DNA of 64,000 nt, from positions 4,402,001 through 4,466,000 of the forward strand of contig OY751491.1 of the NCBI GenBank assembly GCA_963565915.1, written 5' to 3'. The stretch's first letter is position 1. Every line of letters starts with the position of its first letter. This DNA is from Entoloma clypeatum. Its lineage: Eukaryota; Basidiomycota; Agaricomycetes; Agaricales; Entolomataceae. The notes under the pieces were generated by a model, which saw nothing but the letters and a program-made list of their open reading frames with translations, had not been told where the DNA came from and did no database searches. Positions 1 through 64,000 of the stretch are shown here, in pieces. Both the position numbers and the translations under genes were made by a program.

Positions 1-800
1 GTCAATGCCGAGCAATGAAACTCAAGGCCTTGATGCCCAAACTGTGGCATCACAGGCCGCAGATGTATTTGCTAACTTATATAGAGATGTGTAGGAACCT
101 ATAAGAAGTAAATATACAGTTGGATACATGAACTATGTATAGTAGTGAGCCTGTATTCCAAAATTATACATCAAACATAGTCAAAATCATGATGCAACAG
201 TGCATCATGGGTATCCTCAAACACAAAAAACAAAAATTCCTTACTTTCTCCTTTTCACAACCACTTTAGTCTACATATACTGTACATATCCTATTGAAAC
301 ATGGCATGTACACCTATTCAGACCATTTGAATATAATTCAAGGACTTGATAAGGTGAATATAAGCAAAATAGGTCGAAGATTTGACCAAAAAATTTTGTT
401 TCAGCTTTGGATTCTTCTCATTCCTCACAGCACATCTGTTTTTCAAATTTGGTGCATTCATTATTGAGATATAACACTTTTACTGAAATATGCACATTTC
501 ATCATTTCTATCCTATCTAGAGATCTAAAAATTATACAAGCTGTTTCAGAAGGTGAATACATATATATTAATGAGTTCTATCACTTCAAACTATTATTAG
601 ATCATGAGGAAGGCACCACATGTGCCTGCATGATGCATTTTGCATATTGTTTACTATTATTTAGTCTAAAGTGTCGCATCGCTATATGCTCCAATCTGTG
701 GCAAGAATTCATGAAATAAATACATATTTATTGACATATGATACTCTGCTACATAATTGATATAGTCTGTAAGCTTACTTCCTCCTGTGTAGCCATATTA
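1..800. repeat. R1 repeat, copy A, left part
   Basis: AT-rich noncoding sequence that reappears, diverged, inside the hAT element (about 41930-42760) and inverted near 61100-61960. Shared blocks include the stretch with GGTGCATTCATTA (about 450) and AGATCTAAAAATTATACAAG (522-541). No convincing ORF is present. The left end lies outside the window. Gypsy-1 interrupts it at 801, and it resumes at 7863. Confidence 0.8.
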
Positions 801-1277
801 TGTTAAGAACTGATCGACAAAACGTCGGAGCTACGTCGGACGCGTCGGAAGGTCGGAAGGTCGGAGCGCGTGCAACGTAGGGGCAAGGACTTGGCTTCAA
901 CTTGTGTGTTGCGCCCTCGCTAATACGTTGGTGTCCTTATTTCGGAGGATCGGAGGATCGGAGGTCGGACTCAAGTTAAGAGTCGGAAAGAGGACGGGAG
1001 GTATGATGTCGAATCTAAGTTGATATTCAAACTGAAGCTAATACACGATTCTACATAAGTTTAAATACTATGTCGGAGGACGTGTGGCTTCGTCGGAGTC
1101 GGATAACGAGTGGCTGTCGGAGATTCTTAACATAAGTAAAATGGTCGGATGTAAGTAATGTACGTAGTAACGAGATTCATAACAGTAAGTATGCATAATA
1201 AGTATTAGTCAAAATGTCGGAGGTGTCGGAGGTGTCGGGATTGGTCGGAAATCGTCGGAATGGATCGGAATGTAACA
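801..1277 (-). repeat. Gypsy-1 3' LTR
   Basis: 477 bp, TGTTAAGAAC at its plus-strand left end and ATGTAACA at its right end. On the plus strand I count 20 CGGA tetramers and no TCCG. It contains the same TATA and self-primer block as the other LTR (1023-1067). Its right edge abuts the polypurine tract. Confidence 0.96.
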
Positions 1278-1345
1278 GTATTTCCCCCTTAGGGCCGAAC
1301 CCATGAGGCCTAAGGACCTAGGTGGTCGGTGCGCGTGAACTGTGT

Positions 1346-1367
1346 CATGTGATGCGTTGGTTGAAAA
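1346..1367 (+). promoter_or_regulatory. Conserved block upstream of the antisense gene
   Basis: The stretch around CATGTGATGCGTTGGTTGAA lies 77 bp before the start codon at 1444. A close match (CATGTGACCGTTGGTTGAAA) occurs 65 bp before the antisense start codon in Gypsy-2. Apart from the polypurine tract region and this block, the leaders have diverged, so the block is a candidate promoter or 5' UTR element. The role is inferred. Confidence 0.45.
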
Positions 1368-1443
1368 TACCGTCTGAGTGGTTTTTTCTTCTTGTTCCCC
1401 CATTCTCTTTTCGTTTTAAACTCTTCCGAAAATAAACCTCAAT

Positions 1444-2383
1444 ATGTCGGCATCCGATTTTCAAAAGGAGATGGAGGCGCTGCAGGCTAAGCTCGCGGAG
1501 GTGGAGGCGAAAAAGCGAGCAGCGGAGGAGGAGGCTGCGAGGAAGGCTGAGGAGGAGCGGAGAGCGGAGGAAGAGAGGGCTGCGGAGGAGATGCGGGTAG
1601 CGGAGGAGATGCGTCGGGCGTCGGAGCTGGCGGCTCAGAAAAGGGCCGATGAAGTGGCCGCTGCACAAGGCGCATCGAGCAAGGGGTCGGGGGAGCCGCA
1701 GGCGGAGAAGAAGAAGAAGACGACGAAGAAGAGGAAGGTGGAGGAAGTGTCGGCGATGGTCGGAGAGGGGTCGGGAGTCGGGGTCGGGGTCGGCACCTGT
1801 GATAGGTGCATTGTGAAGGGCGTCGAATGCGAACGCGATGAGTAAGTCCCTCTTTGGTTCGTCTCTTCTGTTTTAACCTTGTGTTTTTAGGAATAAGTCG
1901 TCCTGCAAAGGATGTATCAAAGACAAGAAGAAGTGCGAGGTCGGAGCGTCGGAGGGGAAGTCGGAGGTGAAGCGCACGGTGAAGGTGAAGGGAAAAGGGA
2001 AAGCGACAGAGGTCGGAGGGTCGGAGTCGGAGGTGACGCTGTTGAGCGTCTTGAAGGAGATTTTGGTGGAGACGAGGCAGATCCGAAGACTGCTCTCAGC
2101 AGTTGAAGGAACTGTCAACATTGCATACGTGCCAGAGGAAGTGGAGGAATCGGAGTCGGAGTCGGAGGGATCGGGGAAGTCGGAGGTGAATGAGGAGATA
2201 GAGGAGTTGAGCCTGGAGCAGAGGCTGGTGAAGAAGATCAAGCAAGACATGTTGAATCAGAAGAGGTTGGATATGCCGGAGCAGTCCGACATGGACATAT
2301 CGGACGAGTCGGAGAAGGCGGAGTCGGAGGGGGAGTCGGACAAGGAGGAGGGTCCGTCCAACAAGAAACAACGTACTAAGTAG
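1444..2383 (+). CDS. Antisense accessory protein of Gypsy-1: coiled coil plus split Zn2Cys6-type motif
   Basis: Two exons, 1444-1841 and 1891-2383, with a 49-bp GTAAGT...TTTTAG intron, give a 296-residue protein on the strand opposite gag-pol. Residues 1 to about 85 are rich in Ala, Glu, Lys and Arg and look like a long coiled coil. A basic patch (KKKKTTKKRK) follows. Splicing then joins CDRCIVKGVEC to CKGCIKDKKKC, giving CX2CX6CX8CX2CX6C, the spacing of fungal Zn2Cys6 binuclear clusters. The C-terminal half is acidic and Ser/Glu-rich and ends SNKKQRTK, a possible nuclear signal. The gene is tail-to-tail with pol: its stop is 28 bp from the end of the chromodomain frame. Gypsy-2 carries a homologue in the same place with the same intron position, so this is a conserved part of the element rather than a chance ORF. 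DNA binding is inferred from the cysteine spacing, and the target is unknown. Confidence 0.82.
1842..1890 (+). other. Intron inside the zinc-cluster motif (Gypsy-1 antisense gene)
   Basis: Donor GA|GTAAGT and acceptor TTTTTAG|GAAT, 49 bp, phase 2. Gypsy-2 has the same phase and near-identical edges (GA|GTGAGT, TTTAG|GAAT), between the third and fourth cysteines. Splicing is needed to complete the six-cysteine motif. Confidence 0.8.
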
Positions 2384-2411
2384 ATAGTAATAGTACTTGT
2401 TTTTTCTTGTT

Positions 2412-2573
2412 TCAGAGCGATGTGAGCGGACCCGGTTTGTCGGGATAAGCGGAGTGAAAGTCGGAGACAAGCTCGGGGGCGTTTTCCAATTCATTGGCTG
2501 GTAGCCAAGAGAATTCTTCATCAGTGTTTTCATATCCTAACCAACGGACGAAATATAGTAGCTTGCAGCTACG
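2412..2573 (-). CDS. Chromodomain tail of Gypsy-1 pol, beyond an in-frame UGA
   Basis: The pol frame meets UGA at 2574-2576 and then stays open for 53 codons to a stop at 2412-2414. The open part reads as the core and end of a chromodomain (LLYFVRWLGYE, then EEFSWLPANELE). Family members use this domain to steer integrase to chromatin marked by methylated histone H3. The stop replaces what is probably an Arg codon (CGA or AGA, cf. AGA in Gypsy-2) and is followed by C, the leakiest context for UGA. Either integrase lacks a full chromodomain, or readthrough makes a minor extended form, or the copy is mutated. Confidence 0.75.
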   Translation of the reverse strand, partial: RSCKLLYFVRWLGYENTDEEFSWLPANELENAPELVSDFHSAYPDKPGPLTSL

Positions 2574-5500
2574 TCATCGGTCGATCTTTGAGTCGACTAT
2601 TTCAGCGATCTCGTACTCAAGTTCTCCGTCAATGTCAATCGGAGGAGGCGGAGGTTGGGTCCGATTCGGAATGGTGTTCGGAGTTGCGGGTTCAAGCATG
2701 GAGACGTGGTAGACGGGGTGAACACCGCGGAATGTGTCGGGGAGTCGGAGGGTAAAGGAGTGTGTGCCGGGTTGTGCAATGATCTCGTATGGTCCCAAGT
2801 ATTTTTCTGAGAGTTTCTTGGATGGGCGTGTTGTGCGGAAGAACTGTGCTTTGACGAAAACCTGTTGTCCGACAGAAAATGTCGGAGGTGCGATCCGATT
2901 ATTGTCGGAGGACTTCTGGTAACGTCGTTGAGCGTCGGAGATGGTGGCTTTCAGTTCTTGGTGAAGTTCGTCTAAGTCGGTCACGAAGGATCGGGCTCGG
3001 GAAGAGGCGAGGTCTCGTTCCGGGTGAACAGTAATGTTCGGATGGTAACCCTTGTTAGCAAAGAAGGGAGATATGCCAGTGGTAGCACTAGGTGCGTTGT
3101 TGTACGCGAACTCCGCAATCGGAAGGAGAGCGGACCAGTTGTCCTGTTGGTAGTTGCAGAATATCCGCAAGTACTGTTCGAGGGTCTGGTTAGTGCGTTC
3201 GGTTTGGCCATCGCCTTCGGGGTGGTAACCGGAGGTGAAGTGGAGGGTCATGTTTAGAGCCTTTCCGAGAGATCGGAAGAATCGGGAGACGAATTCGGGG
3301 CCGCGGTCGGAGGTGATATGTTCGGGGACGCCGTGTTTAGAGAAGACATGCAATACGAAGAGTACGGCAAGGTCTTCGGAGGTGCAGTGAATTGTTGTCG
3401 GAATGAAAATACTTTGTTTCGTTAATCGGTCAACGATAACGAGGATTGAATCAAAGTTGTCGGAGGTCGGAAGGGTCTCGATGAAATCCATTGAGATAGA
3501 ATTCCAAGGACGTTCGGGGATCGGAAGCTGTTTGAGTAGGCCGTAAGGCTTGTGTCTTTGTGGCTTCGATCGCATGCAAGTGGTACATGACTTGCAATAG
3601 TGTTTAACGAAATCTCGTATTCCGGGCCAGGTATAATCACGCTGAATGAGACTGAGTGTCTTGTTCTGACCTGGGTGTCCAGCAAGCATATGATCGTGCT
3701 TGTGCTGTAGGACTCGGAGTCGGAGGTCGTCGGAGTCGGGAACGTATATCCGATCGTCATGTCGGAGGAAACCATCGGGGTCGAGAGACCAGCGGGGTTT
3801 AGGATTTTTAGAAAGAGTGTCGTAAAGAGTGTCGGAAGGGAGTGCTGTGAGTATGTCGTGGTGAAGCTTTTCTGTGTCCATGATAATGGTTGCACGGAGG
3901 ACGGGCTCAAGGAGTTGAGTCGCGCGAACTGAAGCGGAGAGCTGTTCTTGCGAAAAGACTGGTCGGAGGTTGGTCGGATTGATGTCGACGTAGTCGCTAT
4001 TTCCCCCTTTAGGATAGACATCCCAACGTCTAGTTAGAGAGTCAGGTTTAGTTCCCAATCGGCCGGGGCGGAATCGGATGACGAGGTTGAACTGAGAAAG
4101 GTATTCCGACCATCGGACTTGTCGGCATGAAAGAACTTTGGTGGTGGCAAAATACTCGAGATTTTTGTGGTCGGTAACGACGTCAATCGGAGTACCGGAG
4201 CCTTCGAGGTAATGGCGCCAAATTTTAAACGCTTCGTAGATGGCAAGAAGTTCCTTATCGTGGGTGTCATAGTTTACTTCGGGGGCCGTGAAGGTGCGGG
4301 AATGGAATGCGACGGGGTGGACTTCATTGTCGGAGGTGACTATCGACAGAATAGCCGCTAGGGCATAGTCGGATGCGTCGGTTTCGACAATTATCGGAGA
4401 GTCGGGGATCCAGTGTGTCAGGATCGGAGCGGTGGTAAATGCCTTTTTCAGGTCATTAAAAGCGGTTCGAGCGTCGTCGGAGAACAGCCAAGTGGCATGT
4501 TTCCTGGTTAAACGAGTGAGTGGAATAGTGATGTTGGAATAGAATGGAATGAAACGTCGGTAAAAGTTTGCAAAACCTAAAAAGGACTGGACGTCCTTCA
4601 CTCTGCGCGGTTCAGGCCAATCCTGAATAATCTTGACTTTCGCTTCCGACATTTTGAGTCCGTCGGGAGAAAGGATAAATCCAAGGTATTCCACAGTTTC
4701 GGCAGAGAAATCGCACTTGTCGGCGTGGGTGTAAAGACCATGTTGTCGGAGTCGTCGGAGGACTTCTCGGACATGTTTTTTGTGTTCCTCGGGGTTGTCG
4801 GAGTAGATCAGGATGTCGTCGAGGTAAACGGTAACGCAGTTGTCCAGAAGGTCGGAGAAGATGTCGTTCATAAAACGTTGAAAGGCTGCAGGTGCGTTAG
4901 ACAATCCGAATGGCATGACTAACCATTCAAATGATCCATAGCGAGTGCGGAATGCAGTTTTCCATTCATCACCTTCAGCGATGCGGACTAGGTGGTATGT
5001 GTGTCGGAGGTCTATGGTGGTATAAACGCGTGCTTTTCCGGCAGTGGCTAAGAGGTCGGAGATGAGCGGAAGTGGGTATCGGTCCTTCTTCGTGATTTTG
5101 TTCAGGCCTCGGTAGTCGACGCATAGTCGGAGTGATCCATCTTTCTTTCGGACGAAGAGGATCGGAGCGCCGTGAGGTGAACTAGAAGGTTTGATGAAAC
5201 CGATATTGAGGTGCTCATCGATGAAGTCTCGGAGGGATCCAAGTTCGGATTGCGAGAGTGAGTACATCGGACCAATCGGAGGGGAAGTACCTTCCTCCAA
5301 ATTGATTTTGAGGTCGTACGGTCGGTGGGGTGCAAGGGTGTCGGCTTTTTTCTTACTGAATACATCAGCAAAATCGTGGTATTCCTCGGGTATGCCAGAG
5401 AGGTCGGGAGCGTCGTCGGAGACAGACGCGGAATTGGCGGAGATGTCGGAGAGGTGAACGCGGAAAGCGTATGCCCCAGGAGCTTTACATGCATGGAGAT

Positions 5501-6122
5501 ATGCGGCTGCATTGACCATGGTAATCTGTGGCGGGTCGGAGGTGTTCGGAGTGAGCGGATCGGAGGTGCCCATCGGAGAGGGCGGACACTGCAGAGGTGG
5601 CGGAGCTGCCTCAGCAGTCGACGTCGGAGTCGGACTCGGAGTGTCGGGTAACGTAGAACGGAATAAGATACTGCCCAATACCCAGTCAATCAACGGATTG
5701 TAGCGGGTGAGCCAGTTGTGTCCTAGAACCAAATTACAAGACGAATCGAGGGTTGTCACGTAAAATGCGACGGTCAGAAGTTCACCGGAAGGAAATCGGA
5801 GAGGAAGATCGATAGATTGTGTGATATACGTATTTGAAGAACCGTCAAAAAGTTTCAAAACCATAGGTGAAGGAATCGGAGTCGGAGATAAGTTTAAAGA
5901 AGAAATAAATCTGGTATCTGCGAAGCAATGTGTAGAACCAGAATCAATAAGAGTCTTTATCGGAAGAGAATCGGAAAAGGTCGGAGATATCAAATCAATA
6001 CATAGAGAGTTCGGATTTGAGAGAGCGGACGCATTGAGTCGGAGGGTTTCCAAAGGTGCACGAAAGGAGTCAACGCAATCCCCAGTACGTGCTGGAATCT
6101 GAGGACTGCTTACTATTTTTTT
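2574..6122 (-). CDS. pol: Gypsy-1 Pol: protease, reverse transcriptase, RNase H, integrase
   Basis: An open frame from the gag overlap at 6122 to UGA at 2574. No good ATG lies near its start, so it is probably made as Gag-Pol by -1 frameshifting. Counting from 6053, visible motifs are the protease DSGSTHCFAD (about residue 40), reverse transcriptase with YLDDILIYS (about 410), RNase H beginning VETDASDYA (about 556), an HHCC integrase finger (HDHMLAGHPG ... CKSCTTC, about 790-822), the integrase acidic residues in MDFIETLP, SDRGPEF and HPEGDGQTERTNQ, and the first strand of a chromodomain (YEIAEIVDSKID). Catalytic residues of RT and integrase are present. The protein is sized like fungal chromovirus Pol. 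It copies the element's RNA to DNA and inserts it. The sense strand is unusually rich in TCCG. Confidence 0.95.
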   Translation of the reverse strand, partial: KKIVSSPQIPARTGDCVDSFRAPLETLRLNASALSNPNSLCIDLISPTFSDSLPIKTLIDSGSTHCFADTRFISSLNLSPTPIPSPMVLKLFDGSSNTYITQSIDLPLRFPSGELLTVAFYVTTLDSSCNLVLGHNWLTRYNPLIDWVLGSILFRSTLPDTPSPTPTSTAEAAPPPLQCPPSPMGTSDPLTPNTSDPPQITMVNAAAYLHACKAPGAYAFRVHLSDISANSASVSDDAPDLSGIPEEYHDFADVFSKKKADTLAPHRPYDLKINLEEGTSPPIGPMYSLSQSELGSLRDFIDEHLNIGFIKPSSSPHGAPILFVRKKDGSLRLCVDYRGLNKITKKDRYPLPLISDLLATAGKARVYTTIDLRHTYHLVRIAEGDEWKTAFRTRYGSFEWLVMPFGLSNAPAAFQRFMNDIFSDLLDNCVTVYLDDILIYSDNPEEHKKHVREVLRRLRQHGLYTHADKCDFSAETVEYLGFILSPDGLKMSEAKVKIIQDWPEPRRVKDVQSFLGFANFYRRFIPFYSNITIPLTRLTRKHATWLFSDDARTAFNDLKKAFTTAPILTHWIPDSPIIVETDASDYALAAILSIVTSDNEVHPVAFHSRTFTAPEVNYDTHDKELLAIYEAFKIWRHYLEGSGTPIDVVTDHKNLEYFATTKVLSCRQVRWSEYLSQFNLVIRFRPGRLGTKPDSLTRRWDVYPKGGNSDYVDINPTNLRPVFSQEQLSASVRATQLLEPVLRATIIMDTEKLHHDILTALPSDTLYDTLSKNPKPRWSLDPDGFLRHDDRIYVPDSDDLRLRVLQHKHDHMLAGHPGQNKTLSLIQRDYTWPGIRDFVKHYCKSCTTCMRSKPQRHKPYGLLKQLPIPERPWNSISMDFIETLPTSDNFDSILVIVDRLTKQSIFIPTTIHCTSEDLAVLFVLHVFSKHGVPEHITSDRGPEFVSRFFRSLGKALNMTLHFTSGYHPEGDGQTERTNQTLEQYLRIFCNYQQDNWSALLPIAEFAYNNAPSATTGISPFFANKGYHPNITVHPERDLASSRARSFVTDLDELHQELKATISDAQRRYQKSSDNNRIAPPTFSVGQQVFVKAQFFRTTRPSKKLSEKYLGPYEIIAQPGTHSFTLRLPDTFRGVHPVYHVSMLEPATPNTIPNRTQPPPPPIDIDGELEYEIAEIVDSKIDR
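6113..6122 (-). promoter_or_regulatory. Putative -1 ribosomal frameshift site at the gag-pol junction
   Basis: The gag frame ends TCA AAA AAA TAG. The A-AAA-AAA heptamer (6122-6116) is a classical X-XXY-YYZ slip sequence directly before the stop. Moving back one base leads into the pol frame, which is open from here to the protease. Gypsy-2 has the identical GAG TCA AAA AAA TAG at 54935-54950 in the same role. I did not evaluate a downstream pseudoknot. Confidence 0.75.
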
Positions 6123-7339
6123 GACTCGGTCGTCTTCTCCGATTTGTCCTCAGCTTGGGCCGCGCGGGCTTTTGCTTTGGCGTTAGAAGACGATTTCTTC
6201 GAGCAGTCGGAAGCCCGATGACCAACGTTGCCGCAAAACATGCATAAATTATTGTCAAATCGTCGTTGGCGTTCTTGGGGAGTTAATTTCCCATCTTTGC
6301 CAAGTTTGTCGGAGAGGGCGGATTTCGGAGAGGTGGATGACGATTTTTGTTGTTGTTGCGAGTTGGGTTTAGACGATGAGGAGTTGTTGTTGGAGGATGA
6401 TGAAGCGGGGGTCTGTTTTTTGTCGGATTTGTCGGATTTGTCGGATTTCGGAGTAGATTTGTCGGAGGAGCGCGATTTCTCGCGTTGACGTTCCCAGTAG
6501 CGAGCATCAATGTTATGGGCCATTACTTTCAACTCGGCGAGAGTTTTTGGTTTGGGAAAAGTCCCCAAAACGTCCTTGATGCGTTCCGCTAAACCGGTAT
6601 AGTACCGATATCGGAGCGCGCCATCATCCCACTGCGTGCGAGCGGAAAGACGTTTGAAGTCCACGTTGTAACGTAGGATCTTCTGATTGTCGCGCATCCG
6701 AAGGTGATCCAGGCTATCCTCTGCTTCTCCGGTCGGATCGATAGGTCCGAATTCGGATCGGAGGATGTGCACAAAGGCGGACCAGTCGTCCAACCAGACA
6801 GAGTCATCGTCGGACTCTCCCAAGAGGGTGGGCTCAAACCATTCGAGCGTGGTTCCTCGGAGGTACGACAGAGCGAAACTGACTTTGTTATCATCGTCGT
6901 CAAAAGCGGGGTTGTTTCGGAAATATAGCGTGCATTGTGCAAGGAAACTGGTGAGTTTCCGAGAGTCGGAACCGTCAAAAGTGTCGGGTTCCTTCGATTT
7001 CTTTTTCGGAGTTTTCGGAGTCTCTCTACGTCGGAGCTCCTGCGTCATAAGCATAATTGCTTCAGCGAGGTTTGGAGTTTGCTCGCGACGGAAAGGATTG
7101 TTATCGTCAAAAGGAGAGGTCGGTGATTTAAAAGGATGGAATTCTTCAGGAATCGGAGGTCCTTGTGTCTGAGGTGTTCGGAGATGAGGTGTCGGAGATA
7201 TGGGGTCAGGTTTGGGTGCAGATTCTTCTGCGGGAATATCTTGGAACGTATGTAGAAATGTCGCCCTGGTGTCCTGCAGGTTTGAAGCTTCCGCTGCGGC
7301 TGCTGCTGCGCGGGAGTTCTGTGTGTTGCGGGCTGCCAT
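6113..7339 (-). CDS. gag: Gypsy-1 Gag
   Basis: 408 residues from ATG at 7339 to TAG at 6113. The first 85 or so residues are Pro/Ala/Thr-rich. A capsid-like helical part follows (KSKEPDTFDGSDSRKLTSFL, then the stretch around RGTTLEWFEP and a conserved YYTGLAERIKD). Then comes a low-complexity Lys/Ser/Gln linker and one CCHC zinc knuckle near residue 370 (CMFCGNVGHRASDC, CX2CX4HX4C). This is the usual design of Ty3/Gypsy Gag, which forms the cytoplasmic particle that packages element RNA. The start lies 46 bp downstream of the 5' LTR. Confidence 0.93.
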   Translation of the reverse strand: MAARNTQNSRAAAAAAEASNLQDTRATFLHTFQDIPAEESAPKPDPISPTPHLRTPQTQGPPIPEEFHPFKSPTSPFDDNNPFRREQTPNLAEAIMLMTQELRRRETPKTPKKKSKEPDTFDGSDSRKLTSFLAQCTLYFRNNPAFDDDDNKVSFALSYLRGTTLEWFEPTLLGESDDDSVWLDDWSAFVHILRSEFGPIDPTGEAEDSLDHLRMRDNQKILRYNVDFKRLSARTQWDDGALRYRYYTGLAERIKDVLGTFPKPKTLAELKVMAHNIDARYWERQREKSRSSDKSTPKSDKSDKSDKKQTPASSSSNNNSSSSKPNSQQQQKSSSTSPKSALSDKLGKDGKLTPQERQRRFDNNLCMFCGNVGHRASDCSKKSSSNAKAKARAAQAEDKSEKTTESKK

Positions 7340-7369
7340 AACTGGAATTTGAAATACGGATAAGTGAGT

Positions 7370-7385
7370 GGCAGTTTGAATATAC
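7370..7385 (-). other. Gypsy-1 primer binding site (self-priming type)
   Basis: Directly inside the 5' LTR the sense strand reads GTATATTCAAACTGCC. Twelve of these bases (ATATTCAAACTG) are the reverse complement of CAGTTTGAATAT in the LTR (sense strand, 7619-7608), placed where transcription should begin. I see no match to a tRNA 3' end. This is the arrangement known from Tf1, where the RNA folds back and its own 5' end primes. Confidence 0.75.
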
Positions 7386-7862
7386 TGTTAAGAACTGATC
7401 GACAAAACGTCGGAGCTACGTCGGACGCGTCGGAAGGTCGGAAGGTCGGAGCGCGTGCAACGTAGGGGCAAGGACTTGGCTTCAACTTGTGTGTTGCGCC
7501 CTCGCTAATACGTTGGTGTCCTTATTTCGGAGGATCGGAGGATCGGAGGTCGGACTCAAGTTAAGAGTCGGAAAGAGGACGGGAGGTATGATGTCGAATC
7601 TAAGTTGATATTCAAACTGAAGCTAATACACGATTCTACATAAGTTTAAATACTATGTCGGAGGACGTGTGGCTTCGTCGGAGTCGGATAACGAGTGGCT
7701 GTCGGAGATTCTTAACATAAGTAAAATGGTCGGATGTAAGTAATGTACGTAGTAACGAGATTCATAACAGTAAGTATGCATAATAAGTATTAGTCAAAAT
7801 GTCGGAGGTGTCGGAGGTGTCGGGATTGGTCGGAAATCGTCGGAATGGATCGGAATGTAACA
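7386..7862 (-). repeat. Gypsy-1 5' LTR
   Basis: 477 bp, identical by eye to 801-1277. It carries the promoter for the genomic transcript: TATTTAAAC on the sense strand (7652-7644), followed 33 nt later by the self-primer sequence. No polyadenylation signal was assigned. Confidence 0.96.
7608..7652 (-). promoter_or_regulatory. TATA box and self-primer/start region of Gypsy-1
   Basis: The sense TATTTAAAC starts at 7652 and CAGTTTGAATAT starts at 7619, 33 nt later. Gypsy-2 keeps the same 33-nt step from TATAAATAG to AGTTCAAATAT although the sequences differ, with paired changes in each binding site. A start about 30 nt after the TATA box would put the primer at the extreme 5' end of the RNA. 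Confidence 0.65.
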
Positions 7863-8294
7863 TATTAAGGAGAAATGCGATGTTTTTTAAATTTGTTTAC
7901 ATATATTTGACACATTCGATGCGCGACACGCGCGCATCATTGAACGTCAAATCAACGCATCCACCCATTGCTCACTCCACAGTGAGAGGCACACATATAT
8001 AACAAAAATAACACTGTAATAATATTACAGATACAACAAAAATAGCACTGTAAACCCAGATACAAAAAAATAACACTGTAATCATATGTTTTAGCTATGT
8101 TTTCACCATGTTTTACTCAATTTTAAACCTTTGTGACTCTGAGCAAGAGTTTATATACAAGCTAGAAATGTATTCCACTCAGTTGTAGCTTCAAAACATA
8201 AAACATATAGACCTTGGACTGCAGTTCAGTCCAATGTGGTCTATTTTTCAGTTCAGTTCAGTCTGGTTCAGGTCTATGTAGACTGAACCTTCGA
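7863..8294. repeat. R1 repeat, copy A, right part
   Basis: Continues the R1 copy broken by Gypsy-1 and matches 42746-43385 in part. It lacks the poly-G and GACCGGTC-rich stretch that copy B has at about 43150-43260. The last shared block runs through AGACTGAACCTTCGAAC, after which the two copies diverge completely. That marks an R1 terminus, here joined directly to the broken end of Copia-B. Confidence 0.75.
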
Positions 8295-10015
8295 ACGCGA
8301 GTCATAAGCTCTGCACATGGATTTAATTTATTCACATGGTGTTCTTCAGGAATATAAACATAGGCAGCGCAGCCTAAAACACAGAGATTAGATACATCCG
8401 GTTTTCCCCCTTTTAGAGATTCAAAAGGTGTTTTCCAATAAAGTCGTTTAATTGGCATGCGATTGTAAACATGCACAGCGTGTAAAACACAAAACTCCCA
8501 ACATGATTGTGATAAGCAGGCAGCAAATTGCATTGCCTGTGCTTTCTCTACAATGGTGCAGTTAATCCTTTCGGCTCAACTGTTTTGTTAGGGTGTATTA
8601 GGAGCTGAAATTTCCATGGCAATTCCAAGATCCTCAAGGTATTTTACTACCCCAGTTTTCTTTTTGAATTCTCCCCCTCCATCAAAATGCCATTGGTGAA
8701 ATTGGGCATTAAACTGGGTTTTCATAAGTGTTGACCACTTTTTGAATGCATCAGAGGTATCAGATTTGAGTTTCAACAATACCATCCAAGCATGCCCAGA
8801 ATAGTCATTGAAGAAGCTGATGTAGTATTTAAATTTGTGATAGGAGGCGATTGGAAACTCTTTGAGGTCTGAATGGAGTAGCTCAAAGGGTCTGGAAGCA
8901 CACAAAGATGGAGGAGGGAAACTTTTCAACCTCAACTTTGCTTCTGCACAGGGACGGCATGGCTTATCCTTAAGGGAAAATTGGATGTCCCTTGGGAATC
9001 CATCACATGTGTCGGGTGCCTTTTTCAGGACATCTTTACCAGGGTGTGCAAACTGCTGATGCCAAATACTGTAATCGGCTTTATAGACATTGATATGTCT
9101 AGCATTTAACTGCATGATTTGTTCAACACATGTATTTATCCAGTATATTGTTGGACCGGGAAAATGAGGTTCACATCTTAGTACACACTTTCCATCTTTG
9201 AAGAAACTAAGATTGTCAGCTGAGCCAGCGACATTTAATCCAGATTCTTGAAGAATTTCACCCATCAACATGAGGCAAGTGGAAAGCTCTGGGATGTGTA
9301 GAACCGGATAAAGCCGAGTTGTTAGACTTCTTGGCTTTCCTTGATGTGATGGTATCATGTGAGTGATGAACACAGTCTCTCTTCCTTTTATAGAGATCTT
9401 TGCTTTGCCCACAGTCTGGGCAGCACAGATTGATTTCTCTTCTTCATATGTTGCAAAGTCAGTCATCTCTGCAGTGAAGTGCATACTAGTGCTGGAATCC
9501 ATGATCCACTCGGCGGAATTAGTATCTTTGGATTTGTTCTTACATTTCAAACATGAGGCAAAATGATCATAGATTTCCTCCATGAAGGAGGCAGCAATGA
9601 CAGGTGATTTAAAATAACTACAACCCGGTTCTAGTGATTCATCACGAATCCGGGTGTGTTCTTCTGTCATTGTATGCTCATGTGAAACTTGTGGAAGAAC
9701 ATACCTCAGGTTGTCGCATGACGATCCTCCAAAAAGCTCATTATCAACATCATCCGCCCAACTGAAATGCATCCACTTGGATGGTCCAGGTTCATCTTCA
9801 TCATACTCATATTCCTCATCGAAGTCCATCACCGTATCAGCATCATAATCTTGGCATTCCATCAGAAACATGGAAGCTTCATCCATTACCTCATTGTCAG
9901 GGGTCGAATATATCCCCAGAATGTCTTTGGGGTATATGACATTATCGACGTTCTGGAGGGTCTGGGATGTTCCCACAATGCCAAGAGATGTGACAACAAC
10001 ATGCGCTGCCTGCAT
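8295..10015 (-). pseudogene. Copia-B protease-integrase remnant
   Basis: The main open stretch is 8588-10015. It holds a Copia protease site in altered form (WIMDSSTSMHFT, where DSGAS is usual), a pre-integrase zinc region (WHQQFAHPG ... CRPCAEAK) and an integrase core with DYSGHAWMVLL and FDGGGEFKKK. After an APNTP block the frame meets stops (TAA, TGA) and then continues as AERINCTIVEKAQAM and WEFCVLHAVHVYNRMP to about 8300. The glycine of the protease motif is Ser. Homology to Copia-1 residues in the same order is clear. The RT half is missing. Confidence 0.85.
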
Positions 10016-10025
10016 CTCAGGGTAC

Positions 10026-10414
10026 TGTTATGCTTAACAAACCGTTCCAAGGTTCGGGCAGAGTATGCAGGAAAGTGGAAAGGCGAAGAGCAAAGTGATT
10101 GCTAAATCTAAGGAATGTAGCTATGGTACATGGGGTTTATATAGTACTGGCTACGAGCGGTAGCGAGTGAGTCAGTAGCTGCGGAAGGCAGTGCGGATGA
10201 GTCAGTAACTGCGGAAAGGCAGTGCGAAGTGAGTCAGACGACTGCGGACTGAGTAATCTCTACTGCGGAGTGCGAGTCAGCGCGGGAGCGAAGTATACTA
10301 AAGGAGAATGGTAGAGTAAAGGTAAATGAGTAAGCGGTCCGATGAGTCAAAGAAATGATGAAGGTACAATGCAAGGGAAAAGTGCGTAACATACAAACCG
10401 GTAAGTCCGTAACA
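10026..10414 (-). repeat. Solo LTR of an unidentified family inside Copia-B
   Basis: 389 bp starting TGTTATGC and ending CGTAACA on the plus strand, flanked by a perfect 5-bp duplication GGTAC (10021-10025 and 10415-10419). A TATATAA box is readable on the minus strand near 10140. Internal short repeats of GAGTCAGTA and TGCGGAA type lie at about 10165-10270. No internal region is present, so it is the product of LTR-LTR recombination. Confidence 0.85.
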
Positions 10415-10419
10415 GGTAC

Positions 10420-10785
10420 AGTACATCAACGGTTGATTAACCAGAGCACCTGTGAAACGCTGCATGGATGTGTTTGTCATGTGATTGAGAAGCTCTCTCA
10501 CACCTGCATTCATAATATGTTCAGTGGGACTTGATGTCAACCGTGATTTGAGAGGAGGACAACAATGAGGGTCAGTCATCCGAGTAGAAGATTGTTGGGG
10601 GGGGGACGCGTCCCGAGCCCGTGATGGTGGTGAAGGAAGGTGTCGGCAGATTCATAGTCATTGCCAACAAGGCAATATGAGAGCAGCTGGCAGTGTCACC
10701 TGCAGCAGCCTCTTGGATGTGCTGGGCCTTTTTCCAACTCCGCAACCCTTCCTTTTTGGGTACGAATGGCTGCTTCTTATTTTGA
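10420..10785 (-). pseudogene. Copia-B gag-protease linker, degenerate
   Basis: Sequence between the gag ORF and the solo LTR. Short open stretches (for example SPTEHIMNAGVRELLNHMTN) are in the element's orientation but frames change and the reading cannot be joined cleanly across the LTR insertion. A run of nine G's lies near 10597-10605. I see no other gene here. Confidence 0.5.
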
Positions 10786-11490
10786 TCACCGGAGTTGTTC
10801 GACGGTGTCTCCTTTGCCTTTCCTTATCCTTTGTTCTGTTGATGAGGTTTGCCAGAATTCTGGTTTGTCCCAGATCTTGTTGGCAGCCGGAAGTTGTGCT
10901 TTGGCTTGTACACGCATGTACTCTGCAGTCATGATCTCTTCCACATCAGTAAGTTTGAAAGTGTCTAACTTCCATTCTTTGGCCAGATGCAAACCAAGAT
11001 GTTTCCATTTGGGAGGTAGACGGTGCACAGCAAGCATCCCTTGCAATTTAGGAGCGAAGGGGATCTTGTGTCCATCGAGGCATGCCAAGAGATCACAGAA
11101 TTTAGAGAATTCTGGATGGGGGTCACCACCAGACAGGTGCCAATCGAGAGTCAAGACAAAGTCCTTGAACATCTTGTCAGGGCCTTTGTTCTCAAAGAGA
11201 GTTTTCAGCTGATCCCAAACCTCTTTCAAAGTCTGGAATGCTGTAACCTCATGCTTTACAGATTCCACCAGAGATAAGATGATCGCATCATGTGCTTTCA
11301 AGTCTTTTTCTTTCCACTTGTAGAGCTTGGGTTGTGGCCAATTCCCGGATACAAGCATCCAGGTCCCTTCAAACTGTAAAAGCCCTGTCATCTTATCGCT
11401 CCACTCCTTCCAGTTAGAGCCAGTCATCTTGACAACAGTGGATTTGTAATCAAAAGAAGACATGATTTGATGCAAAGGGTGAGAGTGCAA
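10786..11490 (-). pseudogene. gag: Copia-B Gag
   Basis: 234 codons starting near 11490. It contains the usual opening of Copia Gag (MTGSNWKEWSDKMTGLL, then GTWMLVSGNWPQP) and the central helices (TLKEVWDQLKTLFEN, LDWHLSGGDPHPEF). It is homologous to the first third of the Copia-1 polyprotein (GIDYRSWAEKMKSYL, GVWRLVSGDIPRP). The frame ends at 10786 before any zinc knuckle. Classed as part of a dead element although this ORF itself is open. Confidence 0.8.
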
Positions 11491-11602
11491 AAGACTGGAA
11501 ATAGAATGTGTCAGTCACATGTCAAATCACTGGATCCTGATCTATTGTGTTTGCAATGTAGCGGCATAAGACTGCCAGCAATGAGCGCAATGGCGAGTCT
11601 CA

Positions 11603-11614
11603 GGGCTCATAACC
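11603..11614 (-). other. Copia-B primer binding site, half initiator-tRNA type
   Basis: Sense strand after the LTR end (TTCCAACA) reads GGTTATGAGCCC. Its complement GGGCTCATAACC is the anticodon stem-loop of eukaryotic initiator tRNA-Met (CAT anticodon inside). Drosophila copia and yeast Ty5 are primed by cleaved initiator tRNA at this place. Confidence 0.75.
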
Positions 11615-11917
11615 TGTTGGAACAGCATATGATCACATCAACGCTGGAGGTGATCACAGTGGATGGGTCGTCGTGCAGTCCTAGTATACTCTATGCTACG
11701 TGCTACGAATTGTGTATCTACGATAGAGGGGGAACCTTACTACTAACCTTGAGAGGTGTTTGCAAGGTGGGGGTTACTCAGTAAGAGCGTTATATTGCAC
11801 AGAGAATATGGACAGTCTTATATACTAGTCTACTTATTTGTACATTATTTGTACGTCATGGGATTGGGCACATGACATTATAGATGAAATATCTATAGGA
11901 GTGGAATTTGTTCAACA
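11615..11917 (-). repeat. Copia-B 5' LTR
   Basis: 303 bp, TGTTGGAACA at the plus-strand left edge and TTTGTTCAACA at the right edge. TATATAAGAC on the sense strand near 11822 is a TATA box. The 3' partner is missing. Confidence 0.8.
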
Positions 11918-13769
11918 TGAGGTGTTTGCAAGGTGGGGGTTACTCAGTAAGAGCATTATATTGCACAGAGAATAAGGACAGTCTTATATACTAGTCTACT
12001 TATTTGTACATTATTTGTACATCATGGCAATTGCATCAGCAAACCCTGGGTGGGCTATGCAGCCCTGTGCAGGTCTATGCAGATTCTTGCAGGGCTGAAG
12101 TTCCAAAGACAAGGTATATGCTACATGCAGCTCTGCAAAAGCTCTGTGCAGCTTCACTACCATCTTTTGCAGCTCTTCACACTTTCACTCCATTCTTTCA
12201 GGCCTCCATAGATTCTGTACACCTTCATAGGCCTCCAAACTCTGTTACAACTTACAATCATAGAGCATTCCATTTTATCAACAATAATGTCTTTGAGAAA
12301 TAACAATGTATATTTTTCCATGCTATTACAACAGACAATGCAACAATATTATGGTACGACATATCTCTCCCTTGCCTGGCCATCGTACCTCTTGTCCCTC
12401 ACACTCCCCGCCTATGCCACACGCGTGCTGGCATGCCCCCATGTCCCCCTACCCATGTGTCCCCTCTCGTGCCTCACACCCCTTTCCCGGATGTGGTCCC
12501 TTGTACCTTGCATCTTCCTGAGGCCCATTTCGTCCTTGTGTCTGCACGGTGTCCACCACTCCGCCTTGTGCCGTCGTGTTTTGTCATTTTCATGTGTGGT
12601 CGTCTCTCGCGCGTGGCCCGCCATTCTTGCGTATTTCATCAGTGGTCTGGGGTGACGTGAATGGCAGGGTGCTTACTTGCATCTGCTGGTGCGTGTCCTG
12701 CCCCTCTGTGTGTTCTGCCCCTCTCGCATCAGCTGGTGCGTGGCGCGCTGTTTCTCACATGTCCCGTCCCGTTCGCCGTGTGTCCTGCCGCTCTCACGTG
12801 TTTTGTCAGTGGTCTGACAGGGCGTGAATGGGAGGGGTGCTTACCTATATGGGGACACCATGGCCCTTGTGTGAACAGGGGAGCAGAAGGACAGAGGAGG
12901 GAGAGAAAGGTGGTGGGGGAAGGCAAGAAGTACATGATGATGGGACTTCAGATATTGTTCAACTGTCAGCCGTTGCCGAGGTCGGCAAGTTCCGATGTTT
13001 CATCATCCTGGGCCCGGAACATGCCGAGCACGCCAAGCCTCGCCATGTCCTTCTCCCTCCACTCCCTCCCCCATCCCTCTCACTCCTCCCCCCCCCGTTC
13101 ACACAAGGGCCACGGTGCCCCGTATAGATAAGCACCCCCCCGCCATTCACGTCACGTCAGACCACTGACAAAACACGCGAGAGCGGTGGGACGCGTGGCA
13201 AACAGGGCAGGGCACGTGAGAAATGGCGCGACACGTACCAGCAGATGCGAGAGGGGCAGGACACGCAATGAACAGGACAGGAGACGCGACAAACAGCACA
13301 GGACATGCAAGAACGGCAGCCGACATGAGAAACGGCAAGGCCGACACGAGAGGGGCAGGACATGAACCAGCAGTTGCGAGAACAGCAGGACACGCAATGA
13401 GAACGGCGGCAGATGCGAGAAACAGCAAGACAGACGTGAGACATTACATGGGACACATGAGGAACAGTGGGACGTGCGCTGGCAGAGACAAGTGTGTGAG
13501 GGACGACGCACTGGGGGGCATGAGTAGCACATTGATATAAATTTTACAGACTCCCTCAAAATCTATATATTACTTTATAGAAACTATATCACCTACCAGC
13601 TCTACAAAGACCTTCAAATTTGGCACTTCAGCTCCACAGTGCTGCAAAGAGCTGCATAGCATATAGGCCAAGCTGCAACAAGCTGCAACATCTTTGGCAA
13701 AAATCAGTGTTTGCTGATGTGGGCACATGACGCTATAGAGGAGTGGAATTCGTTCAACAAGATTTGTAA
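11918..13769 (-). repeat. Second, partial Copia-B LTR split by a foldback element
   Basis: 11918-12030 repeats 11754-11868 closely (shared block GGTGTTTGCAAGGTGGGGGT) and the copy resumes at about 13721-13769 with GGGCACATGACG and TTCGTTCAACA. The foldback-like element 12033-13720 sits between the parts. The tail (5' LTR third) is absent, so this is an older truncated LTR. Confidence 0.65.
12033..13720. mobile_element. E5-1: foldback-like noncoding element
   Basis: The ends read GCATCAGCAAACC (12033) and, inverted, GTTTGCTGATG (13709-13719). Next to them are pyrimidine-biased arms with repeated CTGCA words, and in the middle a GC-rich palindromic part in which GGTGCTTACCTATA (about 12836) is inverted near 13120-13135. 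A larger inverted relative occupies 38916-39800 plus 48539-49632. Many short open frames occur but none has recognisable domains. The target duplication is unclear, so the class is not assigned. A run of palindromic sequence this long suggests a foldback or MITE-like element mobilised in trans. Confidence 0.6.
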
Positions 13770-14076
13770 TCTGTCCGGACCGGTAGTATTATATACCCGA
13801 GGTGTTTAGATAACGCTCGGCATTCGGATTGGACCTCAACAATGTATTGGGGATTTGACACACTGTCACTCCGGTGTTGCAACAGCTGCTGTGTGTACAC
13901 ATGCTAGTCATTTTACGACAGTAAGAAAGACATATTCCGAATATTTTCTCATGGGTCGGGAGGGAGGAGAGATACCGCGAAAACGACCGCTGTCCCTCTG
14001 CATGAGCGTCGACGCATTTTTAGAAATCAAACTTGGAAATTGCCGTGCTATGCAGTGGCCCACTCACCAGTACAGT
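13770..14076. other. Intergenic, no gene seen
   Basis: Follows the Copia-B LTR fragment. It contains short open frames only and no clear repeat or RNA gene. Confidence 0.6.
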
Positions 14077-14291
14077 CTATTGCACGGCGGCAGCCTCAGG
14101 GTGGCAGTGCCCGTTGCGAAGGTGGCAGCGCTATATATGGTTTCAAAATTCAGCCCCTAATACTTGTATATCGGCCAGTCACCTACACGTGGTACCAGAG
14201 ACTCAGGGGGAGTCGGAGCTGCGACGGCGCTCATGGCGCTGAGAGCGATGAGAAAGATGAGAGTTGGGGTCGAGAGCAAGTAGAAATGCAT
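14077..14291 (-). CDS. Small secreted Cys/His peptide, arm 1 copy
   Basis: Two exons, 14187-14291 and 14077-14130, joined across a 56-bp intron (GTAGGT...TATAG), give 52 residues. Residues 1 to about 24 form a clear signal peptide (hydrophobic LIFLIALSAMSAVAA). The mature part ends RCHLRNGHCHPEAAAVQ with a CH-x-GHCH pattern. A TATA box (TATAAAAA on the minus strand, 14385-14378) lies about 90 bp upstream. Arm 2 holds a second copy with the same exon 1 length, phase and stop position but a different tail, which supports the model. Probably an extracellular peptide or effector-like protein; function unknown. If unspliced, exon 1 runs to a stop within the intron and gives 44 residues. Confidence 0.6.
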
Positions 14292-14439
14292 ATTTGAGTG
14301 GTGAGGGTTTATCATTGATTCAAACTATAGTCACACTCGAACACTTGTTTGAGGATTTTTTGCTATTTACCCCGGCCTTTTTATACTTACTGCTGGCGAT
14401 GATGACCATGGCTAACCATGTAAGTATTTGCATACCATG

Positions 14440-14943
14440 TCAATGGGGATGAGAGAATACCGTGACGTGGCCACTCACGCACGGGCAAAAAAAGCCGGTA
14501 TGTAGACTCGGAACCGCCGGCGTCATCATCGGACACGAGAAAACGAGACTCGGGGAAGATGCATCGTGTATGCTGTCGCTGGTGGGTCTTGCCAACAAAT
14601 CGACAATTTCTTGTGCGTTCGATCGTTCGGCACTATCGTATCTAGATCTCACTCCGAGTTGTTGGCGATTTGGACTCGCAAGAAGTACATGAGATGTAAG
14701 TCTTCCAAGCAAAAGGGACCTAGGGACTCGGACTCGTACGGAAGTGGCAGGCGTCGTGATGTGTTGCAGTGGTTGCACCTGGCGCTTTCCTGGTTGCTGG
14801 ACCTTCAATGCCGACCAACACCTATACCCCTCGTCAACTTCCCGTAGTCGACTCAAGACAGGAGTCACGGCATGCAATGCTTCCTTGTACGCGGCGTCTG
14901 TACTCTGCGTTGCTGCGGCGAACTTGATGTGTTTGGTGGCCAT
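14440..14943 (-). CDS. Unknown protein, arm 1 copy (gene C)
   Basis: Open for 167 codons. The first 50 or so (MATKHIKFAAATQ, then KEALHAVTPVLSRL and a WSALKVQQPG block) match arm 2 at 30778-30942 well. Conservation weakens after that but returns at LLARPTSDS. Helical and soluble by eye, with no known domain. The real gene probably has an intron after QQPG. Recognised only as a duplicated coding-like block. Confidence 0.4.
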   Translation of the reverse strand: MATKHIKFAAATQSTDAAYKEALHAVTPVLSRLREVDEGYRCWSALKVQQPGKRQVQPLQHITTPATSVRVRVPRSLLLGRLTSHVLLASPNRQQLGVRSRYDSAERSNAQEIVDLLARPTSDSIHDASSPSLVFSCPMMTPAVPSLHTGFFCPCVSGHVTVFSHPH

Positions 14944-15139
14944 CGGACAGTGACACCCGGCATCGCCGCGTCGGCCTCTGCGACGGCCGAAACCATGAGA
15001 GTCTGAGGAATTATGGCAGTTTCATCTGTCATGCTGCGGAGGGGCTGGGCTTAACTGTTATCCCGATTCCCAACTGCTCTACAGAGTAATCACTCGTTCT
15101 TCCGAGACTATCAGAGTCACTCTCGACGTTTGTTGAAAT

Positions 15140-15754
15140 TCAGCAAAGGAATATGGATGCGCCAAGGTCAAGGTCAAGGTCAAGAAAGGATACAAACACA
15201 ACGAATCGTACAACCCCTGACAAACACACCCACCCACCAACACAAAACCCTCCCACGAACAAACTCCAGTCTGACGACGTTCTCCCTGGCTTGTCGCTCT
15301 CCCCCTTCGCCTCCTCCATCCAAGTCTCCCTGGGGGTAGACAGAGGTGCCTCACCGAACCCGAACCCGATACACGCCCCAACCCTCTCGACACCCGCCAC
15401 GACAGAGCTCGCGATGCGCCCGCGGAGTGGCCCCAGGAGGGAGAGCGAGAAGAAGAGGAGGGAGGGGAGGTGCAGCGGGTCAAATGCGAGCGTCGGTCTG
15501 GGCGGCGCGTGCTCGTGCTCGTGTTGGTCGTGGTGTGACGTGGCAGCCGGTGGATTGATATTTCTGGTTTTTCTCGCCGTGGCGACGAAGCGGATGATGG
15601 CGAAATCGCTGGATAAGATGGTGGAAGAGGCCAGTGCGGAGGCAGGGCGGGGAGGAAGGGCGGAAGGAGGAGAGCCTGAGGGTAGGTCGGTGGTGGTGAG
15701 ACAGGTGTGAGTGGGGAAGAACGACGATGGGGATGTCCGACCCAAGGGCGTCAT
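15140..15754 (-). pseudogene. Membrane-protein-like gene B, arm 1 copy, internally deleted
   Basis: A 204-codon frame. The C-terminal 110 residues match arm 2 closely: DPLHLPSLLFFSLSLLGPLR, a Gly-rich VGACIGFGFGEA, and a hydrophobic stretch beginning WSLFVGGFCVGGW. That gives two or three possible membrane segments. Relative to arm 2 about 300 bp are missing upstream, where arm 2 encodes a WDKEKWEAEW block, and the frame before the junction differs. I take it as a broken copy of an uncharacterised basidiomycete membrane protein. Confidence 0.5.
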
Positions 15755-16254
15755 GGGGAATGGGGCTGATGATGATATTATTTAGTTAACGTATCCGGTT
15801 GAAGGGAGTGCAACTTACTTGGTGGATTGAGAAGGATGAGGGCGGTGTAGCGGTGTGAATGATGCAGAGACGAGGGTCGCGACGACGGGCGATGGACGGT
15901 GCGATGGATCCAACACGTCTGAGGATGATCGATTTCAGTCGTGTCAGTAACACATCCGCCTGTCTTGGTGGTCATCATAAACACACGTCCAAAAACAAGG
16001 AAACACGTACATCGGTATCGCGTATCCACCCAGATCCACGACCTCCACGTTCCTTGTCGGCTCAAACTTCTCCAATCAGAACCCATCCTGGTGCTCCACC
16101 CGGTCTGTCGACGCACGCAGCACTCTCACGCCTCCGTACTCCGTCTCCTCCCAACCTCCCACGTCAACCACGTCCTCGTTGTCCGACAAGAGCTCAGTAA
16201 AGAAGTGTTCATCGTCTGCAGCCTTGTTCGCGAGTACCAACAGTCTCAATTCAC

Positions 16255-16593
16255 CTAGGGTCTTCCCATGCAGCGTCGGCCGACGCAGAGCAGCCGAGAG
16301 CGCCAACGACGGGATGATGAGACCTTGGTCTCCCAGGCCGTGATCAGAGTGCGGTCCGAAGGCGGTTGCGGCGGGCTCGCTGCTGCCGAGCTGAAGAAGA
16401 ATGACGACGAGATGGACGGGAGAGAGGACACCGAGGCGGACGACGGGCTGTACTGCGATGAAGAGTGCGGGGATGGCGGAGCGGAAACGCTCGACGGTGC
16501 CATGTTGGGCGAGTCTGGGGTGTGCTCATGGTGCTGGTGGGCGGAGCGGACAGTGGACACGCTGATCACGCTCGTCGACCTGCTGGCGTCCAT
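16255..16593 (-). pseudogene. Gene A, arm 1 copy
   Basis: A Ser/Pro-rich frame from ATG 16593 (or 16503) that ends at 16255. An overlapping second frame (16306-16076) reads like a globular segment (TLHGKTLGELRLLVLANKAA, then FFTELLSDNEDVVDVGGWEE). The two are probably exons or a frameshifted single gene that continued into gene B. Arm 2 has the same two frames with a 10-bp deletion in the second. No domain recognised. Confidence 0.4.
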
Positions 16594-16690
16594 GATCGTC
16601 GTTGTAGTGAGGCTGATGCACGCCATCATCATTGTTATGAATAAATAAATAATATACAGATAAGATAAAGTAACCGAACTCGTCACGTGA

Positions 16691-17860
16691 ACAGTCGCGT
16701 TCCTTCAAATTTAAAGTTCAAGCTTCATCTTTCATCGTCTCCTTTCCTTCCCCTTGGATACATCACGTCTTGTTTCTCATCCATTTTTTGTGTGTCGACA
16801 ACGACGGCAAATGGGAAAGGGGGGACAACGACAAGAGTCACCCACCACCACACTGGCAAATATGTAGTAGGACAGGGCGTCAGCGGCGGTCAGTATTGAC
16901 CTGGTTGGTAATACAGACTAGAATGGAATGAGATAGATTGATGTACTGAGGACCAAAACATCAATTTTCAGGTGTGCTGAAACTGGTAAAAAAAATTTAA
17001 GAAACCATCGTCAATTTTGGGTGATCTCAATCTTTGAGTTCAAGTTATGTTTGAAAGGTGCCTAATCCCAATTGAATCAAAGTTTTCTTCAAACCAACTA
17101 TTCAAACTTGTTCAGAGAGTCTTTGTTGTAGCCGAAAACCTCAACTTCAAGTTTCTGGCGGGAGTCCGCGGGACATGCGGACATGACCCCCCGAAACGCC
17201 CTCGACAGGCCCCAACCAAGATTCATCGGTCAATGTGACATACATATGAGTTCTAGCATCAAGCCTGAGGTTCCCGATCACCTGGGGATACTGCGTGCCG
17301 GTGGTTGATTGAAGATTCTCGGAAACATTGAGCCTTGCCATTGTCCTGGCGTAGGACTTGGAGGGGCTTGTCGAACGAGCAATACTCAACAATATGATCA
17401 CAAAGCAAGCACACACCGTGCAGATGTCGTGTTGCGAGACAGACGTTGTGTAAATTTCCAATCAGATCTCGTATTGCGATAGACGGATGGCATCAGCAAA
17501 TCCTAGCAAAGTCATCATTTTTCGCTTGTATGAATCTTCAATCGACGGTGCCAGTCGCCGCTCGGGCTTCCCTGCAGATTGTTTCTGTGTGACCGAGCAT
17601 TGGACAGAGCTAGTAGGCCCCCAACTCGCAGACATCGATACCGTAATAAAGGCCACCTATTGGTGGAAAAGGACGGAGATTTCTTGCAACTTCGTGTGCT
17701 GTCAGTGGGAATACTCATACGTGAGGATTCATTGAATCGTCTTCCCACTGTACCGCGGACCTTGTTCCGTAGATGACCGGGAATCTCCAGGGAACCTTCC
17801 AATTTTCACTCTTGAGTCCGCCCCTGGTCGGTCACTGGCGCCATCGAGAATCGTTTGGGG
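16691..17860. other. Intergenic; one doubtful ORF
   Basis: A 104-codon minus-strand frame (17147-17461) begins with a hydrophobic stretch (CTVCACFVIILLSIA) like a signal peptide but has no relative I know. Poly-purine and AT-rich pieces occupy 16960-17060. Nothing else is supportable. Confidence 0.4.
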
Positions 17861-17867
17861 TATAAAA
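17861..17867 (+). promoter_or_regulatory. TATA box of the knottin-like gene
   Basis: TATAAAA 109 bp upstream of the start codon at 17970. No other ORF on this strand starts between them except an in-frame extension from 17904. Confidence 0.55.
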
Positions 17868-17969
17868 TGACGCTCAGGGTATTGGCCACCTTCAGCATAC
17901 CAAGTGTTCCGAAAAGCCATCACGCACTGCAGTCGCTCTCATATCACTCGACCCATTCAAGTTCTCATA

Positions 17970-18280
17970 ATGCACTTCTCCCGCGCTTTCGCCCTTTCCG
18001 TCGTTGTCTGCATCATGAACGCCTCCCAACTTGAAGCGCGGCCACGCAGCATCTGCCAAATCTCTGACGAGAATTGCACAGCCGACGACCAGTGTTGTGG
18101 GTACAAAACAAGGTCTTTGTTTTGCGACACGTCCGGACTCGGCGACTGGGGCGTCGGAGTGAGTCGTCCCACCTGCCACCACTCGTAATGTTCATGGTGA
18201 GCTGAATTGCTAAAACATAGGTCTGTGCAAAGCCTCACCGGGTAGCCGAGGCCAGAGGGGACGATGATGATCTGATTTAG
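17970..18280 (+). CDS. Secreted cysteine-rich protein, knottin-like
   Basis: Exons 17970-18158 and 18221-18280 with a 62-bp GTGAGT...CATAG intron containing a CTGAAT branch-like site. The product has 82 residues. Residues 1 to about 26 form a signal peptide (hydrophobic FALSVVVCIM). The mature region has six cysteines spaced CX6CX5CCX8CX11C, the order of inhibitor cystine knots, then an acidic tail (RGDDDDLI). Splicing supplies the sixth cysteine in the typical GVCAK setting; unspliced translation ends at 18188 with a cysteine in the wrong spacing. Typical of small secreted proteins in fungi. Whether it acts on other organisms cannot be told from sequence. An upstream in-frame ATG at 17904 would hide the signal peptide, so 17970 is preferred. 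Confidence 0.7.
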
Positions 18281-18602
18281 TCCTGCCAGTGTGACATCCA
18301 GATTGTGCTGTAGTAGCAGTAATTTGAGGCGAGGAATGTTACAAGCTCGGATGGTCCAAGTCCAGGTGTATCTTACAATTAACGCCTTATCCTAACTTAC
18401 GACCTAAATGTGGCGAGTCTGGATTCCAGCGGGACAGGATAGAAACGAAAATTCGAGACTAACATTCAAACATGGGCCTTCAAGTTCGAGAAACAACCTG
18501 ATAATCTTGGTTTGTTAATCTACTGGCAAATTGCAGGCGCACCTTTATGCGGGGGCGTCAACTTCAGGTAAAAGCGGGTTTAGTTGCGGAACAACGAGAG
18601 AC
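18281..18602. other. Intergenic up to Copia-1
   Basis: Untranslated end of the secreted-protein gene and flank of the Copia-1 insertion. No ORF or repeat seen. Confidence 0.6.
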
Positions 18603-18911
18603 TGTTGAAACTTTTCCCATCACGTAGATTAGATTAGATTAGATTACATCACGTGACCTTTACATATCTTCGTTACATACTTGTTTGGTTGGTACAAACA
18701 GTAGTACAGTATATAAGACCAGGAAACTGTCAATATCATAAAGTTGTCTCTTGACTCTTAACCAGCTCCATCGCTCTTACCAGCCTCAACCGCTCTCACC
18801 AGCCTTACCCCTCCAAACCATGTAAGTAATCATAGCGGTATCGTAGAGTACTTCCACTGTAGCTATGTTGCTCAGTACACCTGTGGCTAGCGCCCAGGTG
18901 GAACTTCAACA
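18603..18911 (+). repeat. Copia-1 5' LTR
   Basis: Contains five tandem GATTA-type units (AGATTAGATTAGATTAGATT) near its left end and a TATA box TATATAAG at 18710-18717. A GTAAGT-like donor occurs in CCATGTAAGT near 18820, so leader splicing is possible. Confidence 0.92.
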
Positions 18912-18925
18912 GGTTATGGGCCCCG
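18912..18925 (+). other. Copia-1 primer binding site
   Basis: GGTTATGGGCCCCG immediately follows the LTR. The reverse complement GGGCCCATAACC corresponds to the anticodon stem-loop of initiator tRNA-Met, the half-tRNA primer mode known for Drosophila copia and Ty5. Confidence 0.8.
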
Positions 18926-19273
18926 GATAGCAAAGGGACTTGGGAAACGCTGGCAACAGCGAGTACCTGCCCACTCTACCCTGGTTGGCAAAGAACCGAT
19001 CGAAAGATCTAGGTTCTGAGTCATACTTCTTCACATATGAACCTGGGAAACGTCATTACGACAAGTACCTGTCATGAGACGTCCCTAAGGGGATTGACCT
19101 AGTACACTCCATGTGGAAACATTGATCGCACCTTATACGTTTTTGACATATAAAGGGTTTTCCCATGACCGCTATTCCTGAAGGGAATATGTCATAAGGA
19201 ATCATTTAATTGTTTTCTCGAATCATATTCATAACACATCACTGATTGAGAACCCTTTTTAGATTCATTCACA

Positions 19274-22200
19274 ATGTCTACCTCTCGTTCTGCCCTCGAC
19301 ACAATCACTGCCTTTGACGGCATCGACTACCGGAGCTGGGCCGAGAAAATGAAGTCTTACCTCCTCCATCAAGGAGTCTGGCGCCTTGTTTCTGGCGACA
19401 TCCCCCGCCCTGTCATCGCCGACTTCACCACCACAGTCTCCACCCCTGGGGCCACTGCTACTGCTCCCCCTGTGCTGGCCACCACGGTCGACCAGCCCGG
19501 CTTCCGCAAAGAAGAAAAAGCCTGGATCAGGGACGACGACGTAGCTCTTGGGGCGATACGCCTGAAGGTCTCCAAGGCGATCAGATGCCACATCAAGGAC
19601 GCCACTTCCTCAAAAGACGCCTGGAAGTCATTAAAGGATGCCTACTCCAAGGTATCCCCGGCTGTCATCTTCGGCGACTTCAAGGCCGCCGCCACCTACA
19701 AGCTCTCTGGACGCGACCCCGTCCCTGAAATTGAACGCTTGGGGTCTCTTTTCGCTCGGCTCGCCGATTCGAACTTTGATGTCCCCGATCTAATGCAGGC
19801 AATGATCCTGGCAAATGCAATTCCCGACGCCTGGTCGTCACTCTCCACCGCCCTTTTCCAGGTCTACGACGCCGACGATTTCACCTACAAAGCCGTCGCC
19901 GAAAGCATCATCTCGGAGTACAGGCGCAAGTATGCGGTCGGGTCCACTCGTGCGTCCAATGAGCAGGCCCGGAAAATTTCCGGGACAAAGCGAAAGGGGC
20001 AGGACCCCAAATGGGAAAGGCAGCAGAAGCCGAGTACCTTGCAGAACGATGCTGATGAACAGCCTAACTCGGCCGACCCAAGTACCGCTTCTGAGAAGAA
20101 GAAGGGAAAGGGACGTTGGCGCAATCAGAAGAAAAGCGCTAACAATGCGGACAACACGTCCGACCATGTGGAAGAAACGGTTGAGTTTGTTGCTCCCGCC
20201 ATCCACTTCCCTCCTCTTCCGCCACCATCCTTCACCACCGTCACTGGCCGCGGGAAAACGACAAGTACCGCACAGCCCGATTCCGCAAAGATGCAGTCGC
20301 TCCTGCAACGAATGAACCCCCCTCCGTCACAGTACACCGGGCTTCCTTCTGGAAAACCATCCGTGTGGAAAAAGAACGACCATGTCTGCAAACTCGCGCG
20401 CGGCATTGGTGCTCGCCCCTCAGGATCGAATCTTCGTATCCTAGACACCATCATTCCTGACATCGACGAAAGGCCGGCTAAACAGCGTCACGTAGCCCCG
20501 TCGATAGAAGAATCACTGAAAATGATGGACATAGACCATCAAAGCGAGCGGATGGGGCCGGAACAATTCGAAGATGGGCTGATCAAACTTGACGGTTCGT
20601 CACATTCTTCTCTCAAACTTGACCAAATGGGAAATGCTAATAATCACGCACAGACGTTTGAATATATATTAGCTAGTACCGATGCAGGTAGTATAGATCT
20701 CTTTAGCGATGATCTGTACAAAAAATATACCAAACATTTTGCGTCCTGCACACACTGCAAAGAGAAAGAACGCGCTCAGTGGATCTTAGATTCCGGCGCA
20801 TCATTACACTTTACCCATGAGTTCAAAGACTTCGCGTATTACAGGCCTCTCAAGGCTAAGCGATTTGTCCAAACAGCTGCAAAGGGAAAGAAACTGGAAA
20901 TTCTCGGAGTTGGGGCCGTTCCAGTACGGCATACCCTGAATGGGGAAACTAAAACCCATCTCCTACGACCGGTATTTTATATTCCGGATATGGACACACG
21001 TCTATTGTCCCTAGGCGTCTTCCTTAACCATGGTTACAAAGTTGATGGAATGCGCGGAGAAATTAATATCTCTAAAGGGCTGAACAAAATACAGTTTTCG
21101 CCTCATTTCATCGGACAAACCATTTACTGGTTAGACACTGAAATACGCTATGACCAAATCCACGCGATCTCTAGCGAAATCACTGTTGAAACCTGGCATA
21201 AACGTCTTGGCCACCCAAATGACCAGGCGCTTAATAAAATTCCCACTAGTACCAAAGGAGTACCCAGGACGTTAGTACGTGAGAAATCACAGGAAAGCTG
21301 CACGGGGTGCCTCAAAGGGAAAATGCCGAATCAATCTTATCCTAACTCGATGACAAGGGCTGTCAAACCCTTTGATTTGATCCATTCGGATTTGAAGCAG
21401 ATATCCACGGCATCGTACCATAAGTACAAATATTTCCTTACCTTTTTGGACGATTTTTCATCCCATGTCTGGGTTGTCTTGCTTAGGAAGAAGTCAGGCG
21501 CCATCACGGCGCTGAAACAATTCCTTGCGATGATCCAGAATCAATTTGCCGCTACCCCTAAAAAGTGGCGGGTTGATGGAGGTGGAGAATTTGACGAATA
21601 CAAGGATGTACTTGCCGATCATGGAATTCTGATCGATGTCACGCTCCCATATCAGCACCAGCAGAATGGTAGAGCAGAAAGGATCAATCGGACACTATGG
21701 GAAAAATCTCAGGCATTGCGCTTCGATGCATGCTTACCGCCCATGTGGTGGGAATTCTGTTTGGAACACGCAGCATTTCTCTACAACAGAACCCCCATGC
21801 AGCGTCTTGAATGGAAAACCCCTTACTCCAGGGTGACCAATGAGATCCCCGACATGTCTAGTGTCAGAGTATTCGGATGTCAGGCATATGTATATATCCC
21901 AAAGGAGAAACGTAGGAACTCCCTGGAATCAAGATCCCGATTGATGATTTATCTCGGATCGAAACCAGGGGTCAAAGGATACCGCTTCATGGATCCTGAG
22001 ACCAACACGATTTTCATGGGCGGGAAAGCTATCTTTGATGGAAGCAAGTACCCTAGATGCCACATTGACCCGTTGCCAGAAAACCACCCAGAAATGGAAA
22101 ACCCAGAGCCGGCTGATGAGTTTGAGGATCTCATTCCCGGCAGCAACGATGACGATAGTCACAACGAAACACCTCATATCCCAGTTCCCATTGAACAGGA

Positions 22201-22378
22201 TCAACCTGAATCAGACAACGAACTGCCTGCCAGTGAGCCTGATGACGAACCGCGAGTACCCACTCCGGAACCCGAGCAAGTACCAGATCAACCGATCAGG
22301 GAACGACGAGTTCGGAAGATGCCAGGAAGCATCTATGGGGAAGACACTCCAGCATCTGATCTTGAAAAATTAGATTGA
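19274..22378 (+). CDS. gag-pol: Copia-1 Gag-protease-integrase
   Basis: 1034 residues ending at UGA 22376-22378. Gag helices fill about residues 1-300 (GVWRLVSGDIPRP near 40). No CCHC knuckle was seen, unusual for the family. The protease motif LDSGASLHF lies near residue 505. The integrase zinc region follows (HKRLGHPN ... CTGCLKGK), then the integrase core with DDFSSHVWVVLL, DGGGEFDEY and QQNGRAERINRTL, and a Pro/Asp/Glu-rich linker. The ATG at 19274 starts an alignable Gag. The same frame continues after the UGA into reverse transcriptase, so the stop splits one polyprotein. Confidence 0.93.
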   Translation: MSTSRSALDTITAFDGIDYRSWAEKMKSYLLHQGVWRLVSGDIPRPVIADFTTTVSTPGATATAPPVLATTVDQPGFRKEEKAWIRDDDVALGAIRLKVSKAIRCHIKDATSSKDAWKSLKDAYSKVSPAVIFGDFKAAATYKLSGRDPVPEIERLGSLFARLADSNFDVPDLMQAMILANAIPDAWSSLSTALFQVYDADDFTYKAVAESIISEYRRKYAVGSTRASNEQARKISGTKRKGQDPKWERQQKPSTLQNDADEQPNSADPSTASEKKKGKGRWRNQKKSANNADNTSDHVEETVEFVAPAIHFPPLPPPSFTTVTGRGKTTSTAQPDSAKMQSLLQRMNPPPSQYTGLPSGKPSVWKKNDHVCKLARGIGARPSGSNLRILDTIIPDIDERPAKQRHVAPSIEESLKMMDIDHQSERMGPEQFEDGLIKLDGSSHSSLKLDQMGNANNHAQTFEYILASTDAGSIDLFSDDLYKKYTKHFASCTHCKEKERAQWILDSGASLHFTHEFKDFAYYRPLKAKRFVQTAAKGKKLEILGVGAVPVRHTLNGETKTHLLRPVFYIPDMDTRLLSLGVFLNHGYKVDGMRGEINISKGLNKIQFSPHFIGQTIYWLDTEIRYDQIHAISSEITVETWHKRLGHPNDQALNKIPTSTKGVPRTLVREKSQESCTGCLKGKMPNQSYPNSMTRAVKPFDLIHSDLKQISTASYHKYKYFLTFLDDFSSHVWVVLLRKKSGAITALKQFLAMIQNQFAATPKKWRVDGGGEFDEYKDVLADHGILIDVTLPYQHQQNGRAERINRTLWEKSQALRFDACLPPMWWEFCLEHAAFLYNRTPMQRLEWKTPYSRVTNEIPDMSSVRVFGCQAYVYIPKEKRRNSLESRSRLMIYLGSKPGVKGYRFMDPETNTIFMGGKAIFDGSKYPRCHIDPLPENHPEMENPEPADEFEDLIPGSNDDDSHNETPHIPVPIEQDQPESDNELPASEPDDEPRVPTPEPEQVPDQPIRERRVRKMPGSIYGEDTPASDLEKLD

Positions 22379-24001
22379 AGACGGAGATTGGGCGGTCAAA
22401 CGGCATGGATGAATGACCTCCTGATGGAGGCAATATCAGTCCATGTTGGCATCGTTGAAATGTCCCATAAAGACATATACCCTCTTCCAAATAAAGAAGA
22501 CTGGTATGCGGCTGAACGTAAAGAGCTAGACATGCTCAAACGCCGCGGGGTGATCACGGAGCTAGTACCCCTGCCTGCAGGAAGGAAAGCTCTAAGGAAC
22601 AAATGGGTTTACAACGAAAAGTCCGACGGGCGCCTGAAAGCACGCCTCGTCGCAAAAGGATTTTCACAAGTAGAAGGGATCGACTTTGATCAGATCTTCT
22701 CACCAGTCGTAAGATATGAAACCGTCCGACTAATACTGGCATTGACAGCCCTTGAAGGGTGGTTCATGACTCTTTTGGACGTCTCATCAGCCTTCCTCTA
22801 TGGAACGCTCCGTGAAGTCATCTATATGCGACAGCCTGAGGGCTACATAGTAAAAGGGAAAGAACACCTCGTGTACCAACTATTCAAAGCTCTATATGGA
22901 CTTAAGCAGGCCGCATTAGCCTGGTGGAGGGAACTTGATTCCTCCATGAAAAAGCTCGGCTTTGTCCGGCTTCACTCCGATGCGGGAGTATTCATTCACA
23001 AAAGTACCAACGGGGAAATTGTAATTGCCGTCATCTATGTCGACGACTCTGCTTTTCTCGGCACAAACCAGGAATATACGCTAGAAAAGAAGAAGGCCTT
23101 CATGACAACATGGGAATGTAGGGACCTAGGTCACCTAGTGCCCGATGGGGAACCAAAGGAATTTCTCTCAATCCAAATAAGGCAACGTGGGAAGAGGATC
23201 TTCATTGATCAAGTACCTTACCTTGAGAAAATTCTGGCACGCATGGGGATGAGCGAATCTAATGCCACCCATACCCCACTCCCTACGGGCTACAAACCCA
23301 TGGCGTCCGAAGATGAACCCAATGCGGAACTCCGATCTAAGTACCAATCCATCATCGGATCACTCCTATATCTGATGATCGGAACGAGGCCTGACATCTG
23401 CTTTGCTGTAATCAAAATGTCCCAATTTTCCGCAAATCCCACCAAACGTCATTTAGAAGTGGCTAGGGATATTTGCAGATATTTGAAGGCAACAAAAGAT
23501 TATGCGATCATGTATGATGGGGACTCAGGGAAAGGGATCTATGCATTCACAGACTCCGACTGGGCGTCAGATGAAAACACAAGGAGGTCTACCACCGGCT
23601 TCTTCATATCACTGGCGTCTGGAGCAATAACATGGGTATCATCGGCGCAAAAGACCATCGCCCTCTCTTCTACAGAAGCAGAGTATATGGCGCTATCAGA
23701 TTGCAGTCGCGCAGCAACATGGCTGAGAAGCATGCTTGCCGAACTTGGAATGCAGATCGGATCAGTACCGATCTACGGAGATAACAACGGCTCCGTCTTT
23801 ATCGCATCCAACCCTGTAACTGAGAAGCGATCCAAGCACATTGACGTGCGATTCCACTTCGTCAGAGAAAAAGTCTCCGAAGGAATTATTACGGTCGAAT
23901 TCATTGAAGGAGTGAATAACCCTGCAGACCTTTTGACTAAGAATCTGGGGAAAATCCTCTTTTCCAAGTTTATCCCGTACTTCGGATTGATAAAGAACTA
24001 A
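22379..24001 (+). CDS. pol: Copia-1 reverse transcriptase-RNase H
   Basis: In frame with the upstream ORF, separated only by the UGA at 22376. It holds the Copia RT opening (NKWVYNEKSDGRLKARLVAK, SQVEGIDFDQIFSPV), the catalytic YVDD (IYVDDSAFLG), and RNase H with TDSDWASDENTRRSTTGF, SSTEAEYMAL and HIDVRFHFVRE. All expected catalytic residues appear present. Without readthrough or reversal of the stop, this half is not made as a fusion. Confidence 0.93.
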   Translation, partial: RRRLGGQTAWMNDLLMEAISVHVGIVEMSHKDIYPLPNKEDWYAAERKELDMLKRRGVITELVPLPAGRKALRNKWVYNEKSDGRLKARLVAKGFSQVEGIDFDQIFSPVVRYETVRLILALTALEGWFMTLLDVSSAFLYGTLREVIYMRQPEGYIVKGKEHLVYQLFKALYGLKQAALAWWRELDSSMKKLGFVRLHSDAGVFIHKSTNGEIVIAVIYVDDSAFLGTNQEYTLEKKKAFMTTWECRDLGHLVPDGEPKEFLSIQIRQRGKRIFIDQVPYLEKILARMGMSESNATHTPLPTGYKPMASEDEPNAELRSKYQSIIGSLLYLMIGTRPDICFAVIKMSQFSANPTKRHLEVARDICRYLKATKDYAIMYDGDSGKGIYAFTDSDWASDENTRRSTTGFFISLASGAITWVSSAQKTIALSSTEAEYMALSDCSRAATWLRSMLAELGMQIGSVPIYGDNNGSVFIASNPVTEKRSKHIDVRFHFVREKVSEGIITVEFIEGVNNPADLLTKNLGKILFSKFIPYFGLIKN

Positions 24002-24074
24002 GCGAAACAGAGTACCTATATATATGTGGGAAAAAGTAAGATGTATTTAGAAGTATGTACTAAATATGGGGGGG

Positions 24075-24384
24075 TGTTGAAACTTTTCCCATCACGTAGA
24101 TTAGATTAGATTAGATTACATCACGTGACCTTTACATATCTTCGTTACATACTTGTTTGGTTGGTACAAACAGTAGTACGGTATATAAGACCAGGAAACT
24201 GTCAATATCATCAAGTTGTCTCTTGACTCTTAACCGCCTCCATCGCTCTTACCAGCCTCAACCGCTCTCACCAGCCTCACCCTCTCCAACCTATGTAAGT
24301 GGTCAGAACGGTATCGTAGAGTACTTCCACTGTAGCCGGTTGCTTCAGTACACTTGCGGCTAGCGCCCAGGTGGAACTTCAACA
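24075..24384 (+). repeat. Copia-1 3' LTR
   Basis: 310 bp, preceded by ATATGGGGGGG. Differs from the 5' LTR in the second half (for example CCTATGTAAGTGG against CCATGTAAGTAA). In that half the 5' LTR is closer to the solo LTR at 58517 than to this partner. Confidence 0.92.
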
Positions 24385-24389
24385 GAGAC

Positions 24390-25862
24390 GGCTGTCACGT
24401 ACCATCCTCCCGCCATATCACGCATCGCTCTTAGCCCGTCTGCTCTCTCGATGTCGATCGAGGGTCAGTATGCTGGTTTGAAAGTGGATCGGGTTTGCTG
24501 AGGGTTTAAAAACTATAAGGAGTCAAAGCAAGCAATTCCGAAATTTGAAGTAACGCGTACATACATGGACGAGTGGGGGATGAAAAGGTGGTAAAATTGG
24601 GACATTTTGATGATGTTTGACTGTTAGCAGGTGGTGGTATCAGTGCTCTCTTGAACTGGACAGTGGATACTATGATGACATCAGCTAACCTCTTACTAAG
24701 TATCATCCTCGCCAACCCGTTCTCGATCACCACCGACAACGACGACGACGACGTCGAGAGCACTTCTCCCGCCCAAACGGCTCCCGCATCGCTTGCCACG
24801 ACATGCCTTGTTCCAGGCCAACGTCGCCATCCACCAGTACTCCGTTCATCTGCGGAGAATTTGGGGTGCAGTGGAAGTTGAAGAACCTCTACACACCGCC
24901 ACGTCCGAAGGGCAGGAGATGGCAGATGAAAATGAGAGCCAGAACCAGCACCCTCAGGCTCGCACATATCGATAAATAGCGCCGCTTCTTCGCCGACTGG
25001 CATGACGACCAGGACAAACTCTGCAACCACCCCCACAATCGCTCGCGGTCAGATGCCGTTCCTCCGCCTTAGAAAGCACAACGTCGTCTCGGAACTTTGG
25101 TGCAGCGCGACATCGTCAAATCCCAAGCGCAATGGGAGTGACCTGGATCTAGCTCACTACACATGCCAACGATATCCTCTGAGAGAGCAGGACGAAAGCC
25201 ACGGTCAAGGTAGTCCCAAGCCTTCAATTTTTCTCACTGAGCCTAACTTGGTTTGCAGCTGGCTCCTCATGTCCCCTACCACCGACCCCCTCACACCCCG
25301 TCGTTCCAACAACCCTTATGTCACACGCCCTCACCTCCCTCGTCCATCATCCAACCCCGGCGAAATCTTCGCCGGCATCTCCAATATCAGTGCCCTTGGG
25401 CTTGGCGGCGAACACGATGTGACCGTCGGCGACTTCGGGCCAGCTCTCGTTCGACTCGTCGCGTCTGCCGCTGACATATGGCGCGAAGACGAAGGAGATA
25501 CTGATTGATGCACTCTTCAGCCCCGTAGAGGCGAGCGAGAGGCGGGGGGCGAGTCCGTTCACAGTATATATGTCTTTGCCTCCCCGTCTGCGAGGTCCCG
25601 GCCGCAGCCTGGAGCCTTCGTCATCTCGCCGCCGCCACCGTTTCGGAGTTGTCGTTAGGCCACCTATGCTTTCCAAGTATTGTTCGTTGCAATACTCGTT
25701 TACCAAAATAAAACCCATCCACGTATTATCAAAAATTCCAACACGATTGAGTGTCTTGGCGGGTCTCTCGAAAAGCCGACTTCGCATAAACTCGAACTCG
25801 GAAGGTAGTACGAAACTCATGTCATCATGTATACATATCAATGATAATCAAGGGAAGAGTCC
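24390..25862. other. Unassigned region with weak coding signals
   Basis: Several overlapping frames exist on both strands (plus 24651-24881, 24793-24975, 25002-25508). The plus frames have a fungal-like composition and possible splice signals, for instance SNPGEIFAGISNISALGLGG near 25360. None resembles a protein I know and no two join convincingly. This may be a decayed host gene. A microsatellite-like GACGAC run lies near 24737-24755. Confidence 0.35.
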
Positions 25863-28032
25863 TCAAACGGAATGCAACGCTTCCCCGTTTATGGCCTGTT
25901 TAAAGATCGCTAAAGCTGCAGCAGGCTGGAAGACAGACTAACGCAAATGAAAAAGTGAATCACTGTGGGACCACGACGGCGATGTGAGCTTACCACTTGA
26001 TGTCCGGCACCATAGACCCTCCTACATAGAAATTCGGAAACGGGTCATTACGGCGGATCAGGAGCACCGTTCAATGGGGCGACTTACGCGAAGGAGAGAT
26101 TCTTGACGTTCTTAACCGCTGCCACCGTCTTGCCGCCGACCGTGATGTTCGTGAAAGGTGCCTTTGCAAGGGCGGTCGTGCCAGACCATTGCATCGCCAA
26201 AATAGCCTGATGAATTCCGACCCAATTACAACTGAAAAGAGCACTGAGAGATCTGATTCTGCGGGTTGTCTGTCAGAAGGACGCACATGATATCCGTGTC
26301 TCCGGCCTGACCGTGACGTGTGAGTCCTTCTCCCATACACAAAGAACGACGAGAGCCTTACCCAAATCAAGATTTTCAGTCCAGAATCGGCTAAGGCTCC
26401 TAACTGCGGCAAGAACGTTCGTGCATGCTGCCAGGTAGAGGTCAGGTGCAATCAATCCATGACAGAGCAGGATCTTCTCACATCACCGGTTGAGTCAAAC
26501 TTGTTGCGCGGTGCAGTGGGACACTCCGCATACTTGGCCTTGGCTCCAATGGCCTTCACGACAGGTGGGCGACCGAGGTAGCGGATGTAGTACTGTGACT
26601 CTGGGGGTGAAGCGGCAGCAGAGCTTCTCCGTAAGTCATAAGGATCGCGCTTTTCATACACGATTTCAGCCATGCTGCTCTGAATTTCGTATGTCAGTGA
26701 GAATCGGACGGCAATCCGAACCATCTGAAGACAAAAGTACATACACAGACGCTATTTGCATTCATACATATTTTGTTTGAAGCCGAGGTGGTTGAGTCCC
26801 TAACGGCATAGCATGAGTTTTGATAAGCTTGGCATTTGTTCGGTCCATAATATTGATCGTTCATCTTCTTCAGATCGGAGGCGGGGACGAGCGGCCCGTA
26901 TCCAGGGGCGTCTTTGGCGAAATCGATGTACGCTTTGTTCTGAATGGATGGGTCGATCCATCCACTATCATCACCGTCAGTGCGTACATGACGAAGATAT
27001 GCCGAAACGACGAAGCTTGTTGATGAGCATGGCATTGAGGTTGAGCTTTATCGCTCCACGAAGGGACCTGTTGTCGATCAGAGCATTTTGTTGCTTGAAG
27101 TAGGTGGCGAACGCGGGACCATAGTGTCCTCCGAAGCTCTGGGTCGCTAGATTGAATCTAAGGTGAGGTCAGACAAAATCCCTTTCAGACTGAGCGCAAA
27201 CTTACTGTCGACTTTGGTATTGCGAGAACAATTTGCTCTCAAACAACACTTGGAATGCCTGCCACACATAAGGAGCCGCGGTTTTCGCACTGTTCACAGG
27301 GTTCGTTCCGTAGGAAAATCCTGATCCAATGGGTTGATCGATGTAGATCACTACGTGTATCATGGGCCAGTAAGTCGAAATTCAACCATGGTTTTGACCA
27401 ATTACACGTACTGTTGCTGACCTCGTTCCAGCTAATGTACCTTTCAAAATCGCGTCCGACAATTTTCCCAAGAAGCTCACCTGTATGGATTCTTGACCGT
27501 GGTGGCGGTATCAGCGTTGACTTTACATGGTCCATTTTCTGCCGAATGTAGTAGTCATCAAACATGGCAGCAGAAGAAGGGGCGAATCTTCTTACCTCGG
27601 AACAGACCAATCATCGAAGAACAACCAGGTCCACCGTTTAGCCTACACCTTTTAAGATTGGCGATTCTCGAATACATCGAGGGGAGAATACCATAATGTG
27701 AAGGGGGCCCTTTCTGGAGAATTCCTCGCGGCAAAGAACCAAAACCACTACGTGAACAAGGCTCATCCAGACAGATCCTCTTCATGATCCCCAAAATCAC
27801 TCACCATGTTCATGTTTGACCCCACTGTCAAATAACCCGAAACTTGGTGAACGCCACGTGTTGTCTCGCAAATTCCGGAGTTCTCCACGTAAGTGAGCTT
27901 GGCGCTCCCCCATGGCCACGCTCGCGAGACAAATGTCTTCGAGCCTGCAAGAAGGGGCACAGTATTGTTTACTGCCGCTGACAAGACCAGTGACACGGCG
28001 GACAAAACACAAAGCAGGTTCAAGAGAGTCAT
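25863..28032 (-). CDS. Serine carboxypeptidase, peptidase family S10
   Basis: About 14 exons read on the minus strand from ATG 28032 to TGA 25863. The product starts with a signal peptide (LNLLCVLSAVSLVLSAAV), so it is secreted or vacuolar. Family motifs in order: WFWFFAARNSPE and LWLNGGPGCSSMIGLF (substrate-binding loop), IDQPIGSGFSYG, the catalytic Ser in TQSFGGHYGP, GWIDPSIQNKAY, APGYGPL, RDPYDLR, FLPQLGALADSGLKILIW, the catalytic Asp in AGDTDIICNW, and the catalytic His in RVYGAGHQV, ending FKQAINGEALHSV. The triad is complete after splicing. Length near 500 residues fits the family, which removes C-terminal residues from peptides. One intron (26965-27016) must use a GC donor, AA|GCTTCG, with AG acceptor; other introns are GT-AG of about 45-65 bp. 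A TATA box lies upstream. Exon edges of the smallest exons are less certain. Confidence 0.88.
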
Positions 28033-28074
28033 GAGAGGCAGGAATACTACAGATCCACACCGTTTTGTGGAAGG

Positions 28075-28081
28075 TTTTATA
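28075..28081 (-). promoter_or_regulatory. TATA box of the carboxypeptidase gene
   Basis: TATAAAA on the minus strand, 43 bp upstream of the start codon, in a CTCTATAAAACC setting. Confidence 0.5.
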
Positions 28082-28099
28082 GAGATCGGGTATCGACGT

Positions 28100-28879
28100 C
28101 AGTCCAGAAACCATTCGGGCTTGCGCCGTTGGAGAAGTCGATTCGAAACGTGAGAGCGGCCAAAAAGAAAGGCAACACCATATGAATGTGACATGCCACA
28201 CTCGCTAGAAGTCGAAGTCGGACTGAGTCGAAGGTCGGTCTTCACATCCTCGGACACCGAATCCAACTGGTTGTTGATGAGAAGATGCGCACAAAGCTGC
28301 ATGGATCACCCGTCCGCAATCATGCAGGGGGCAGTCTTTGAACTCTGAAGCAACGCACCAGCGAAGGGGCGTCAATGACTAGTCCATACAAGGACGTAGA
28401 CTCGAAGTCGGGTTTGGTGACTTGAACCATGATTGTACCGCAGTCCTAAACTTCATAAATGTTCCGAGGGTCGGGGTCCAATGTGAACCGACTAAGAGTA
28501 GTGCGAAGGGAGGGCCATTCGCACGATGTCAAATGACACAACAAGCAGATGAGGACCGTCATGCGGGATATTCAATTGCAAGTTCAACGTCTGTGTCGGG
28601 CGATATGGTTAGATCCGTGCAAAATCAGATGGTAGTTACCGGTTTGAAGTGTTGCACGAATCATTGTAAGTACCGTGCCATGGTAGTGCAAAACTTATCA
28701 TCACCCAACGATCACCCAGCTTGGCGAGTTGGCCCCACCTTTTCTGAGGGGTCCTCTTCGGTTTGCAGCGCTACCTGGCTCGATTGGCTTGGCTTGGTTT
28801 GCAGCCCCCTCGAGGCAAGTTGAAGCTTGAAGGATCAATCGATCACGCATTAAGTAGAGACGTGGCCCGGCCGCGATCA
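28100..28879. other. Intergenic between carboxypeptidase and arm 2
   Basis: A 133-codon plus-strand frame at 28422-28823 has no recognisable domain, hydrophobic pattern or homologue in the window. Treated as chance. No repeat detected. Confidence 0.5.
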
Positions 28880-28948
28880 TGGCGTTATCTTATCTGTATA
28901 TTGTTTATTCATGTCCAACACCATGAGCACACCTCCGACTCGCCCAAC

Positions 28949-29360
28949 ATGGCACCCTCGAGTGGTTCAGCTCCGCCATCCCCGCACTCTTCATCGCAGT
29001 ACAGCACGTCGTCCGCCTCGGTGTCCTCTCTCCTGTCCGTCTCGTCGTCATTGTTCTTCAGCTCGGCAGCAGCGAGCCCGCCGCAACCGCCTTCGGACCA
29101 CACTCTGATCACGGCCTGGGAGACCAAGGTCTCATCATCCCGTCGTTGGCGCTCTCGGCTGCTCTGCGTCGGCCGACGCTGCATGGGAAGACCCTAGGTG
29201 AATTGAGACTGTCGGTACTCGCGAACAAGGCTGCAGAAGATGAACAGAGCTCTTGTCGGACAACGAGGACGTGGTTGACGTGGGAGCTTGGGAGGAGACG
29301 GAGTACGGTGGCGTGAGAGTGCTGCGTGCGTCGACAGACTGGGTGGAGCACCAGGATGGT
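28949..29360 (+). pseudogene. Gene A, arm 2 copy
   Basis: The Ser/Pro-rich frame from ATG 28949 ends at 29197. The second frame (LHGKTLGELRLSVLANKAAE) is broken by a 10-bp deletion after about 29245, compared with arm 1 where FFTELLSDNED follows. The start region of arm 1 is missing too. Non-functional as it stands. Confidence 0.45.
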
Positions 29361-29415
29361 ACGTGTTTCCTTGTTTTTGGACGTGTGTTTATGATAACCA
29401 CCAAGATAGGCGGAT

Positions 29416-30570
29416 GTGTTACTGGCACGACTGAAATCGATCATCCACGGGCCCTTCTACTCCGTCTCAGACGTGTTGGATCCATCGCACCGCCCATCGC
29501 CCGTCGTCGCGACCCTCGTCTCTGCATCATCCACACTTGTATACACCGCCCTCGTCCTTCTCATTCCACCAAGTAAGTTCCACTCCGTTCACCGTATACA
29601 TTAACTAAATAATATCATCATCAGCCCCATTCCAAATCGACATACAGATTATCGACGCCCTTGGGTCGGACATCCCCATCGTAGTTCTTCCCCACTCACA
29701 CCTGCTCTCACCACCACCGACCTATCCGCACCTCAGGCTCTCCTCCTTCCGCCCTTCCTCCCCGCCCGGCCTCCGCACTGGCCTCTTCCACTCCCCTGAG
29801 ACCGTCGCGGTCCTGCGCAGTGAAGCTGCCGACCGGTTTTTGCGGTGGACGACGTGCAAACTGCGCGCCGGGAGGATGGCAGGTATATGCACCAGGAGAA
29901 ACGACGACATCAACAAGGTGAAGACGACGATGACAGCGACCATAAATGGGACAAAGAAAAGTGGGAAGCGGAGTGGGCACCGCAGATGTCGCATGACGTT
30001 GCCAAGAGGCTGCGCGAGAACACGATCACCGAGCGGTCGTACCCGCGCCTTTCATCGTCCTCTTCTCGTTCTCGTCCACCATCTTATCTGGGGATTTCGC
30101 CACCCTCCGCTTCGTCGCCTTACACCCCCGCGGCGAGAAAAATCAGAAAAATCAATCCGCCGGCCGCCACGTCACAGCACAACCAACACGAGCACGAGCA
30201 CGCGCCGCCCACACCAACGCTCGCATTTGACCCGCTGCACCTCCCCTCCCTCCTCTTTTTCTCGCTCTCCCTCCTGGGGCCACTCCGCGAGGGCATCGCG
30301 AGCTCGATCGTGGCGGGTGTCGAGAGGGTTGGGGCGTGTATCGGGTTCGGGTTCGGTGAGGCAGCTCTGTCTACCCCCAGGGAGACTTGGATGGAGGAGG
30401 CGAAGGAGGAGAGCGACAAGCCAGGGAGAACGTCGTCAGACTGGAGTTTGTTCGTGGGAGGGTTTTGTGTTGGTGGGTGGGTGTGTTTGTCAGGGGTTGT
30501 ACGATTCGTTGTGTTTGTATGCTTTCTTGACCTTGACCTTGACCTTGACGCATCCATATTCCTTTGCTGA
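29416..30570 (+). pseudogene. Membrane-protein-like gene B, arm 2 copy
   Basis: The longer copy. It runs from a hydrophobic VVATLVSASSTLVYTALVLL segment, through SPPPTYPHLRLSSFRPSSPP and PETVAVLRSEAADRFLRW, then WDKEKWEAEWAPQMSHDVAK, to the C-terminal membrane segments shared with arm 1 (DPLHLPSLLFFSLSLLGPLR). The frame changes near 29850 between FLRW and the WDKEKW part, so at least one indel separates two well-formed halves. I believe it belongs to a family of uncharacterised basidiomycete membrane proteins but cannot name it. Confidence 0.5.
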
Positions 30571-30777
30571 AATTCAACAAACGTCGAGAGTGACTCTGAT
30601 AGTCTCGGAAGAACGAGTGATTACTCTGTAGAGCAGTTGGGAATCGGGATAACAGTTAAGCCCAGCCCCTCCGCAGCATGACAGATGAAACTGCTATAAT
30701 TCCTCAGACTCTCATGGTTTCGACCGTCGCAGAGGCCGACGCGGCGATGCCGGGTGTCACTGTCCGACTCGGACTCG

Positions 30778-31179
30778 ATGGCCACCGACTTACACATCAA
30801 GTTTGCTGCAGCAATGCAGAGTTCAGACACCACGTACAAGGAAGCATTGCATGCCGTGACTCCTGTCCTGAGTCGACTATGGGAAGTTGAAGAGGAGTAT
30901 GGGGATTGGTCGGCAGTGAAGGTCCAGCAACCAGGAACTTGAAAGCGCCAGGTGCAACCACTGCAACACGTCACGACGCCTGCCACTTCCGAGCTAGTCC
31001 CTAGGTCCCTTTTGCTTGGAATTACTACTTACATCCCACGTCCTTCTCAGGCATGCGAGTCTCGTGCCACTGACAGTGAGATTTATGATGGTGCTGAACG
31101 TCGGAACGCACAAGGAATTGTCAAGTTGTTGGCAAGACCGACCAGCGACAGCTCGGAGGCCCACGGATACTACAGGTGA
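30778..31179 (+). CDS. Unknown protein, arm 2 copy (gene C)
   Basis: First frame 30778-30942 (MATDLHIKFAAAMQ, KEALHAVTPVLSRL, ending QQPGT). A second block with NAQGIVKLLARPTSDS near 31110-31150 is also shared with arm 1. An intron between them is plausible but its edges are not obvious. No domain known. Confidence 0.35.
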
Positions 31180-31376
31180 TTAGCGATCATTTCATACACG
31201 ATCGGTCGGCTTCCCCGAGTCTCGTCGTTCTCTCGTGTCCAATGATGGCGCCGGCGGGCTACACTGTTTTTCCCGGCCGTGTTCCCGGCCGTGGCACGCC
31301 ACGGAATTCTCTCATGTCGATAGTGGTATGCAAATACTTTTATGGTAGCCATGATCATCATCATGATCGCCAGCGG

Positions 31377-31384
31377 TATAAAAA
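31377..31384 (+). promoter_or_regulatory. TATA box of the secreted His-rich peptide gene
   Basis: TATAAAAA 98 bp upstream of ATG 31475, in the same place as in arm 1. Confidence 0.5.
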
Positions 31385-31474
31385 GGACACACTGGTAAGT
31401 AAGTAATCCTCACCTTCAGCACAACAAGTGTTCAGTTATAGTTTGAATCAACAACAAACCCTCACCGCTCAAAT

Positions 31475-31690
31475 ATGCATTTCAACTTGCTCTCTCCAAC
31501 TCTCATCTTTCTCATCGCTCTCAGCGCCATGAGCGCCGTCGCAGCTCCGACTCCCTTCGAGTCTCTGGAACCAACCAGTGTACGTGATCCATTGACTGGC
31601 CGATCTAGGGGCTGAATTTTGAAACCATAGCATTACCACTGCCACCACCACTGGCACCACGACTGCTCTGAGGCTGCCGCCGCGCAATAG
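31475..31690 (+). CDS. Small secreted His-rich peptide, arm 2 copy
   Basis: Exons 31475-31579 and 31631-31690 with a 51-bp GTACGT...CATAG intron (phase 0) give 54 residues. A signal peptide occupies about residues 1-23. Exon 2 encodes HYHCHHHWHHDCSEAAAAQ: eight His and two Cys in the first 12 residues, a likely metal-binding tail. The arm 1 paralogue keeps CH...GHCH and EAAAVQ. Exon 1 is 105 nt in both. Unspliced reading stops within the intron after a short tail, losing all His/Cys. A role in metal binding is inferred from composition only. Confidence 0.65.
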
Positions 31691-31695
31691 ACGTA

Positions 31696-33416
31696 CCAAG
31701 ATCGGAATGTCACTAGATGGGAACCTGAGGCGTTTTATCATGTATTAGAAACCAGTCCCATAAATCCAAATCTACCATTGTTTCACGTTCAAGTTCAGGC
31801 CCGCCACACGCGAACCCGGCTCAAGCTGTTTCCCTCGCAGAGCGCATGGGCTTCGGGGGCTCGGAGGGACGCTGCACCCAAAAATGGATTTAATGCCCGC
31901 GAATTGAGCAACAACTTGATTCGAACAATGCCCTGACCGTTGGAGTAAGGCGTACCGACTGCACAAAATATAAATGCATCGCGCTTTTACCATCGTGCTT
32001 TTTTCGATTACCTCCATCGCGCATTTTCTTGGTCACGGCTTTCTCGTTTGAGTTCATCGGCACGGTCGTTCTCTTGCTGAACTCTTCATCATCACCGTTT
32101 CTGATCTCGATCACTGCCAGTGTCCGCACGCGCGGCGGTGATCGCCGACTCGAGTCACATGACTTTGGCCTTGTCTGCCATCCCCGACGACGACGAGGAC
32201 GTGGTTGACGTGGAGCTTGGGAGGAGACGGAGTACGGAGGCGTGAGAGTGCTGCGTGTGTCGACAGACTGGCATCAGGAAAAAGCATTTTTGATCATAGC
32301 CAGTCGATCAGTTTGATACTGTAGCATTTCAATCAATTCGTCGGTCACGCGTAACGGGGCTCTTGAAAACACCGAAAATGTCACGTTTGTCACGCTTCCC
32401 TGAGCCCGGCGACGAAATTTCCAAAAATGACACGGAGAAATTGCCAAAAATGGCACCGAAAATGACGAAGATCGGTCACTTGAGTCGACGTCACGGAAAT
32501 TTTCGCCCGCGACGAAATCAAAATTTTGTCGCACCATGTCACACATCACACACTTTATTATGAACTTTGGTCACAGGTCATATTCACCAGTGAACCATCT
32601 GGTCAGTGAACACTTGGTGTCACAGGTCACACCCTGTGAACACTTGGTCGAAATGGTACAGTACTTATATGCAGTACTTATCCTGGATGGCTTACGACGT
32701 TTTGGCTGGGTGGGAAAGTCTGAGGTTGTAAGCCGCCGAGCGATCACCCGATCGACCCTGATGTGGGCCCAACCTGTGGCCGTGCCGAAAGGGTCCCCGG
32801 GACCCTGGACCCCGTGAACGTGACATCCACGATCGCGGTTTGTTTATCGACCATCACCATCCTCGATCGTGGGTTTTTCATCCCCCTCGTTTGTGGTTTC
32901 CGTCGTTCGTGGCAACCCCATTCGCTGCAATCCCCGTTTGTGGCCCCTCTTTCATGACATCCTCGTTTGTGGAAGGCTGGTTCGTGCTTTGGTGAGGCCT
33001 CGTTTGGTGAGGGGCTCGTTCGTGTACCCTCGTTCGGTGCGTCCCTCGTTCGTGTGGCGCCGCCGTTCTTGTCACCGACCGACATCCACCAGCTTGAAGC
33101 ACTCGTGGCACAACGTTCCAATCGAGTGTGGGTCATCCCAATGACGTTTCTGCCAGGGTGGGGTTTTTTTTTTTACCAACGGTCTCATCAACGAAAAAAC
33201 TGCTTATATTATTTCTGTCTACAGATTCACCCTCCTCGTCCTTTCACAACCTCATTGCACCAACGGCTGGGTTGCCTTTCGGTGTCGTTGTCGGGGTGGT
33301 GCCCACTCAGGGTGCTTCGAGCGGATGGCACGGATAAGCGACTTGACGCTGCCGCTGGATTCAGGGTAAGCATGGGTGAACTCTTCGTCGTCCCGCCCCA
33401 CGCTGATCTCTGATAA
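31696..33416. other. Intergenic with a gene A fragment and degenerate repeats
   Basis: 32184-32275 is a third gene A fragment. 32370-32560 is rich in GTGACG and AAATTTTC words. 32830-33070 holds degenerate copies of a CCTCGTTTGTGG-like unit (CTCGATCGTGG, CTCGTTCGTGT). A T10 run lies near 33165-33174. No complete gene. Confidence 0.5.
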
Positions 33417-35636
33417 TTAGCACCTCAATTTGGGAGAAGGGCAGCCAAATGCTGACCTATTGTACGCCAGCGACACGAGCTCCCTCTCCCTCCGCTTCGA
33501 CTGCCAGACAAGCCTCATCTGACCCATGTACCACTCGCGCGGCCAGTCCCGGAGCGCCTTGAAGCCTGTCTTCGGGTCATCCGTCTCCCATTGCCCGAGG
33601 GCCGCCTTCCAGTCACCCGCCTTGATATCGGGGATGACGACGTTCTGCAAGGGAACAGGGCTGGACCCCAACCTACAGGTGGATGCCGAGCGCTGCTGGC
33701 AGCCTCTCTCGCTCGCACTCGAGCCTTGCGCCTCCGTGGGTGGTGAGTGTGATGGAGCCCACATCGTTGTCGTCGCTCGCCCCTCATGGGTGATTGCTGC
33801 TGGCATCGGTGCACCCTGCCTGCGTGGTGGCCAGAAGTGGCTGCTCGCTGGCGACGGGTGCCGTATTCGTGGGAAAGGGCGTTGGTGTTCGGTCCATGGA
33901 GTCCTTGCCGTGCCGCCACCCGCAATGTTGAATGTCATCCCGGTGACGAGCTGGGTCAGCTGCCCCAACCTCTCGTCGACGCACTGCTGGACACTATCCA
34001 CCACAGACCTTGCAAGGTCACGTACATCCTTGCCTGTGACAGGGTGCAGCTCGGCGTGAATGCCCATGAAGCTGATATCCTTCGACATGGCATCTGGGGC
34101 GAGCTGGTCCCCGTAGTAGACCTCGTAGCTCTGGAGCTCATCAAGGAGGTATTTCATGATCACGTCGACCTTTCAGCTGCAGATGAGCGTGAGCAACAGA
34201 TATGATCAGGAAGCAACTGACCTTCTCTCCTTCAGCCCATCCACCCCACCACCGGATCACCTTCAGGGGCCATCGTCGATGAGGGGGAGCCCACATGAAT
34301 CGCCACTGCGCGGAACCACGACGGAAGGAGTGCGTTGTGAAATGGTTGACCATGCCAGCACCCTGCGTGGAGTCGTTGAGAAGGTCGCGGAACGTGTCAT
34401 AGGTCATGTTTCTATTTGGATTGATGGCGCCATTGCGTGAGAGATGGGGAAAGATGAAGTCGGCTGGATTCAGTGTTCGGCCAAGCTGCACCTCGAGAAA
34501 CGCAAGCCAACGGGAGAGATGCATATACATGTCCATCTCGGGCATGTCCTGCTCGTAGATCTCGTACACATTGCCTGGATTGACCCCCGTTATTTTGCAG
34601 CCGTTCTCTGCAACGGAAAGTAACAACTCACTGTGCCGGGTCTCGTCAAATCCTTCAGCCTGCTGCCAGCCCTTCCGGTTTGAGAGGTGGACCCTGACAT
34701 ATGGCGCGTGGAGCGGCTCTCGACCCCTGCAGCCAAATGTGAAGTCCCCGACCTGAAGGGCACACACCTCTGCCCCGCTGTTCCAGAGAGTGCAGTTAGC
34801 ATTTCCAATGGCCCACAACGTCCAGCAGAGTCACTCACCGGGTCCAGAGTGTCCACGCTGTGGTCGCGATGGCTCTAAAGATGGCATGATCCCAAAGGAA
34901 CAGCCTCTCGGCCACAGTGACTTCTCCGGTCGCCGCCTCAATCTCCTTGTCAGAACAGACACCCTGCGACCACCTGACCAGCCGAACCAGCTCGTCAACC
35001 TTCATGGCCTCCGCAGGCTGACGGGGATCGCCATCGCGAGACTTGTCTCGCAGGTTGATCGCTTTGATGATCTTGAGGACGGCTGGTGCACGTGCAGGGC
35101 AGCCGGTAACCTCTCCCGTTGCTTCGTCAACCTTGTATTCACCATCGTACTTGTCGCCGAACCTTGACAAATGTGAGTGGCATCAGCAGAGATAAAAGAA
35201 GGACTCACATCTTCGGGAAGTACTTGCACAAGGCTGCATGAATCCCCTCTGCCACCCCATGCTTCTTCTTGTCATGGACACACTCCTGCGTGATGAACAG
35301 CTCAATAATCACAGCGTCCAGCTCCGTTGGCTCCTGGTCAAACGCAGTGTCAAGGTCGCTGAATGAGATGTCAAGGTTGCTGAGCTTGACAGAAGCCTCC
35401 CCTGCCTTCTTTGCCTCTGCGATGAGACACTTTGCGTAGGCCTTCAGTCGCCGGATGTAGCCATCGTAAGCCTTGTTTGTGTTCTTCACAATGGCATACT
35501 TTTTGATGAAACCTTCAGCTACAGCCTGGTGCGCATCAATACGTGCCAACACAGTGGAGCTCTTCTTTCTTGGGGCTCGGGCTCGGGGGACTCGTGTGGG
35601 TGTGGCTCGATGTGGCATGGTGGGATGTGGCATCAT
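33417..35636 (-). CDS. Crypton-type tyrosine recombinase
   Basis: Four exons (35209-35636, 34839-35162, 34222-34777, 33417-34169) with GT-AG introns of 46, 61 and 52 bp give 686 residues. The N-terminal part is a basic tail plus a helical core-binding-like segment (FIKKYAIVKNTNKAYDGYIRRL). The catalytic part shows LWTRGAEVCALQVGDF, where the first catalytic Arg is expected, then HSFRRGSAQWRF (HxxR), IRWWGGWAEGE, and after the third splice DVIMKYLLDEL with the candidate nucleophile Tyr. The C-terminal segment IPDIKAGDWKAALGQWETDD, then DWPREWY, resembles the GCR1_C DNA-binding domain common in fungal Cryptons. Such enzymes move circular DNA by tyrosine recombination. All key residues seem present. 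Confidence 0.85.
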
Positions 35637-35808
35637 GTGAAGATGGTGGTTGTGGATGAGGCTTCACACTGCATAGACAACAGCTCCTTTTTCTCATCAG
35701 ACATGGTTTCAGTTTATTCCGACAGTTGGCGGACAATCCAATTTTGATGGGATAACAAAGTTTCTACAGCTACGAAATTGCAGTGGAGGCTACAGTTCTA
35801 TGTACAAC

Positions 35809-37520
35809 TTAGGCAGGGTGAGCATTCTCCCACTCCTTGAGAAATTTGAGGAGTTTTCCTCGCCCCAACGGTGGGTGGCGGATCGTCGCGACCTCCTTGA
35901 CTACTGCCTCAGCACGATGTGGCCCATTCTCACCATACTTTCTGATGATACGGGTCCCATCCTCTGCTTCCTTCAACCAGGTGTCACCCATACCGAGAGC
36001 ACGAACAATGGAAGCCCGTGTAATCTTCTTTTCCTGCTCAATGATTGAGATAGTGCAGCAGCCGAAAGATGATCAAACGAAACACACAGAAATTGTTGGG
36101 TGTATCTTGTTGAAGTATTCATCTTTGAAGTCGGCCGCAAAACACCACGGAAGAATGATCTCGTGGTTCTGAAGAACAATTCCTTGCGAAGCGCGAAAGA
36201 CACTGTGGCCGGGGCGTGTGCTGAGGACAGCCTTCAAGTGATTGATGCACTCCAAGTTCTCCCTGACGTGCCTCTTGCCAGTGTTCGGGCGTGCACGTGC
36301 AATCTCAAGCGGTTTGGCATCACGCGGCAGTCCTGCAGTGTCGGCATATCCAATCGGTCAATACCATCACTTCAGACCAAAGCCAAACTTACTGCAAGGC
36401 ATCATGTCCGTCCACAGCTTCGGAGTCGACTCCACCTGTCCAGAATCAGCAAAAAACAAACAGAACACCAGTCGGAAAACTCACAGAGCCAACACGTAGC
36501 TCGAGCATGGCTTCACCATCTTCAACAGCAACAATGAGAAAATCAACATCAGGGGTCGCAGTTGCAAGCTCGCTGGCAACATTGGCCTGAGAAAACCATC
36601 GGGTGAAGTCAGTGTCCCTCTGATCAGGAATGCCGACCTTGACATGACCTAAAAATTCACTTTGTCAGGCCACCATGCTATGAATGGCAAGTCGAGGGTG
36701 ACATACCCCCAGTGATGTGGCCCAGGCTGCTCTGCAGCTTTTCAAGCACTTCCTGGGCCTTGACCTGGGTGTTAGTGATGCTCATGAGGATGTCGACCAC
36801 GGTTTTGGTGGTCGGTGTCAGTCGCATGTCCTCTATGTAGAGATGGAGGATCTGCAGAACCTCCATGTGAGAATTCGATGCCAATAAAAAAGGAACGCAC
36901 GGAATGCGGGGTCAGTGGATCAAACTGAACAAGGGTGGCTGCAGCACGAGGGTCATCATTGCAGAATTCATCCATGGAGGCTGCAGCTTCCTGGATTGCA
37001 GGTTAGGCGAAGAGCGTTGGCGCACAAGCAGATGAGACTGACAGCATCAGTGGTACTATCGACCGCGTCGAGCAAAAAAGCGGCAGCCGGCGGCAACAAG
37101 GCCACTGGACCCCCTCCGAATTCCCCTCCCGCGATGATCGCAGCATCACTCCACCCTGTGGCAGATCCACCAATAGTCGGAGACCCTGTGGTCACCTCCT
37201 GCGGAGCAAAAACAGCAGCAGGGCCAAGTAGTAAGCTTGGCGATGTCGTGGTGAAACTGTTGTTTAAGTCAAGGAGAACATTGATCAGCTCTTTCTTAGT
37301 CAGCTTTGACTTGTTGAACTTGAGGTCCTTTGGCCAGCATCGCTTCTGGTGCTCAACGAGCCTCAGCAGTTTTTTTTTTGGCAGATCCCTGTGAAAACGC
37401 GGTACGTTAATCATGAATTTTATTGATAGCTATCACTCACCTCAGGTCTTCTTGTTCGTATGGACGTGTCGCTGATTTGCTGATGCTCGGAGAGGGCACG
37501 GCGGCCATGGCCTTGGGCAA
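35809..37520 (-). CDS. Multi-exon unknown gene upstream of the Crypton recombinase
   Basis: Starts at ATG 37520 (MLPKAMAAVPSPSISKS) and ends at 35809 (GKLLKFLKEWENAHPA), 172 bp before the recombinase start and on the same strand. Exons I can follow: the first (37520-37436), then LPKKKLLRLVEHQKRCWPKD ... LTKKELINVLLDLNN (SAP-like by eye), EAAASMDEFCNDDPRAAATL, a helical HMEVLQILHLYIEDMRLTPT ... VLEKLQSSLGHITGG, VKVGIPDQRDTDFTRWFSQA with LIVAVEDGEAMLELR, RENLECINHLKAVL with QNHEIILPWCFAADF, and EQEKKITRASIVRALGMGDT to the end. Short introns have GT-AG edges. The function is unknown. Context suggests a partner carried by the Crypton, but element ends are not defined. Confidence 0.55.
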
Positions 37521-38915
37521 CATGAGGATGGTGGTTGAGATAGAATCAGTCTCACTTGTGTCTAAACCCCTCTTGACTGTGTTGGTGTTAATTGTGCACC
37601 TCGATCGCCATTCCTCGATCATGGTTCCATGTTCATGTTTCCTCGATCGTCGTTCCACAATGTTCTCGATCGATGTTCCATGTATGTAGTGTCCATACCT
37701 TGTCAGTCTATGGTTTGTGCTACAATCAGTTATGGATGGTTCCGTGGCTTGTATCAATCTCAATTGTCATTCAACATGTCCTATGATGAACAATGAAATT
37801 AGCATAAATAAGCATGGCGAAAGAGCTACTCATGAGTTTGGATGGCTCCAGGCCATTGGTCAGACTTCCTCCACTGCGAGATAGTGAATGCATGCCTAAT
37901 CCAAGAGGAGGGTGGGCAGAAGACAGGAGAAAAGCATGCAGAGTTGAGTGTACTCGTGACAGAGCCGAACATTGCAAAGAGCCAATTGTTTGTTGACGCG
38001 ATCACATGATGATGGACACGTGAAGTGGGTGGTTCGTTGGTATGTTCGCAGTTGAGCTGGATAAGGATGTGTAAGTAGTAGTAAGGATCTTATCCTCAGG
38101 CGACTTACTGGTAATGCAGCTTGGCTTACAGCTGCATTACAGTGAACCATGCTCCGAGAAAACGGAAGCATGGATAAGAAGAAAAAATAAATAAACGTCA
38201 GCTTACTGCTCTCCCTGCATGACGTGAATATGACCCTGCAGGCCTCAGGTCGTAACTAGTAAGTGACATGTCAGAATAAAGTGCAGAGGGTCTATTGCTG
38301 GACTGAGAGTCACCATCGCTCAACTGAACTCTATATTGCATTTCATTTGGCAATGAATTTGAATGCAGAGTGTACAAGTCTGTGTTGGCCCCGAGTTTGG
38401 AGAGTTGACTCCTCCCGAGCCTCAAGTGTACAGTGATACTCGCGGCTTGCATGTGAGTCAAAATGATATTCGGATCGTTGTCAAGGTCCAGCAGACACAC
38501 GATACTACTCGGTACAATCAAACCCTGTTTTTTTTCCCCTCTCATCTTTCACCAACAAGCAAGTTGAACTGTAAATTTGTTGTAGAGAATGAGAACTGGA
38601 ACATGGAACTCATACTACGTGCGAGATTGAGACTGCAGTACAGCGACACCGCCGACACTTACCTCTCTGCCATCTGAATCCGAACTCGGCCAGCGGCGAG
38701 CTTGGCGGTGCACAACGTTACGTGAGGTGATGGAAACTGACCCTTACTGTCAGTCAGAACCCTTGCTCGCCTCTCAACTGTTGCTCAACCGCACAGATTT
38801 CGTCTCGATCCCCCCGATCGCCTCCTGCAACCGGGAGATCTGACTTACGCAGTCCACCAGATCCCCGTAAGTTGAGTCAAATAACTGTACTTATACCATG
38901 AGAATGCGCACAGAC
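37521..38915. other. Intergenic; CTCGATCG repeats
   Basis: 37590-37680 holds several CCTCGATCGT/CTCGATCATGG units like those at 32820-32870 on the other side of the Crypton genes. 37700-38915 has short frames only. No gene or RNA recognised. Confidence 0.45.
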
Positions 38916-40282
38916 CACATCAGCAAACTCCGATTTTTGCTGAAGATTGTTGCAGCTTGGCCTATGTTCTGTGCAGCTCTTTGCAGTGCTGTTGGGGCCA
39001 AATTTAAGCTTTGAAGATCTTTAGAGATGAAGTGTAAAATTTGAAGGTCTTTTCAGAGCTGGTAGGTGATACAGTTTCTATAGAGTCATATATAGATCTT
39101 GAGGGAATACAGAGCTCTGTAAAAGTAACTAGGAACCCTTTACAACACCTTTATAGAAACATGATAATATGATACAGGAATTTACAAAAAAACGGGTTGG
39201 AAAATTTTGATTGAATAAGTGCTACGACATGAAAAGTGTATGAGAAAATGTCTCTGTCTTGCCCACCCATTGTACCTCTCATTCCTCACAGTCCCCACCC
39301 GCACTGCACATGTGCTGGCATTTCTCATATCCTGAGCCCACCCATCGTCCCTCTCCCTCACGAGCCCACCGTCCATTGTGTGCCTTCGGCTGTCCTTGTA
39401 TCTGTGCGGGGCACCTGTCTGGCCACAACTGCATCATCTCTCGCAGTCCCCGCTGCGCTGTGCATGTGCTTCTCATGTCTCTCGCCTGCCCATCTCCCAT
39501 CTCCCTCTTAAGCGCGCCATCCCTCATGCGCCTTATACCATCCTTGCATCTGCGCGGTGCATGTGTCCCGCTGTTATTGTGTGTCATGTGCCGTTAGTGG
39601 TATGGCATGGCATGAATGGTGGGGTGCTTACCCTTAGTGTGTTCTGCGCCGTTATTGCATGTCATGCGCCCCCAGTTTCTCGCATGTCCTGTCCCATTCG
39701 TCACGTATCCCCATGGTTCTTGCATCTGATGGTGTGTCCTGCCGTTCTCAGGTGTGTCATGAGTGGTCTGATGTGAGGTAAATGCCATGGTGCTTAACTA
39801 TAAGGCATAGCACGAGTTCCAGTTGCCCGCAGGTAACCATGAGTAGAGCCGTGAGAATACTCACAAGTAATTGGACTCACGGATCGATGTCACTTGTGGG
39901 TCAATACTCGCATGGATCTGAGTTTGAGTTACATGATGTGTTGGTACTCGGGCAGGTACTTGCCACCATCAGTCAATGATACATCATCTTGGGTCCCGAA
40001 ATCATGTAGTACTCTCATTACTTCTCAACATCTCAAGAGTTGTCTTGTCACATGGTACTAAATCAGCAATCGTCCAACGATGACATGCTGGCTTGAGAAG
40101 TGTTTTGTGCATATCATCCCTACGAACGATCAGTATCTAACTTCGAAATAACATTGGAAGCATTCTGCATTTGAAAATTGTTAGAGATATCGTACAGAAA
40201 ATACAATAATAACTTACCAACAAATTCTGAGCATGTACAGAGCAGTTCAGGGTGTTAATCTGCTGCGGTTGTGGTTGGTTAT

Positions 40283-40753
40283 CTACCTGTGACATGACAA
40301 ATGCCTTAGTACACCTGAGATTATGAAGATGTCTGACTTACCTTCAGAAACATCAAATTTAACATCTTGTACATCTTCTGATTCGCCGTTGAGTTGTTGT
40401 ATATGATTGGCACACTTGGTGATGCAGCTTGCCCCACGACGGCGGGTGGGAGGCGTGCGATGTTGCTGGTGGTCTTTCTGCTCATGATGGTGGGCACGAT
40501 GGTTCAGATCTAGTTGAGGGGTCACTCTGTGGTGTCGTTTCGGAGGCAGTAGGTTAACTGTAAGGCAACAGGGGCTAGTGCAGCATGCATGGATTGTAGA
40601 TAACCAGTGACTCACCTCTCGCCATACGTCGAGCGGATATGTTCCGAACTCCCAAAATCGCAGAGGTTTTACCACCCATAAGGTGTGGCCAAGGCAGAAC
40701 TGTTTATGACTCGAATACAGTAGGTTGAAAGCAAAAGAACAAAGAGAGAGCAC
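40283..40753 (-). other. Uncertain ORF in the left part of hAT
   Basis: 156 codons, minus strand, with a His-rich stretch (LNHRAHHHEQKDHQQHRTPP) and an acidic C-terminal half (LNGESEDVQDVKFDVSEG). No family recognised, and coding status is doubtful. It might be a second hAT gene or chance. Confidence 0.2.
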
Positions 40754-40892
40754 AAGTAATGCTCACCTTCTAGAAATCGGGACATATTGCTGAATTTCCA
40801 GTATATTTGCGCAGATCGGATGAGCCGGTTGATAGGAGGTAAACAAAAGAGAAATGGATGAGTTGTGAAGAGACTGCAAATGTGCAGGATGT

Positions 40893-43393
40893 ATGTTAGT
40901 GTTTGAGGGTTCGGTTCGGTTTGGTTTTTTGCCTCCAAGGGGGATGGACTGAGACTGAGACCGGTCTTTCGATACCACAAAAACATAAAAGACCGGACCA
41001 GACCATACAGGACCGGTCCATCACACCCACAGAGGGTGGACCGAACCAGTCTGCACCGGTCTGAACTGGTTTTGTATTATATATTGTGTCTAAATATATA
41101 CACACTGTATGTAATGTCAGTGGGCGTGAGTGGGAGGGTGTTGTGCGTGAGAAGGGGCCATTGGGCTTGAAGAAATGGTGTTGCATGCGAAGAAAGGGTG
41201 TTGCGCGCAAAGGAAGGGTGTTGTGTGCAAAGAAAGGGCGTTGCACGCGAGTTGGAAGGCGTTAGACATGAAAGGGGGGGCTATTGGGCATGGGTTGCGG
41301 CAGCTGGGCACAAGAGGGGGCCATAGGGCTTGAAGGAAACACGTTGCACGTGAAAGGGGGGCGTTGGCACAAGTTGGAGGGCATTAGGCAGGAAGGAAGG
41401 GCAATGCATGTGAAGGGAGGGCGTTGCACACGAGTTGGAGGTCGCCTTGACGCTGTTGGGCGTCAGAGAGGGCAGTAGTAAGGGCAGGATGCCATTGGGT
41501 GTGAGTGGGAGGCCGTTGGGCGCTAGAGGGAGCTGTTCAAGGGCATTGGGCATGAGTGGACGTTGTTGGAGCCATTCGAGGGTGTTGGGCGTGAGTCACG
41601 GTCGTTGGGCGTTAGAGGGAGCCATTGGGCATAAGTGGATGCCGTTGGGTATTAGAGGGAGCCATTGGGCATGAGTCGTGGTTGTTGGGCATGGGTGGAC
41701 ACTGTTGGGCGTTAGAGGGAGCTGTTGGGCACGTTGGGCGTGAGTGGATGCCGTTGGGCGTGAGTGGGAGGCAGTTGGGTGTTAGAGGGGGCCGTTGGGC
41801 ACTATAGGGGGTTATTGTGCACGAGGGGCAGGCATTGGGTGGGGGAAATTGGCTGGGTGGAGTGAAGGTGGGGGATAAAAAAAAGTGTGGGAATGTTGGG
41901 CTGGCTGTCGACTTATGTATGGTTCGACTTTCGGCAATTGCCAAGAGTGCTTGGCATCAATGCTGAGCAATGTGCGTCATTGAAACTTGCGCCTTTGATG
42001 CCCAATCTGTGGCACTGTAAGTCCTAAAAATAGTTTGTAACTTATGTAGAGATACTTAGAAGCTAATAGAACCAGTTAAATATATGAGCTATGTAGGTAG
42101 AATTATGAATGATGCATCAAAACAATGGCACACTGTAAATCGTGATCAACAGGGCATCATCATCCATTTTTTCAAACACAAAAACAACCTTTTCTTACTT
42201 CCTCCCTTTCACAACCACTGTAGTCTATATGTACTGTATATATACCATTGTAACATTGTATGTAAATCTACTCAGACCATTCAAATCAAGCCAAGGACTT
42301 AATAAGGAGAATAGAAGCAAATAGGTTGAAAATTTGACCAAAAGATTTTGTTTCAGCTTTGGATTCTCCTCATTCAGGGGACCTCATGTTTTTCAAATTT
42401 GGTGCATTCATTATGGAGATATAACACTTTTACTGAAATATGCACATTTCATCATTTCTATCTTATCTAGAGATCTAAAAATTATACAAGGTGTTTCAGA
42501 AGGTGAATACATATATATTGATGAGTTCTATCATGTTAAACTATTATTAGATCATGAGGAAGGCACCGTGCACACCTGTGCGATGCATTTGCACATTGTT
42601 TACTGTTGTTTGGTGTAAAGCGTCGCATCGCTATATGCTCAAATCCGTGGCAAAAATTCATGAAATAAATACATATTTATTAACATATGATACTCTGGTA
42701 CATAATTGATATAGTCTGTAAGCTTACTTCCTCCTGTGTAGCCATATTAAGGAGAAATGCGATGTTTTTTGAGTTTGTTTACATATATTTGACACATTTG
42801 ATGCATGCGTGTCATGCATCATCCAATGTCGAATCGAAACATCCACCCATTGCTCGCTCCACAATGAGAGGCACAGAGATATAACAAAAATAACACAGTA
42901 ATAATAGTACAGATACAACAAAAATAGTACTGTAAACACAGATACAAAAAAATAACACTGTAATCATATGTTTTAGCTATGTTTTCACCATGTTTCACTC
43001 AATTCTTAACCTTTGTGACTCTGAGCAAGAGTTTATATACAAGCTAGAAATGTATTCCACTCAGTTGTAGCTTCAAAACAAGCCTTAGACCAATGAAATT
43101 GGACTATAAATATCTAGAATATTATGCAGATTACTAAAAAATCTCTAAAAATTGTAGAAATTAAGGGGGGGGGGGGGTTGGAGGTGTATCCCAAAGGGCA
43201 AAAAGACCGGTCTAGACCTGTTTAGACCGGTCTTTTTGCGGTCTAAGTCAAAAAAAAAATCTAGACTGAACTGCAGTCTAAATTTTCTAAAATGTATAGA
43301 CCTTAGACTGTGGTTTAGTCCAACGTGGTCTATTTTTCAGTTCAGTTCAGTCCAGTTCAGGTCTATGTAGACTGAACCTTCGAACACTAACAT
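40893..43393. repeat. R1 repeat, copy B, with GACCGGTC-rich ends
   Basis: Ends are imperfect inverted repeats: ATGTTAGTGTTTGAGGGTTC (40893-40912) against, inverted from 43393, ATGTTAGTGTTCGAAGGTTC. Both ends hold palindromic GACCGGTC (about 40957 and 43205-43235) and TTCAGTTCAGTCC words. Between them are a minisatellite (41130-41830) and the AT-rich body shared with copy A. No transposase is visible, so it may be a non-autonomous DNA element. Confidence 0.55.
41130..41830 (+). repeat. GTTGGGC minisatellite
   Basis: Imperfect tandem units of roughly 20-27 bp built on GTTGGGCGTGAGTGG and GTTGGGCGTTAGAGGGAGC, with variants CATTGGGCATGAG. Units are clearest at 41570-41780. It yields long open frames on both strands that are not genes. 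Confidence 0.8.
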
Positions 43394-43849
43394 ATGTAGG
43401 TCACCAGAATGTTCAATGTTCAATGTTCAATGTTGAAACGTTGACAAGCAACAAGAGACTCAAACAAGGCGTACCACAAATTCAACAAAGTCAGGTGCTA
43501 TTAATATTCAAACTCTGCGAAACCTGGCACCTATTCTCTTAAATTGCCTCCCCCCTCCACAAACACATGAACAACCACTTGCAACCCAACCCGATACTCC
43601 CATTTCTGATGAGAACACCCAGATTGCTATCACCACACATATATCCCCCCCTTTATCACTTTTTCTTATCATTGAACCTGATGATTTTTCGCTTAGATTA
43701 TCAACAAGTACCTCGACGCACTTGCATGCCCTGTTCAAAATCTCATGGCAAATTTGGCGGGAGGTAAGGGCTTCTGACTGTCCAAATGCAGGCTACTGAA
43801 CATATATAAAAGCTAGTCGTTCTTTTCCTCGAATAGCGGCAGGACACTC

Positions 43850-46800
43850 ATGGGATGCCAACGAGCAAAATGTCGACGTGTTCAGCAGGCTGACTCATCT
43901 GATCAAGATGACTCTGTGATGTCTGTGGCTGCAAAAACTGGTACCTCTGCTTTACAATCATGTTCAACATCACCCACCGCTGTGACAAAGCATGAAAAGT
44001 TCAACAGGCAACTCAAAGTCCATGAACGGACCAATGAAGAAATCCTTTGTGAGTACTACCAACCAGATCTTAAGCCTCATGAACATGCCCTAATGTTTTC
44101 AAACCAGAGGCACAGCTCGAAACGTGGTCTTCCAGTGTTTATGAACACTTTCAGTTGCCACCATTGCTGAGGATGGTGATGCTGTACAATATGTTTTTCA
44201 GTGTCAAACATGGGTTAATTTTCTTTGCATTCTTATCAGCTGTGCTAACAAGTTGGACCTCAAGCCATCCATCTATTACAGTTTCACGAGTGCACCATGA
44301 TGAAGTGCCATGTTGATAAGTGCAAGCTGGCCAAGACATCTGAATCACAATTGATCATGGCGTTTGCACAAGGCTCAACATACAATCCCACCACCCATCG
44401 AATGAAAGTTGCTCTATGGATTGCCCGGCATCATTGGCCCTTTGCTATTGTCGAAGACGCTGAACTCCTCCACATTTTTCACAATCTCAACAATAAATGC
44501 AAAACCCCATCGGCAACAACAGTCTCTTGCAATGTGAAGGAAATTTTTCATATGACTTGCATGAAGGTGGCTTCAATGCTCCAGGTGAGATTTAGTTTGA
44601 CTTCTGATCACAACATACATTCTAATATCAATATCATTGTCAGGCTTATCCTGGTCAATTGCACCTCGCTGTTGATGGCTGGACCTCGCCCCAAGTGATT
44701 GCGTTTATTGGCGCAACTGTTCATTGGATTGAAAACGGCAAGGTGACATCCATAATTTTAGACTTTATTAAGTATGTCTCACATCGCTTTATGTATCTTT
44801 TTTTCCATTAACCATGAAATGTCTTAATTAGAGCAACAAAGGCACATACAGGCGCATATCTTGCCAAGCGAATAGTAGATTGCCTTCAGGAGTACAGAAT
44901 ACATAACAAAGTAAGCTCGCACCTGGCTTTTCTACAAATGACAACCATGATACTAATATATAAATATAGATTCTGGCCATCATTTGTGATAATGCCTTGA
45001 ACAACAATACTATGATCAAGGAGCTTGCGATACTGCTTCCGAAATTTAAAGGTGATGAGGGTCGCGTGAGATGTTTCGCTCACATCTTGAATCTTGTTGT
45101 GAAGGTACAATATTAATTATTACTCAGACTATTTTTACAACATTTAATATTGTTGTAAGGCTGTCGTATCCCAATTTAGTCAGAAAACAAAGGCCTCATC
45201 CACCAATGCTGAGGAACAGGAGGATGTGGATCTATTCGATAGTCTTGTACAGTTCAGGACAGTCAAAGACAACAAAAAAAATGAACGTTTTTTTTTTGCC
45301 TCTGGAAATGCACGGGATTGGAAGCGGCTGCAAAGTGCTGCTATTCTATCCTATTTTTGTGAGATTTCCATGAGCTGATCATCTGCAAAACATGATTTAC
45401 TGTTTGGTGAACCAAAAAATATTGGCCACCCCCAAAACAATTCGATAAAATCATGAAAAATTCGCCAATTGCTTCCTTTTGTCCTACTGTTCATCTTTCC
45501 GAGTTCTTGGACCATTCTATCAAGCAGTTGTTGCATAAATAAATTCTCAAGTTTGACATCAAATATGACAAATACTGATTGTGTGTGACATTGATGAAGC
45601 AGTGACTGGCCACCATCAATAATCGATAGATCTTTAGTATGACGAATCATGGTCGTCCTTCCAAGAAGCAAAAGCAAAACATTTTGGGGCTGAGAAACCA
45701 ATCTCCTGCTTCAAGAGCCACTTCTATCCCCTCAAGTAACAGGTCCATCTCACCAGCAAGCAGTGGGCTTGATCTTGAACTTGCTGGTTCTGCCAAAGTT
45801 GAAGACTTTCAGGTTGTGTTCAATAGCACAAGGGTGGACTGGAAAGAAGAAGATGACACATTTCTCAAGTCAGATGTGGATGATGGGATGGATATTGATA
45901 TCTGGGATGATGAACACTTTATGGAAAAGTTGGTGGCAATGACAAACAAAGCTGATGATGAGGATGGTGAATGGCTTCCCCCAAGAATGGAAAAAGACTG
46001 CAATTTCATACTAATGATCAACTAGGCATTCGAAATGAATAAGTCCAATGGTGGCAAACAATGAAAACAGAAGGATACCATTATTCCAGCAACAAATAGG
46101 ACACCTGAATTTTGTGGCAAACCACAGAAAATGATGTTTTCTAATGGTGAACCTAAAGGCCTGAAGCGCGTTCTCGAGGAACCAGGGTTCAATGTCAACA
46201 AGCTTCACGCGAAATGCTCACCAGTCTGTCCCATTGAAAGTCAGAATTGCTGTATGGCACGACTCCTCAGCCAACAAGATGACTTTAAGAACTAGCCATC
46301 AATGATCGAGACATTGATAAAAGTGGCAGGCCATGAATGCATGTTCTTGCCCAAATTTCATTGCAACTTAATCCGATCGAGATGGTGAGTTGTTCAGGCT
46401 CAAAAACATGGTTACTTACACTTGACTAGTATTGGGAATGGTGTAAATATCAGTACCGCGAGGCAGACAAGAAAACTTTCAAACATGCGAAGGATGTGGC
46501 TCTGCAATACCTTAACACATGCCCAGCCATAGTAATTTGTCACTTCATCAATCAGTCATGGCGATTTATGAGTGCCTATCACTTGGGATTAAAGGGGAGG
46601 GCGGCAGAGTGGGCGGTGCAAAAGCAAAAGCAGCATTGGGCTGTGTCGCGGTCGGCAATAATGGCATTGGAGTCAATCTTGATGTAGTTAGTTTGTCAGC
46701 GCCAATAACCCAAAAAGGGTACACACAATTCATTTTTTTGCCTCGAAATTTTTGGCCACCCCAAATACTCGTAGGAAAAACTTCGGAGGTCGGTTTTCAA

Positions 46801-48292
46801 CTGCTCTTGAGGTTACTGAATCCAAATCTGAACCCATTTTTTCTCCAAAAAATCTTGTTCAGTCGGTATCAAAATTGCTGTCTTTGACTGTCCTCAACTG
46901 TAGATGATTCGAGAGATGAAAGTGATAATGAAGGTGACGAAGACAATATAGGAAAAGACAAAGCTGCTGAAGAATTGGATGATGAACTTGATCCTGCCAT
47001 TGATGCAAGCAAAATGCTGATATGATCCAAAAGGCTATCATGGGAGCTGGTGACCAGGATCTGAGTCATATTCTGCAACTATCTCGAGAAGACATCAACC
47101 TCGACCGCTTCTCAATCTTCAAGGTTAACTTAATTGCCTCTTTCTTCTCTCAGACTTAACACATGCTTTTCATAGCTTTGAACTCTTGCAAACAAGATTG
47201 TGAACAGTCCAACAATCAAAGAAGATCTTCGACGTATGTATGAGTCAAGTCACGACTTTTAGTGTACCACACAATGTTCTCAACTAAATCATCATTTTAA
47301 CAGTTATTCCTCGATGCTACGAAGGAAATATCACAGGGCCAAGTGCCGCTTGTTCAAGATGTTATACCAATCTTTGATGCTTTGACACATGCCCTCGATG
47401 ACTTCATTGACAATGATAATCTGAACACGACCATTTGTGCAGCTGCTCTGCGAGGCTCCTTGATTATGAATAAGTACTATTCACTTACCAATGACTCAAT
47501 GGTCTTTCGTGTTGCGATGAGTATGTTATTTTTTTGTCTCTGATATAATTCTAATATGGCTTTACTCTAGTCTTACATCCTGCACACAAGACATCTTATT
47601 TCGTTAAAGCAGGATGGGAGTGCGATTGGATCAAAACTGCTGAAGACCTTACTCATCAAATATGGCAGTCGGTCTACAAGCCAAGGTTGGTTACCACAGC
47701 GTCTACTGCTACTGCACCTGCATCTGTGAGTTCGTTGTAGTGCTTGGGGATTTCAAAGGTTAAACCTTAGATGACTGACATTACCTTTAGGGTACAACGA
47801 GATTGTCTGCGAAATATCTCAGCCCTCTCAGAGACAAACGGTCAGCTGTCGTCAATGCTCTTGAGGAATGGCTTAGCAGTGCTCCAATTATTACAATGAG
47901 TGATGGTGTTTCGTGGTGGATGACAATGAAAGCCACCAGCCATCCTCTTTCTCGCATGGCCCTTGACTTTTTTTTTCAATTCCAGGTAGGTTATTATCTA
48001 TCACACATTGTTTTCATTTCAAAATAACAGGTGATTTTATAACAGCCACGTCTACTGATGTTGAACGTGCATTCTCGCGGGGTGGACTTACTCTCTCAAA
48101 AATGCGACATTCGTTGTCTGATGAATCGACTCGTGCAGCCATGGTTCTCAGTTCTTGGGCAACACTCCCTGACCTTATTCTGCGTAGCGAGATTGTAGCA
48201 ACATTCAAGGATAAGAGTAAACAAGCAGGAAAGAAAACTCCAGGGGGTGCAGTAACCTCTGATCCTCGAACAACTGAGGTCGCTACTGACTA
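43850..48292 (+). pseudogene. hAT transposase gene, intron-rich, interrupted
   Basis: N-terminal part 43850-44170 (CRRVQQADSSDQ, QLKVHERTNEEILCEYYQ). Then ALWIARHHWPFAIVEDAEL, the hallmark LHLAVDGWTSPQVIAFIGA and, after introns, ICDNALNNNTMIKELAILLP and RVRCFAHILNLVVK (RNase-H-like catalytic region), to about 45370. The C-terminal part resumes at about 46900 and ends with the dimerisation domain ATSTDVERAFSRGGLTLSKM and ATLPDLILRSEIV. A DDE-transposon fragment lies in between, and some exon joins contain stops. The order and motifs are those of hAT (Ac-like) transposases, which cut and paste DNA in the nucleus. Inactive here. Confidence 0.85.
45639..46690 (+). pseudogene. DDE transposase fragment inside the hAT gene
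   Basis: Starts with a basic segment (MTNHGRPSKKQKQNILGLRN), followed by an acidic region to 46024. A C-terminal catalytic piece occupies 46228-46690: CCMARLLSQQDDF, FLPKFHCNLNPIEM, a 45-bp intron (46385-46429), YWEWCKYQYREADKKTF, INQSWRFMSAYHLGLKGRAA and WAVQKQKQHWAVS. The Glu of NPIE is the third acidic residue of a Tc1/mariner-like DDE family frequent in Agaricomycetes. The middle is missing and stops are present. GGCCACCCC words at 45422 and 46755 may mark its edges. Confidence 0.7.
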
Positions 48293-49632
48293 GAATATCT
48301 GAGTTTGCTAATTATATCATCTTTTTGAAGGATATAGCCAAGTACTTGTATGGGTACTCATGAGTACTTGAGTTGACCTGTGGGTCAATGAGTACTCGTA
48401 CACTCACAGGTTTCATACCTGCAAGTCCAAGTCATCTGTGGGAATGTACTCATGAGGTTCTGAGTTTCACTTTGAGCTAAACAAGTACTTGTGGGTAAGA
48501 ATCCGGGTCACTCATGAGTAGACTCGTGCTATGCCTTACTTACCTATACGTGGCTGCTGTGGCCTTCGTGTGGAAGGGAGGAGGAGGGAGGGACAGTGTG
48601 GAGGGAGGTGATAAGCAAGAAGAAGTGATGTGGGACTTGGAATATTGTTCAACTTTTGGCCGTTGCCGAGTTTGGCAAGTTCCGATGTTTCATCATTTCC
48701 TGAGCCCGGAACCTGCTGAGTATATCAATAGCCAGCCCCACGTCAACTTCAACTTCTTGCCTTCCCCCATCTGACATCACCTCCCTCCACTGCATTCCAT
48801 CCCTCATCAATGCCTCCTCCCTCCATTCACACGAGGGACATGAAGGCCATATATAGATAAGCACCACAGCCTTCACCTCATGTCAGACCACTCATAACAC
48901 ACCTGAGAAACGGCAGGACACACAATCAGATGTGAGAACCAGAACTGCGGGATATGTGATGGACAGGACCTGCAAGAAACGGGGGGGTGCACACATGAGA
49001 TAACAGTGCAGAACACACTAAAGGTAAACACTCCACCATTCACATCATGTCATACCACTCACGAAACACCCAAGAATGGTGGGAGACACAAAAGCGGCGC
49101 GGCATGGACAAGAACTGACGGGGGACATGCGAGAATGGTGGGACACCTGCACAGATGCAAGGACAGCAGAAGGTGCACATGGGACAGCGTGCTCGAGAGG
49201 GACAACGGGCGGGTGAGAGACATGAGAACACCAACACATGCATGGTGCAGGCAGGGACTGTGAGGGACAAGACATACAATATGCAGGCAAGGGACAGACA
49301 ATACTATTGTGTTGTCAGTTATCATAGCATGGAAATTGAATATATCTCTCATTCTCAAAGATATCATTTTTGTTACACCTAATAAAATGAAGTATTTGAA
49401 CTGTATTTGAGATTTGATAGCTCTGCATGGCTGCAAGTCATATTATGGAGGTCTATGAAGATGTAGAGGGTCTGTGTAGGTCTGCAAAAGATGCCATTGG
49501 GGCTGTGGAGCCTCTGCACAGAGCTTTCACAGAGCTGCATGTAGCATATACCATGTCTTTGGAACTTCAGCCCTGCAAGAATCTGCACAGACCTGCACAG
49601 GGCTATGTAGTCCACCCAGGATTTGCTGATGC

Positions 49633-49861
49633 AACTATGAGCTAGTAACACTATTGGCTAGAACATGATGGAACATCTCTGGTACGCAGCATCAAGGCTG
49701 TGGTGCGCAGCATTCTGAATCACAGAAATGACTCAGAGATCTAGAGCAAGTCTAGATTGTTGTGTGTTTAGAACACTTCATGTGGTCAGGCCACATGGTA
49801 AAACACATGATCATAGTCACATGATTGACTGTCAATACATCCATATTTGAATGTTTCAACA
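49633..49861 (-). repeat. Truncated LTR of Gypsy-3
   Basis: Starts TGTTGAAACATTC on the minus strand directly after a G-rich tract. It runs to the E5-2 boundary. No TATA box was found, so the promoter part may be lost. Confidence 0.55.
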
Positions 49862-49869
49862 CACCCCCA

Positions 49870-50482
49870 CAAGTGAGATCCCTGTAAGGACTCAATACTT
49901 GTTATAAGAAGTGTTACAGCGAGAGCCTACAATTAGTCCAAGTATCAAGTCATGTGGGTTCATACAGGTTCCACAACAAGTCCCTCAATAGGTTGACTTG
50001 GTCAAGGTCAGCGAGTTCCTCAAAAGGACGACTCGGTTTGGTCTGAGCAGAGCTAAGTCCTTGCAAGGCACTTAGTTTGAGACAGTTTGAAGATAAGACA
50101 AAGTAAGCATTGTTTGCCTAGGTCAAGCTGAGGACCTCTACTCTAAGGTTACAAGTCTTATATATGTTACCCTATGGCTATAAATAAGTAGGTGCTGCAC
50201 AGGAGCTAAATAAGCCATTGGTTAGATAAATGTTTCAAGGGGGGGTTGTGGCATAAGAGTCAGAGATAACAAATGAAAATATATCTACAAGAGGAATAGT
50301 CCAAGTCAGTATGAGTCATAGCACTGGTAGAGGGGACACACATCCCAGGATTGTTGGAGTTAAGTGAAATGGGGTCTGATAGAGATCAAGGGTCGAAGGG
50401 TCATGTGAAGGTGCATAGGAGAAGGGTGAAAAAGTGTAACATTACCCCCCGTCTATGCTTGAAGTCACCGGCTTCAATGTTT
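49870..50482. other. 3' untranslated part of Gypsy-3
   Basis: No ORF or internal repeat of note. Contains AGTGAGATCCC and GACTCAATACTTG near the LTR, as untranslated sequence ahead of a polypurine tract. Confidence 0.4.
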
Positions 50483-51214
50483 TCAAGTTGCCATGTTATG
50501 CACGGCATCGTCGTCAAATTCGTATGGCTCGTCTTCAAGCTCTGCATGACCTGGACCTAAACACTTGTAATCGTAGTGCCCAGGTGCTTTTTTCCAACAT
50601 TTCTGACACATGTAGTGTCCACATTGACACTCAATGTGTCCTACAGCTCCGCAGATACCGCATTGGCGTCCTTTGTCAATGTGTGGCCATCCTGCAGGAC
50701 GGTGCCAAGGTCTGCTCGGGGAGTGAGCACGTCCATGTGTGTCAATCTTGTATCCAACACAATCGGGTTCGTCAATGGGGATTTGATAAGAGGAACCATG
50801 CCTGAGTGGGACAGACATGATTGTGTGTACAGTCTTTCTTCTGAAGCACTTGGCAACTCTGTAAGATGGCTTCTTCCCTTTTACATCAGTCTTGATGTCA
50901 GAAAGGCTTTGGTCGCTGGTTACAGGTGACATGGATTCAGTGGGGGAAGGGGTGCTGGTGGGTTCAGGGTTTCTGACAATGAGGGGAATTGGGGTCGGAG
51001 TGGTTTCAGGGATGGGGATCATGGGAGTGGGAGGTCTAGGGGCAGGATTCATGAGTGAGAGGTTGGAGTAGTTAGAGTGTGTGGGGAATAGTCTTTCAAA
51101 ATGTCGGTAGACTCCTCTATCTACTAGGAGGTTGGCGTGACTGTTGATGAGATGGGCAATAGAAGTGGAAGTGTTGTAATGGTATTCCTGGATAGAGATG
51201 AGCCCATATAACAC
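50483..51214 (-). CDS. Gypsy-3 accessory ORF with a zinc-ribbon-like Cys cluster
   Basis: 243 codons in the same orientation as the chromodomain and downstream of it. The N-terminal half is Pro/Ser/Thr-rich (PAPRPPTPMIPIPETTPTPI). The C-terminal half has CGICGAVGHIECQCGHYMCQ, then CWKKAPGH and YDYKC: at least six Cys and two His in metal-binding spacing (CX2CX4HX3CXC, then CX2C). It ends acidic. It resembles proteins found with Agaricomycete retroelements, but I cannot name a family or function. A different solution from the opposite-strand gene of Gypsy-1 and Gypsy-2. Confidence 0.55.
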   Translation of the reverse strand: MLYGLISIQEYHYNTSTSIAHLINSHANLLVDRGVYRHFERLFPTHSNYSNLSLMNPAPRPPTPMIPIPETTPTPIPLIVRNPEPTSTPSPTESMSPVTSDQSLSDIKTDVKGKKPSYRVAKCFRRKTVHTIMSVPLRHGSSYQIPIDEPDCVGYKIDTHGRAHSPSRPWHRPAGWPHIDKGRQCGICGAVGHIECQCGHYMCQKCWKKAPGHYDYKCLGPGHAELEDEPYEFDDDAVHNMAT

Positions 51215-51414
51215 ATTGACTAGGAACTGGTCTGTCTCGTCTTCAAGTCATCCAAGGACATTGTTTTCATCTTCGGGGTTGGTGAACAGATTTAAGAGTC
51301 GGGATCATCTGGTGTGTCTGTTGGTGTTGAAGCGCACTTCTTTGGAAGAGTCAATGCGGAGGTTGGACATGGTGCGGGAGGATGTGGATTGTCAGGTTCA
51401 AAGGTGGTGAGTTT

Positions 51415-51610
51415 GTTTGTAGTATCCCAGCATTTCTTGAGCTCTTTTTAAATCAGATTCTGGTTCCCATGTGTTGTCGCTTGATGGGTACCCCATCCAC
51501 TTGACCAAATACTTGTACCCTCTGCCCTGTCACTTGTGGGTAAGGATCACTTCTACCTTGTACTTATGTTCTCCCTCAATTAGATCCAGAGGGGGGTTAT
51601 GGAAGTTCGG
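51415..51610 (-). pseudogene. Gypsy-3 chromodomain end of pol
   Basis: Reads EGEHKYKVEVILTHK, a UGA, then QGRGYKYLVKWMGYPSSDNT and WEPESDLKRAQEML: a full chromodomain with the aromatic cage Tyr/Trp residues, broken by one in-frame UGA. The UGA sits six residues before YLVKW, the same column as the UGA in Gypsy-1. Confidence 0.75.
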
Positions 51611-51620
51611 TCTGTGTGTG

Positions 51621-53303
51621 TCGTTTTTCTACTTTAGTTCTCCTTCAACGTCTTATTGTCGGCAGTCGTAGCAGTGTTACTGCCAGAGGGTGATGAAGAA
51701 GCAGCGGCGGCACCAGCTGCAGTAGTAGTGGTGGTGGTGTTTGTGGTCAAGGCAACATGTGCCAGATGGCCGGTGAGAAGATGGGACTTGATGATTGGCC
51801 TGCGGCGCAAAAACACCACAAAACCCCTCACAACTCCTCAACAAAATAGTTCAAGGGTGGCGGGAACTTAACCACTTATTTTGTAAGTAGTTAGACTCGT
51901 TTGTCTTTTGTAGAAAGTCATCGCAAGGTCACACATTGACAATCAAGGGTTTTGATCAAATAAAATATTAATATGAGATCGAGTTTTCTCAGGGTTCACT
52001 GAGACTCCCTTTGGATGAGACTTAGAAAATCAAACCACTCAATCAATTACTGAGAGAAAGAGAGGGATTGGATCTGGCTGGGGGGCCTTTCTAATCTACA
52101 GTACATGGCAGGGAACTACAGTTTTTATACATGACAAGAGATAAAATATATATATAAGGTTTATCACAAGATATGTCCATAACAAATTGGTTTCCAGGGT
52201 ATCTGTTATTTAGGCATGGTCCAAATATCTACATGGGTCTTTTAAACATACTGAGGTGTCGAGAGGGCAACTGGCCCTGGCAGAGTGGAGTGACAAGAAC
52301 ATGTTGTTTCGCGAGCATTCCAGAAGTCCACATCAATATTGATGTTGTCGATCGATCGATCAAGTTCCTGGTTGTCATTGATCAAGGGTCCAAAGCATCA
52401 CAGATCGGGAACCTGTTTCCAGGGTTCGGTCTATTCTGGTAAGTCACACGGATCGGTATCACGGCATCAGTGATCATGGTGATGCATGGGTATAGCTCTG
52501 CGCGCGTTTGAGAACACAAGTCCTCGAGGCCCTTGATAAGTCGGGTCATAGAATATGTTAATATTGGTCCCCTCAATGGTCTTATCCATTGATAAATAGA
52601 ATGGTGGTGTCAAGTCTATGGTTAAGCCTTCAGGGAGACTGTTCCCATGATCATGAGCAAAGGGAATCCAGTGGTATTTAGGCACTCATAGGTGGCCATT
52701 AGTACCATCAGTTCCAATAGAATTGTAAATGGGCCAACATCAGATTCTTTATATTGACAAAACCATGAGAAATGTGCCATTTCAAGCACAGCCGCTCAAC
52801 GGTTGTATCACCGGCATGTGCGGTGCGAGTGTAAAAGGTGGTGGAGAAGTAGGCGAAGAATGCCATGGTAGCCTGCTCTAAAACTCAATTTGAGGAGCAT
52901 ATTTAAGGCTTTGCCTATCTCGCACAGACCATGCTGAGTCAGATGTTTAGTCTGATCGCATCAGCAATACCACGTAATAGTTTATTGTCATCTTGGACTG
53001 GATCAATGGTTGACATTTTGATATTATGATGTATAGATCAGCAAGCGGGCCATTTGATAAGTCAGGTAGACATAACTCATTCAAGAGCTCGTTAGACTTA
53101 ATCTATATCGTTCAAATAGTCATTTAAACCAATTGATGGGATCATGCATAGCATGATATAAGCTTGGTATAGCTTATTAATACTCTGGAAGTTGTGTTAA
53201 AGACCGCTAACAACCATAGATGAGGCATGCCATCAATCTTGAGTATGTAATATCATCACGGCAGCACAAAAGGCGCACTTATAGTCTATAGATAATATCT
53301 TCT
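51621..53303. other. AT-rich region without recognised genes
   Basis: 51690-51750 is a GCAGCGGC/GTAGTGGTGGTG low-complexity patch. 52160-53300 has only short frames (for example minus 52467-52685). No RNA gene, LTR or TIR recognised. Confidence 0.5.
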
Positions 53304-53645
53304 TGTCATAACCATACGATTCACATCCGACTTATCCGACGACTCCGACGATTCATCTGCTCCAACATCTGCTCCAACAACATTCTATTTATATTGAATA
53401 TACTTCTACTATGTTATACCTCATTCGCATCCGTCTCTACTTGCCTTTGAGCATTCTCTCCGTCACCTCCGCTCATCCGACATCTGCCAATCCGAAATTG
53501 AGGACCACGTCAAAGGGTGGGGCGCAACACACAAGTTGAAGCCAGGTCCTTTCTGCCAACGTCGCACTTACCACATTCCGCTCCTCCGCTACTCCGCTCC
53601 GACTCGTCCGACGTTTTCCGACATTGAGAAACACGCTACGTGACA
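53304..53645 (+). repeat. Gypsy-2 5' LTR, promoter deleted
   Basis: Compared with the 3' LTR it lacks about 185 bp at position 53411 (CTACTA|TGTTATACC). The lost part holds the TATA box and self-primer. It keeps 14 TCCG tetramers and no CGGA on the plus strand. Confidence 0.92.
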
Positions 53646-53647
53646 GT

Positions 53648-53658
53648 ATATTTGAACT
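53648..53658 (+). other. Gypsy-2 primer binding site (self-priming type)
   Basis: ATATTTGAACT, two bases inside the 5' LTR, is the exact reverse complement of AGTTCAAATAT at 60416-60426 in the 3' LTR. Gypsy-1 has ATATTCAAACTG paired with its own LTR, so both sides co-vary. Confidence 0.72.
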
Positions 53659-53696
53659 ACCACCATTCTTTGATTTACCCAACAACCTCTACCCAC

Positions 53697-54950
53697 ATGT
53701 CTCAAACCCGTAATACAGTTCGAACAACTAGGACTGCTTGTGCAGCAGCAGAACATTCATCCTCCACACCACGCTCTGCTTTTCTTCGAGGAACACGCAA
53801 TGTAACCATTACCCCTCGAGGAGCCACAGCATCATCATCCGCTCCTACCCCCAGACCATCTGTTCCTCTGCCCTCTTCCGACTCTCAGCTCCCACCACTT
53901 CCTGCCAGTCCTCCACTAAACCCACCAACGGAACCCTCCGCACCTCTAAATTCTGGCTTATTCGGTGGACCTCCAGGAGGATCTCCTCCTCCTTCCGACG
54001 GTAGTTTACATGGAGATTTGGACGACTCCGATTCCAATCCAGATCAGGAACCCAATCTAGCTGAAGCCATTCTGCTCATGACCAAAGAGTTGAAACATCG
54101 AGATACAAAGAAGAAAAAGTCGTATGCCAATGAACCGGATACCTTCGACGGATCCGATCCGCGCAAACTCTCCGCATTCATTTTACAATGCAAACTTTAC
54201 TTCTCCGACAACGACAACTTCGACTCAGAACATTCCAAAGTCAACTTTGCCATGTCTTACTTCCGAGGCACAGCACTTGAGTTTTTTGAACCCTTCATTC
54301 TTGACGATGATGAACCCAATTGGCGGGGTTCTTTCCCCAAGTTCGTCTGACTTCTCCGCTCCGAGTTTGGTACCATTGACCCTCAGGGCAAAGCCGAAGA
54401 ACAGTTGGACAACCTACGGATAAAGGAAAATCAAAAGATATTGAAGTACAACGTTGAATTCCAATGTCTTGCTACCAAGACTGACTGGGATGAAAACTCC
54501 CTCCGACACCGCTACTATGTCGGACTTCTGGATCGGATCAAGGACATCGTCTCCCAACAACCCAAGATCAAGTCTTTACCAGACCTATGATCTGCGGCTC
54601 ATACTATTGACGCTCGCTACTGGGAACATCAACAAGAGAAATCCAGAACCGATAAATCCACTCCCAAGTCCGACAAGAAACAATCTGCTCCGAACCAATC
54701 CACTCCACAAACATCATCAACCAAACCCTCCGCTTCCGCTCCTGCTTCCACTCCCGCTTCCGCTTCCACTTCCACATCCGCTCCGAAACCCGACCTCTCC
54801 AGTAAATTAGGCTTATTCTGCGGTAGCGTCGGACACGCTGTCAAGGACTGTCCCAAGTCCACCTCCTCTACCTCCAAGGCTAAAGGGAAAGCCGCCCAAG
54901 TTGGCACTCAAGCCAAGGAAAAAGGTAAGGAGATTGAGTCAAAAAAATAG
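53697..54950 (+). pseudogene. gag: Gypsy-2 Gag, two premature stops
   Basis: From ATG 53697 the frame holds UGA at 54348 (before LLRSEFGTIDP) and at 54588 (before SAAHTIDARYWE) and then runs to TAG 54948. It aligns with Gypsy-1 Gag (EPDTFDGSDPRKLSAF, RGTALEFFEPF, HRYYVGLLDRIKD). A deletion removes the first Cys of the zinc knuckle, leaving FCGSVGHAVKDC. The stops fit C-to-T or G-to-A changes. Confidence 0.88.
54941..54950 (+). promoter_or_regulatory. Gypsy-2 -1 frameshift site
   Basis: A-AAA-AAA (54941-54947) followed by gag stop TAG. Slipping back one base enters the pol frame (ATA GGC AGT), which leads to SEDCVDSLRAS and the protease, aligned with Gypsy-1. Confidence 0.7.
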
Positions 54951-57900
54951 GCAGTGGTCCTCATGAAGCACGGTCTGAGGACTGCGTTGACTCTCTCCGT
55001 GCCTCCGCTCCCATCCGACTTAACATGTCCGCTCTCTCCGATCCGAACTCTTTACGTATCAATATCTCATCTTCTTTTTTCTCTTCAGATTCTGTCCCAG
55101 CACTTATTGATTCAGGATCTACCCACTGTTTTATTGACATTAACTTTTCCTCCACTTAAGATCTTCCGACCTCCGCTATTCCGCCTTTAGAACTAAAGCT
55201 TTTCAATGGTTCTTCTAACGTGTTTATCACTCAAGTTGTAACAATACCTATATGTTTTCCTTCAGGTGAAACCTTTGAACAGGATTTTTATGTTACTCCG
55301 CTCGACTCTGCTTCTTCCGTGGTTCTTGGATACAACTGGCTCACCCGCCACAATCCTATGATTGACTGGGTATTGGGCAGTATCACTTTCCATCCACAGA
55401 TGCAAAAAGAGCCGTTTCCGACATCGACGTCGACCTCCTCCCAAGGTAGAACAGCTACGCTTCCTCCTCTGGAACCTCTGATCGTACCTCCGCAGTCCAC
55501 TCCGCAGATTTCACTCATTAACACAGCCGCATTTATGAGGGCATGCAAATTGCCTGGTACACAATCCTTTCAACTTCACCTTTCGACTCCCTCCGTTTCC
55601 GCTCACTCCGCATCCGCTTCCGACACCCCCGACTTGACAAACGTACCCAAAGAATACCACAACTATGCTGATGTCTTCAGTAAAGGAAAAGCAGACACTC
55701 TTCCACCCCACCGTCCCTACGACCTCAAGATCAAACTTGAAGAGGGCTCCGCTCCTCCGTTCAGTCCGATCTACTCCCTTTCACAAACCGAACTCAATGC
55801 CCTCCGTGAATTCATTGACGAACACCTCACCATTGGATTCATCCGACCCTCTTCCTCTCCGCACGGTGCTCCCGTCCTTTTCGTTCGTAAAAAGGATGGC
55901 TCCCTTCGTCTTTGCGTCGATTTCCGTGGTCTTAACAAAATCTCAAAGAAGGACCGATATCCGCTTCCGCTCATATCTGACCTTCTCCAGACCGCTGGAA
56001 AAGCCAGTGTTTATACGGCTCTCAACCTCCAACATGCCTATCACCTCGTCCGCATAGTGGAAGGAGATGAATGGAAAACTGCCTTCCGCACGCGCTACGG
56101 GTCCGTTCTTTTGAATGGCTTGTCATGCCATTTGGACTCACCAACTCCCCAGCCGTTTTCCGATGCTTCATGAACGACATCTTCCATGACCTGCTCGATA
56201 AGTATGTTACCATATATCTCAATGACATCCTCATCTACTCCGACTCTCCCTCCGAGCATCGGAAGCATGTCTGCGAAGTCCTCCGATGTCTCCGACAACA
56301 CGGCTTATACGCACGCGCAGACAAATGCGAGTTTTCTACGGATACTGTTGAATACCTTGGCTTTATCCTCTCTCCGACAGGCCTCTGCATGTCGGATAAG
56401 AAAGTCAAAATTATTCAAGATTGGCCTGAACCAAGGAAGGTCAAAGACATTCAGTCTTTCTTAGGTTTTGCCAATTTTTATCGACGATTTATTCCTTACT
56501 ACTCCGAAATCACCGTTCCGCTCACTCAACTCACCCGCAAAAACACACAATGGCACTTCTCCGACTCCGCTCGCGAATCTTTCAAAACTTTGAAGAAAGC
56601 CTTTACCACGGCACCTGTTCTTACGCATTGGATTCCCGACAGCCCTATCATTGTCGAAACCGATGCCTCCAACTACGCTTTGGGTGCGATCCTCTCCATC
56701 CGCACCTCTGACAACAAAATCCATCCGGTTGCTTTCCACTCCCGCACCTTTACACCTCCCGACTTAAACTATGACACCCACGACAAAGAACTATTAGCGA
56801 TCCACGATGCATTCAAGGTTTGGCGTCACTACCTTGAGGGCTCCGCTGCTCCGATCAATGTCGTAACGGACCACAAAAATCTTGAGTACTTTTCTACTAC
56901 CAAGATTTTATCATGTCGACAAGCTCGTTGGTCCAAATACCTCTGCCAGTTCAATCTCGTCATCCACTTCCGCCCTGGCCATTTAGGTATGAAGCCCGAT
57001 CTTTTAAGTAGACGATGGGACGTCTACCCTAAAGAGGGAAATAGCGACTATTCGTCTGTCAACCCAAGCAACTTCAAACCCATCTTCACACAAGAACAGC
57101 TCACCACTTCACTTCGCGCAACAGAGTTATATACACCCATCCTCCATGCCACAATCATCATGGATACGGATCAGCTCTGCTCCGATATTCTCTCCACTCT
57201 TCCAACCAATCCCATTTACACCTCTTTCCTCGACAATCCTAATCCACACTGGATCGTGAATGAAGCAGGTTATCTACTCCACAATGGACGTATCTACATT
57301 CCCGACTCATCCGACCTCTGTCTCCGCATCCTCCACAATAAGCATGACCATATCCTCGCTGGACACCCTGGTCAAAATAAGACTATTAGTCTTATTCAAC
57401 GAGAATACACTTGGCCTGGAATGCGCGACTTCATCAAAAAGTATTGCAAGTCATGTACCACTTGTATGCGCGCCAAACCCCAACATCATAAACCCTACGG
57501 TCTGCTTAAACAACTCCCTATTCCTGAACGTCCCTGGCATTCTATTTCCATGGACTTCATTGAACCCCTTCCGACATCCGCTGGCTCCGATGCGATTCTG
57601 GTCATTGTAGACTGCCTCACTAAACAAGGCATCTTCATCCCTACCACCATTAATTGCACATCCGAAGACCTAGCAAACCTTTTCGTGCTTCACGTCTTTT
57701 CCAAGCACGGAGTTCCGCAAAATGTCACATCCGATCACAGACCTGAATTCATCTCCCGCTTTTTCCGCTCTCTTGCAAAAGCCCTCGACATGAGACTTCA
57801 CTTCACTTCTGGATATCACCCTGAAGGCGATGGTCAAACCGAACGCACCAACCAGACACTCAAACAATACCGCCGCATTTTCTGCAACTACCAGCAAGAC

Positions 57901-58943
57901 AACTGGTCCGCTTTGCTTCTGCTTGCGGAGTTCGCTTACAACAACACTCCGAGTGCCACTACAGGTGTATCACCATTCTTCGCCAACAAAGGTTATCATC
58001 CCGACATTACACTCCATCTGGAACGTGATCTAGCATCTGATAAAGCTCAACAATACATCGTCGACTTAGATGAATTACATCAAGAACTAAAGACTGCTGT
58101 CGCAGAGGCACAACAACGTTATCAAGGCCCTGCAGACGTCCGACGTTCTCCGCCTCCTCCGTCCGCATCAGACAAGAAGTCTTTGTTAAAGCCAAGTTCT
58201 TCCGCACCACACAACCCACCCAAAAGTTATCCGACAAATATGCTGGCCCATTTGAAATCATAGCCCAACCCGGCACGCACTCCTTTACACTCCATCTACC
58301 CGACACTATGCGTGCTATACACCCCGTCTTCCACATATCCATGCTCAAACCAGCAACTCCTAACGAGATTCCAAATCGGATACAATCTCCTCTGCCTCTG
58401 CTCGAGATCGAAGGAGAAACCGAATACAAAATTGCAGAAATCGTCGACTCAAAGATCGATAAAAGACGACGATGCAAACTCCTTTACCTCATCCGCTGGT
58501 TAGGTTATGAAGACACTGTTGAAACTTTTCCCATCACATAGATTAGATTAGATTAGATTACATCACATGACCTTTACATATCTTCATTACATACTTGTTT
58601 GATTGGTACAAACAGTAGTACGGTATATAAGACCAGGAAACTGTCAATATCAACAAGTTGTCTCTTGACTCTTAACCAGCTCCATCGCTCTCACCAGCCT
58701 CAACCGCTCTCACTAGCCTTACCCCCTCCAAACCATGTAAGTGACCATAGCGGTATCGTAGAGTACTTCCACTGTAGCTATGTTGCTCAGTACACCTGTG
58801 GCTAGCGCCCAGGTGGAACTTCAACAGACACCAGTGAAGAGTTTTCTTGGTTACCCGCATCCAAGCTTGAACATGCAGCGGATACGGTAGCGGACTTCCA
58901 CTCCGCTCAACCAACTAAGCCAGGCCCCTTATCGCGCTTGTAA
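54947..58943 (+). pseudogene. pol: Gypsy-2 Pol, multiply broken
   Basis: Domain order as in Gypsy-1. Lesions visible: TAA in the protease near 55156 (after INFSST), a frameshift near 56100 in RT, an Asn codon at 56221 that turns the YLDD box into YLND (loss of a catalytic Asp), DHRPEF for DRGPEF in integrase, a frameshift near 58165, and a solo LTR at 58517 that splits the chromodomain after LIRWLGYEDT. The sequence after the LTR (SEEFSWLPASKLE) completes the chromodomain and ends at TAA 58941. The largest open pieces are 55220-56173 and 56071-58263. Confidence 0.93.
58517..58826 (+). repeat. Solo LTR of the Copia-1 family inside Gypsy-2
   Basis: 310 bp, TGTTGAAAC to CTTCAACA, with target duplication GACAC (58512-58516 and 58827-58831). 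Closely similar to 18603-18911. Several CG of that LTR are CA here (CACATAG, CACATGACC, CTTCATTAC), as after cytosine deamination. Confidence 0.93.
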
Positions 58944-58987
58944 CAAGAAGAAAAGAAAATCTATTAAAATTTTATACTAACAAAAAA

Positions 58988-60006
58988 CTACTTTCGCTGT
59001 TTTTTGTTAGATACCCCCTCCGTCTCCTTGTTCCACTCCGATCCGGATTCCTCTTCCGCTTCCTCCATCTGCTTCCGCTTCTTCATTTCTTCTTCTTTTT
59101 TTTCTTCTTCTTCTACCTCCTTTGCCAACTCCTCCAATACCCTATCATACTTCTCCGCATCCTCGTCCTCATCGGATCCCTCCTCCGAAGCCTCCGAATC
59201 CTCCCTCCACGCGATAACCATCAAAAGCTCCTTGATCTCCCGCAGTTCCTTCAACTCCGCCTTTATCAGCCACATCTCCCTTATCATGCTCCTAAGCCCT
59301 CTCACCACCTCCGTGCCTATGACCACCTCTGGCGGACCAAACCCCTCTGGCATGAACTCTGGCTCCTCCGACGCTGTGGCCATCCGCAATCCCTCCGCGG
59401 TCCCCTCTCCCTTGGACGATTTCGCCTTCGCGTTCTTCATCACACCACCTGCCACCTTAGCCTTTCCGACCCTCACCGCCTTGGTCATCCTCCACTTCAC
59501 CTCTGACTCCGCTTCCGCTCCCGTTCTGCAGCTTCGTTTTAAACGCTGGCACTGCCAGCACGATGAAGCATTGTCATTCCTAAAGAACAAGTTAATAACG
59601 AAGCGTATAAAGAAATAGAAAAAACTCACTCTGATGGCCAAAAACACAAGTCCCCCGCTTTCAAGCAGGAGGTGCAATCCTCCTTCCCCTGCTCGTAACT
59701 TGCAGGCATATCCTTGAAAACCCCCTGCAGCTGGACCTTCTTCACCTCTGCATTTGCCGCATCTGCATCCGCATCTGCATCTGCATCTGCATCCGCACCC
59801 GCAACCGGCTCCTTCGCCTTCGCTTTCTCCACTTTCCTCTCTGCTTGTCTCCGCTCTTTCGCCGCCCTTTTTGCCTCCGCGCGCTCTGCATCTTCCTTCG
59901 CGCACTCCTCTGCCTCCTGCAGCTTCCTCTCCAACTCCTCGGTGACCTTCTTCTGGCGCTCCCTTTCAGCACGGAGAGCGGCGAGGGGTGAGTTCTCAGC
60001 GGACAT
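58988..60006 (-). CDS. Antisense accessory protein of Gypsy-2: coiled coil plus split Zn2Cys6-type motif
   Basis: Exons 59630-60006 and 58988-59579 with a 50-bp intron (GTGAGT...TTTAG) give 322 residues on the strand opposite pol. It begins MSA like the Gypsy-1 protein, has a charged helical N-terminal region (LRAERERQKKVTEELERKLQ) and an Ala-Asp repeat, then CTSCLKAGDLC and, after splicing, CWQCQRLKRSC: CX2CX6CX11CX2CX6C. A basic linker, helices (MIREMWLIKAELKELREIKE) and a long acidic tail follow, ending SNKKQRK. Its stop is 44 bp from the pol stop, tail-to-tail. No frame lesion is present although gag and pol of this copy are ruined. The role is unknown; nuclear DNA binding is inferred. 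Confidence 0.8.
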
Positions 60007-60070
60007 AACAGATAGGCGACGGGATAGATGTTGTGGTTGGGTGACAAGAGAGAAAAATTACGCGCAAAGC

Positions 60071-60090
60071 TTTTCAACCAACGGTCACAT
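60071..60090 (-). promoter_or_regulatory. Conserved block upstream of the Gypsy-2 antisense gene
   Basis: Sense CATGTGACCGTTGGTTGAAA, 65 bp before ATG 60006, matching 1346-1367 in Gypsy-1. Confidence 0.45.
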
Positions 60091-60137
60091 GGATTACCTC
60101 ATCTGGGCCTCAGGGTTCGGCCCTAAGAGGGAAATAC

Positions 60138-60672
60138 TGTCATAACCATACGATTCACATCCGACTTATCCAACGACTCTGACGATTCATCCGCTCCGAC
60201 ATCCGCTCCAACAACATTCTATTTATATTGAATATACTTCTACTACGTAACATCTCAACCATACTTACAAGTAGACATATGTTGTTCACTTTTCATTTGC
60301 TACTCTCCGTACTCCGAATGTTCCAATGGTCAACTCCGATATCTGCACATCACTTATAGTAATGCTGATCATTCTAGTCTACTATAAATAGTGTACAAAC
60401 CTGTCATAGAACCTCAGTTCAAATATCATATGTTATACCTCATTCACATCCGTCTCTACTTGCCTTTGAGCATTCTCTCCATCACCTCCGCTCATCCGCT
60501 CATCCAACATCCGCCAATCCGAAATCGAGGACCATGTCAAAGAGTGGGGCGCAACGCACAAGTTGAAGCCAGGTCCTTTCTGCCAACGTCGCACTTACCG
60601 CATTCCACTCTTCCGCTACTCCGCTCTGACTCGTCTGACGTTTTCCGACGTTGAGAAACACGCTATGTGACA
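60138..60672 (+). repeat. Gypsy-2 3' LTR, intact length
   Basis: 535 bp, TGTCATAACC to ATGTGACA. Holds about 15 TCCG and the TATA/self-primer block missing from the 5' LTR. Confidence 0.93.
60383..60426 (+). promoter_or_regulatory. TATA box and self-primer region of Gypsy-2
   Basis: TATAAATAG (60383-60391) and AGTTCAAATAT (60416-60426), 33 nt from start to start, equal to the spacing in Gypsy-1. Confidence 0.65.
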
Positions 60673-60677
60673 CTTCT

Positions 60678-61089
60678 GAGTCAAGTGTAGTACTCCAGAC
60701 TCAGGATGTGGATGAACTATATAGGTTCAAATTCACTGTGGTAGGGTCTAGTTTAGCGTCATAGGGGACGTAAAGATCACTCAAAGATATCCCATAATAT
60801 CTGAGCATTGCAAAGTATAATTGCGGCTCAAGCAACATATGGTTTATTCTGATTTAGGGTTTAACAGAGATCGGTAGATCTCCCCTGTGCATGGATTTGA
60901 ATGACCCAGGGCTTGTTTTGAAGCCGATCCACCTTGCATTCACTGGCCCTATAACCAGCACCTGGAATTTCCATGGACCAGTGCATTTGTCAGCACACAA
61001 GTGCCCCCCACAAAGAAATGACCCACGGGTGGGGAGAAATGGCAAAGGACAGCCCACAATTGGCAGATATTGCACAGTCAGTAATGGGT
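60678..61089. other. Intergenic, no gene seen
   Basis: Flank of Gypsy-2. Only short frames, no repeat recognised. Confidence 0.5.
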
Positions 61090-61990
61090 AAATGTGTTGG
61101 TTCAATGTTGCATGATATGCAACACACACACATCAAACATGTCAAATACATGTAAACAAATCTCCAAAAATGTTGCACATCCTCCTCATTATCTCTCCAC
61201 AGGAACAAGTAAACTTTTCTACTATATCAGTTAGATAGGAGAGCATGTTGTATCATCAAGAATGTATTCATTTTATCAAATTTCACAACAGATTCAAAGT
61301 TATTGAGGTTCCATGGTCTGAACCAAATAATAGTAAACAATGTGCAAAGGACATTGCACAGGCACGCACGGTGCCTTCCTCATGATTGAATAATAGTTTG
61401 AAGTAATAGGACTCATGAATACATATGTATTCACCTTGTGACACACTTTGTATAATTTTTAGCAGTCCAGATAAGATAGAAATAATCAAATGTGCAAATT
61501 TGAGAAAGAGTGTCATATCTCTCTAAGGAATGAACCAAATTTGAAAAATGAAGGTGTCCTGAGATCCCCTGAATGTGGAGAATCCAAATATAAAATAAAA
61601 AAATTTGGTCAAATTTTCGACCTATTTTGCTCATATTCAGCTTATTAGGTTCTTGAACTTTATTTGAATGGTCTGATGAGGTTTACATACAATATTTCAA
61701 TGGTATACATACAGTACATGTAGATTAAAGTGGATGTGGAAAGGGACAAGGAAGAAAACATGGTTTTTGATGTATGAGAAAACTCATGATGCACCATTGC
61801 ATCATGATTTTGCCTGTGTTTACATAGCCAACTGTATATATACTTTTTATGAGTTCATAGGCATCCATCCAACAGTTAACAAGCATATTTGAGGCTGATA
61901 GAGTGGGGAATATAGGAAGCATGATTTAGTCACCAACACTGTCATTGTTATGCATGTGCCAATCTGAGATGTATTTTGGATAAAGTCTTA
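61090..61990. repeat. R1 repeat, copy C, inverted
   Basis: Reverse complement of the R1 body: compare GGTGCCTTCCTCATGATTGA (61370-61389) with the ATCATGAGGAAGGCACC stretch at 601-617 and 42550-42566. More diverged than copies A and B. Confidence 0.7.
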
Positions 61991-62191
61991 TCTCCAGTCT
62001 TCCAGATGGCATGAATTCCCTTGGAATCTTCTGTATTGAGTAGATGTACATCTGATACACCTGTACAACCATCTATAGATTTATTGACCATAAGATATTA
62101 ATGCCAGATGATGAAGAGATATTTTTGATGTGCAACCTGTCTCCTGATTCTTAACACTTGATCTATACATTGTACACCATTTACTATTGAT

Positions 62192-62473
62192 GTGTTGAGG
62201 CCTACTCACACTAGAATGGAGAACAATGATATCACTCTTCTGGACTGGCCTCCACAATCTCCAGACCTAAATTCTATTGAACACCTTTGGCAACACATCA
62301 AAATAGAGCTTTGCAAGTTTCCAACACAGGCCAAGGAAGTTTGGGAGATTTGGGACAGGGTAGCAGAAGTGTGGGACAAAATAGAGCCAGAGGTGTGTCA
62401 GAGATTGATAGAAAGTATGCCTAGAAGAGTGGAAGCATTAATCAAGGCAAAGGGGGGCCATACCAAGTACTAA
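62192..62473 (+). pseudogene. Tc1/mariner transposase C-terminal fragment
   Basis: 94 codons with DWPPQSPDLNSIEHLWQHIK, where the Glu is the third catalytic acidic residue, followed by EVCQRLIESMPRRVEALIKA and KGGHTKY at the end, the usual C terminus. The first two catalytic Asp and the DNA-binding part are absent. A palindrome GTCACTGTATATAGTGAC at 62709-62726 could be a remnant end. Confidence 0.8.
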
Positions 62474-63460
62474 AATGACCAGTTTCTGTATTTCTGATAC
62501 CCACTCAAATAATTGTCCAGATGAGTTACCAAATCAAATTGTATATATCTCTGTGAGAACTTATTGGAATTACATAATTATTATATATTTCTATAGTCAC
62601 AATGTAGCTCCATCTGTCATACACCAACACTTTGGTCTTGTGTGCCTTGCCCCTGGAGCTATTGAGCAAACAATCAAAATGGCTCAAACATCCGGACAAT
62701 TATTTGAGTCACTGTATATAGTGACAGAGGGGCATTTGAAAGAATGCTCAAGATGTGTCGCACCTCATGCTTTGCGAACGACATGTAATGTGTTGTTTTT
62801 GTTGATATATTTCGTTATTATTTAGGTGCTCTTGACAATGTCTGTGAACATCGACTACCAGCAGCACCCATGCCGCTTGGGTTTGGGTTCGACATGCCCC
62901 ACTCTAAGGTGTGTACTACTTACACCTGGTCTATTGCGAAGGCAACATGTAACATGCCACTTATTAACCTTTTCATTATTTCTAGGTTTTTCGACCCTGT
63001 GTAGATGTCTGGTGTGTTAAACGACCCACTGTTAAGAAAGGGTGTGTCATGGAGACATCGAGGTTGGTGGGGAGCAATGGGTAGAGCACAAGACATCTGT
63101 CGGAAAACTATGGCGATTGGGCACAGACGGTCTGTGCCCTTGCCACTCACTCACTCACTCACTCACTCACCCTCACTCCCAGACATTGATGCAGAGGTCC
63201 CATATGCACAGACCACCATGGACATCCTCATGCGGCGCATGCACCTTGCCTAATGTCCATACAGCACCTCTTCCTCTCTCTGCGAGGCCAGTCTCACCGG
63301 GTGTGCCAAGAGGGTGTGGACATGAATGGGCATGGGCTCGTGGTGGGTTTGGGTGAGGCATGTGTGGTTAATGAGTGGAGAGACTTTGTGGTGGAGTTGG
63401 TGGGCACTGCATATGATGGGGTTTCGGAATAGTGAGCAAGAGATCAGTGAAATTTGTTTT
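62474..63460. other. No gene recognised; tetranucleotide repeat
   Basis: Contains (ACTC)n at about 63144-63170 and short frames on both strands. A frame ending EGVDMNGHGLVVGLGEACVV (to 63431) is open but unrecognised. Confidence 0.4.
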
Positions 63461-63610
63461 TTTTTTGTCTCTTGAACCTGGTTTGGACCTGAACTGGACC
63501 TGGTGAACCTGAACCTGCAGTCCAGGTCCACAGTTTGGCTGAACTGGACTTCAGGTCCAGGTTCAGGTTCAGTGCCAAAGGGGTTGGACCTGGACTGGAC
63601 CAGATTGTGG
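63461..63610. repeat. Self-complementary GGTCCAGGTTCAG cluster
   Basis: Multiple copies of GGACCTG/CAGGTCC and GAACCTG/CAGGTTC on both strands form a foldback. Similar in style to the TTCAGTTCAGTCC ends of R1 (8240-8290, 43330-43380). Confidence 0.5.
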
Positions 63611-64000
63611 CCAGTCTAGTACTGACGCGAAGCCGGTACATGAGAAAAGAACATTGGATAACAATGAATGTTGTCCAGAAAATGGACCTGGGGAACTCAA
63701 AAGGTCTCCCCAAGAAAACTGGAGATGTAATATCATCCAGTTTCCAAAACAACAACATGTTGTTTGGAAAAGAAAAAGTCATGAAACGCAACAGGGGAAC
63801 ATGAATGTCCCCAACTGGCAAAAAGAGGGCCAACTCAGGACCCTCGAGATGTGCTTCAAGAGTAGGAATAAATCAAGAAGGGGAGGAAATGGGGTAGCAA
63901 TTGCCCCAGCATCTCCCACTGATCTCGTGAATGACACAAGATGTCATTCTAGTTGAAGAAATTGTGATTGAATTGACAGCGCCAATGGCACCATCCATGT
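63611..64000. other. Window end, no gene recognised
   Basis: Short frames on both strands, none with a known domain. Confidence 0.4.

Follow-up and report, generated by a model that had tools for sequence, protein, structure and literature searches.

What is a two-exon gene doing on the strand opposite to gag and pol in a retrotransposon? In the window, the whole stretch of 64,000 nucleotides of Entoloma clypeatum DNA analysed here, two chromodomain Ty3/gypsy elements (Gypsy-1 and Gypsy-2) each carry such a gene. The reading that we favour, with modest confidence, is that of an element-encoded, spliced antisense accessory gene, the product of which is predicted to be a nuclear DNA-binding zinc-cluster regulator of its own element.

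An antisense gene between pol and the 3' LTR

The features of the two elements, in window positions, are:

801 to 7862, minus strand: Gypsy-1, a chromodomain Ty3/gypsy element (LTRs and domain content)
801 to 1277, minus strand: Gypsy-1 3' LTR, 477 nt
1278 to 1310, plus strand: polypurine-tract side of Gypsy-1, conserved block CTTAGGGCCGAACC and neighbours, common to Gypsy-2
1355 to 1367, plus strand: CGTTGGTTGAAAA block 5' of the Gypsy-1 antisense gene, a candidate promoter element common to Gypsy-2
1444 to 1841, plus strand: exon 1 of the Gypsy-1 antisense gene (coiled coil, basic stretch, first half of the Cys cluster)
1842 to 1890, plus strand: its intron, phase 2 (GTAAGT...TTTTTAG), between the two halves of the Cys cluster
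1891 to 2383, plus strand: its exon 2 (second half of the Cys cluster, basic linker, helix, acidic tail, SNKKQR)
1798 to 1936, intron included, plus strand: Gypsy-1 six-Cys cluster CX2CX6CX8CX2CX6C (spacing)
2412 to 6053, minus strand: Gypsy-1 pol, stop codon at 2412-2414
6113 to 7339, minus strand: Gypsy-1 gag with zinc knuckle (zf-CCHC match)
7386 to 7862, minus strand: Gypsy-1 5' LTR, 477 nt
53304 to 60672, plus strand: Gypsy-2, a chromodomain Ty3/gypsy element (LTRs and domain content)
53304 to 53645 (342 nt) and 60138 to 60672 (535 nt), plus strand: Gypsy-2 LTRs (LTR comparison)
60006 to 59630, minus strand: exon 1 of the Gypsy-2 antisense gene (translation, copy comparison)
59629 to 59580, minus strand: its intron, phase 2, 50 nt (copy comparison)
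59579 to 58988, minus strand: its exon 2 (translation, copy comparison)

The two LTRs of Gypsy-1 show 0 differences over 477 positions, and the element is flanked by the target duplication TATTA. Its recognised domains are gag, protease, RT, RNase H, integrase and an SH3 domain, and it has the chromovirus order of RT, RNase H, integrase and then a C-terminal chromodomain. The gag zf-CCHC match scores 19.1 bits against a Pfam cut-off of 20.8. The window copy of pol has a premature stop in the chromodomain, its reading frame ending at 2574, and the Chromo domain in the piece beyond this stop scores 25.4 bits against a cut-off of 25.1. Gypsy-2, with the target duplication CTTCT, has 19 substitutions over the 342 aligned positions of its LTR pair, and stops break both its gag and its pol. 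Its pol is also interrupted within the chromodomain, at about 58540-58829, by an LTR-like insert that resembles the LTR of a copia-type element located at 18603-24374 in the window; the Chromo match in this interrupted piece is 21.4 bits against 25.1. The window also holds long inverted repeats (14787-16537 and 28915-30937), with five arm pairs that are 90-97% complementary and lie 12-16 kb apart.

The two-exon antisense gene predicted in Gypsy-1 has its coordinates, intron and cysteine spacing all as proposed, and after splicing it encodes 296 aa with the pattern CX2CX6CX8CX2CX6C. The homologue predicted at the same place in Gypsy-2 was likewise confirmed, with a product of 322 aa and the pattern CX2CX6CX11CX2CX6C; an MSA start, an SNKKQR end and a phase-2 intron are common to both genes. 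Both oppose gag-pol and lie between pol and the polypurine tract and 3' LTR, the gene stop being 28 nt (Gypsy-1) and 44 nt (Gypsy-2) from the pol stop, and, as annotated, gene and pol do not overlap in their coding sequence. The pols of the two elements are 62-74% identical and the antisense proteins 38% identical by the aligner's count, so the antisense gene seems to evolve faster than pol.

A promoter of its own beside the 3' LTR would drive the gene in the direction opposite to gag-pol, and the transcript would be spliced; the CGTTGGTTGAAAA block, which in Gypsy-2 lies at 60083-60071, is a candidate element of that promoter. The RNA of the element itself has the complementary strand, from which the intron cannot be spliced, so that it would survive every copying round.

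The original prediction, which knew of no established fungal example of such a gene, has to be corrected here: Boty of Botrytis cinerea carries the antisense gene brtn, which Zhao et al. 2011 (Virology 417:248) reportedly treated in Boty-like retrotransposons of this fungus. Known instances of antisense genes between pol and the 3' LTR come from plants and from Boty (PMC7264820, PMC8365987, PMC4227169, as far as the available text goes). Like the Gypsy-1/2 gene, brtn is an extra antisense gene between pol and the 3' LTR of a fungal chromodomain Ty3/gypsy element; the comparison is by description only, and the available descriptions name a form brtn-106 and do not mention a zinc cluster, an intron or modules. 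The plant aORF-3R genes, among them gene23 of Grande and those of RIRE2, Retand (the TRP28 ORF) and PvRetro13 (PMC7264820, PMC11963269), are similar in position, orientation, presence in most copies and suspected nuclear or DNA-binding role, and gene23 has its own promoter. They differ in having TRP28 or Smc domains, and the available parts of these sources mention neither a zinc cluster nor an intron; Retand, unlike Gypsy-1/2, is not a chromovirus. The Gypsy-1/2 gene shares three features with the aORF-3R genes: it is antisense between pol and the 3' LTR, it is in most listed copies, and its protein is conserved; of a putative promoter of its own, a conserved block 5' of the gene is what is seen. 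The available part of PMC2864245 does not mention an antisense or additional ORF.

Copies in the genome and purifying selection

Copies were counted by pairing the listed pol places with the listed gene matches in the genome (60.1 Mb in 20 contigs). Left out of the pairing were 60 of the 150 pol matches, which at 71-76% identity belong to other families, together with duplicate gene matches that were partial or came from exon 1. Among the matches listed, the antisense gene lies beside pol in 97/112 Gypsy-1 copies and 80/90 Gypsy-2 copies, that is, in 177 of 202 listed pol copies. The located genes are antisense in 177 of 177 cases, in agreement with the proposal that homologues would be found antisense in other elements. 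The gene match lies 260-1267 nt past the pol match, with medians of 412 nt (Gypsy-1) and 675 nt (Gypsy-2), and the C-terminal 17-mer is at the expected place in 6 of the 25 listed pol copies that have no paired gene match. DNA searches gave at least 43 matches for the Gypsy-1 gene and at least 41 for the Gypsy-2 gene, and protein searches gave many more.

The genome also contains a third pol family (one copy is at G000:C5:1403840-1404538), which shares 80-82% identity with Gypsy-1 pol; many of its copies have 1246-aa open frames. Among the matches listed, an antisense gene match lies beside 0 of its 38 copies. The polypurine-tract 14-mer is near 1 of 13 third-family copies on the contigs listed, at a distance of 2.5 kb. 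The antisense gene lies 3' on the same strand at 81 of 100 listed places with the 14-mer, out of 225. The third family may have lost or replaced the gene, or may carry one too divergent to be recognised. The attribution of the gene to 'chromoviruses of this lineage' holds for two families and may be too wide, given the third family's 0/38 among the matches listed.

The gene might instead be a recently captured host gene that is hitch-hiking in the elements. The host does have Zn2Cys6 domains (18 matches above cut-off in its genome), introns are typical of host genes, and no listed pol lies beside 47 of 144 gene matches in one set and 35 of 115 in the other, which leaves room for a host copy. 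Recent capture fits poorly with a gene that is found in two families, with pols at 62-74% identity and proteins at only 38%, and no host copy was picked out among the gene matches listed; we regard it as highly improbable.

Most of the gene copies read are intact. Open frames after splicing were found in 33 of the 40 Gypsy-1 copies read, the other seven (L016, L019, L020, L021, L022, L023 and L060) being broken by frameshifts, stops, deletions or a lost end. At the aligned intron sites GT..AG is present in 39/40 copies; in L024 the aligned acceptor is not AG, and TTTTAG lies 6 nt earlier. The six-Cys spacing is kept in 36/40. The length class modulo 3 is constant for exon 1 in 37 of 40 copies, with the caveat that this exon is rich in 3n repeats, and for exon 2 in 39 of 40; intron lengths run from 48 to 57 irrespective of frame. 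Among seven Gypsy-2 copies (the window copy and L061-L066), five are open to the SNKKQR end; L063 has a frameshift near the end, and in L065 a stop comes early and the acceptor lacks its AG. L031 is not among the gene copies used. In one B-type copy, L067 (G000:C1:3323490-3324410), an in-frame deletion took out the Cys cluster together with the intron.

Comparison of dN/dS across copies, as called for by the original prediction, gave values below 1 in four of five pairs: 0.19 for L006-L024 (p 2.7e-10), 0.26 for the Gypsy-2 window copy and L061 (p 5.9e-6), 0.46 for L006-L025, an A-type and a B-type copy (p 2.5e-4), and 0.49 for L062-L064 (p 0.04). The fifth pair, L061-L063, gave 1.03, and one of its members, L063, is the copy with the late frameshift. 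Of the intact pairs, the three most diverged have dN/dS of at least 0.76 in the other frames, with stops, the mirror frame excepted. The mirror frame on the gag-pol strand gives 0.26 (L006-L024) and 0.32 (window-L061); it shares third positions with the gene frame and carries stops. In the close pair L062-L064 three other frames stand at 0.52-0.60, and this pair therefore says little. These results support a spliced protein-coding gene under purifying selection.

A chance open frame, with no gene at all, would be helped by the low-complexity, GA-rich strand, which favours long frames. Against it, when substitutions were placed at random the frame stayed open in 290 of 20000 trials with the A-B pair, and with L006-L024 in 2690 of 20000; the dN/dS values of the other frames also speak for a gene; on this evidence the probability of a chance frame is practically negligible. 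An explanation in which the antisense transcript itself matters, through dsRNA or silencing, and the ORF is incidental is very unlikely. Other elements are known to produce antisense transcripts, for which roles through dsRNA have been put forward (PMC7264820, in the text available), and the gene and pol stop codons lie close together, at the 28 and 44 nt given above. The coding parts as drawn nevertheless do not overlap, and a protein product is needed because dN/dS is below 1, the exon lengths keep the frame and the Cys pattern is conserved.

The cysteine cluster and an exchangeable exon-2 module

The product is built, in order, of a coiled coil, a basic stretch, the six-Cys cluster split by the intron, a basic linker, a helix and an acidic tail. 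Coil and helix were called from sequence and, for the relative P0003, from a structure model. A protein search with Gypsy-1 residues 112-215 alone found no relatives. An alignment search against 5.8 billion proteins found P0001 (E 1.2e-4), and a query that included P0001 found six further relatives with E values of 5.5e-15 or better; P0001-P0007 have the same domain order where they are complete. These seven come from metagenomes and other sources and are read without an intron. Relatives were not found in viral contigs or prokaryote genome contigs, nor for P0003 among phages or for the Gypsy-1 protein among plasmids, and P0006 had no match in the genome that the window comes from.

The range of spacing in Zn2Cys6 domains is CX2CX6CX5-12CX2CX6C. 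The Cys spacing fits it in all nine aligned proteins (P0001-P0007 and the two gene products), in which the six Cys are invariant, as are a basic K..V..K.K stretch and a lysine between the last two Cys. Compared to the Pfam cut-off for PF00172 (Zn_clus) of 21 bits, none of the nine proteins in native order reaches the threshold, the best scoring 17.8 bits, and in 8 of 9 the best-matching segment of the native domain aligns to the wrong half of the profile, P0006 being without a match. When the halves were exchanged in a test string, the Zn_clus profile was covered in one stretch in 9/9 proteins and the score rose in 8/9, from 11.7 to 19.8 bits for Gypsy-1, from 17.2 to 22.3 for Gypsy-2 and from 17.3 to 23.0 for P0003, and fell for P0007 (17.8 to 16.5). 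Of the swapped scores, those of Gypsy-2 and P0003 alone exceed 21, and the nine tests are not independent, because the seven P proteins are kin. Exchanging the halves of GAL4 as a control lowered its score from 48 to 38 bits. The PF00172 cluster has its basic, DNA-reading residues in the first half; here the basic residues are in the second (IKDKKKC, QRLKRSC). Pfam recognised no other transcription-factor domain in the Gypsy-1 antisense protein.

AlphaFold2, run on P0003 with six relatives, gave a pLDDT of about 80-86 for the cluster in a whole model that is poor (pTM 0.28). In structure comparison of this model, 10 of the 13 entries shown are zinc-cluster proteins (Pho7, GAL4, PPR1, Leu3, PUT3, AlcR and 1cld, the last of which we take to be LAC9), matched on residues 160-286, with Z low throughout and several rmsd values large. 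The overlay covers 37 residues at 2.0 A for GAL4 (1aw6) and 33 at 1.8 A for 1cld. Foldseek with the P0003 model returned nothing significant. When the Gypsy-1 domain was compared to PDB sequences, all five matches were GAL4 or PPR1, at E values of 1.7-8.1 and in a native-order alignment, and the Gypsy-2 domain had no match there.

On these results we take the antisense product to resemble a zinc-cluster DNA-binding protein in form and probably in action, and do not file it in that family. The label 'Zn2Cys6-type' is supported in part: the spacing fits and the fold predicted for P0003 weakly overlays GAL4, but in native order the domain stays below the Pfam cut-off, its halves matching in swapped order. 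Like the GAL4-type factors of PF00172, the protein has the spacing, the basic residues, a helix past the cluster and an acidic tail, and the fold predicted for its relative overlays theirs weakly; it is unlike them in that the halves score swapped, that the native score is below the cut-off and that it is borne by a retrotransposon. A half-swapped cluster would be an unusual form of this well-known fungal DNA-binding fold.

Directly after the Cys cluster begins a module that differs between copies:

1973 to 2307, plus strand: exchangeable module, A type in the window (carried over from positions 548-882 of L006)

Across the LTR, the upstream block, exon 1 and pol, identity between A and B copies is 97-100%; in this bounded stretch of exon 2 it drops to 65-79%. 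Between L006 and L025, all listed substitutions but 7 fall at 548-882 from the ATG, and the module (aa 167-278) has a dS of 0.92 and a dN of 0.34, compared to 0.017 and 0.005 in the rest of the gene. L024 is the mirror case, with a dS of 0.06 in the module and 0.36 elsewhere. Since these dS contrasts run in opposite directions, modules have been exchanged between backbones, presumably through template switching during reverse transcription, and the exchanged modules are kept under constraint (0.37). In Zn2Cys6 proteins, as described in the source text available, the dimerisation helix follows the cluster. The helix past the cluster, where such proteins dimerise, would thus come in exchangeable versions, and these could keep dimer partners apart.

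Motif arrays and possible roles of the product

In the gag-pol sense, the word TCCGAC occurs 58 times inside Gypsy-1 against 5.5 expected (0/300 shuffles) and 16 times in one Gypsy-1 LTR (7386-7862) against 0.7 expected (0/300 shuffles); in the opposite orientation (GTCGGA) there are 4 inside Gypsy-1 and 0 in the LTR. The background is 0.11 and 0.19 per kb on the two strands of 35.9 kb of other window sequence. Gypsy-1 pol has 32 occurrences compared to 7.9 with codons permuted among synonyms, and the excess is present in all three frames; a pure codon effect was rejected, since 0 of 1000 synonym permutations in Gypsy-1 pol matched the count. For Gypsy-2 pol the same permutation gave 11/1000, and over its first 5.2 kb Gypsy-2 favours TCCGA (45 vs 8.7 expected) and TCCGC (43 vs 6.9). 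Counted as TCCG[AC] in the gag-pol orientation, the density per kb is 41 in the LTR, 20 in gag and 22 in pol, and there are none in the upstream block (169 nt) or the intron (49 nt) of the Gypsy-1 gene, both short stretches. Within the antisense gene TCCGAC is mostly in-frame Ser-Glu codons, and the excess is modest or none. Protection of the motif CpGs across copies was not clearly seen.

Read on its other strand, TCCGAC contains CGG. CGG triplets in pairs are the typical site of Zn2Cys6 proteins, and the Pho7 site starts TCG(G/C)(A/T), according to the source text available. Most likely, the antisense product would be a DNA-binding protein of the nucleus, with coiled coil and zinc cluster, that works on copies of the element encoding it; its probable target would be the CGG-containing TCCGA/TCGGA sites that crowd LTR and body, and its effect would be to set or defend the transcription of the element. 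It is in this sense that we infer the 'regulator' of the original prediction. The computation shows the gene with its intron and position, the selection on it, the motif arrays and the exchange of modules; from these we infer that the gene is transcribed and that its product is nuclear, binds zinc and DNA, and has this target and this effect.

Two known systems offer parallels. HBZ of HTLV-1, an animal retrovirus, is a bZIP protein encoded antisense near the 3' LTR; it shares strand and position with the Gypsy-1/2 gene and differs as a bZIP protein of an animal retrovirus. Its location is nuclear, according to the source text available. The VANDAL elements of Arabidopsis are DNA transposons. 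Their VANC anti-silencing proteins are, like the gene here, element-encoded and fast-evolving, and VANC21 of VANDAL21 binds a short, family-specific motif arrayed densely in one orientation (PMC5735166, as far as its available text goes). Dense arrays in one orientation are also seen in Gypsy-1/2; the VANDAL motifs are mainly non-coding, whereas those of Gypsy-1/2 are also in gag and pol. By analogy with VANC, though with rather low probability, a half-swapped cluster protein may read TCCGA arrays that selection would have placed in the LTR and, in spite of coding constraint, in gag and pol, as a form of self-recognition that keeps its family unsilenced or in check; the exchangeable dimerisation modules would split the family into circuits that share a DNA target and do not mix.

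A protein that accompanies the pre-integration complex and assists integration or nuclear entry, steering by DNA or chromatin binding, is a rather unlikely alternative. The chromodomain is the usual targeting part of chromoviruses, and pol already has one; such a helper would also leave the gene's own strand, the upstream block and the motif arrays unexplained. The basic nuclear-type stretches and the zinc cluster do fit it, and for antisense ORFs in plants functions in the nucleus and in bringing the pre-integration complex into it have been considered in a review (PMC7264820, in the text available).

The favoured reading, a DNA-binding regulator of its own element, bears on a class of genes that has been known in LTR retrotransposons for years, with functions not determined in the review (PMC7264820, as available). 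In titles and abstracts of open-licence PMC texts, we recognised no basidiomycete antisense gene, no Zn2Cys6 retrotransposon gene and no permuted zinc cluster, and no antisense gene at this place was found there with a zinc-cluster product, with an intron, with module exchange or with target-like arrays. The gene offers a protein open to testing, with its zinc cluster and coiled coil, a candidate target repeated over the element and many near-identical copies, and the A and B modules on one backbone make a natural exchange experiment; a 'role not yet determined' could in this way be turned into a binding assay. If the reading is true, element-encoded DNA-binding self-regulation extends to fungal retrotransposons.

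The motif arrays also bear on a protein that would bind UCCGAC in the gag-pol RNA, for packaging, export or protection, and not DNA. Over the whole transcript the motif keeps its strand bias, and it is found in all codon frames, as such a reader would have it, and the copia-type element (18603-24374), which has no room for such an antisense gene, shows the same pattern with a word of its own, AGTACC (17 sense vs 0 antisense, 0.8 expected). Gag already has its own zinc knuckle, however, and the six-Cys spacing and the predicted fold of the relative point to DNA. The argument that strand bias excludes a reader of DNA was rejected, as the arrays of the DNA-binding VANC21 also have one orientation (PMC5735166, in the text available). 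We consider RNA binding unlikely. The AGTACC array in an element with no room for the gene counts against a simple link between gene and motif, and family-specific dispersed words are perhaps a wider phenomenon.
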